Positions 1 through 64,000 of a stretch of DNA of 64,000 nt are shown here, piece after piece (positions within the stretch are counted from its first letter, which is position 1; each line of letters begins with the position of its first letter). The position numbers were made by a program, and so were the translations under genes. The stretch lies in NCBI GenBank assembly GCA_030141605.1, contig JAQGDQ010000104.1, positions 555,610 to 619,609 of the forward strand. Reading direction: 5' to 3'. This DNA is from Tubiluchus corallicola. Taxonomy: Eukaryota > Priapulida > Priapulimorpha > Priapulimorphida > Tubiluchidae. The notes under the pieces were generated by a model. That model saw only the letters and a list, made by a program, of their open reading frames with translations. It was not told the origin of the DNA and did no database searches.

Positions 1-3000
1 AATGCGAATAAAGATATATTGAATTTAAGCTTGTTATAATATACCCAGGATAGTATAATAAGTGACGTCATGTACGTAAAATTCTGTGTAAGAATTTTTA
101 TTTAAGATTTTTGCAGAACATTTACATCTCTGGAAAAAACTTTATTACACTTAACTATATATATATATGGTTAGCCCAGTCACATATTAATGAGTATAAA
201 GCACGTTTAGCTATCTGGCACATCTGTTGAACCAAGGCAACAGTTAATAATGTATAAAAATTCTTTTTTACTTTTTTTATATTGTAATTCTGCTTCGAAA
301 AGCATGCAATTTTTCAACTTTCAGCACGAACATTTTCACACAAAAAAGGTTGAGCTGAGTAGAACGATTATCAATCAAAATCAAAAGCGAAATCAAAATC
401 GAAAGTTTAGCTGAGTTGAGCTGAGTAATATTGTCGATCATATCCTAATATTGCGTAATATCAAAATCATTTACCGGTAACATGTTCGGCGGAAACGCAA
501 AGTGCACAAAACTGCTAGCATCAAGAAAAGTACGTACATGGGCTCCATAAACATGAATCGAGACTGCGTCATCATTGCATTGTCTGTCAATAAAATATTC
601 GATAAAGTAAAGCGTGTTTATGGAAAAGGTTGTAGCCTATAGAGACACGGATCTAAAACCCAAGGCTGAAAATCATCAATAGAAAAAAAATCAAAAACTT
701 ATAGAGGTACATTGAAAGGTCCTGATTTCTTTTTCAAGTTTCTCAATAATTTCTTCTCTTTGTCCAAGAAAGACTAGTAGTTAGTTTGCTGACTAAAATA
801 ACGACATAATAGGGAGACTAATGCAATATAACAATGGGTAATCAGAAAAGTAACTATATTTCAAAAAGGAATTAGCAATATATCACATCAAGAACAGACA
901 AAGATAAAATAAAAAGCTATACAGTTAAGCACACCAAATCTATGCCTACACACTACTGTCATAAAAGGTACAGTGCTATACATAACAAGCTCGAAAATAA
1001 ACAACATGAAGATGGTTGAAATTTTATGAATGATTTATTTATACAAGACAAAAGTCATTGGCCTAGTCTCAAAATAATATTAATCAACCCGTACATAAAT
1101 TAAATACTTCATAACAAATTTTAAATTTGTGTTAATTTTCTATTACATCAATAATACTATAAAAATGAACATTCTCGAACTCATTTCTGACTCAATTCAA
1201 TTCAATTTTCATTCATTTATCTCTTTATAATACTACAATAAAACATGATTAATAAAAGAATCGCTAATAAGTTTTGAAGAATGGTTAAAATGAATAGATA
1301 GATCTAGAACTAGAGAAAGGATAGCGAAAAGACTATAAAGTCTCCTAGTCTGCTATGCTAACTATATTGCATGGAATCACAGGCGGCTTCGGGGTGGGAT
1401 TTAATTGTTTATACGTCATCCTCTTTGATGAAGCACTTGCTCTAACTGAATCTATCAACTTTTCGGTGCTCTTTAGCTAAATAATCCAAGTGACTACCTG
1501 TCAGTAAATTGACAAAACACTTTGCTAGGTTCGCATTCACATTTCTCCCGTTGCACAGAGCAGCATTGCATCAGTGGTTCGTGCTGATTTGCACATTTAT
1601 TAGTTCAAACTGTCCTTAAGTCACAGTTTCTCACATTTCTCACTCTAGCAGCAGAACATCAAGAAATGTTCAAAAAATACTAAAAATCTAATTTTATAAC
1701 CCTGTACCCACTTCGCTGGTTAGAAATTGTACTGCAATTGTAAAAAAAACTTGTATTTTAAACTCCAGTAGTATCTAGTGGAAGCAGTAATTTTGCTTCA
1801 GGTTTTTTCTGTTGCCAAGCCCAGATCTTTGTCAAGAGAAGCCACCTACTGGATTTAAACATAACTTCAATGTGCTTGTGAGGTGCGTTTTGCTAATTTT
1901 GATAGTAAATTGCTTGCTTGGCTTGCATTACTGTGGTTCTTTCATTTCATCATCTCCTCACCCCTGTCTCTTAAAATGGTATGTACTTACCTGTTGGAGT
2001 GCTTCGTTTGCTTATGCAGAAAAAGCAATACCTGTTCTGGATAGTTGAGTTGATACTGTTCACTGGTACAGACGTTCATTGTTGGTCTGACCAGTAGGCA
2101 TGTTCCTGCATACCTGTAGTTAACGTATTTGTCTGGAAAGGCTGGTACACGATCTGTGATGTAACTTCTTTACCATGGAGAACTGAGCTAAGTGTTGTTT
2201 TGGCCAGAAGGACAGTGTTCCTGTTGCATAGCCTGTCTTACTCATTCTCGCTGCTGTTACATGGTTTGAAGAGCTGGTCAAGCCACAGAAGTGTGATGTT
2301 ATTCCATTCCAGTCACCTGTTGGTACGTTGGTGTTGTAGACTACAAGAGGGTTGCTGGAAGTTGTTGATTAGCTGTCGTCATCTGCATTGTTATGGCTCA
2401 TGGAGGATTGTCATGTTGCCGGCGTCAGCGTTGTCATTGTGGGACGATCGTCAAGTTGTGCACAACATCGTCATGAACATTCAGATAAGTTATGCGCATT
2501 CATTTTCCTATCCTCGTCTTTCCTTGGGGGTTTTCACAGCAAGCCACTAGTAGTAATTCTGAGCTCTTATTGTTGATGTACTCTTCTTTTGTAATAATTA
2601 TAGCTTTAAAATTTATGTTTCATCTTGTTTTGTTTTCAACTAAAAAGCCTTAAAAAACAGCAGACGAACCCGTGAAAATACATGTAGTATATTTTCCTGA
2701 TCATTATATAAAAATTAGGAATGCAATAGCCCTCAAAACGTTACAATGGTGGCAGTAGTTATTTTGTTTTTAACCAAATAACCCACGGCACGTTACAATG
2801 GCGGCAGCGGTTACAAAACGTTACAGTGCTCTTGCAAATGAAAATTTGTTTGGTTGCTATGTGTTTTCTGGAATCACGACGAAAAACAATGGCTGACTTT
2901 AACAACGACTCTCTCAAGATCATGTTTTTCAGTGCACAGTGTGCACCTCAATTTCAACGTGCATTAGCTCAGCTTAGAAATAACACAAAGCGATGAACTT

Positions 3001-3153
3001 GGTATCAAAATGATCCTCGTGAAATAGAATGTTAATTGCCGACTTATGGATGATTTTGCTATGCAAGCACACAATTACTCATTCAATCTTACATTCAAAA
3101 TAGTAACAATTAAATGACAAATGGTGTGTAAAGGCTTTGGTAACTGTACATAC
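1..3153. other. Left-edge non-coding stretch, probably POMT1 intron 4
   Basis: POMT1 exon 4 ends with a good minus-strand donor at 3153, so this stretch is most likely the following intron. I looked on the minus strand for the next POMT1 exon and did not find it. Short plus-strand frames occur at 1812-2048, 2200-2550, 2798-2896 and 2889-2996, but none resembles a known protein. GC is somewhat raised around 1700-2560, and a phrase like GTTACAATGGYGGCAG occurs twice (about 2739 and 2792). These look like old transposon sequence that I cannot classify. Confidence 0.5.
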
Positions 3154-6039
3154 CAAATATTACTAACATTGCAGCAATGCAGGCAGACCAAAAACTACAG
3201 TTGAGTTCTAACATTATGTAGAACATTGCAGGAATGATGAAACCTCCACATACAGCAGGTATTAGCCTCATGTGCCATACTGGAACGTTAGCTGTATATT
3301 CTACAGGAAAAAATATGAAAAATATTAAAATTTTGTCAACAAAAACTCGATTTCATAACTATCTTGCATTTACAAAACTAAGCCCATTCATTTTTGTTCT
3401 GTTTAATTTCGCTAATACTGAGTGGAGTGGTCACGGTGTGCGTTTGCCAATCAAAGTTAATCAATACCAACTTCGATCAATAAACACAAGACAAAAATAT
3501 TGCCGTCACTGACAGAAAATGTATATACTAGGACACATATGAATGAGAACTAAGACACTTCTACTGGTTCAATGCCCCATTCCAATAGATTATCGTTGAG
3601 CTAGATCCCAGTCTTACTACAACCACTTGCGTATTTAATAGGCTCTGTCAGTGCATGTTAGACACCAGCCTACAGTGCTAAATAGTGCTAAAATGGTTTA
3701 TCTAAGCCTATTTAAAACAAAAGAAACATAGACAAACATATATACAGTAGGAGCCACTCAAGTCACTCACTTTGGGACCGAAGTGTTTTGACCCAATTAA
3801 CTGATTGAACCTATCAGAAATTCTAACGCAACTGGTTAACATATTCAAAGCAAAACTGCTATGCTACAGTATTAGCGCACGATAAGCCTACTTGCTTACA
3901 AATAAAACGGTTCTTAACATGATTGTGTCCTCATATATTATAGTGCACAAAAGCAAAGCAAAGATGACATGAAAGTAGGAAAGGCTGTTTGGGCACATAC
4001 AAATGTCTTATTTTAAGGATCTGAAGGAAAATATTGAGTCAATTATGCGGAGTTATTTGAGTCAATTACCGACAGTTTTTATGTACATTTGAATAGGAGC
4101 CGCCGTACCAGACGTTTTTGAGTCAATTCGGCAATTGAGTCTGTTAACCGTGAGTCTATTAAGCGGCGCCTACTGTATTCTGTATATATACAGACTACAC
4201 ATATATATATATACAGTGTTCTCTCGCTACTTTGCGGTTCGTTTATCGCGGACTCACTGTTTTGCGGGTTTTCAAAAATATTAGTGTAAAATATTTATCG
4301 TGGTATTTTCGCTGTTTTGTGGGTTTTTGTGGTACTCCGTCTAAAATATTTTTGCACATGCGTAGTATGTCTTGTACAGTAATGATGAATTTCGCATAAA
4401 AAATCACAAAATGTAAAAAAAGGTACAGTATGGGAAAAGTGTACAGTATGGGAAAAGTTATTAAGGGAATGGGAAAAGGTTATGTATAAGATTGTGGGGA
4501 GGGTTTATAAAGACTAAAAATAAACTACTAAAATAAGTATAGCATCCCTACTTCACGGAGATTCACTTATCGTGGGTGGGCCTGGAACGGAACACCCGCG
4601 ATAAATAAGGGAACACTGTATATATATATTTATATAGTTATATATATATATTTATAAGTCATCATCAATTATGTTGTTTTCGTGAATAATTTAATCCAAG
4701 AATAAAAAAACACTACCAATACCTCCGCCAATTCTTTCAAATGTGTAGTTTCCATCAAAACCACCTGTCCAAGCTAAAAAAGAAAAGCAATTTATATCCA
4801 ATTTGCTGGTAAAGTTAAGTATGATGGTTTTATACATAACAACAATATTATCTTTTTTTACACGTTTTCATAAAAACAGTTGTTGAAAATATCGCACATA
4901 CCTCCGAGAGCAATTAACTGCTTTCCTAGCGGCGGCTGAGCATCAAAGAAAAAGATATTTCTCAGATACATTGCGGCATATTTTCCGAAATGAAGCTCGT
5001 CAAACCTACAGAACAAAATGTAGAAAACGGGATAATACAAAGAAAACATAGTTACATAATTGTTAAATTATAGAAGCGATTATGAAATAACTGTCAAATA
5101 TAATTTGTTTATAACTAGGGATGGCAGGAATTTGAAATTACAGCACTGTATCTCATATTACAATAATTTTTGAATCTGGATTAAATCCAAATCATAGCTT
5201 AAAATAATTTTCTAATCTAGCAGTTTAAATCATAATTGTAATGCATGCTTTCACATCGTGAGCTTGACACATACTGAAACTAAATATGGCAATATTTACT
5301 GATTTCAAGTAGGGCAAAATTACCAAAAGGTAAGAAGTGTATAAGTGCTTTTGTAATGCTAAGTGCTACCGAATTGCCTATGCAGCAGATGCTAAAGTAA
5401 TCTTTTTTTTAAAAAAACTCTGCCACATTTTGGATCAGATCTAAGGTGACACAGATATTCAGGAAATCAAACTGTATCAAAGGACCGATTGGATTCGGTT
5501 TTGAAATTCCATTTCTGGCATTGTTTTGAGACATCCTTATTTCACACGCTTAATGCAGGGAAATGAACGATGATACTGTTGGTGATATGGTGATAATTAT
5601 GTAAGTGCTACTAAATTTAGTGTTCACATGTTTAGTTCATGATATTTTTAGTTTTATCTTCAAAATATTTCTCTAATTTGACTTTCGGAGCTTCTTTATC
5701 TTTTTGCCTATCAAATGACACTTTTGGCAAATGCAGTTGATGTCATTCTGGGAGATTATAACTGAAAAACATGAAAACTGCTTACACTATGGCATTTGGA
5801 TAAGTTAAATTCCACAATCGTGTAGCCACGCCCAAAGCAAATAACAATGTCTGCACCAATAACGTATGATGTCTTGAGTTGCTGATGTTATCTACATTCA
5901 GAGTCTTGCTTTCCCTAGATTCCTCACTGTATTCTGACAAGTTATCATTCACATTCTTGCTTTTTCTACATTGTTTTCTGGGTTGTTTTACATTGTCATT
6001 TACAGTCTTGCTTTTCATAGCTGGCCCTCTGGATTCCAT
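3154..6039 (-). CDS. POMT1: Protein O-mannosyltransferase 1, N-terminal part (exons 1-4)
   Basis: Endoplasmic-reticulum membrane enzyme that, with POMT2, transfers mannose from dolichol-phosphate-mannose to Ser/Thr. The exons are 6039-5786, 5005-4902, 4773-4723 and 3300-3154. Phases (2,1,1,1) join cleanly, giving 185 residues before the model leaves the window. Visible are a first membrane helix (about 65-80), the loop-1 motif FDELHFGK containing the catalytic Asp-Glu pair (D87, E88), FFFDAQPPLGK, GGFDGNYTFERIG, and EYTANVPVWHMRLIPA in exon 4. The FDGN...RIG and NVPVW...RL.PA stretches match POMT1 rather than POMT2. The ATG at 6039 is the first in the frame; an upstream stop lies near 6108. 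The N-terminus before the first helix consists of 17-residue repeats. An alternative start reached through an upstream intron cannot be excluded. Confidence 0.9.
3745..4175. mobile_element. MITE A (CAGTAGG termini)
   Basis: A 431 bp element in POMT1 intron 3. It starts CAGTAGGAGCC and ends GGCGCCTACTG, is flanked by TA on both sides, and has no coding capacity. The body carries repeated sub-terminal phrases like GAGTCAATT. Related body sequence recurs at about 31680-31790 and 39900-40030. Confidence 0.8.
4214..4618. mobile_element. MITE B (CAGTGTTC termini)
   Basis: A 405 bp element with ends CAGTGTTCTC and GGGAACACTG, flanked by TA. Its ends are full of TATCGCGG/TTGCGGG-like phrases, as in pogo/Tigger-type elements of the Tc1/mariner superfamily. 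It lies 38 bp from MITE A, separated only by TA-rich sequence, and has no open frame. Confidence 0.8.
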
Positions 6040-6180
6040 TAGGTCGATATTCACATTACAGCTTATTATACTCTGGACTAAGTTGTCCTCATTCACATTC
6101 TTGGCTTTTCGGATTGTTCTCTAGACTCTGCTATAACATTAACGTTTTTGTTTTTTCTGATGTGTTCCCTGGACTCTATC
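5898..6180 (-). repeat. 51-bp degenerate tandem repeat spanning POMT1 exon 1 and its upstream flank
   Basis: Units start near 5898, 5949 and 6000, exactly 51 bp apart. More degenerate units follow to about 6180. On the minus strand each unit encodes 17 residues of the type N-D-N-x-x-E-S-R-E-S-K-T-L. The units continue upstream of the predicted ATG, where the frame is broken by a stop and a one-base shift. Confidence 0.75.
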
Positions 6181-6393
6181 GTTTTAACTTGAAAATCTGA
6201 AGTTGTTAGCAATATCCGACACACAAAGTAGAACTATCTGAAACAAAATCCTAAAATCGTAAATTAAAGCAGACTAAATCATCTGCTTGTAAGTGTAGTC
6301 ACTTTAGCTTTGCATTTGACAGCAGTTAGTGCGCACAGAATGTTATACTTCCATTTTTAGAAGAGGCGACGAAAACGTTGCACAGGCATAATA

Positions 6394-7521
6394 TTGAATA
6401 TTGATAAGGGGAAAACTACTTGTGCTATATTTTTAGATTTATCGAAAGCATTCGACACGGTACAACATGACATTTTGTTATATAAGTTATCATACTATGG
6501 TATCAGGGGACGTCCTCTTGCGCTTTTCACGTCTTACCTTACTAATAGGAAACAGTTTACGTCTATTGACTCATCGGAATCTAAACTTGCTGATATAACC
6601 TGTGGTGTCCCACAGGGTTCTACATTGGGTCCATTGTTATTTCTTTTATATATTAACGATCTGCCATCCTGTTCGCAATTTAACACCAGATTGTTTGCAG
6701 ACGATACAAACTTATTTTTATCACACCAAAATATCAAAACATTAGAACATTCAGTAAATGTAGAACTGGACAATATTAATAAATGGATGCAAGCAAATAA
6801 GCTATCGATAAATTATAAAAAAACAAAATATATGTTAATTGGAAACAAGCAACATAACAATAGTTTAAACATAAATATGGGAGGTTGTACTATTCAATCT
6901 ACACAAGAAATCAAATATCTTGGTATATTTATAGATAGTAGAATTACTTGGAAAACACATGTTCAGCATATAGTCAACAAAATTAGCAAATTAAGTGGAG
7001 TATTAGCTAGAATACGACACTACATAAATGTAGATGCACTACGGCTCTTATATTCTTCTCTTGTCATGCCATATCTGAGTTATGGCATTCTCGCCTGGGG
7101 TAGTGCTTCAGCATCGGTCTTAAAATCATTGGTTTCTAAACAAAACAAGATTATCAAACTTATAACATTTACTAGCAAAAGGGAACATGTAACACCTTTG
7201 TATTTGCAACTAAATCTACTAAAAGTTCATGATCTGTATAAATTAGAATTGCTCAAGTTTGTACATAAATTCAAAAATAATTCACGTCCAGATCTCTTCA
7301 GCAATTATTATACTTTAGCATGTCACATGCATCACCACTCTACTAGGTTTGCTACAACCCAATCTTATTTTATTGAAAGATTCAACTCATCTAAAGGCCA
7401 GAATTCTTTAAAACACCAAGGATCTTTGCTGTGGAATTCATTACCAGACCAGTTAAAGTCCAGTAACTACAAAAAGTTAATTTTAAACTATAAAAAACAA
7501 CTTATTGCAGGATACAAATAA
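6394..7521 (+). CDS. LINE reverse transcriptase, 5'-truncated ORF2 fragment
   Basis: About 375 residues of an RNA-dependent DNA polymerase used for target-primed reverse transcription. Landmarks in order are AIFLDLSKAFDTVQHDIL (RT motif A, Asp), GVPQGSTLGPLLFLLYINDL (motif B), FADDTNLF (the catalytic Asp-Asp pair), KTKYMLIG, and YLGIFID. The C-terminal QGSLLWNSLP segment is typical of CR1/L2/Jockey-type ORF2. No ATG opens it: the frame begins with a TTG and the upstream protein is absent, so this is a truncated copy and not a host gene. Confidence 0.88.
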   Translation: MNIDKGKTTCAIFLDLSKAFDTVQHDILLYKLSYYGIRGRPLALFTSYLTNRKQFTSIDSSESKLADITCGVPQGSTLGPLLFLLYINDLPSCSQFNTRLFADDTNLFLSHQNIKTLEHSVNVELDNINKWMQANKLSINYKKTKYMLIGNKQHNNSLNINMGGCTIQSTQEIKYLGIFIDSRITWKTHVQHIVNKISKLSGVLARIRHYINVDALRLLYSSLVMPYLSYGILAWGSASASVLKSLVSKQNKIIKLITFTSKREHVTPLYLQLNLLKVHDLYKLELLKFVHKFKNNSRPDLFSNYYTLACHMHHHSTRFATTQSYFIERFNSSKGQNSLKHQGSLLWNSLPDQLKSSNYKKLILNYKKQLIAGYK

Positions 7522-8110
7522 ATGAGACATTTTGCTTATATACTTGTAATACTATACATATTTTTTTCATTGCTACGACACTTAAAGATTTTGTTTAAGT
7601 TTTTGTTATATTTTGATTTCATTTTGTCTGATTTACAGTTGAAATAGTTTTTCGATGGTTTAATTTATTATATTTTCTTTCTCGACAAATTCAGTCATTG
7701 ATGTTATTATTACAACATTTCAGTTTTGTTTTTCTTATTTGCTTCTGTTTCTTGTTTTGTTTTGTATGATTTATATTTGCCTTATTTTTCCTTGGTTTAA
7801 TTTATTATATTTTTTTCTCGACAGCTTTGGTTGATCATTCTACTGTTTTTTTGTTTTTTTTGCCGGATTTTTTAGTTAATGCTCAAATTATGCATATTCT
7901 GTTATCTTAAAAATCTCAAGTTATTTTTATTGTGTTTGCTTCGCATGATTCATAGTATTTTAGAATTGTAAATCTTTCGTTATTTAAACTATATGTTCTA
8001 CAGTATTACGATACCTATCATTCAATTGCCAAATTAACACACATCAACCGAATACAAATTTAAATTGATAACGACGCCATAATTAAGTTTATTTAATCAT
8101 AACTATTTAA

Positions 8111-8149
8111 GGGTGGCTGACTTGATAACCTACGGGTTCTTCGCTGCCC
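8111..8149 (+). other. LINE 3'-UTR two-stem hairpin
   Basis: The outer stem GGGTGGC pairs with GCTGCCC (two G-U pairs). The inner stem AACC pairs with GGTT. The same shape with different bases occurs at 33968, 58882, 62532 and 62907. It is probably the structure recognised by the LINE's reverse transcriptase, by analogy with L2-type elements. Confidence 0.65.
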
Positions 8150-8240
8150 TTCTCCTTTGCTTTAAAATATTCCATGTAGTCTTTATACTGTATTTTTATC
8201 GTTCTAACGGAGATAATAAATAATTGAATTGAATTGCATA

Positions 8241-9748
8241 AGACCTTAGTCAACGCCCGTTAAAGTAAATTAATTAAATTTACATAATTTCGTCTCTTTT
8301 GTAACATCTCCTGTTTTATTTATAATTTAACAAAGCATTAAACTACACTATCAAGTCCAGTTTACAAAAAAGCGCAAATTTATTTTTAGAAATTCTACAC
8401 GTGAGGATGGTGCCAAGAGGAGAAATCAGTGTTAAAGTTAACTGACACGACCAACATCTGCGACCGCGAGAGGAAGATAACAGTTCCATTTCCAGAACTA
8501 GAACTCGAACTACAACAATGAATGAGCAAAAATAACAGCATAATATCATCATCATAATGCTTTCTACTTCTACTGTATGTACCGGGCAGGCAGAATTGAA
8601 AATAAAAGCCAAGTAAACACAGCAGCAATCCAACAAAAAACTACACACTGCTATGCCAGTACTTCTCAGTACCAATTAAGTTAACAACAACAACACTACA
8701 CTTTGGCTCCACCATTTTGCAAATAAAACACTGTCTTGTAGACTGTGAGACCTATAGTCAAATCTACTCGATGGTTATTAGTTATTTTATTTATTTATTA
8801 TATATATCCACAATGATCATTATAGCATTGTACATAAAAGTATTTAATAACATATTTGTTATTATGTACACAAGATGCCAAGCCACAAATGACCCGTGGG
8901 GTACTCAAGAAGTAATTATTTGTTTAGAGCACCTCAAATGAATGTGGATTGAGTGTAATAGAAAAGAGCAGTAAATGAGTAGAAAGAAAGGTTAATAGAG
9001 AATAGAAAGAGGAGAAAGATGTGATGGTATCTGTATGAAGTAACGCGAACTATAGAAATGTAAAAATTGACATAGTTATTACCACTCGATCAAGTCTAGC
9101 ATGTTGTTAACTAAAATCAAGGCAGAACTAGGTAAATAACATGTAATCGTGTTGATGCTGATGCCCAGTAATGCATCATTCGACTTCTGTAATTCTTTTT
9201 TCACAGCAGAAAATCAACTTCAATTATTGTCTCTTGATATTTAGATGACTATTATTGATCATTTACATTTTTGTATGGGCTGATGAGAATTTTGAGAATA
9301 ATTGATGAGAAAGGTATAAAAATACCATATATAAGTATATGGCAGGGGAGAGAAGTATTCACAAATTGAAGTTCCATGGCTTCTTATATGCTACCCCAAG
9401 TGAACTATTTTTTCATCTACAAATTTGGACCTTAAACAGCGATTATAGTGTTACCAATTCATTTACAACACATTTTTTTAGAACTGTAAAACGGTTGCAG
9501 TAGTACCAATTCAATAAGCACCACTAATTTTTTTTACTGTTAGTTACAATAGAAACTGACAAATTTTTCTATAAGCAGAAGTGTATTATTCAATTTTAAT
9601 ACATGTGCTGGACAAACTGATCACAGTTGCTTTACTAACTATTTTTAACATATATTCTTGAGCACACTATACCAAAACATGTGCTTAATTAACATTAAAA
9701 CATAAAGTACAATGACCAGTTTATGATGATATGTAACAATATAATATA
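8241..9748. other. Intergenic spacer with no recognised gene
   Basis: AT-rich sequence between the LINE tail and MITE C1. Open frames at 8343-8675 (minus) and 8717-8941 (plus) resemble no protein family, lack splice context and are low-complexity. I see nothing functional here. Confidence 0.5.
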
Positions 9749-10204
9749 CAGTTAACCTTGGATATAAGGGACACCACGGGAGACACCACTTATATCCGAA
9801 GTTCAGTCAGACCGAGGGCGTATCTAGACCTGTATATTTCTGTACTTTACTCATATTTTTATGGATTATTGCTACACATTCAGTGCAAACGGTATGTAAG
9901 AAGCTCCTTCAGTGATGCGAGATGTATGTGATCACGGAAACCGAGCTGTTCGAAGGCCGAGTTTGCGAAAATTGAGGTTAAAAACTGATCAATTTCGCTT
10001 TGATCACATGGTCCCTTATATCCGATAATTTACCAGGGTTTCTATTAGGCGGGACGTAAAGATATCGTCCCTTATAACCGAAAGTCCCTTATATCCGAAG
10101 ATTTTTGCATAGGAGAAATGTTAAGAAAAATCGGGACTAGTGTTGATTGTCCCTTATAGGCGAGTGTCCCTTATAAGCGAGTACCTTATACCCGAGGTTG
10201 ACTG
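9749..10204. mobile_element. MITE C, copy 1 (CAGTTAACC termini)
   Basis: A 456 bp element flanked by TA. Its ends are CAGTTAACCTTGG and CCGAGGTTGACTG. Both ends carry several copies of a CTTATATCCGA/CCTTATAAGCGA phrase. A second copy lies inverted at about 61141-61629, and a partial one at 17762-17925. Confidence 0.85.
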
Positions 10205-10424
10205 TATCACCTTATAATAGTGTATCTTTGTACAACATAAAATCAATAGATCCTGGAAAATAATTCCTAAAGTAACTGTTTAACATTACAGTACATCAGT
10301 TATTTTAGTGGTTAAAAGGACTTAGTGTTTCTTTGTAATATTATAAACAGCAGAAACTTGCTTCAGAAATTGTTTACAAATTGTTTAGAACATAATAAAA
10401 AATGCACACAAAATACACACATCA

Positions 10425-12074
10425 TCAGTCGTAAGCAAGTTTAAAGCTTCTTTCCTGTTCCTTCCGTCTGGTGTCGTACAGTTTTCCAACTTCATCCACT
10501 TTCCTTCGGAGCAAGGCCGTGTTTTCATCTACCCATTGCAATGAATCCATATGGGCATTCAGAATTTTTGTAATCTGCCGCATTGGGTTGTCTGCATCTT
10601 GGCTTTCATTTGTTCTATTGAGATGGTCAATGATTTCTTTTAGATCACTCACCATTCTCTTCAACTGTCCATCTATGTTTTCAGCCAACTGATATGTGTG
10701 TTCCCTTTCCAGATCTGCATGCTGGGGGTAAGAAAGAGCAGGCTGCTCTTCAACAGATTTTTCAAGATTCACCAGCATGTTTTCCAGCTCCTTCTGTTCA
10801 GCCAAAATAAAATCTAGTTCATGATCTAGTCTTTGTTGATCTAATTTTACTTTCTCTACATTTGCATTCAACTGTGTGATCTTTTCACCATTATCTATGA
10901 GGACGCGATCCCATGTGTTTATCAGAGTGGCTTGATTCAAGAAACTTTTTTCCTGTTCTTCCAATTCCAAAGTCCATTTATTAATGCATTCTTCCAACTG
11001 TCGGTAGTTCATTGCTGGTGGAACAGTGGCAGTAGATGTTACTGTGGCTGTAGTGAGAGCAACTGTGGTCGTAACAGGTGCACATGTGACAGCAAAAGTC
11101 AATGCAACTGTCGGTTTCGGTGCGGAAGTTGTTTGAAATGTGGGCTGCACAGTGGGTGCTGTAGATGTTGCCTGCAAGCTCAAAGGTTGCACTTCTGCTG
11201 CTGGAGTGGTCTTGGGCATTCCATATGTAGCTACTGTAGTGGATGCAGTGACTGATACGTCCTTACTTGCCGCAGTCGGTAGACCTATTGATGTTGTAGT
11301 CTCTAACCTAAGACCAACCGTAACTGGCGTACCAGTAAAGCCGCTTCCCAATTGGAATCCTGTACCTGCTGATGTAGATGGCGTACTTAGCAAAAAACCA
11401 GTGTTAGGTGCACTCGCAACAGTGGATGTAGTAGAAAAAGCATTCTCTGTAGCTCCTGTAGTCTGAGCCGAAACGTTTGGTGCCACAGCTGCTTGGTTAA
11501 AATTTAGTGTAGGTGCTGCCTGAATAGTTTGTAATCCCAATGCTGAAGTTCCTGGTGCCACTGCAGTAGGAGTGACAGCTGAACTAGTAAAACTGAATCC
11601 AGTACTTGGAGTTTGCTTGATCCCAAATGAAAATCCACCACTATCTGCTGGTTTGGTCGGTGCGTTTCCAAAATTGGAAGAAAATAATCCACCAGTAGGT
11701 TGTGTAGTTGAAGAAACACTGGCACTGCCCAATGCAAACCCAGTAAAGCTCTGAGTTGCTGGTTTTGTCAAACCAGCTCCAAGTTGAAAACTCTGAGTTG
11801 CTGGTGTTGTCAAGCCAGCCCCTAGTTGAAAACCACTAACACTCTGTGACTGGACGTTAGCTGGTTTTGGAGCACTGAACTGAAAACTACCAGGTGTTAC
11901 TGCAGAACTCACTGAGGTACTAGCGCCAAATTGAAAACTAGTTGAAGAAGAGCCAATGCTCTGTGCTGCTGGCATTGTACTGGCTCCGAACTGAAAACCA
12001 CTAACAGCACTGGTAGTCTGTGGAACTGTTGAAGGCGTTCCAAATGTAAACCCCCCTTGCTGTTGTGAAGCCAT
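10425..12074 (-). CDS. NUP62: Nucleoporin 62
   Basis: Central-channel FG nucleoporin of the nuclear pore; with Nup54 and Nup58 it forms the coiled-coil trimer that carries cargo-binding FG repeats. The 549-residue frame is one exon from ATG to stop. Residues 1-350 are a Ser/Thr/Ala-rich disordered region with FQFG, FTFG, FSFG and FQLG repeats, followed by a T/V-rich linker. From residue 355 the conserved coiled coil begins (YRQLEECINKWTLELEEQEK). It contains WDR.LIDNGEKI, RLDHELDFIL, ENIDGQLKRM, KILNAHMDSLQW and the end RRKEQERSF. Length is close to human NUP62. As I recall, the mammalian coding sequence is also a single exon, so intronless structure need not mean retroposition. A 5' UTR intron may exist. 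No related gene competes for this identification. Confidence 0.96.
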   Translation of the reverse strand: MASQQQGGFTFGTPSTVPQTTSAVSGFQFGASTMPAAQSIGSSSTSFQFGASTSVSSAVTPGSFQFSAPKPANVQSQSVSGFQLGAGLTTPATQSFQLGAGLTKPATQSFTGFALGSASVSSTTQPTGGLFSSNFGNAPTKPADSGGFSFGIKQTPSTGFSFTSSAVTPTAVAPGTSALGLQTIQAAPTLNFNQAAVAPNVSAQTTGATENAFSTTSTVASAPNTGFLLSTPSTSAGTGFQLGSGFTGTPVTVGLRLETTTSIGLPTAASKDVSVTASTTVATYGMPKTTPAAEVQPLSLQATSTAPTVQPTFQTTSAPKPTVALTFAVTCAPVTTTVALTTATVTSTATVPPAMNYRQLEECINKWTLELEEQEKSFLNQATLINTWDRVLIDNGEKITQLNANVEKVKLDQQRLDHELDFILAEQKELENMLVNLEKSVEEQPALSYPQHADLEREHTYQLAENIDGQLKRMVSDLKEIIDHLNRTNESQDADNPMRQITKILNAHMDSLQWVDENTALLRRKVDEVGKLYDTRRKEQERSFKLAYD

Positions 12075-13493
12075 AACGTGATATTATTCGGCAGTCAAGA
12101 AGATGGCATAAAAATCTAAGAGCGACAGAATTTCTACAGAAACATTCTTGAAACAATTCGCGCAAAAAAGCGACGAATACGACAAGCAATAAGGGAAATC
12201 GACTCAGATCGTTAAAACGCACACTAAACGGCGAGGATTTCTACGTTCCCATCACTGACTATCTGAGTGATACCGCGTGACATACGTGGTCTGCAGCAGC
12301 CAGCTGTTAGGTTGTTGCTTTCAAAGTGGTGGTTAGTGAGCGAGTCTTATTCGTCACGTTTGTGACGATGATGATACCACACGAAGAGATTCATAATCCA
12401 TTAGGATGTCTCTAGATATTGATTATTAAAAGCATCGGCGTCGATTGATCAGGACAGCTGTTTAGCATTTTGACAACCATAACCGATGGTAACAGTGAGC
12501 ACGTTGTAAGATGAGTTGACGTCTTTTATCATTTTTCGCGCTTTGCACATTTAATCGTATCAGCCTTGGTTTAATTTGATTTATAATTTAACTTATAGAA
12601 AAACATGAAATACAGTCACAGAGCTTAATAATGGCAACGATTGAAGTTGTTCACATATATGGCATGGCAAACTTCATAAATGGCTAAACTCTTTTCAGTT
12701 TTTGGATTCTGTTGGTAATATCTAAATTTACGTATTCGTACATCCACATGTCATTGCATACTGGATGAATGGTGTTAGCTTACATGCGTCAAACATGCTC
12801 TGACTGCTCCTAAACTTGGTACTTATTTTATGATCAGCTTCAGTGTAATAGGTTAAACTATAGAATAGTCATATAGCCTGCCCATCATGCTGAGAATTTT
12901 CAGAATAGACAGCTTTAGAATAACTGAGATTCAAGTTTGAATGACAAAGTCTCCAAATTGGCACAGGTGTGTTAGATTTAGATATGTATAGACTCCCCCA
13001 AAAGAAATAGCTGGAGACAGTGTTCCAGTTAAAAAGTTAAAACCACATAAAAATATTTTTTCTGGCTCTCACAGTCACCCATCAAATTAGTAATCAGATC
13101 CAATGCAGCTTAACTTTTGTAGCTACTACAATTGCTCAGTTATTCTCCTCACCACAGTACAAAAAGCTGGAAATCTTACACAGCATTTTGTTTAAGAGAG
13201 CAAAAACGAGCTAGTAGCTGACAAAATTTTTGAAATTTGACTATTTTCCATTTTTGAATGCCAAAATTTTGACTAGTTTCCAATTTTTGGTAATTGTGGA
13301 CTATGCGGTCTGTGCTGTCGTGACATACCCCAGGTTGAGAACTTCTGCATTTCACAGACTTGTCCAGGTTTACCATTATGTGTTCCAAGTAAAAAACTGT
13401 TCATGTGTACGTGGTTTTTCAGGTTTAATTTAGCAATGTGATACTGACGTGCTTTTTTCTGTGTTGCCTAGCAAACACAAAATACATTGAGAC
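12075..13493. promoter_or_regulatory. Divergent promoter region of NUP62 and the Eph-like gene
   Basis: 1.4 kb between the ATG of NUP62 (minus) and the ATG of the Eph-like gene (plus). It should hold both 5' UTRs and both promoters. GC is raised at 12100-12400, next to NUP62, as expected for a housekeeping promoter. I cannot place a TATA box or transcription start with confidence. Confidence 0.45.
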
Positions 13494-14991
13494 ATGTTCT
13501 TTTCTTTGAGTTCTTCCAAGATGTGGTGGTGCATAATTCTGTTTAGCTTGGCAATTTACCCTGGTTTTATTTTTGCCGTTGAATATGGTAAGTCGTTAAT
13601 CTTTGTATATGATTAACTGTGCTTTTCTTCTGGACATCAGTAAACTATATAATGATGGAATAAACCCATAACTCATTAAATCGTTTAATCCTAACACTGT
13701 TAATTAAAGATACGAAAAGTGACAAAATTGGAACCAGGCACCCTTGTGTTACAAACTTGAAACAGCTTTGGTTGCTGGACACAGTCGTGTGCGATCAGTG
13801 TCTGTTCTGAGTCAAACCTGATGACTTGCCAATTTTTATAGCATTTGAAAATATTTGTTTACTCACAGTAAGATAATTAATAACCAATTTTGATTATTTT
13901 TTTTCATTTAATTTTAAACCTCTTCAATACTTGTCTATGTCTCTAGCTCTACTATCTCTTTAAACACCTACAAACTCTGCAAAACAATTTATCAAGCATT
14001 GGGTTTATTTCATTGTATTTATAATTCACGTAATTTATAATAGTGCAATTGAAATTCTATGTACAATTAAATGTTAAATTAATTTTGTTTTGTGATGACT
14101 TCTTAAAACTGTTCCATTGATTTAGTAATACTGCAATTGTGTGTTTCAAATAAACTCTTGAAAAACCACATTCTGGGATACCATATTTTGGAGAATCGTG
14201 TGAAATTTCACAAGTGGAGATATAGGATCATAGGAGTCACCCACCAGAACCTAAATTGCTGTCTTTGTTTAGATATTAGGACCTAATCTTGTCCCATTAC
14301 GCACATGAAGTAACCTTTCTTGGAATGCTAGATACTTTGAATGGGGCGAATAATAGGAAAAACAATGAGCTGCTGCCAGTAATATGGGGTGATAACCTGC
14401 AGGTGATATCCCCCCCCCAGAAATTGATAAAAAAATCTGTAAGCGATGAGAGTAATAACAGTCATATCTTACATGAAATCAGTGTTGTGTAAGATGGCAA
14501 ACTCATTTACTGAATATTAGGATTTTAATCATTTTTAGACCATCCAGACTCTAAAAGTGGTCAAACAGACATCACCATTATCACCAGTGTAAGCCATTTT
14601 GAGCTACAGAATGTTATGTATTATATTTTGTATCATTTTTGAACAATTTCATTACTAATATGTTACATACTGACTGCAGCTTAATATGAATGGTTAGCTT
14701 TATGACATGTTTTACATGTGTACATGATTTAGGAACGCTACTTGATACTGCTGCTAGCTTTTCTAAATGGACATTGTATGATAAGGATGGAGACGGCATT
14801 GGCGTGAGTACTTTAATTTATGTATTCGTGTTTGTTAGTTTTTGGGTTCCATAATGTTTGCATTTTATTTTGCTTGCCCATGGGCACTAGGCAGTGTCTT
14901 TGAATTTTAGTTTAAATTTTATTTATTTATAATTGTTTTATAATTGTGGCTGTAAAAAACAGAATATATATATATACTATTTAAAGTGATT

Positions 14992-15032
<41 letters not shown>

Positions 15033-15358
15033 AAACCTTGAATGCTTTTTATAGTCTCTTAATGATCATTTATTGATTTCAGGTATTTTGTTTTACTTTC
15101 CCCCTTAAATAATAATTGCAAGACTATAGAAGGCATTGAACACTGAACATTTATGTGAAAGATTGCAAGTCTCAGGAGACCGCGCCATATTTTCAGTAAA
15201 CTTTTGACTTGCATATACATTAGTGCTAAGCCTAGTCTTCGAGCAAGCTACCCTTATAGCACTGTTAATGTCATACATAGTCCTTAGCTGGGAGTTATCC
15301 GTTATCTGGTTTCATAGGTGGCTTGCTGCTCTTTCACATGTGTCTCTCTCTCATGCAT

Positions 15359-15455
<97 letters not shown>

Positions 15456-18400
15456 CTCTCTCTCTCTCTCGTTCTTTTCTTTCTTTCTAATTATGACTAT
15501 TTTTCTCGCGAGAATTTCCCCTTGTAACTGTGCTAACATGTAATAAACAAACAGTAAAACAGGCTTACAGGACTGCGGAAACGTTTACAAGAGATAAACA
15601 TGTGGTAAAAAACATTTTGTCAGAATAACATCATGAATGGGAATGCAGGATGCAGACTGTATCTGTCTTTTTATGGCAACTATTTTTAAAAGATTTTTTA
15701 GTAGGAAACACTTCCTGTTGTGTGCATACACAACGTAATTTTGCTGACCCGAAAATTTGTTGCTTGCACGTGGTGAAAGGCAGGGCTAATATTCTGAGCC
15801 TGGGCATTAACACATGATACATATTTATATTACTTCATTGGAAAAGTTTGTTTCAAACGTTTCTGTCATTAAGGTATAATAAGCTGCTCGGTTTTATAGC
15901 ATTGAACAACCATAAATGCTAAACATTCTTCTGTAGGCTGTTCAGTATGAGAATTACATGTTAACAACACAGACACATTTGTAAACTTATTCTAGAATGA
16001 GACTGTGTTTAAAGCCAGTTATACGTGCTAAAGCATTGCACTTTTAGTTAACAAGCAGTTTAAACACATTGGTAAAAAAGCACTGTGTGCTTTCTTAAAT
16101 ATATTTATAGACTGATAGATTGTATGACACTTTTCCTGTATGGCAGCTACTCATCCATTTACTATCCAGGTTCAGTATCTGACCGTGGTTGACAAAAGAA
16201 TGCCTTGACTAGTCAGCTGTTCTCCTGCTCCCAAACTATAGCCTCATTTATTTGCATAATTTTCTAATCTACTTTAAATTGTAACAAATAAAATGCTCTT
16301 CTTAATTTTTAGTGGGACGCTGATGAGACCACAAAAAGTTTTCTCACTCGAAGCTTATACCATAGAGGTCAGATGAATTGGCTGATTTCGCCTTACATAG
16401 ACCTGCATGGTGTTGGGATGGTTGACCTGCATTTAACAGTGAACTTTACTTCATGTCATTTTGACAAGTTACTGTTTGACAATTGCCGAATGTCTCAAAC
16501 TGTTAAACTCTTGAGTCAGAATCAGACGTCGTTCACCCTTCTCAAGAACCCGTCAACGCTGACCGACGATTTTGAAGCGGTAGCAGAAGTTCTCCCACAC
16601 GACTATGATGAGGCCACGGAAGTTAACATTTACGATGTGGCGACTCCGATGGCGACAACCGGTATGTACGTCGCCTTAGTTGACTATGGCACCTCCGTAA
16701 CTTTGAGCAAGATTACGATCCGACACAAATATTGTAGCCATGAGATTCATAAGCTTGTCATATTTGAACAAAGTGTGCCATCTCTCGAACCGCACACGGG
16801 GCGGTGTGCAGACAATGCCGTATCTGCCGCACCTGTGCAACGCACTTGTAACAGTGAAGGCGATTGGTCGCCACTTCGAGAGGAATGCAAATGCAGAAGT
16901 CGTTTCGTTGGTGTTGGAAATCGATGCATTGGTAAGACAACGACTGAGAAATGGTTGAGATTTTGTCTTAAAATACATTTAGAGATGACTTTAAATTTTG
17001 AAAAATGTTGCTTTGTCTCTGAACATTATTTGTGGATGTACCTGTGGTCCTCTTGCCCATTGCTAGGCCACTCCTTGTTACCTGCTACTCAACTGCATGA
17101 CCAAGTACTCAATTATGGCTGACAGTGCAAGCAGTCGGAGAGTCCTGTTCGAGCCATGTTCCAAACGAACAAACTTCTCTAGTTTTAGGTTTATTGAGTA
17201 CTTGATCAGTAAGTAGAGGATGACCACCTGTCTTCATTGTATGCTGAGGTTATGAATACAGACCCAATACCATCTATCCTTAAGCAGTTATGTATGGCAC
17301 CATTACTTTTCTTTTTCTCTTTTGCACTCATCCACCCATATACCAACAGGAGCTGAATAGTGCATAACTGCATGAACAAGCTCTTTTTACCCTAACTAAA
17401 CTACCCTTAAATCTCCAAAATATGAGTTTGCAAACTTTACTTTTGTCACAGTGGTAAATAAAGGCAGCAGAGTTTGTAAAAACTAAGAATTTGTTCTGGG
17501 TAGTACATGTATTTTTGTAGTTTGTAGAGCTTGTAATGAATTAAATATGACAAATCAAGGCAATAATCATTATATTCATTTATGAATGTACATGTATTTT
17601 TGTACTACATTGTAATACAAATGACAATTATAAATGGGCCACTGCATTACAAATGAATAACCCAATATACTATAACTATAACTATAACCCAAGGTTGACT
17701 GCAATATTATTTTTATATCTCTTTGTTAAAGATTTTTAGCATTTAATCTTTTGTAACTAACATAGTGCATATTACGCCGAACCTGAAGATATCGTCCCTT
17801 ATAACCGAAAGTCCCTTATATCCGAGTACCTTATATACGAAGATTTTTACATAGGAAAAACGTTACGAAAAATCGGGACCGGTATTTGTAGTCGCCTTAT
17901 AAGTGAGTACCTTATACCCGATGTTGACTATAATATTATTTTTATATCTCTTTGTTAAAGATTTTTAGCATTTAATCTTCTGTAACTAACATAGTGCAGA
18001 TTAAAGCTGTGCATTCACCAAGCAAATTTGTCTTCATGGAGATTTTTGTTTTGCAAATTTTTTCTGTAATATCCAACTCTTGTTACAACAAAAAACGTCT
18101 AACCATTTTGTCATAATCAAATAAGAAACATCTGTCCACAAAACCCTATAACTATAACCTATACCAAATTGAATTAGAAAAGTCGGCTAATTTTTATGTT
18201 TCTGATGTTGTTTTATATTCACTCTTCAATGAATTATTTACATGTATTTATTGCTAATAGTGATTGTCATTTCAGCTCAGAAGTGTACAGCGTCAACGTG
18301 CAAAAATGGCGCCACCTGTTCTGAGAATTCTGGAACTTTCGTTTGTCATTGCACTGAAGGATACACCGGACAGATGTGCGAGTCAGTATGTGAGTAACTG

Positions 18401-21400
18401 ACATAATTTTTGCTGTGTAATTTTCTGTAGACTGCATTTTTAGAGCTCTTTTAGCTCGCTGTAGTTTTAACTTCTTCTGTTATAATGAAGGATTTATATA
18501 TGTAACGCAAAACGGTTAAATCCAACTCATCCTAATGTTTGTGTACATTGGTTTATCTTAATTATGCAAGCAACAAAGGCGAAGCTGATTTTGAGAAATA
18601 AAGTGTGTGGGTTCACAAACGCATGCATTGTACTACGAATGATACTTATTGGTGATGGGGAAAACAAATTCTTAAAATGAAAATAACAGTTAACGCCCAC
18701 TTAAGCAAAGACATGGTTTTTATTCAGACAACGTATACTTTTATTTAGGTGGATTGCTGCATGAGTATGATCGTAACTGGTCAAAACGTTGTAGGTGCTG
18801 CTTGTGTCTGAATAAAAGCCATGTCTTTGCTTAAATGGGTGCTGGCTTTTATTCTCATTTGAATGGCATTTGTACATGCAGTGGGAGCTATAAAAATTTT
18901 CTAGCTTTTTCTTACATTATACGTTGCAAAATTTTGTTAGATTTCAAGCAAGCTTTTTTTATTTGTTGCATTACATGTACTTTATTGGCATATGTTTGTA
19001 CGTCAGTTCTTTATCTTGCTTTCCCTTTCTTTTCATTCTTGTTTCTCCTCTTTATGTTTCTTAAATCTGGAATGTTTGTACTGTGAAATCAAAAAACATA
19101 GTTTGATATTATTTAAGTTACTATGGTTGTAACTTGTTCCATCATATATGTCAAGCAAATACTTTAGTGTAATTACGTGGATGTATTTACAATGTTTTAC
19201 AGTAAACAGTGGACCCGATGAAATTTCTATCGTATTCGGTCACTCGAGTCGTGAAGGAGAATGCGTGTCCGAGGGTCAGCGGGTCAGTTTCCGCTGCATA
19301 GCGTCCGGCGGTTACGAGCCGATATCAATCGAGTGGTCTAGGGATCAACATGCACTGAATGTGGGAAACAAGGGCAATGTGGTAAAGCAGACTGATGGAA
19401 CTTACGTGAGTGGTAAGATTTTTTTAATTGATTCTTATCAGCTGCTAAAACGTGGCACCATTCCTGCTTTACTGTCCTGTGCCTCTAAACTTCTTTTTAC
19501 ATTTTGACTCGCCGAAACTGGGATTTGTCATTCACTGGGGCTTTCTAAATGATGATGTCCGTACCGAAAACCAGAAGTCGGTACATCAGCAAAAAGATAT
19601 CCTCTAAAATGAGCCACTGAACCAGCAGAGGCATCTTATCCATGTTATGATGCATATACATCCTCCCTCTATGAGGTAAGTAGACGTAATCAGTATGTCG
19701 AGTATAAACACCTGGAGTGAGTATCGAACCTAGGCTGTAGCAAACTATTTAAATGAAACGTAGATGTAAGACTGCTCGAATATTCGCTCCATGACAAAAT
19801 TGCCAAGTGTTATCATCGCTTTCATATGTTCAAGATTACATTTAAATCTGAGCAAAATATAGTGTGTATCCCATAATTCTTCGGGCAGAACTTTGGACCT
19901 ACTGATTATCACGCTGTGGAAATGCACTAAAAGAGTCTTTAGAAGCAATATATGAACAAATATCGGAACATTTTTGACATGCTTCAACTCGTTACTAAAT
20001 TTTGGGTTCTGTGTTTACTAACTCAGACGACTATTCCATTTATTTCTGTGCAGATGTGTTATGTACATACACATTTCCCTACCTGTTAAATTTGGTCTTG
20101 CCACTTCTGTCTTCAGTCATGTGACCAGGCAGTTGGCCAGGTATGCAATTCAAGTTGATATGGCGTGAATGTTGTGAATTGATATCTATTGTTTTTTTGC
20201 AAGTTATAAGCGCCAAAACTCAGGGAGACCACATGTAAGTGTCTAATTATATTTATTGAACTGCTTTATACAATTAGGGGTATTTTGCTGTTTTTTTTTG
20301 TATAATTATAGACAAAAATCACGTAACATAATTAGGTAACTTACCTGTATCAAACTTGTGTTTTTCGCTAAAAACTTCATGCTGTAATTTGTTATTACAG
20401 ATAAAATGACAATTGCTGCATATTAAACATATTTGGATGTTCTCGAGTTTAAATGTAGTACAGATGTAGCAAGAACCATTATTTCTCTTTCACCGATACA
20501 GTTTTAAGCCGATTATTAGTTGCTACAGTCAGCTGTGTTGCAGTCGCTGTCACGTTTCTTACAGCTAATACTCCATGATTGTTTCAGTTATGGAATCTCC
20601 GACGCTAACACTGTCGTCCCAGCATCATGGTTCAGTCATGACCTGTGAAGCCTACAACAGCTTCAACATCATGACTCCACTAGAAGCCAATCAGACACTT
20701 CAAGTTTGTTGTGAGTTTTGCATGGTTAATTACTCTCTTATATTTACTGTGTTTCATTTTTTATGTTTATTGTTTTTATTCATACTCATCTACTGGCTAG
20801 CAACTGATTCAGATATACAAGTCACAAAGTTCGTTTTTGTGCAGAATATTTAACTGACACAAATGATAAAATAAGTAAATTGGCGCAGTTATAAGCTGTA
20901 TGTACTTTCATAATGGAATCTGTTTATACCGTTTACCAAGGCTCTAGGTGAAACAAACACATTTAAGTTTCAGTTTCCTTTGCTGAACATATTGCAATGA
21001 TGCTGGGTATTCGCTGCCAAGGAGTCTGATTGGTCGCACATCTAGTCAATTTGTTTCTTAATATTTCGGATGCCATGTAATCCAGGTTCAATGCCAGGTT
21101 GATGAAAAACTTTATAAAGACAGACAGAAATTTGTAGAATTGCCAGTAAATTTGTCCCGTGTGCATCATTTATTTTTATTGTTATTAGTACTCTTTGTTG
21201 CTAAAATGTTACATACAATGTTTATTTATCCATATTTACATTAAAATTTGTATTTAAGCAGTTTTAAAAACTAATAAAAGCAATAATGTCGTATACTTGA
21301 AACCAAATTAAAACTATATACAAATGAATTGGAAATTTTACAAAATGCGCACAACATAATCCCGGTTATCATGCTAGTTGTGTCTACGGAACAGGTGCAG

Positions 21401-24400
21401 TGATGGTAAAAACACCTGTCCATTCACCTGCTGAATCGACAAGACCATTCCATATCAGCAGTTTTACACGGGGTAGCAAAGCTGATATGCAAAGGCTTCA
21501 TAATGGATCGAACTATCACATTATAGGGGTAGGGGGTGAAAATAAATGGTGTTTTACCGTCGTTACAATATGAAGCATTTACATGAAACACGAGCTTTGT
21601 TGTCTGTACAGTGGAAGCACCAACAAAGCAATTTTTTTACTTTGAGAGAAGAAATTTCAAGTCTGAGCATATGCTGACTACTTTTTCTTTAACTGTGTCT
21701 GTTAACTTTAGTTCTACTAAGGGATTTGATTTAAACAGCACCAGTGATACAATTGGACTTTGTTGGTGGGGGCAGGTCAGGAATTTGACCTCTGAACACT
21801 GCTGATGACTTTTTAATCTTTACATTTTAGAACAAAACAAATTGTATGACTCTCTAACCTTAAGCATGAATAATAAAAAATAGTGACATATGGTAAATTG
21901 TGATTACTTAATATTATATTTATTCTTGTTCCAGTTGGCCCTAAAGAAACTGATGATATACACATCCAGCATAAAGTAATAGCTGACGGCATCGAAGATT
22001 ATGTACTTGTGCATTGCTCGCTGGCAAATGTGTTTTCGAATAGTTTCAAATTTGAATGGAAATTTAATAACAATGAACTGCCGGAATCAGCAAAACAGGT
22101 ATGTCAGTAAACATCTGGGCCATCTAGATGGGTTTTGCCCTAATTTTGATGAGTTATGGATAGTATGAATAGTGTGTTGTACATTACATGAGTTTCTTTG
22201 ACAGTTCGAATTGGGTAGATCTAATTCTATTGCTTTTCCCTGAAGAAAAAAATATAAAACACTATCTTAAACTGCTAATTTTATTCTGAGGTTTGAAATA
22301 TTTTGACATAATTTACCTCTTTTTGCTTTTGTGCTAAGAGAGACGAAGGTCAGAGAAGCTTAGTTGAGATTTTGAAGTCGGAACTTGACAAGAGTATTAT
22401 GAGCGGGAACACTGCAGATTTCTCCTGTGCCGTTAAGAATCTCAAGGTCGTCGGAGGAGAAACTGTCTCCCAGTATGCAACCTATGATAAAACAGTAGTA
22501 GCAGACAGACATAAATCAGGTAATAATTGTTAATTAGCAGGTGAGTGTGGAGTTAGTGTAGTTGGTCTGAGTTTAGTTCTAGTGGGGGATTTGATTTAAA
22601 CAGCTTCAACAATGCAATTTTTGAACTTTGTTGGTGGGGAGGGGGGAGGAATTTGATCTCTGAACACTGTTGATAACTTTTTAATCTTTACGTTTTAGAG
22701 CAAAACAAATTGTGTGACTCACTCTCTAACCTTAAGCATGATTAATAAAAAAATAGTGACATATTGGTAAATTGTGGTTACTCAATTTTATATTTTTTCT
22801 ATAAAATAGAACTACATGTAATCACACTTGTTTTTGCATAATTCTTTTCAACTGAAATTGTCTAAAATTATTGTCTTATAGCTTTGGCATTCACTGCCAT
22901 AGTGACTAAACTTGTCATTTTGCAGTAGAATAGATTTTTACCTTGTCTGTATTTAAACAAAGGTAACATTTTAGTAAGAATGTAATGTAGAAGAATGGTC
23001 AGCTTATTGCTCAGCAGCCAAAGTTAAGCAATGCAGAGCCTCCTCTGTAAATGAATAGGTGCCTGCTTCTATACTTCATTCGTCTTATAGCCTGTAGCTG
23101 TTTACTTCTTTGAGGGAGAATGCTTAAGCCAAGACTACTTTTCTATTCAGTGCGACATTAATCTTTGATAACGAGCTAAGTTTTGCATGTGCCACATTAA
23201 ATCCTGGATCTGGATCTCAACTTGCTGAGTGGTAAACTGTGTAAGAAAACAACACTTTGTTCTGCATATTGCAAAATTTTAAGCTAAGGTTCTAATTTAT
23301 TGACCTTTGTTGCTTTGTAAGAAACCTCTACTTACCCTGTTTGCCTTCTTTTACTTTCTAAAAATGCGAACGGGATGATTTAAATACAAGATGATGACAC
23401 AAAATATAATTTAGTTTTTTTATATGTGTACATTTTATATGTCAAATCAAAGTGGGCCAAGCAACGATCCCTGAAGAATACCTTTTTTGTATTCATCAGG
23501 TTTAGTGTTACGCTGTTCCCGTTTATTCATTTATTACTCTCAGATAGAAACTGAAAAGTTTGGGACTGCCTCACCCAGCTAGTGATTGATTGCTCTTGGT
23601 GGCTTCATTATTGTTCATTTGTTTATTATTTACAGACAAACGTTGGAAGGTTTGGGTTGCCGTGCTCGTGTGTGTTGTTGGTGTTGCACTTGGTATCATT
23701 CTCGTGGTTTACTTTGTGAGAAAGTAAGTGTTACTTTTGTTGTCGAGTCTTCACTGTCAAAGTTCAAAAGGGCTCACAGTCCAAATCTTAACTGAGTTTG
23801 TTATTACCCAAGCCTGAGTACAAATACGAGTCTGTAAGTTTTATTGATAGCTAAGAAGTAACTACTAGATATACTCTTGGTGCAGCTTTAGTAGTTACTG
23901 AAAATCGTACATTTACTAAGCCATACCCCCTATCGAAGACGCGGTTCTTAATTATCATTGAAGCCTTAGTTCTTAGTAGAGCCATAGTTCTTACTGAAGG
24001 CTTAGCTTCTACTAAAGCCATGGCTTTTGCTGAAGCCATAGTTCCTATTAAAGCCACAATTATTACCGAAGCCTTAGCTCTTTCTGAAGCCATAGCTTTG
24101 ACTGAAACTGTAGTCCTTACTGATGTCATAGTTCTTACTGACACCATAGGTCTTATTGAAGCCAGAGTTATTACTGAAGCCATGTCTTACCAAAGTCACA
24201 GCTCTTACTAAAATCATAGATATAAAATTCAATAGAAGCCATGAATCTTACTACAGCCTCAGTTTTTATTTAACCCGTAGCTTTTACTGAAGTGACATCT
24301 TATAGTGAAGGTATAACTTTTACTGAAACTGCAGCTCTTATTGAGCCATTGTTCTTACTGAAGCCATGTAGCGCCTATTAAGTTGATAAAAATGTCAAAC

Positions 24401-24712
24401 AGACAAATTAAACATACTACCTACAACCAGGAGCTGATGAAAGTGTCACACAGACAAATTAAGAATACTACTTACAATCAGGAATTGACAAGTTGCAGAG
24501 ATGATTTTACCATACTACTGTTGCATCGGAAAATTAAATGTCTTACTTGCAACCAGAACATGATGCAAAAAAACACCGCAGAGACAAATTAAGCATACTA
24601 CTTGTAACCAGTATGTTAATTCTTACTTTGCTTCCACTTTCTTTTTTCTAGGAGCAGAAAGAAGATCTCGGATAAACCAGATGTGGAAACAGAGAACGTG
24701 CCACCAAGCTGA
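13494..24712 (+). CDS. Kinase-less Eph-receptor-like protein (Eph LBD, EGF, two Ig, TM)
   Basis: Exons: 13494-13587, 14733-14803, 16313-16931, 18276-18389, 19203-19412, 20588-20710, 21935-22098, 22339-22519, 23636-23723, 24652-24712. All phases join, giving 574 residues. Order: signal peptide (1-28); Eph ligand-binding domain (about 31-198; landmarks TLLDT, WTLYDKDGDGIGW, NWLISPYID, VDLHLTVNFTSC, GMYVALVDYG, ITIRHKYC); Cys-rich segment as in Eph receptors (CNSEGDW, ECKCRSRFVGVGNRC, 219-260); one six-Cys EGF (265-298); two Ig-like domains with C-W-C cores (about 303-410, 412-520); transmembrane helix (about 531-552); basic tail of about 22 residues ending VPPS. There is no kinase, SAM or PDZ motif, and no kinase exon in the next 3 kb. 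Ig domains stand where Eph receptors have two fibronectin III repeats. It probably binds an ephrin-like ligand at the cell surface; the function is inferred. The short-exon-then-619-nt-LBD-exon structure resembles vertebrate Eph genes. Confidence 0.88.
14993..15031. repeat. (AT)n microsatellite
   Basis: An uninterrupted AT dinucleotide run in intron 2 of the Eph-like gene. Confidence 0.95.
15359..15470. repeat. (CA)n-(TC)n microsatellite
   Basis: About 47 perfect CA units followed by 9 TC units, in intron 2 of the Eph-like gene. Open frames of repeated Thr-His or Val-Cys here are artefacts of the dinucleotide repeat. Confidence 0.98.
17690..18000. repeat. MITE C fragment with tandemly duplicated end and flank
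   Basis: Two near-identical 75-80 bp blocks (about 17693-17769 and 17925-17998) each start with GGTTGACT or TGTTGACT, the end of MITE C, and run on into the same flank ending AACATAGTGCA. Between them lies a MITE C interior (17774-17920). This looks like a tandem duplication with a period near 230 bp that included a MITE end. Confidence 0.75.
18691..18844. mobile_element. Fold-back element with 40-bp arms
   Basis: The arm at 18691-18730 is nearly the reverse complement of 18804-18844 (shared core AAGCAAAGACATGG). The loop is about 73 bp. It is a small MITE-like hairpin in intron 4 of the Eph-like gene, just after the EGF exon. Confidence 0.75.
21705..21925. repeat. Duplicated intronic block, copy 1
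   Basis: About 220 bp in intron 6 of the Eph-like gene. It recurs with moderate divergence at 22568-22800. Shared text includes GGGATTTGATTTAAACAGC and CTCTAACCTTAAGCATGA. Confidence 0.85.
22568..22800. repeat. Duplicated intronic block, copy 2
   Basis: Second copy, in intron 8, same orientation as copy 1. The two copies lie on either side of exons 7-8, which encode the second Ig-like domain. Confidence 0.85.
23920..24370. repeat. 18-bp minisatellite
   Basis: More than 20 degenerate units of GCCATAGTTCTTACTGAA in the intron before the last exon of the Eph-like gene. The length of the unit, a multiple of three, leaves long open frames on both strands (23851-24183 minus, 24020-24211 plus); these are not genes. 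It is followed at 24393-24600 by another degenerate repeat containing CAGACAAATTAA. Confidence 0.9.
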
Positions 24713-27700
24713 AGATACGCATGGCATTAGCAACCGAACACACTGTAATTGTTCCAGATTTATGCTGCATTAACCAAAAACAACATTGAAATTAAAACAT
24801 GGTCGAGATTATGATAATTATTATATTGTTGCAAAAAGTGTTGCTTCAACATGGCTTGAGGCATCTTGTACATAGGTGAAACTTTAAAAGCTGAACATGT
24901 GCCAAGTACTAATTTCAAGCATGTGGTTTAATTTATAGGGCAGTTGCACATTGGTTGGCTGATTGGCTGCGTGCCTTGTATATTGACGTTAAACATATTG
25001 GTCTATCGCTCCGCCCCCGCTGCAACGTAAGCACGCTCAGCAGCATTTGGGATATCAGCTCATGCAGGACAACTGTTTAAGCTAAACTAAACTAAACTAA
25101 ACTAAACAACGTGACACCCCCCTCACAACTAATATCTTATTAGCAGATAAAATGATTGCTCTTTTTCATAAACACAAATTTGCAGAGCAGCAGCTATTTT
25201 AGCACAAAATTAACACTTCAATTAGCCAAAAAATGACTTTTCAATTTAAACAGAATGTAGAGACGAAGTTTCAAAGCACTACAAAGTACAGAGACACAAA
25301 TATAGTAAAGAAACTAAGCCAGTTAGCCTTGCTTTACAATAAATGAGCAACAAAAAGATTAAGTCTCTCTTGCCTTTAAACATAGGAACATCAAACCTGC
25401 GATGTATTTTTCTATATTAATTGATCATGTGCTTGTCTGCAAGATTTACTGAGATTTTTTTGTATTTTTCCATTTGTCAGGCTACGGAAATGGAATAAAT
25501 TTGACTGTTCCATTCCATAGATGACCCTTATATTGAATGCCTGAGTCCCAATGGTATCTTTTAACCTTGATTATAACCAGAAAAATAGCATAAAATTAGC
25601 TAATATTACATTGATCTATAATATAAGTTTTGACCACATTTGAATTGATTTTGACTGTGAAGATCTCGTTGAAGTATAAAAACTGGCCTGAAAAGAAAAT
25701 ATTTTTTGTTTTGTCTTTATTTAAAGTTAATCAAATAGTTGTTTTTATCTAACTTGCAAAGCCATAAACTAAACTAAACTGCGTATTTTCTTGATTGCAA
25801 AATGGTTTAATCAGCAACTTGTAGATGTAAGCGTTGTGCATTTCTTACTATAAACGAAAGTAGACTATATATTTCCACTAATTCACTTGCAATTTCAGTT
25901 GACGATATTAAAATCTAGAACAGAAATCTGACAATATTTCTCCCGCTAACTAATGAAAAGTTGAGCATTTTTCATAACAGTGTTGGACGGAGCTGTAGCT
26001 AAATGTCCTGAGCGTACCTGCTGCAGGGGTGTGTGAAATAACTTGCACGCTGATTGAGCAGTTAACAAAAAAGATTGACATTATGTTAGATGTCAGTTGT
26101 CTAACTGTCAGTGCTCTTGCACATCAGCAAATTGACCAGTGCACTTGTACATTAACCAAGTGGACAATGCAATTGTGCATTAGTTGGCTGGAGGTGCGCT
26201 TGTATATTGACTAAGTGAAGATGCAATTGCACACATCAGGGTTCAAGTTACCTAGACATAGACATAGAAACACAATGTGTTCTTGAAGAGACAATCATGT
26301 TTTCACAAAAGAAAAAACGATTGCTGTCATTAGCTGAAAGTATAAAAATTTGGATTACGAAGTGTCAGATTAGTGAGGGATTACTATAATAAGTTTTTAG
26401 TTACATTACGAGCTTTTAGTTTGTTTTACATAATTAGTATTGATTACTTAAGAAAATTTACATACTTTTGGGTATGACACTTGCCTTTTAAACTACTAGT
26501 AACTTGTGTGTATTAGTGATTCTACGTAGTACAAAAGATTTGTGCAAAGTGTATGTACTGTTGTAAACTATTGTTCAAACACTACTTCTCTTCTTGTCTG
26601 CTGTGATAAATTTGTTGCCGTGAATTTTGCATCCCTGTTTAAAAAGATGGTATTTATAGATTTGTTAGTTTTATATATATAAAAAAAGTTATACCTGTTT
26701 GATGTAGCAAGATCTGAAGATTACTTTGTTTTTTGTTTACTATTATTTTGCTTTCATGGAAAATGATCCCATGCATTCTTGAAACGTATTTCAACTTGAA
26801 GTATTTTGTCATAAATGTGTAAAAGCAAGTCTTTTAACTGAGCAACTAAAACTTCAATTTAAAAACAGTCCCAGCCGCACCTGAAAATAATACAGAAGCG
26901 GTAAAATTAATGCTCAAATTGCTCAATTGGTATTGACCAATTCAATTTTGATTTTTAAATGTTTTATTTAAATTTTAAGCAACTTCATTGTTGGTTATGT
27001 GGTAACTGTATAAAGTAGTTATGTCTTTTTGTGCTTTTAATTGCACTCCTTTTGGGTTTTTATGATTTATTCAGAAAGACCTTCAAAATTTTGTTGACCA
27101 TGTACTTATGTTACATAGAAACAACATTGTGGTGTTTTGCTACCTATATTATCAATTAAATAGGTAATGATTTTATAATATTATTTTGTGATATTGCTGA
27201 ACTATTTGCTCAGTTCTGTTATTTCAGTCATTAAGCTTTTACATATTTTTGCAATTTGATTAACCTGTGTGTGAGCTTGGCAAACAAATCAATTGTTAGA
27301 TAATTAAACCAAATAGAGCTAATGTAAATTTTGTTTTTTTGCCTTTTGAATTTTAATAATGATCTCATTGTGATTTTCTGCAAAGTGATAATGAAATGTT
27401 TAACTTTTGTAATATTTTTTACTTATACACATTATCTCGTTTATGGACTATGGATGTCATATTTCATTATAAAGTTTTGCTGGCTATGTTAAATGCAGTT
27501 CGTGGTGATTACCAAGTGATGCTGACAGCAAAAAATGTCTTTAAACAGCTACAGCCCTAATGCTGCAATAATCAAGCTAGGTACAGCTAGTGTCCAAGGA
27601 CTGGCAATTAAACCCATAATAGCTAAGAGCAAAATTTAATGCTACCTGAGTGAGAGCAAGGGTGATTTATTACTGTAATTTGTCCTAGCCCTAAGCTTAA

Positions 27701-28089
27701 TGAGTACACCCCTGTACGTATCCATTATATCCTGTTAATCACGTTAGACACCTTTAGTTCAAACTGTTACTAGTACCTTAGAAGACCACTGAAACGGAAC
27801 AGGGTACAGCCAAATGGACAAAGAATTTACTGCATTAGTATACCGTGCATGCAAGTCAGGTGTAGAAAATTTTTATTATTATTTCTTTTTCCAACTATGG
27901 TGTAAGTTTGGAGATAACTCAGTTTGCAGAATATTTTCCAAAAAGTAGGTGCGTTAGTCTGAGGACTTAACACAGTATAGTACAAAGTATATACATACAG
28001 TATAGTACAAATACAACATAGTACAAATGCTTTATTTTAGTGTTTAGTGAACACAGTAAAAACTGCAATAAAACAATAAAAAGCGTAAA
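24713..28089. other. Intergenic spacer between the Eph-like gene and the C-type lectin
   Basis: 3.4 kb of AT-rich sequence holding the 3' UTR of the Eph-like gene and the lectin promoter. A (TAAAC)n run lies at 25079-25108. A degenerate repeat of about 28 bp (phrases like CAATTGTGCATTAG) lies at 26030-26240, with one related unit near 24950. I found no kinase, SAM or other exon on either strand. Confidence 0.6.
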
Positions 28090-28934
28090 ATGGATAAGCT
28101 CTTCAGTCTTCTGGTGCTGACTGCATATTATGTAGTGTGGTCGAATGTCATTTCTGCACACCTTACATCGCCTGGCCAACCAAATCCATCAGAGCAAAAC
28201 ATGCAAGATTTGCTGACCAGAACAGCCAAAAAAATCCACACCTTGGAAAGAGAACTGACACAAATAAGCCATGCTGTAGATAAACTGCTTCAGAAAGTGG
28301 AGTTGATTGAGCGGAATACTGCTTGCGGCTGTGGATTTGAGAAAATAGAAGACGGTTGTTACAAGGTGTTTAGTGGAGATGCTAAGCAATCCTGGGAAAA
28401 AGCAAAGACCACATGTAATGCACTTGGTGCCAGACTGGTTTCCGTAGAAACAGCCGAGAAACTGGCGGCAATGTATCAAAGGCTCATTGTGCATGGATAT
28501 GCGTGTAAGTTTCCTGTTAGAGGCATTTTGTGGTTTTTTTTTACCTTAGTTTGGTTTAGAAAAGGTACATCCTACAGATGGCAGAAACTTTGTAGCATTT
28601 GCATTATAAAGGGGTACAAATATCAACTTTATCTATTATTTAAACAAAAAATGTCACAGTTTGCTGGACTGATAAGCTCTTAATACCCTAACGAGTAATT
28701 ATTTTTTCCCTTTCAGTTTGGTGGACAGGAGGTAACGACATAGAAGAGGAAGGTTCGTGGGTTTGGGATGGTCTGAAGACTCCATTTAATTATACACAAT
28801 GGGCTGGAGGGCAACCAAATGATGTAAACAATCAAGACTGCTTGCGGATTAGCCCCCATAGCAGTTACCCGAGGACATTGATATGGTGGGACGATCCGTG
28901 TGATCAACTTGCTAACTTCGTTTGTGAAATGTAA
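28090..28934 (+). CDS. Secreted C-type lectin with coiled-coil stalk
   Basis: Two exons, 28090-28504 and 28717-28934, phase 1, giving 210 residues. A signal peptide (1-23) is followed by a short linker, an amphipathic heptad region (about 38-76) likely to drive oligomerisation, and a C-type lectin domain (79-210). Six canonical cysteines are C81-C90, C109-C208 and C180-C200, with an extra C79 that could link subunits. The core has WVWDG (153-157), Q171-P172-N173 in the position of EPN/QPD, and W196-D197-D198 in place of W-N-D. The calcium/sugar site is therefore partly kept, but specificity cannot be read: QPN is neither mannose-type EPN nor galactose-type QPD. It has no membrane anchor. A defence or adhesion role is possible; none is shown. 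Confidence 0.92.
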
Positions 28935-29580
28935 TACATAAAGTAATGACAGTCCAATTCAACCTTGTTACATTATGTTTGTGTCAGTATAGATGACAGT
29001 ACTTGTAGTCGAACATCACAAACATTGTGGCATGACTGACAAATTGGTACAACTGTGCACGTACAACGATGTTATCATACAGAAATACTTGTGCTTTTAT
29101 CTAGTTTATACCAAGCACAAACTGGAGACTTAAGGACCTTTCTGCACAGTGATGAGTATGGGTTTGATTTTGCAAAGGCATTAATAAATTTAGCGCATAA
29201 TTTTGGTACAATGATATTATTGATTGTTTTTTATTATCCAAAATATGTAATTATTACCACAGATATTAAAATTTAAAATCATTACATGGAAAGCAGGAGT
29301 GATAATAAAGTAGCTAAGAAAGTTGGTATTGAGAATACCGCGACAAGTTTTGAAAAAAAGTCTTGCCATCTTGCAAATTGTGCTAATTTTATTAATTGCC
29401 AACGGCAATTAATAGTTATACACTTACTATAATAGCTTTCTAAGCAATTTTTAATAATGAACAAAGAATTCCACACGTTAGAACTATGGCCACGGAGGTA
29501 GGAACATTGGGGCAGGCAAAAGAAAACAGTGTTTTATTTTGTGTACTGGCGCTAGGTGGGGCAGTTGTACTATCAACAAA
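28935..29580. other. Spacer between lectin and SHB-like gene
   Basis: 646 bp holding the lectin 3' UTR and the SHB-like 5' UTR and promoter. I see no other gene and no clear core promoter motif. Confidence 0.5.
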
Positions 29581-32500
29581 ATGGCTAAATCAATGTTAAA
29601 AGGAATATTTAGCAACAAGAAACCTCCGCCGACACCGCCAAAACCAGATTATAGAGGAGATAGAACCAGTGAGACTAGCGCGGACGATTATGCTAACGAT
29701 GACTTTGTTACAGAAGCTACAGTTTGTCATCCAGTCTCATGTTTTGATCTCAGTCAGCTGAAATCTAAGCAAAAACCACCTGTGGCGTCTAAGCCCGTTT
29801 CTGTCGAAACGATGGGTGGTGCAAGCGGCAACACGGCAGCTATTCTCAATTTCAAAGCTGTTACAGCCGAACTGAACAGGAAGGGAATAGGTAGAAGTGG
29901 TGGTCTGAAGAAACGCGCCCTTGATAAATCTACTTCCGGGACTAGCCTGACTGGTAGTACAGTTAGCGTGGCAACCGGAAGTGTAGATCATAGCAGTGCT
30001 TATCACACTCCATGCGCAAGTAGCCGAGACCTTTCTGTTCTTTCAAGTTCCCGGGACGACGTCACGGGATTGCCCGATACGTCAGACTTTATTGGGGAAC
30101 TTCTTGAAGTTTGCGATCAGTTAAAGCGAGGAAAAATGGTTCTTCCAGGTGTGAAGGAAGGTGTATCTTCCACGTCTTTAGCAGACAGTAAACTTAACGA
30201 GGTGAAAATGAAATTACCTAATGTATCATATTGACTTTTCATTTGTTTAAGGAGGGAAAACTAATTCATGCATTAATGTACAACTGCAATGTATTTCAAG
30301 AATAATTTATTTGCTCATGAAAAAGAAAAACTTCAGTAATTTTTTTGAGTTATCACCAGCTGATAATGGAGTATTCTCATGCCTTTCAAAACTCGACAAC
30401 TCTTTGAATAAAGTTGTGATTCAATTTAATGTGAATGTGACAAAAATAACTACGTTTTTCAAGCATAATATATTCAGCTTTGCAAAATAGATGATACTAT
30501 GACTTTTCAAAGTTTAATTTTTAAGAAACATACTGTTTTAAACAAATGCAGTGATTTTACATTAAATAACACATAGGCTAGCCACACTGTAAACATATCA
30601 GCAGATGAATTGAAATGCTCATAATCATAATCATATACTGCACCTGCATAGCTATTTAAATAAAAACTAGCTGTATTTTCCACCCAGGCAGACGTGTAGG
30701 GTCTTGCACAAGATTTTAAATGATTTAAACATCCATGTAAGACACACTCAGAAATTGCCACAATGAATCACAGCTGTGGTGTAGAAAAGCAATTTGCGGG
30801 ACAGTTTTATGCAGGAATTTATTGCATACTGCCTTAATCCTAAAAAACACAAAGTTTAAACATTATAACTCACCTCTTTTGTGATAAAATAATTGTTTAA
30901 CAGTGGGATTCATTAAGAAACTTTCGCCAGTTTCAAAAGAAAGTGCTCTTTTAATTGTTACGTCGTATCTGTACCTTATAGTTTCATTTTTATTTTGCAC
31001 ATACATTGAAACACTTTACATCTTGGCTGTAACGAGAAATAAAGACCATTTTTACAGTGGAAATTTTAAGTGAATTTCATTGTCACTTTGTCCAGTCAGA
31101 AAGCCATCGGTCCAGTTGTTTGGGTTAGGTAATTTCTGCTTTTCTGCCCATCCAGAGCTTATAGGACATTAAAATGTAATTAACACCAGAGTCAACTAAT
31201 TAATGTATCACGCTACCCCCTGTGGATTGAGAATGAAGATGGTAATTTTATATAGTTTCAGAGTCTGAGTCTTGAAAGTAGCATTGCATGTCAAGATGTT
31301 GAAAGCAATGCAGTATGTCAAGATGTTGAGAGGAACAATATACAACAGGGTAGTCAAGAAAATCTAGTCATTTCCCCAGATGATGAAACCAGCAGTGCAT
31401 ACGATGATGTGATGTACACAGAACCATTTGAACTGCAGGCTGTGATACTTGAGCAGAAACGAGGCAAGTATCTCATACATTGCTGTTATAACATGATTAG
31501 GTGCTTTTCTTAAAACTCATATGCTGTTTTTAAACAAAAGAATTTGAAAAAGTCTGTCTTATATACACTCATATTTCGGTTTGCCAGACAAAAGCGGAGA
31601 TAAGTCGGCCCGAATTTGGCGATTGTCAGTGTTTACCGACTGAGCTAATATAGTAGGCGCTATGTATTAGATTCATTGTAATGTAGAATCAATTGCCTAA
31701 TTGTTTCAAAAACGTCTAGTATGGGCCGCTTCCATGCAAAAGTTTATAAAAACTGTAGGCAATTGATGCAAATAACTCTACATAATTGACTGTAAACCAC
31801 TTAAATACACTGCTTAAACTGCTAAACACACTGACATTCAAGGTACACACACGTCGTTACATATTGTTTGGACGTGAACAAAGTGACAGCCTGCCATCTA
31901 GCGGTCAGTTTGCGAAACAACAGACTGTGTCTGTAGTATGTAGGACATTTTAACGGACTAGATTTTGTCTGAATTTTCCGATATCCGTAAAAACGAGGTC
32001 CGGCAAACTGAGATGTGAGTGTAGTTACAATTCTAACATTACATACTAAGATAATAAATTTACATAAAATTATAAAATGTATAAAGTGGGTCCAAAATAC
32101 ATCAAGAAAGTAAAACTATTAAAACCAATGAGTGTATTCCTTTATTTATCACATAACATTACTCTGTTAACCACCATTTTAGTTACCCACCACAAGCAGT
32201 TATTGTCAAAGTTAGTTTGTGAAGGAGAACATTTTCTGTTGTACTGTTGTTTTCAAGAGTTTGCATTAGAGAAAGAACATTATTCAGGAGGAAGTAAGGT
32301 GTGCTCATCACCAACAAGTTAGTACAACGGACAATTAAATTTTCAAAAGATAGTCAGAGTATCTATGTAAAAGTTCTCTAAACTTAGAATTTGTGTTCAT
32401 AAATTGTACATATGCTTCATATAAGCTGCAACTGAATTATGTGATAGTAATGGTATTTAAATTTTACGCTCATGCCTCTGATATGAAAATATAGTTCGTA

Positions 32501-35500
32501 GATTGCTAAAAAACAAAAACTTTTACGCTCATGCCCCTGATATGAAAATATAGTTCATAGATTGCTAAAAAAACAAAAACTTTTACGCTCATGCCCCTGA
32601 TATGAAAATATAGTTCATAGATTGCTAAAAAACTAAAACTTTTACGCTCATGCCCTTGATATGAAAATATAGTTCATAGATTGCTAAAAAAACAAAAACT
32701 TTTACGCTCATGCCCCTGATATGAAAATATAGTTCATAGATTGCTAAAAAACTAAAACTTTTTGTCTTGTTTACTTGTAATTTACTTCCAGTTGTTTAAA
32801 ATGATCCTAAATTAATGTTTCTTAACCAGAGAAACTGTCATGTTCTGTACTGATGGTATCATGTATGATGGAGTGTTTCTTTTTTTGTAATATTGCTGCT
32901 GTGTGTTTAGTTGGTGTAATGAATTCAACAAATTCATGTGTATAAATATACCCTGTAGCAGGAAATCTATAATCTCAAAATTTTTCACGGTTGCTCAGTG
33001 TTATACATATCATATACAGTGTTTGCCCTGGTTTTGTGGCGTATACCTGGCCTGTGATTCTAAAGGCTTGTTGATTTTTAGCCTAAATACAAAGTAGAAG
33101 TGCGTTAACAGGTTTACTTGTTCAGTATTAAGGCTTAGAAATTTTTGCAGTATGAAGCTCCTTACAACCAGGATACACGTAATTAATCAACCCCTGTGAG
33201 AGGAAGTACAGTGACGGTATTTCCTTGAACTTTGTGTAATCAATCAACATTTTACAGTGTAACCGTATTAGGTATTGAGTATCTTCATTCATAGTACCAC
33301 ACACGTGGCTGGTGTTATAATTAGTTTAAATTAGGTAACCCCTATCCTAGTTGTCAATGGAGACTTTTGTTTAATATCGGCCTCTAGCTCAGCAAACTTT
33401 AAATTGTAATTTAACTAGCATGATCTGTGGTTGGATAAAGATCAGAGTGATGTAAAGTTTTTTTTCTTGTGGTTTGTCACTGCTGATAGGAAATTGTTCT
33501 GTTCCTATTTTTAGCATCAAGCATAAGAAGTTCTACTATTGAGTCCCCGGTAGAAGAGAGGTACCACAAGTACGACACGCCTTACGATTCGGAAAGTTCG
33601 GGTATGTGAATTATTCAGCTAGAATGCTATATTTTGCATTAGTATATCAGTCTTGAATTTTCATATCTTTATCTCTCTTGTGTGAACCAGCTTTAGATGT
33701 TACCCTTACGAAATACAAAATTTGCTCGGTCTCCTTAATGAGTAAGGGTTAGCATTCTCTACCTGAAATTGAGTTTGAATAGAATCAAATTTGTGACTTT
33801 CAAACTAGAATCAAACCAAATGTTGAGATTATGAACCACCTCTGTAAGTGAGGTTTTTGGAATCACACTGAAATAGCATTTACCGTGTTTCTTGGATAAT
33901 AATGACCTTATTGCTGATATTGAGCCTGGCTTTTTGCTAGATTTTCTTGTACTAATGTTAACTAAAAGGGTGGCTGATTTTCTAACCTCTAGGGTTTTTT
34001 CGCCACTCTTTCTCTAACTATTAGTGACTTATTTTCTATGTACTTGATTTTTTCATGTTTACAATCTTGAGATAAATAAATTTATCTGGCTGTGAATCTG
34101 GCTTAAGATTTTTTCATAACACTGCTTATGTGCCTTTGTTAGTTAAATTTTAGAGTTTGTTAAAGAAATTTAAAAAAATCGAGTTGATGAGGTTGTTAAT
34201 GTGATGACTTGGAAGTCACAGGTTTTGCACGAATTATGAATATATATATTCATCTAGCATCAAATTGATTATCCATTTATTACCAACTCCTCTCCCTAAA
34301 TGAAGGTTTATTCCTGGTTGCTCCCATAAACCTGTCAATCAAATGATTTTAGGTCGAATTGCTTCGTTTCACATATAATTTAATGGCCAAATGTTTATGT
34401 TAAATGAGGAAATTGTACAAATATGTCAGTAGAACAAATATTTATTAGGAGTACAAGATATTAATGCTTTTTACTAAACATTGACACAAAAATGCCTTTA
34501 CTATTTTATTATATTCTTTCGTTTGAATTTTCAGCCCCAATTCCTCCATCTGAAGACACCAGACCTCCCGAAGAGTATGACGAGCCCTGGGAATGGGTGA
34601 AAAGACGCACAATCGCAGCATCGGAGGCTGACGCTAAAACTTCCAGTCTCCGGGAATCTTGCGCATTGTCTCCTGAATCTCCGAGCAAGAGCAGCGCCAT
34701 CTCGTCCAAGTCTTTTGAACTATTTACTCTGTCAAGTGACGCTAAAGTAGATAGAGATAGCGATTCGCATTGCTCGCTTCTAGACGAGATTAATAAAGCA
34801 TTACCTAGCGATTCTCCTCAAACAGAGGTTCCCGCATCAGGTTTTGAAGGTGCATTTGATGACAACGCTGTTTCTGTTGCCTCTCCTGATATTGTCAAAG
34901 AAGAGGAGACGTTCGATCACTTCTCCGAAAGTAAGCGGGTCGAATCATTTGAACAGTTGAGTATTACACCAGAGCAAGAGTCAAAGTCAGCTTTGACGGA
35001 ATCGAATTCCGAGTGTGACTTGGACAACACTGAACCACAGGAGGCAGTGCATTTAGAACTTGAGTCCTCGGTACAAGGCTTGGAAGACTCGGTAGACTTG
35101 ACGGACAGTCCTGTTTATAAGGACAAGTCGTTATTGGATAAAACTGAGTCGCAGGCCGTGCAATCAAACCTCGAGGAAGAGATTTTGGGGGATCAAGCAG
35201 TACAGGTTCAGCAAACAACACACATGGAGGTAACCAAGCCTGTAGAGACTGCTGCACCCAAGGTGGCGATCACGAAGCCGCCTCTCAAAAAGAAGCCTCC
35301 CGTGAAACCTCCTCGCAAAGACAAACTCGCACAACTGAGATCTCAAACCAGCGAGACTGCTGAACAGGGTAAAGCGGAACCGGTTAACGGGAGCCCTGTT
35401 CCTGTCTCTAGTGAGGAGCGGAAGGGCTCTACTACATCCTCTCAAACAGAAGTTAAGTGTTCCCCAAGAGGGAGTCCCGTTTTTGAGAGCACATCTCGCG

Positions 35501-38500
35501 ATACGCTGTCGCTGTCTCTAGATGCGCAAAGTCAAGATTCGTTATCGGTGAGGTCCGGAAGTAGCGGGCGGTCTCCTGTTATTTCCCCAGTACATATGAC
35601 GTCTCCTGCTCACGATATCAGGCCTTTAGATGACTATGATGCCCCGTGGGAGTGGGTGGCGAAGAACAAAGCTCGACAATCTATTAAAGGTATGCTTCTG
35701 TTTTGCTTTTAGGTTTTTTCTTACTGTAATAAATCTTACATAAAGATGATCTTTATAAATGTTATTCATTTGTTTTGCTCAGCCTCCATTCTCAGGAAGG
35801 AATACTTAACGTGATTGATATTACATAATTAGTTCCTCATCTTTGTACTAGAATTAAAATGCCCCTGTGGAGAGTGTGCTGAACTGAACGGGGAATTCTC
35901 TTTGTCCCTGAATATGATTGGACTCGTCAAAAGAGTGGACTAGTTAATACAGCGGTCACAATAGCGTAGCAGTTTAATTTAAATGATTTGTGTTGTTCTT
36001 GTTTCTGAAATAAAGAGTGATCTTAATGTCTTAGTGAACGGTTCACAAAATGCAATCTTTGACAAATAAATTAAATCGAAATAAATTCATTATAAGTAAT
36101 TAAAGTTTGATAATCTCTTTTCAGAATGTTGGTCAGTAATAGGTTTTTTCTTTACTTTTTCGAATGTCTTCTATTTGTTTGAAATGCCTCAGGTTAAATT
36201 TTTGCTGGCTAAGCTATCGTTCAAATTAAGAATTGTAATTTTTGTTCACATTATTAGAGTGTAAAACTACTGAAATAAGCTGTGTTTAGCATATGATATA
36301 CCAAAACTTTTTGTGTCTGATGTCTGAGCGACCAAAGCGTCCAGCGACAGAGATGGTATATACTGTCAGTGGGTGACGAAATGAAAAATTTTGGCAGCGG
36401 ACTCTGGAAGCCAGATCCTGGAAGTTCTTATTGTTTGATCATCTGGCGTCAAATGTTTTTTCATCAATCCGCCATTGATGCCTGGGCCTGCAAATTATTA
36501 TTCGAATAAATAATGTAAAAAAAATGCACGCACTGAAAAAAAACTATTTTTTATTTCGTTTTTTGTCTTTCTGAAAAGAAATAGAGATTGAAGTTGTTAA
36601 CTGGAAGGGAACGAAAAGGAAATGTTTAACTATACTTAAGTTATATTACTTAGCATTACGATTACCTGCTTGGAAGACTTATAAACTAGAAAAGAAAATT
36701 CTTAATAATTGAAAATGTTCCCGCCAACTGGTAAAATGTCGTTAACTCACTTTCCCAGTGTGAACCACCCATTCGTCAAAATACCTGTTTTTAATATCAT
36801 TGACAAGATTCAGTGCTTTAAATTTTTGCTTAGTTAGTGTTAACTACGAAAGCTCTGATTATTTTTTCAAACTTTACACAATATTGTTTACACTTGTTTC
36901 AAATGACCTACTGTCTTTCTTCATGCTACTTCTACTAACACACCCTTCTGTTCGTGTTTGATCTAACCTTCCTGCCTGTTCTTTTTAAGTTCACATGTCA
37001 GTTCCTTTTTTTATCTGGTTCAAATGTCAGTGGGCGTATACAAGCTTTTGCTTTTCTAGCTTGCTGCAGTACAACGATAGTGTATGTGACATAATTTTAC
37101 CGTAAGATGCAACAATATTGATAGTTTGTCGCCGTATATTGAATGTCACTATTATACTGAATGTATTCATAATAAAGCTTCAAACTTCAGACTTACTGTC
37201 AAAGCGAATTTACAAGTTCACAAATTTATAAGCTTTATTACAAGTTTTATACAGCATTACTGCTAATGCAAGCCTTGCCTGCAATAAGATAGCATGTAAG
37301 TGATACAAAATTTCAAGACAAATTTTTTTTATGCTTTATGTATGTGAAGGATGCTTTATTGTTCTATAATTACTCAATGAATGCTACCCGCAAGGCGGTG
37401 GAAGCCAGACGCTTTATGCTTTGTTTTTTTACTTTCTGACTGGCTTGTTTTGCAAAGTGATTTAAATGTTTTTACTTGTAGACATGGCTGCAAATCTGTC
37501 GAAGAGACCAAAGAGCAAAAGTGCCAGCTCCTATGGCTCGCCGCCTACAAATCGCAAATGCTCCGCAATTAGTCTAGGTAGCAACAGGGCCACATCCCCT
37601 CAGGGCGCGCCATCTTTTGCGGTCCCGCCCGGAGCAATTTCTACTAGCATGACTTCTTCGGGCTTCAGCGTGATGTCGGCAACTCCGCACCAAGATCTGA
37701 GGCCTTTAGAGGATTACGACTCGCCGTGGGAGTACAATGCGCGCAAGTCCAGCCATGCAATGAGAGGTATTTGGAACTGTTGTGTTTATTCTAAGGTCAA
37801 AATTAGTCAAAATAACTCCGCTCATTTTCATTTCTTGCTGCAAAAATGCAGCACAGTTTTTTCAGTCTTGCTTTGGTCCACGTAATATAACGAAACTAAT
37901 CAGTCTTTGTTTTATTTTATTGTGTGACTCAAAAATTGACATAAATAAGAAAATTATATTTCCATGTAGTTATTTCACTATGTTAGTACAGTAAGTTCTC
38001 ACTTAGCAACTGCCCGGTTAGCGACGTTTCGTTTTAATGACGCTGATCATTTGACACCTTTTTTCTCACTTAACGAACGCATGTTTTATTTTAACGACAA
38101 TTTTTTGCTTTGTTCAAGCCCATTTCTATTTTATCAACAACATTTTTACCTAATCTGAAGTATTAAAACGGTATGTTTTCTTCTAAAAATGCATTAGTAA
38201 TCTAAACGGTACAAATAGAAGAAAAGAAATAAATCAATAAAAGTATGAATGAAACTCAGAAAACGTTTAATTCATATGATTTAGACAGCATTGATTTTTG
38301 CCTCTGTAACATATCTCAGTTCTTTTACATTACCTTCTATGAAAGTCTTGGTTTCGTTTAACGACGTTTTGCTTAACTTCGCGTTTTGCTGGAACGCATT
38401 AGTGTCGTAACCAAGGACTTGACTTACTGTAGTATGAAAATCATACCAGAGTTTTTTCAGTACATATCCGCAAACTTTTATTTTACTTTCGTCCATTAAC

Positions 38501-41247
38501 ATACTAAGAAAACATTGTTTTAGTTTTTGTTTTTATTCTGTTATGCCAGCAGAGATGTTGTTCAAGCTTTCACAAATCTACATAACAAAAAAACATTTTA
38601 TTTCAGTTATTACTCAGTCGCTGTCAGAGAATCAGGCGTCACAGCAAGCAAGAAAGCCACCAAACCGCTCAGCTAGCCGGACCAGTCAGTCGTCCGGTCT
38701 TTCAGGTCTTGGACTTCCATCAGCATCTTCCCCTAAACCTAGTCACAGTCCCGGGGCCTCTTCCGCCTCATCTGATGCCTTCAACTCCCCGCCTGTCCTG
38801 CGACGTCAAAGAAACAGGCATTCCCCTGGAGCACTTCGCAGACACGGTCCTCCCGTTGTCGATGACGTAAAGTCGCGACCGCCCAGCACTCCTCCCCCTC
38901 CTCCTCCAAATAGTCATTATAGTCCAAAGCACGTGAGGCCGCAATTCAGTGTGGAGGGCAGAGGGTTGATTGAGAGAGTTGATCCGTGTATTCCACTAGA
39001 TAGGCAACCGTAAGTTTGTAATTATTTCATTTGTATTATTCTGTTTTTTCAGCTCATTAGCTTTATAACACACATTTGTTTGTTAATTTCTTTGCACGAT
39101 CGTTCATTCATTCATTCATTCGCTTTATTTCGTTTATTTCTTCTTTCATGCTTCTCTTGTAATACTTTTCTTGTAATCCACACAATTCGGGGCGGAATCT
39201 TGCACATAGATGCAGGACCGATTCAATGAGATACATTGTGACAAGACTGGAACTTAGCTCATAAGTGTTTCTTTAAGATGAGCCACTGAACTGTATCAGT
39301 CATGTTTAGATGTATATAAGTGCTCATGTATATTATTTACTAATTTTTCACTAATTTGTTTACTTAAATGTTAGAAGATAGTTTTAGATTTGCTGATTGA
39401 AGGTGAAAGAAGCTTTTAAGGTGAAGGAAAAGAAAATTTTAAAGTAAATCCCGAAGAACTTTCTATACAAAGTTATATTAGTTAGAATTATGATTACCTG
39501 TTTGAAGAACTTATGTAACTGAGAAACAAAATTCTTAATAATTTAAAATGTTTGCACCACCCCGGTAAAACGTCACTGCATCGCCACATTCCAGGGTGCA
39601 CCACTTCAACAAGAAACACATTATTGACCTTATTCATAACACAAAGTGAGAAAGCTTTTCCTTTGTTAGCGAAGAGTCAGTATGAATGCTCTTATTATTT
39701 TTTCAAGTTTTATGCTGTGTTGTCTAAACTTGTTTCAAACAAGTTCTGAATTTTTGGAAGACCAGTAGTGCCATTTTTGTAAATTGCGTAAATTCGTTGA
39801 GAATATTTTTACGGACCCAGTACATTATTTCAAAAGCTGACCGCTAGTTGACAGGCCGTCACTTTGTTTACATCACGTACTTCAGTGTAACCACGTGTAT
39901 ATCTCTATGTATAAAAATATAGAATCAATTGTGCGGAGTTATTAGAGTCAATTGCAGACAGTTTTTATATACTTTTGCATAGGAGCAGCCAGTACTTAGG
40001 CGTTTTTGAGACAATTAGGTATCATGTATCCTTGATAGCTGGGTATTTTAAATTATGCATAAAACAAGGTAACTGATATTTTAAGTCCACTTAGAGGCTC
40101 TCTATGGTCACAAAATTGCAATTTGTTGCTGGCTCCAAGGGGCTCCTTGAACCCCCATGGGGCCCTATGCGGCCCCCAAACCCCCAGCCTGTTTCAGAGT
40201 TTTGCAATTTGTCATTCTCATCCCTGCTAATTTTCATTGTGGGGGTTTAAATTTACCCTTTTTTATACAGCATTTGTATACAATAAGACAACATGTAAGT
40301 GGTATAAAGTTTTAAGATAATTTTTTACGTTTATGTAGGGAAATGGTTTTCTTGTTCCTTTAATATTTGCACTTTTTGTTCAGAAGAGCTTCTGATAAAG
40401 TGCAAAGTGAAATGCATAAATGTCAATAACTAAGTTCATGTGCTGTTTTATTTGCAGTGAGTGTGCCAATTGTTGAAGCTTTCTTCTAGTTTTTATTACT
40501 TAGAGTTCTATTTCTTGTACGTTTCTATTCTAGTTGGTATCACGGAGCAATTTCACGGAATCATGCCGAGGACTTGCTGCGGTTTCAGAGAGAGTGCAGC
40601 TACTTGGTTCGTAGAAGTGAGAGTAACGCAAACGATTATTCTTTGTCTTTAAAGTAAGTCGTGTATCTGACCTTGGCGAATAAACAGCATCGTTTGTCTC
40701 TCAATGAAATTAGTTTAAAAAGCTTTAAATTTCTTTTAAGCAAGACGGTATGTTTCCGAAATCGCGAAAATAAAACTGCTTCAAGTATCATTTGCAGGCA
40801 TTTTATCATCTTAAATTTCGTAAAGCTTCTGATTCCAGTGACGGTGCCTTGCTCCTTTTGCTAAGAACGTTGTTCAGTTCATCATTTTGATAGTCAGTTG
40901 ATTAGAATACATTCTGTTGTTTGCATTTTCAGCATTGCCAAAAAACTCTGAAACACATAATAAGAGATTATATCCATATTGTGGCATCAAACTCAATTTT
41001 TTTCAATCACCTTCCATTCATTTTTACATTCTTTTTTAAAACATAAATCTTGAATTTTAGGAGCATAAATGGCTTCATGCACATGAAAATCGTTTCCACG
41101 GCAACCGGCAAGTTCATCCTGGGTCAGTTCAGCAAGCCGTTCGACAACATTCCGGAAATGATCCACTTTTACACACTCCACAAGCTTCCCATCCGAGGGG
41201 CGGAGCACATGTCACTCGTACATCCAATCATAGACGAAGTTCTCTAG
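29581..41247 (+). CDS. SHB: SHB-family SH2-domain adaptor
   Basis: Cytoplasmic adaptor that links tyrosine-phosphorylated receptors to downstream proteins. Exons: 29581-30201, 31262-31463, 33515-33601, 34535-35689, 37482-37766, 38607-39009, 40534-40653, 41061-41247. Phases close, giving 1019 residues (human SHB is about half that). The start MAKSMLKGIF with PPTPPKPDYR matches the SHB N-terminus. YDTPYD (294-299) matches the SHB tyrosine motif. R-P-x-x-x-Y-D-x-P-W occurs three times (Y318, Y671, Y767); vertebrate SHB has one. A Lys/Pro stretch in exon 4 (KKKPPVKPPRK) is a likely SH3 ligand. ERVDP.IPL leads into the SH2 domain (W919 to about 1012) with YLVR, whose R944 binds phosphotyrosine, and ends KLPIRGAEHMSLVHP. 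Intron 2 uses a GC donor (31464). No ATG precedes 29581 in frame. It could equally be called SHB/SHD/SHE/SHF ancestor-like. Confidence 0.93.
31566..32021. mobile_element. MITE F, copy 1
   Basis: A 456 bp element in SHB intron 2, flanked by TA, with ends CACTCATATTTCGGTTTGCC and GGCAAACTGAGATGTGAGTG. The middle resembles the body of MITE A. It is followed at 32022-32133 by a 112 bp block that is nearly identical after MITE F copy 2. Confidence 0.8.
32462..32760. repeat. 60-bp minisatellite, five units
   Basis: Five head-to-tail units of 59-60 bp (starting 32462, 32521, 32581, 32640, 32700), each beginning TTTTACGCTCATGCC. They differ at only a few positions, so the array is recent. It lies in SHB intron 2. 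Confidence 0.97.
33960..34085 (+). mobile_element. LINE 3'-end fragment with hairpin
   Basis: Solitary 3' tail of a LINE of the same type as 6385-8240. The outer stem GGGTGGC/GCCACTC and inner stem AACC/GGTT (33968-34008) are followed by an AT-rich stretch and GATAAATAAA. It lies in SHB intron 3. Confidence 0.7.
36585..37350 (+). mobile_element. Dispersed repeat family G, copy 1
   Basis: In SHB intron 4. Conserved text includes AAGTTATATTACTTAGCATT near the start and TATACAGCATTACTGCTAAT near the end, with an unrelated insertion between about 36920 and 37225. No coding capacity and no clear inverted ends. Other copies lie at 39410, 47815 (inverted), 51775 and 60665. Confidence 0.75.
37989..38429. 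mobile_element. MITE D (CAGTAAGTT termini)
   Basis: A 441 bp element in SHB intron 5, flanked by TA. Its ends are CAGTAAGTTCTCACTTAGC and GACTTACTG, with repeated CACTTAACGA/TTTAACGAC-like phrases near both ends, as in pogo/Tigger-type elements. Confidence 0.8.
39410..40345 (+). mobile_element. Family G, copy 2, interrupted by MITE A-like sequence
   Basis: In SHB intron 6. The left part is 39410-39745 and the right part is about 40245-40345. Between them sits sequence related to MITE A (about 39900-40030), i.e. a nested insertion that is younger than the family G copy. Confidence 0.7.
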
Positions 41248-44200
41248 TAATGTGAGGTCTGGTTTAGTCATATTTTTAATTAGAATCATCATCCGTTGAT
41301 ATAATTCTTCGCCGTGAAGTGTGGGCTGTTGCAGTTCGTAGTTTTTTGTGGTGTATATGGGTTGTACAGTAAACTACGTATAACTCAACACGTTATAACT
41401 CGAATTCTTGCGTATCTTAAATGAATCTTGTAGAACAAATTTGCCCTTTCATTTTTCTCTTTGCCAAACATTGCGTAACTTGAAATCTGTAACTCGAATT
41501 ATATTGTAACTCAAACTGCCTTTCCGGTACAATTTATAAGAATCTGGCTGAAATTGCCACACCTATCTTGAACAACCTCCCATGCGAGAAATCCTACGTG
41601 AAAGTGTGCACCACATTATGATTTTTACTGCTGGTTTGAGCAAAAAGGCTAAGATTCTTGCATTACCTTAGCAGAATGCCGAACACAACATAGCTTAACA
41701 AATGTGGTTTATTATTATTATAACATTATTATTGCGGAGTACTATTAGCCGTGCTACTCAGAATACAATAGAGGTGGACCTGTTATTTCACTTTGATTAT
41801 TCATAAAAACTGTTGTTTGATATTTGATTAAGGGCTCAGTTTGTCATTTTCACAGGCTGCAGTGTATGTCCAACGTTTGAAAAGCGAATCACTTTCGCTT
41901 CCTTACAAACATTGTCGTACCCCCGCATAACTCGAACAAATTTTCTGATCCCAAGGTGTTTGACTTGTACGTTGTTTACTGTATTTTCTTATTATTGCTT
42001 TTTATCAACCAAACATCTCTTGCCTATAATACAAACTTTTTACAAAAGCTGTTAGTTATTTTTTATCTGTCATTTTATTTTAATGAAGTCAAATTAAGTA
42101 TTTCAAGAAGTCATATCATTAAATTGAATCACTGTTGTACAAGTTTGAAATGTTTAATTTCTGCGTAGTTATTATTTGTTAGATTAAATGCGAGTTTAGA
42201 TGTGCCTTTAGCGTTTCCTGTTAACGATCAAGTGTATTGTAGGTAGATTGTAAGAGAGGTTTAGTTAAGTGATTAGTGTTCATAGACATACATACACCCT
42301 AGACAGCAAAGCATATCTTAATGCAAAAAAACTGCATTTGCCATCTTTTCTTTAAAGTTATTTTGCCACTTTTGATGTTGTAAATTCATATTATAACTTG
42401 CGGTCGTAATGTAATTGTATGTTCCCAGTACATTATTGCGATGTTGCCCTCTTTCTATGTCGCACTTTTCTGTATGCAGAATACAAATCACGGATGTGCG
42501 TGTAGTGGCATTGGACAGACTACCATCCAGTCTGTTATTACTTGTCAATAAATGTAATGGGCTTGGCCGGTTATTTTATTTAACAATGTACATTTTGCTT
42601 TGTGATATGCTGTACCGATTTGATGATGCTGGACATTACTTGATGATTTTCTTTGATTTGTACAGCGAGATTTTTTCTTTCTTTTAAGAGAGTCAGTAAT
42701 GAATAATGAGATAATGAATATGTAATTAAGTTGAGATATTGATATCATTTAATGATCAATATTTTTAGAAGACAGCCATTTTTATTCAGTCTGAAGTTGA
42801 GTTATAGTAATTATATAAGCATAGCTTCACAAGCAAGCTAACTAGGCTGATCTCAGACAAATTTTTATTACTGTGCTCCAATTTATGCTGATTCTGTCTC
42901 CTTGGTAGTTTTAACTAGAGACATTGCAATTGTTACAGCTCAGTGCTGCCATCTGCTGTGGAATTAATTAATCTAGTTGATTTTTGCTAATCTAGTCAAA
43001 TGATTTTGAAAATCATGCTGTTTTGAAATTCACGCAGTATTTTAAAATTTATTATTTATTCCTAAGAGATTCTTTTCTAATTTAAGCTACATACGCAGTA
43101 CTTTTGAGATGAATGGAATTATGCTAGTTGTAACGACATAATCTATGCTGAATCTCTTGTACTTATCTTGCTGTTAATGATTTTTTTATATTTTTACGAT
43201 GTTTGTAGAAAAAAATTGTTGAGCAGTAGTAAAAAATGTACTTTTTGTCTAATTTAATCGAACATGGTGTAGTCTTTGTAAGCAGGGGCAGCCAGCAGTT
43301 CAAACTATGCACTCAGAGGCTCTGAATCTAAGGTGTGTCTGTTTTCTCTCCTAGTGGGACCTGTGGTAGGGCCTTGAATGCCCACACGTATTGATGCATT
43401 CGAGGAGCTTTTAGTCACATACGAGAGCATTTTAAAACAGTTTTTTACATTACAAAACAAATGAGCATTTACAGGGTTTTATAGATGTTCAATCAAATCA
43501 TTTTTTTTGCAGAATAACGTTTGAAAAGGGTTTCAAGTTGAATAATTATTTAGGTGTTTTGGTAAAGCATGTTATAAAAATGGCTGCAAATGGGTTGCAT
43601 CCACCTCCTCGGCCTTCATCAAATCTGCTCCTGCTTGTAAAGGTGCTTGTGATAATAACCAACAATCTCTTGAAATTTTATTGCACTTATTGATTTTTTT
43701 CTCATATTTTGCAGTCTAGAATTCACTTGAATAATGAGATATTTTATTGTTGAATATTTGATCAAAGTAATAGTCAAGTGGAAAAATTATTTTTGCCTAT
43801 GACTGCTCTAGCCACTGTCTTGCACAAACTTGTTTCATTGATTTTCTTTTCTTGTTTTGGTGTGTTCATTTATATTATGTTGTTGTGTTAATGTTATGAT
43901 TTAGCTGTTTATTATAATGTTATACCATAATTATATGAATACCATTATAATTGTCACTGAATTATTGTATCTTAGTGTAAATTTAATTGAAAGTCAAATT
44001 TTGTTAATTTTGGTTGTTACGTGTTTTTATTACTAGCCACTGAGACGTAATTCTTACGTTGGTGAAAAATAGCTACACTAATGTGTGAACATGGACCTAA
44101 ATTAATTGTTGGATAGAATAAATAAGCTGGATATTTAAATAAATAAGGTGAAAATATTACAAAAAAAACTAATAAAAAACAAACAACAATAGATTACAAT

Positions 44201-44455
44201 GTTTTATAATTACAGCAGACATTTTGCATTTGTCATCAGTTCCTGAAACTTCATTTAGTGTTCTAGCCTAGAGATATTTGTTTTCACTATTCTCAAACTT
44301 AAAAAGTTTGGCCAGCTACCAATAGATGGCACAACAACAAAGTAAACACTAAACACGCTGCAGTTGAACTTAAGACAGCATAACCGCAACAGGTGTTTTT
44401 GTTTCCGTGGTTTTTCTTTAAAAACTTATTTTTTTGGGCGATTACACAATTCATA
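41248..44455. other. SHB 3' UTR and spacer to PHYHD1
   Basis: 3.2 kb. It holds MITE E copy 1 (41367-41981) and otherwise AT-rich sequence with short meaningless frames. A possible poly(A) signal AATAAA is near 42549. The last 200 bp should contain the PHYHD1 promoter. Confidence 0.5.
41367..41981. mobile_element. MITE E, copy 1 (CAGTAAAC termini)
   Basis: A 615 bp element flanked by TA. Its ends are CAGTAAACTACGTATAACTC and its inverted match ending GTTTACTG. AACTCGAA phrases recur near both ends. The interior matches the reverse complement of 54154-54688. Confidence 0.85.
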
Positions 44456-53724
<9,269 letters not shown>

Positions 53725-55084
53725 ACGTGGATGGCAGTGGACGTTCCACATCGCTAGCCGTGTGAAATATCTGTCAGATTTTAACAGCTTTCCAATGTCT
53801 TTCAATCAACAGTTGTGATTTGAAGTACAAATGATTGTTTATTTTTATATTTTAGTGTTCAGAAATATGACCATGTAGATGTAAAGATGTTTTGGCAAAC
53901 ACAAAATGTCATAAACCAATTTTTTTCCAAATTTGAGCAGAAGTAACATTTATAAAGTTTCCTCCTCAAACGAAGGACAATGTATATGCAGAAACTGCTA
54001 ATAGTGAAACTAAAGCTGCATACCAATTTTAGGTGTTAATTAATGAAAGCATAATTACATTGTTTAGGGCTCTTTGTAACCACATGTACTGACTTATCTT
54101 TACTGTTAATTATAGTGGAAGTATAATTCAACTATACAAGTAACAAGGAAATACTATAAACTATGTATAACTCGAACACCTCAGGAGTGTGAAATTTGTT
54201 CCAGTTATGTGAAAGTACGAATTAGACGACATTTGTAAGAAAACAAGATCGTGCCACTCGTCAGCATCGGACAATACACTAGTAACATTACAGTGCAGCT
54301 TGTGAAAATGATAAACTGAGCCTTTAATCAAATATCAAACAGCAATTTTTATGAATAATCAAAAATAAAATGACTGGTTCACCTCTATTGTAGTCTGAGT
54401 AGCATGGTTGTTAGAATTCGGCAAAAATAATATTGTGTTCTATATTAAACCATGTTCGTTAAGCCGTGTTGTGTGCAGCGCTCTGCTAAGGTAATACAAC
54501 AAATCTTTGCATTTTTTTTGTTGGAAGGCTGTTCAAGATAGGCGACGAAGTTTCAGTCAGATTCTTAAGAAATATACCGGGAATTCGGTTTGAGTTACGT
54601 GATGCTTGTTATAAGGAAAAATGAAAAGAAAAATCCGAGATCTGTTCGAGACACAGTTATACCAGTTCAAGTTATACGTAGTTTACTGTATACCGAATTT
54701 GCAACCAATGATAAATTAGGAAATCAGAGTGCTATACAAATTACTTAATATTTTTTATTTGATTTTTGTAAAAGTATGATTGCTATGCAAAAATAAAATG
54801 CTTTTATAACAAAACAAGCAATAGTTCAAATTCTTTCATGTCTAACTATAATGAGTGAAAATCACTAGTGACTTATGACAAATGTTCTAACATTTCTGTT
54901 CCGTTCTGTTACAATGACAGTAAGCAAAAAACCTGTAAAAAATCAAATGCATACAACACAAAACAAGAACAGGTACGTGGATCTATAAGCTTATCAACTG
55001 GACCTGAAATTAACTACAAAGGCGACGCTTTTCGTTACATCATTGATATGGCAACAAATGATGTAATCAATTGGGTTACTAAAA
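53725..55084. other. Spacer between convergent PHYHD1 and MRRF
   Basis: Holds both 3' UTRs and MITE E copy 2. A minus-strand AATAAA at about 54753-54758 could be the MRRF poly(A) signal. No gene seen. Confidence 0.5.
54154..54688. mobile_element. MITE E, copy 2
   Basis: A 535 bp inverted relative of 41367-41981. The left end is decayed (CTATAAACTATG); the right end is intact (CGTAGTTTACTG, then TA). Confidence 0.8.
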
Positions 55085-61870
<6,786 letters not shown>

Positions 61871-62524
61871 CCTACTGCAAATAAAAACAACAAAAATCAA
61901 TTTCAAAATTACCATTAACATAATTATTATTAAGTAAGCTTTTCTTAGTTAATAATTAAAAATTAATCAAACTTATCAAATAAAATGCAAAATGACTGAG
62001 CATGCGCTTAGTCTACTAGGTATGAGTTACATGGCAAAATGTTTAAGAAAATGTTATCATAACAAGTAATACCTTGTCATCTTCAGTGGCACAAATTTCA
62101 AATTTGATGACTCTGTTTCTCGGTTCGTTAAAAGGACAAGCTTTTTAAGAAGTCGCGCTTATTTCAACGTTTGCGAAAAATGTTACAGAGATTTAGTAAT
62201 AAATGTGCCTCGGGTAATTAGAAAAATCATTTAAAAGTTGCGATCATTTCACACTTGGGCACTCCCAGGTACATGCAACTTTGCTTCTTTTCGTGTCATT
62301 ATTGCATAGTCAAATTAGTTTGTTAGCTATTTTGCTTTTAATTAGTTAGTTTTGCCCATAGAACTCTGCTTTACTAATTTTGTTTTCACTTCGTTTTGCA
62401 TAAATTTGCATAATTTTATTTACCATAATTGTTTGCCATTAATTTAATTTTGATCTGTTTTCCTATTCATATCTTTATTTTGTTCTAATAATATTTGCTC
62501 GCCATGCTGAAATTAGTAGACTCA

Positions 62525-62660
62525 CTATTTAGGGATGGCAGACTAGATGACCTTTTGGTCTTTCGCCATCCCACCCTTTAATCTTTGTAAATCATTGTTA
62601 TGCACTATCTATGATTGTTATTTTGCAGGCAAAAATAAATTATTATTATTATTATTATTG
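62525..62660 (+). mobile_element. LINE 3'-end fragment with hairpin
   Basis: Perfect outer stem GGGATGGC/GCCATCCC and inner stem GACC/GGTC (62532-62572), then AAATAAA and a (TTA)n tail at 62640-62659. Confidence 0.75.
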
Positions 62661-62864
62661 GGCACTCCCATTTCGAACACCCATTCTTCCACCAATGATG
62701 TTAGTTGCACACTGAAGAAAAGGGGGACATTGTCAATTTTAGTCAGAAGTATAAAAGTTTTTACAAAAAATTGGATAAATTTGTGATATTTCTGCATGAA
62801 TATTAGGTGAGCCACTGTAGTAGTAAGTAGTATTTTTTTATTTTTCTCCATAAATTTACACTAA

Positions 62865-62960
62865 TTTAACAATAAAATATTCAAAAATACAAATGAACAT
62901 GGGAGAAAGGGTGGCAAAAAACCAAAGGTTAACGAGTCAACCACCCTTCTCAGAAAGACA
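62865..62960 (-). mobile_element. LINE 3'-end fragment with hairpin (minus)
   Basis: The reverse complement has outer stem AAGGGTGG/CCACCCTT and inner stem AACC/GGTT (62907-62948). It points toward the copy at 62525, about 200 bp away. Confidence 0.65.
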
Positions 62961-63840
62961 GTAAACAAAAAGACTGAAGACTGAATTAGTTTTAACAATG
63001 CGTGCTTGCAGAAAGCCCCAATGTGTTTATGAAGTCACTAAGTCTACCAGTTATGTCATAATTTTCAAGTGAGTAGTGGCCACCACCGTGCCATAAAATT
63101 CTTACAGTAGTAATGTAGATTAGTTTTATGGATTTTTCTGTAAATGTTGTTGTTTTATCTTTCAAGTGATAACAGTAAATAAACCCAACATGCTAAATGA
63201 TGAGTCCTTTCCTTTAAGTTGACAATTAAACACGTTTTTATGCCCACCAGATTATCTTATTTTCCAATAACAGAATTTCAAAAATATGATAAGAATGACC
63301 GCATACAAGAACTTATGAAAAGTATAACAGAGATGATGCTGTAAGGTAAATGAATTCATAAAAGGTGCTAGCTAACTAAGGAATGACTGGTTAACACACC
63401 GATCACAGCCAAGACCCATGAGTTGAAATTTATGCAAGCTGTTCAGGTACAACAGCTTCAGGTATGCCATTATCATTAAACAAGGCAGACCTATTGAACA
63501 TGGTGTTGCTGACATAATGGGTTCACTATCCCTTCGTAAAGGGCCACCTACTGATCAGTGGGGCCTTCTAAGGGTGTACTGATGGCCAGTAAGAGATTCT
63601 GTGAATGTAAAATCACGAGAGTCCATTAAGAATGTTCACACAAATAAGTCGGAAAAATGCTGGAAATGCAAGCCAAATGATTAGGTAAGAAAAGAGCAAA
63701 CTACTCAGATGGATTACACATAATCCAATGTATTGAAGCATAAACTAAAAAGATGTCTGTCTTTTATCTTTTGTTTCTTGTCTCTATCTTCTTTTGAAAA
63801 TGAAAAGGCGTTACGCACTTCAACTGTTTTTATTTTACTA

Positions 63841-63904
63841 CAGTCAAACCGTTTTATAGACATTTTGTTTTGCTTAAAGTTTGGGTGCTATGCGAGTTTG
63901 ACTG
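63841..63904. mobile_element. Miniature CAGTCAAAC element
   Basis: Only 64 bp: CAGTCAAACC at one end and GTTTGACTG at the other, flanked by TA. Probably a minimal pogo-like MITE or an internal deletion of one. Confidence 0.6.
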
Positions 63905-64000
63905 TACATGATATCAGATCTGCACAAGACTGCATTGGCACTTGCCGGTGAGAAAAAAACAGCACAACATTTCAAAAGCAAATATACTAAATGTGTTGAG

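Follow-up and report, generated by a model that had tools for sequence, protein, structure and literature searches.

The overall architecture of Eph receptors is reported to be unchanged within Metazoa (PMC6993872) and identical across all bilaterian Ephs (PMC6485061), and published surveys indicate that in vertebrates the Eph head seems to be Eph-specific. According to PMC6485061, the disulfide pairs C70-C188 and C105-C115 are invariant in Eph heads, including those of choanoflagellates. EphA7-T1 is described as a membrane protein with an Eph head, a short tail and no kinase, like the product of the gene analysed here (PMC7717530). It is, however, a product of splicing that retains the entire canonical ectodomain, FN3 repeats included, whereas the protein studied here has its own gene and a different ectodomain. 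An Eph-LBD protein of Salpingoeca urceolata is likewise described with a membrane region and without a kinase, but those choanoflagellate receptors have FN3, and choanoflagellate heads keep the disulfide cysteines (PMC6485061). The flavobacterial protein ADIWIN_0470 also carries an Ephrin_lbd outside an Eph receptor; unlike the present protein it is bacterial, and it is presented as uncharacterised, with horizontal transfer invoked by the authors (PMC6993872). EGF and Ig modules are combined in proteins of similar size in Botryllus fuhc-sec and fuhc-tm, the latter with a short tail. These differ in that fuhc-sec is secreted and has Ig and two EGF modules, while fuhc-tm has three Ig modules (PMC12065747, PMC3691228). 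An identification with Botryllus fuhc was rejected, since the domain set differs and the terms "ephrin" and "Eph" are absent from both papers searched.

The window analysed here is a stretch of 64,000 nt from Tubiluchus corallicola (GCA_030141605.1, contig JAQGDQ010000104.1, positions 555,610-619,609, forward strand). It contains a gene of ten exons on the plus strand (13494-24712), hereafter the window gene. As originally predicted, the exons join in frame to encode a 574-aa protein, and all nine introns have a GT donor and an AG acceptor. G+C content is 36-51% in the exons and 32-36% in the introns. Exon 1 (13494..13587) carries the start codon and the signal peptide and ends in phase 1, with a second in-frame ATG at 13521. 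Exon 2 (14733..14803) encodes residues 32-55, the opening part of the Eph ligand-binding domain, and ends in phase 0, while exon 3 (16313..16931) encodes the remainder of the Ephrin_lbd and the Ephrin_CRD (residues 56-261). Exon 4 (18276..18389) is a phase 1-1 module encoding the EGF-like domain. The two halves of the first Ig domain lie on exons 5 (19203..19412) and 6 (20588..20710), and those of a weak second Ig domain on exons 7 (21935..22098) and 8 (22339..22519). Exon 9 (23636..23723) encodes the transmembrane helix, placed by hydrophobicity at residues ~533-553, and exon 10 (24652..24712) a basic cytoplasmic tail and the stop codon. Other than the gene itself, only chance-level matches to it were found inside the window.

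Two side observations concern the same stretch. The genome search found two copies of a direct repeat of ~220-229 bp flanking the exons of the second Ig domain, one in intron 6 (21707..21926, plus strand) and one in intron 8 (22572..22800, plus strand), the second being 85% identical to the first. Rfam reported one weak tRNA, and ARAGORN reported none.

Pfam matches to the 574-aa protein were judged against the curated cut-offs. The prediction that the head is kin to Eph receptors held, with a significant match to Ephrin_lbd at residues 33-196 (E = 1.6e-9, 38.6 bits, cut-off 27). Ephrin_CRD followed at residues 209-249 (4e-6, 27.2 bits, cut-off 27; 32.4 bits in the genome search), EGF at residues 265-293 (1.2e-5, 25.9 bits, cut-off 21.5) and Ig_3 at residues 319-393 (3.1e-7, 31.2 bits, cut-off 30). 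The second Ig domain (residues ~411-525) remained sub-threshold, its best match being to the C1-set (E = 0.0098, 16.6 bits, cut-off 21). Thus, the predicted order of Eph LBD, CRD, EGF, two Ig domains and TM stands, but the two Ig domains are not equally supported. The protein continues with a single membrane helix, followed by a tail of 21 residues that lacks tyrosine and ends in VPPS, which does not look like a PDZ-binding end. In a sequence search of the whole protein against the PDB, the EGF module brought up Notch1 and Delta-like 1 as the best matches, and EphB2 came third (7s7k, residues 38-273, 1.5e-11). With the head alone, EphB2 came first (9.7e-10).

The window protein shares with canonical EphA and EphB receptors the signal peptide, the Ephrin_lbd, the Ephrin_CRD and a single membrane helix. 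Unlike them, it has EGF and Ig domains where Ephs have Ephrin_rec_like and FN3. Neither of the latter two families was matched in the 574-aa protein at E<=1. As a control, pieces of C44, a canonical Eph gene of the same genome, matched Ephrin_rec_like above the cut-off (1.1e-6) and FN3 below it (1.7e-4, 22.2 bits, cut-off 25). The window protein also differs from canonical Ephs in having no Pfam match to a kinase or SAM domain. The absence of a kinase, which had been predicted, extends to the DNA: none of five kinase/SAM motifs was matched in the 64-kb window, which reaches the contig end, compared to three of the five in an identical scan of 80 kb around C44. Since that control found the DFG and WTAPE motifs but missed HRD and GxGxFG, leaving two of the five motifs silent, the motif scan by itself is no proof of kinase absence.

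Four loci with Eph LBD/CRD sequences were found in the 343.5-Mb genome. These are two canonical-type genes (C44 and C28), the window gene and a divergent locus (C1477). C28 is termed canonical-type by its head alone, because its contig ends 13 kb downstream of the head; no kinase motif was found in the 35 kb of C28 that were scanned. Exon 3 of the window gene begins exactly as in C44 and C28, before a Trp codon and in phase 0, and ends as in both, in phase 1 and one codon past the last Cys of the CRD. Its length is 619 nt, versus 685 and 676 nt in the two canonical-type genes. The matching borders and phases indicate that the head of the window gene descends from an Eph-type gene. When C44 and C28 were searched for a counterpart of exon 2, nothing convincing emerged.

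The closest relative of the window protein in the genome is C1477, with 31% identity over residues 21-289 (1.1e-32). Under the same scoring, which covered 76 of 950 candidates, the values were 6.3e-7 for C28 and 9.2e-6 for C44. The two divergent proteins share a signal peptide, LBD, CRD and an EGF-like Cys pattern. C1477 differs in that its head lies in one exon, it has no Pfam EGF match, and its later exons, which differ, continue the reading frame into a tectonic-type DUF1619_N domain. In a tree of seven heads, the window gene and C1477 were split from C44, C28, EphB2, EphA4 and EphA2 in 100% of 200 bootstraps. Neither C1477 nor the Eph-type borders of exon 3 had been part of the original prediction. 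One tentative and rather doubtful reading is that these heads form an ancient lineage of their own, lying outside every canonical Eph, those of this animal included, and that this lineage became a mobile recognition module that lost C70-C188 and was fitted to different proteins, namely EGF-Ig-Ig-TM in the window gene and a tectonic domain at C1477. If true, Eph heads live outside ephrin-kinase signalling too.

Both C70 and C188 (EphA2 numbering) are missing from the window and C1477 heads, whereas the other five aligned heads keep all four cysteines. Arg68 and Ser183 occupy these positions in the window protein, and Asn and Glu in C1477. The C105-C115 pair is kept in both divergent heads and corresponds to Cys103 and Cys113 of the window protein. 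The loop before the C70 position is also short. The distance from the exon-3 Trp to C70 is 13 residues in the window gene and C1477, versus 20 in EphB2, 23 in C44, 24 in C28 and 19 in EphA2, provided that W52 is the exon-3 Trp in the latter. These counts were taken from a local alignment, because the first alignment had matched the exon-3 Trp of the window gene to a Trp further along in the canonical heads. Overall, the D-E interface region of the divergent heads is 6-11 residues shorter than in the compared Eph heads. The loss of C70-C188 together with this shortening makes classical ephrin binding by both heads doubtful, judging from the sequences. Some ephrin binding by the window head may persist, as several conserved residues are kept by eye (Trp44, Trp56, Gln75, Asn77, Trp78, Tyr174 and Asp179).

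Structure searches returned Eph folds for both heads. With Foldseek, the exon-3 model of the window gene had 76 PDB matches at E<=0.001 (best 5.1e-9) and the C1477 head had 77 (best 1.9e-14); in each case, the 50 matches listed were all Ephs or Eph complexes. However, the AlphaFold2 models were weak (mean pLDDT 59.5 and 63.4), their input alignments included canonical Eph rows, TM-scores by query length were 0.37-0.49 and the rmsd reached 12.9 A, so the fold matches alone add little.

Our best reading is that the window gene represents a new domain architecture, that of a non-catalytic cell-surface receptor for recognition or adhesion. Its product is probably a type I membrane protein in which an Eph-type head was joined to EGF-Ig-Ig-TM. 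Since the ephrin-facing side of the head has been rebuilt, its ligand is likelier to be a divergent ephrin or a non-ephrin partner than a classical ephrin. Exons 1-3, with the signal peptide, the ligand-binding domain and the start of the Cys-rich region, would be those of an Eph-type receptor gene, which phase-1 introns would join to the EGF module, the two Ig modules and the membrane helix with its short tail. Translated from a single mRNA and placed at the cell surface, as we infer, the EGF-Ig-Ig stalk would hold the head off the membrane, where it could bind a partner on an adjacent cell or in the matrix. The architecture is what suggests a role in adhesion. As the tail has neither kinase nor tyrosine, a signal would have to come from outside it, if there is any, via partners, clustering or competition.

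The original prediction, whose domain order, missing kinase and Eph kinship were upheld, had also proposed a decoy or co-receptor for ephrin-like ligands, and this idea is weakened. It would require that the head has retained its binding to the ephrins of this animal and that the kinase-less protein competes with canonical Ephs or forms heteromers with them, so that repulsion becomes adhesion, the model put forward for EphA7-T1. Canonical-type Ephs and ephrin-family exons, the latter on two contigs, do occur in the same genome, the head retains C105-C115 and several conserved residues, and EphA7-T1 is reported to bind full-length EphA7 and reduce its phosphorylation (PMC7717530). Nevertheless, we regard this function as unlikely given the missing C70 and C188 and the shortened D-E region. 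In addition, the window protein lacks the FN3 repeats that EphA7-T1 is described as keeping (PMC7717530), and its head is just 19% identical to those of C44, C28 and EphB2 in the first alignment.

It is rather improbable that two genes or alternative transcripts were misjoined, with exons 1-4 encoding a secreted LBD-CRD-EGF protein and an Ig-Ig-TM protein starting in intron 4. This intron does contain an in-frame ATG and a hydrophobic stretch right before exon 5, read-through from exon 4 adds just two codons before a stop, and AATAAA is present at 18597 and at 18811. Precedents have also been described, as the Botryllus candidate cfuhc was originally described as one gene and later recognised as two (PMC3691228), and the seemingly high number of novel domain combinations reported for lancelets was linked to gene-prediction errors (PMC4967905). 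However, the exon 4 donor (seven of nine consensus positions) and the exon 5 acceptor are usable and both are phase 1, as are all module borders from exon 3 through exon 9, and the clearest signal peptide, by eye, is the one at the protein start. An ordinary Eph receptor seen only in part, or an Eph pseudogene in decay, would explain the Eph-like head, CRD and exon 3 borders. This is highly implausible, because each of the ten exons is open and keeps the frame, the gene has a membrane helix, tail and stop of its own, neither the protein nor the window yielded the missing Eph parts sought there, and the same strand already carries a C-type lectin gene 3.4 kb further downstream.

No such protein was named in the titles and abstract openings of the open-access literature that we searched, although a description elsewhere, or an unnamed database entry, may exist. 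Among ~5.8 billion protein sequences, the 574-aa query gave 5321 candidates, none at 1e-3. A profile of the window, C1477, C44, C28 and EphB2 heads gave 5975 candidates in the same database, none significant. Since the profile with canonical heads was also empty, we take this database to be silent on animal Ephs rather than to be evidence of rarity.

A separate animal gene in which an EGF-Ig stalk carries an Eph head, with no kinase and with an invariant disulfide lost, would show that the head was reused by exon shuffling. The window gene illustrates what surveys requiring a kinase would overlook, and it offers a natural test of the binding range of the Eph head once it is free of kinase signalling.

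All ten exons of the original prediction are present in the window on the plus strand (13494-13587, 14733-14803, 16313-16931, 18276-18389, 19203-19412, 20588-20710, 21935-22098, 22339-22519, 23636-23723 and 24652-24712), and they join in frame into a protein of 574 residues. G+C content is higher in the exons (0.36-0.51) than in the introns (0.32-0.36). A Pfam check of the protein recovered the predicted Ephrin_lbd domain (residues 33-196, 1.6e-9), followed by Ephrin_CRD (residues 209-249, 4e-6), an EGF domain in exon 4 (residues 265-293, 1.2e-5) and an Ig domain in exons 5 and 6 (residues 319-393, 3.1e-7), all at or above the curated cut-offs. The second of the two Ig domains originally proposed, in exons 7 and 8, stayed below threshold (C1-set, 0.0098) and is suggested by its position and a Cys-Trp-Cys pattern read by eye. 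There is a single membrane helix at about residues 533-553 (Kyte-Doolittle mean 3.1 over 21 residues), and the cytoplasmic tail, RKSRKKISDKPDVETENVPPS, contains no tyrosine.

Two introns contain further repeats. A degenerate 18-bp minisatellite of about 14 copies lies in intron 9 ahead of the last exon (23959-24209). Intron 3 holds a repeat (17687-18003) that resembles a dispersed element; copies that have diverged from it lie at 61138-61312 (minus) and at 10043-10206. Elsewhere in the window are an RVT_1 reverse-transcriptase domain (6361-7521, plus; Pfam 5.4e-23) and a phytanoyl-CoA dioxygenase (PhyH) exon (50718-50966; Pfam 1.5e-18). An intronless 552-residue reading frame (10425-12083, minus) with FG-like repeats matches Nsp1_C (Pfam 5.4e-31); we take its product to be Nup62-type. 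Reading frames with recurring YD-x-PWE-like motifs (34465-39013, plus) presumably resemble SHB-family adaptors; the three tested had no Pfam match.

We next consider the homology of the ligand-binding head. When the whole protein was compared with the PDB (phmmer), Notch1 (1.1e-12) and Delta-like 1 came first, both through the EGF module, followed by EphB2 (1.5e-11) and more Ephs. For the head alone EphB2 was the top match (9.7e-10), with EphA2 and EphA4 next. AlphaFold2 models of window exon 3 and of the head at C1477, a divergent relative in the same genome, were weak (pLDDT 59.5 and 63.4). All 50 Foldseek matches listed for each model in the PDB were Eph entries or Eph-holding complexes. 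Since their TM-scores by query length were 0.37-0.49, rmsd reached 12.9 Å and the input alignments included canonical Eph rows, these fold matches are supportive at most of an Eph-type head.

A profile search of the assembly (343.5 Mb, 2344 contigs, with the window at the end of contig C2085) found Ephrin_lbd, and likewise Ephrin_CRD, at four loci: C44 (Ephrin_lbd 175.2 bits), C28 (172), C1477 (51.2) and the window (37.4, exon 3). On its sequence C44 is a canonical Eph, with matches to Ephrin_rec_like (1.1e-6) and, below the cut-off, FN3 (1.7e-4), and with kinase motifs about 27-28 kb past the head (196206 and 197931). C28 is known by its head alone because the locus runs off the contig end. 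The ephrin family PF00812 gave four exon-sized matches, one reading across a stop, on contigs C77 and C570; we take them for two putative ephrin genes.

The nearest relative of the window protein in its own genome was C1477 (1.1e-32, 31%, residues 21-289; 76 of 950 candidates scored), with C28 (6.3e-7) and C44 (9.2e-6) far more distant. Blastp gave 1e-37 for C1477, with 29% over residues 18-288. The similarity extends through the EGF part; C1477 shows an EGF-like cysteine pattern there and no Pfam EGF match. A seven-head tree (IQ-TREE, LG+G4, 200 standard bootstraps; EphA4 and EphA2 without their N-terminal part) split the pair from C44, C28, EphB2, EphA4 and EphA2 at 100%. With few heads, no root and long branches, this tree cannot tell an old branch from rapid change. 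At C1477 the head and subsequent in-frame, stop-free exons (268753-278526; ten exons, chosen by eye) gave an 867-residue chain matching DUF1619_N (1.7e-14), and a downstream reading frame not joined to it (279518-280549) matched TCTN_DUF1619 (3e-16). The locus is possibly an Eph-head-tectonic fusion or two adjoining genes.

PMC6485061 describes two invariant disulfides of Eph heads, C105-C115 and C70-C188 in EphA2 numbering, whose cysteines are common to choanoflagellate heads too, and an ephrin interface of residues 35-41, 52-70 and 151-168. The EphA5 counterpart pair Cys102-Cys220 links the E-F and L-M loops (PMC3782497), and in EphA4 the ephrin G-H loop is buried by the D-E and J-K loops (PMC2832735). 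In the seven-head alignment, the window protein and C1477 retain C105 and C115; at the C70 position they have Arg and Asn, respectively, and at the C188 position Ser and Glu. The five other heads have all four cysteines. The stretch leading from the exon-3 Trp to the position of C70 measures 13 residues in the window protein and in C1477, compared with 20 in EphB2, 23 in C44, 24 in C28 and, provided that W52 is the same Trp, 19 in EphA2. Loop length alone is weak evidence, since PMC6485061 counts both the D-E and the J-K loop with the less conserved regions of Eph heads. Conserved head residues retained, as judged by eye in the alignments, are Trp44, Trp56, Gln75, Asn77, Trp78, Tyr174 and Asp179. 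That two genes lack both of these cysteines at once, and have a short loop in common, speaks for common ancestry and a remodelled binding side. The changed interface makes a decoy (one of the roles originally suggested, with co-receptor and adhesion) or dominant-negative role in ephrin signalling less likely; such a role has a precedent in EphA7-T1 (PMC7717530) and is still the main rival to recognition or adhesion.

Exon 3 of the window gene opens at a Trp codon behind a phase-0 intron and closes in phase 1, one codon past the last CRD cysteine. In both C44 and C28 this exon starts and ends at identical places (619 nt in the window, 685 in C44 and 676 in C28). A search of these two loci for exon 2 did not find it, and the boundary match is one of exon 3. 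From exon 3 onward the module borders, around EGF exon 4, Ig exons 5-6 and Ig-like exons 7-8, are all phase 1, the pattern expected if an Eph gene front had been fused to EGF and Ig exons through recombination in phase-1 introns. A less likely reading is that the model wrongly joins two separate transcripts at intron 4, which carries polyA-like signals and an in-frame ATG upstream of exon 5; cfuhc is a precedent for such errors (PMC3691228), whereas the phase-1 splice sites at both ends of the intron speak against a break. Exons 7-8 lie between two copies of a direct repeat (about 229 bp, 85% identity; 21707-21926 and 22572-22800), and both matches in a genome search that skips very common words were these copies. 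A local duplication in the region around the second Ig module may have left the pair as its scar.

Five kinase and SAM motifs were scanned for with two slightly differing pattern sets, each applied to all regions. As predicted, none matched in the 64-kb window; none matched in 30 kb around C1477 or in 35 kb of C28, whose contig ends early. In the canonical control, 80 kb around C44, three of five matched (DFG, WTAPE and SAM), and HRD and GxGxFG had no match; the HRD motif seems to be divided by an exon border. Together with the empty scan, the stop and tail that the window gene itself encodes and the nearby C-type lectin gene (3.4 kb downstream, exons at 28072-28934, plus; Lectin_C 8.3e-7 in the second) make an overlooked kinase unlikely.

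Overall Eph architecture is described as unchanged across Metazoa (PMC6993872) and identical in all bilaterian Ephs (PMC6485061). Among the open-access papers listed, no title or abstract opening named a protein that joins an Eph head to EGF and Ig modules. Full novelty is tempered by a kinase-less choanoflagellate Eph-LBD protein and many partial Eph gene models in basal animals (PMC6485061), and by an Ephrin_lbd within a bacterial protein (PMC6993872). With no kinase and a tyrosine-free tail, the predicted protein cannot signal like an Eph. Most likely it would act in cell-surface recognition or adhesion, with its head displayed on an EGF-Ig-Ig stalk.
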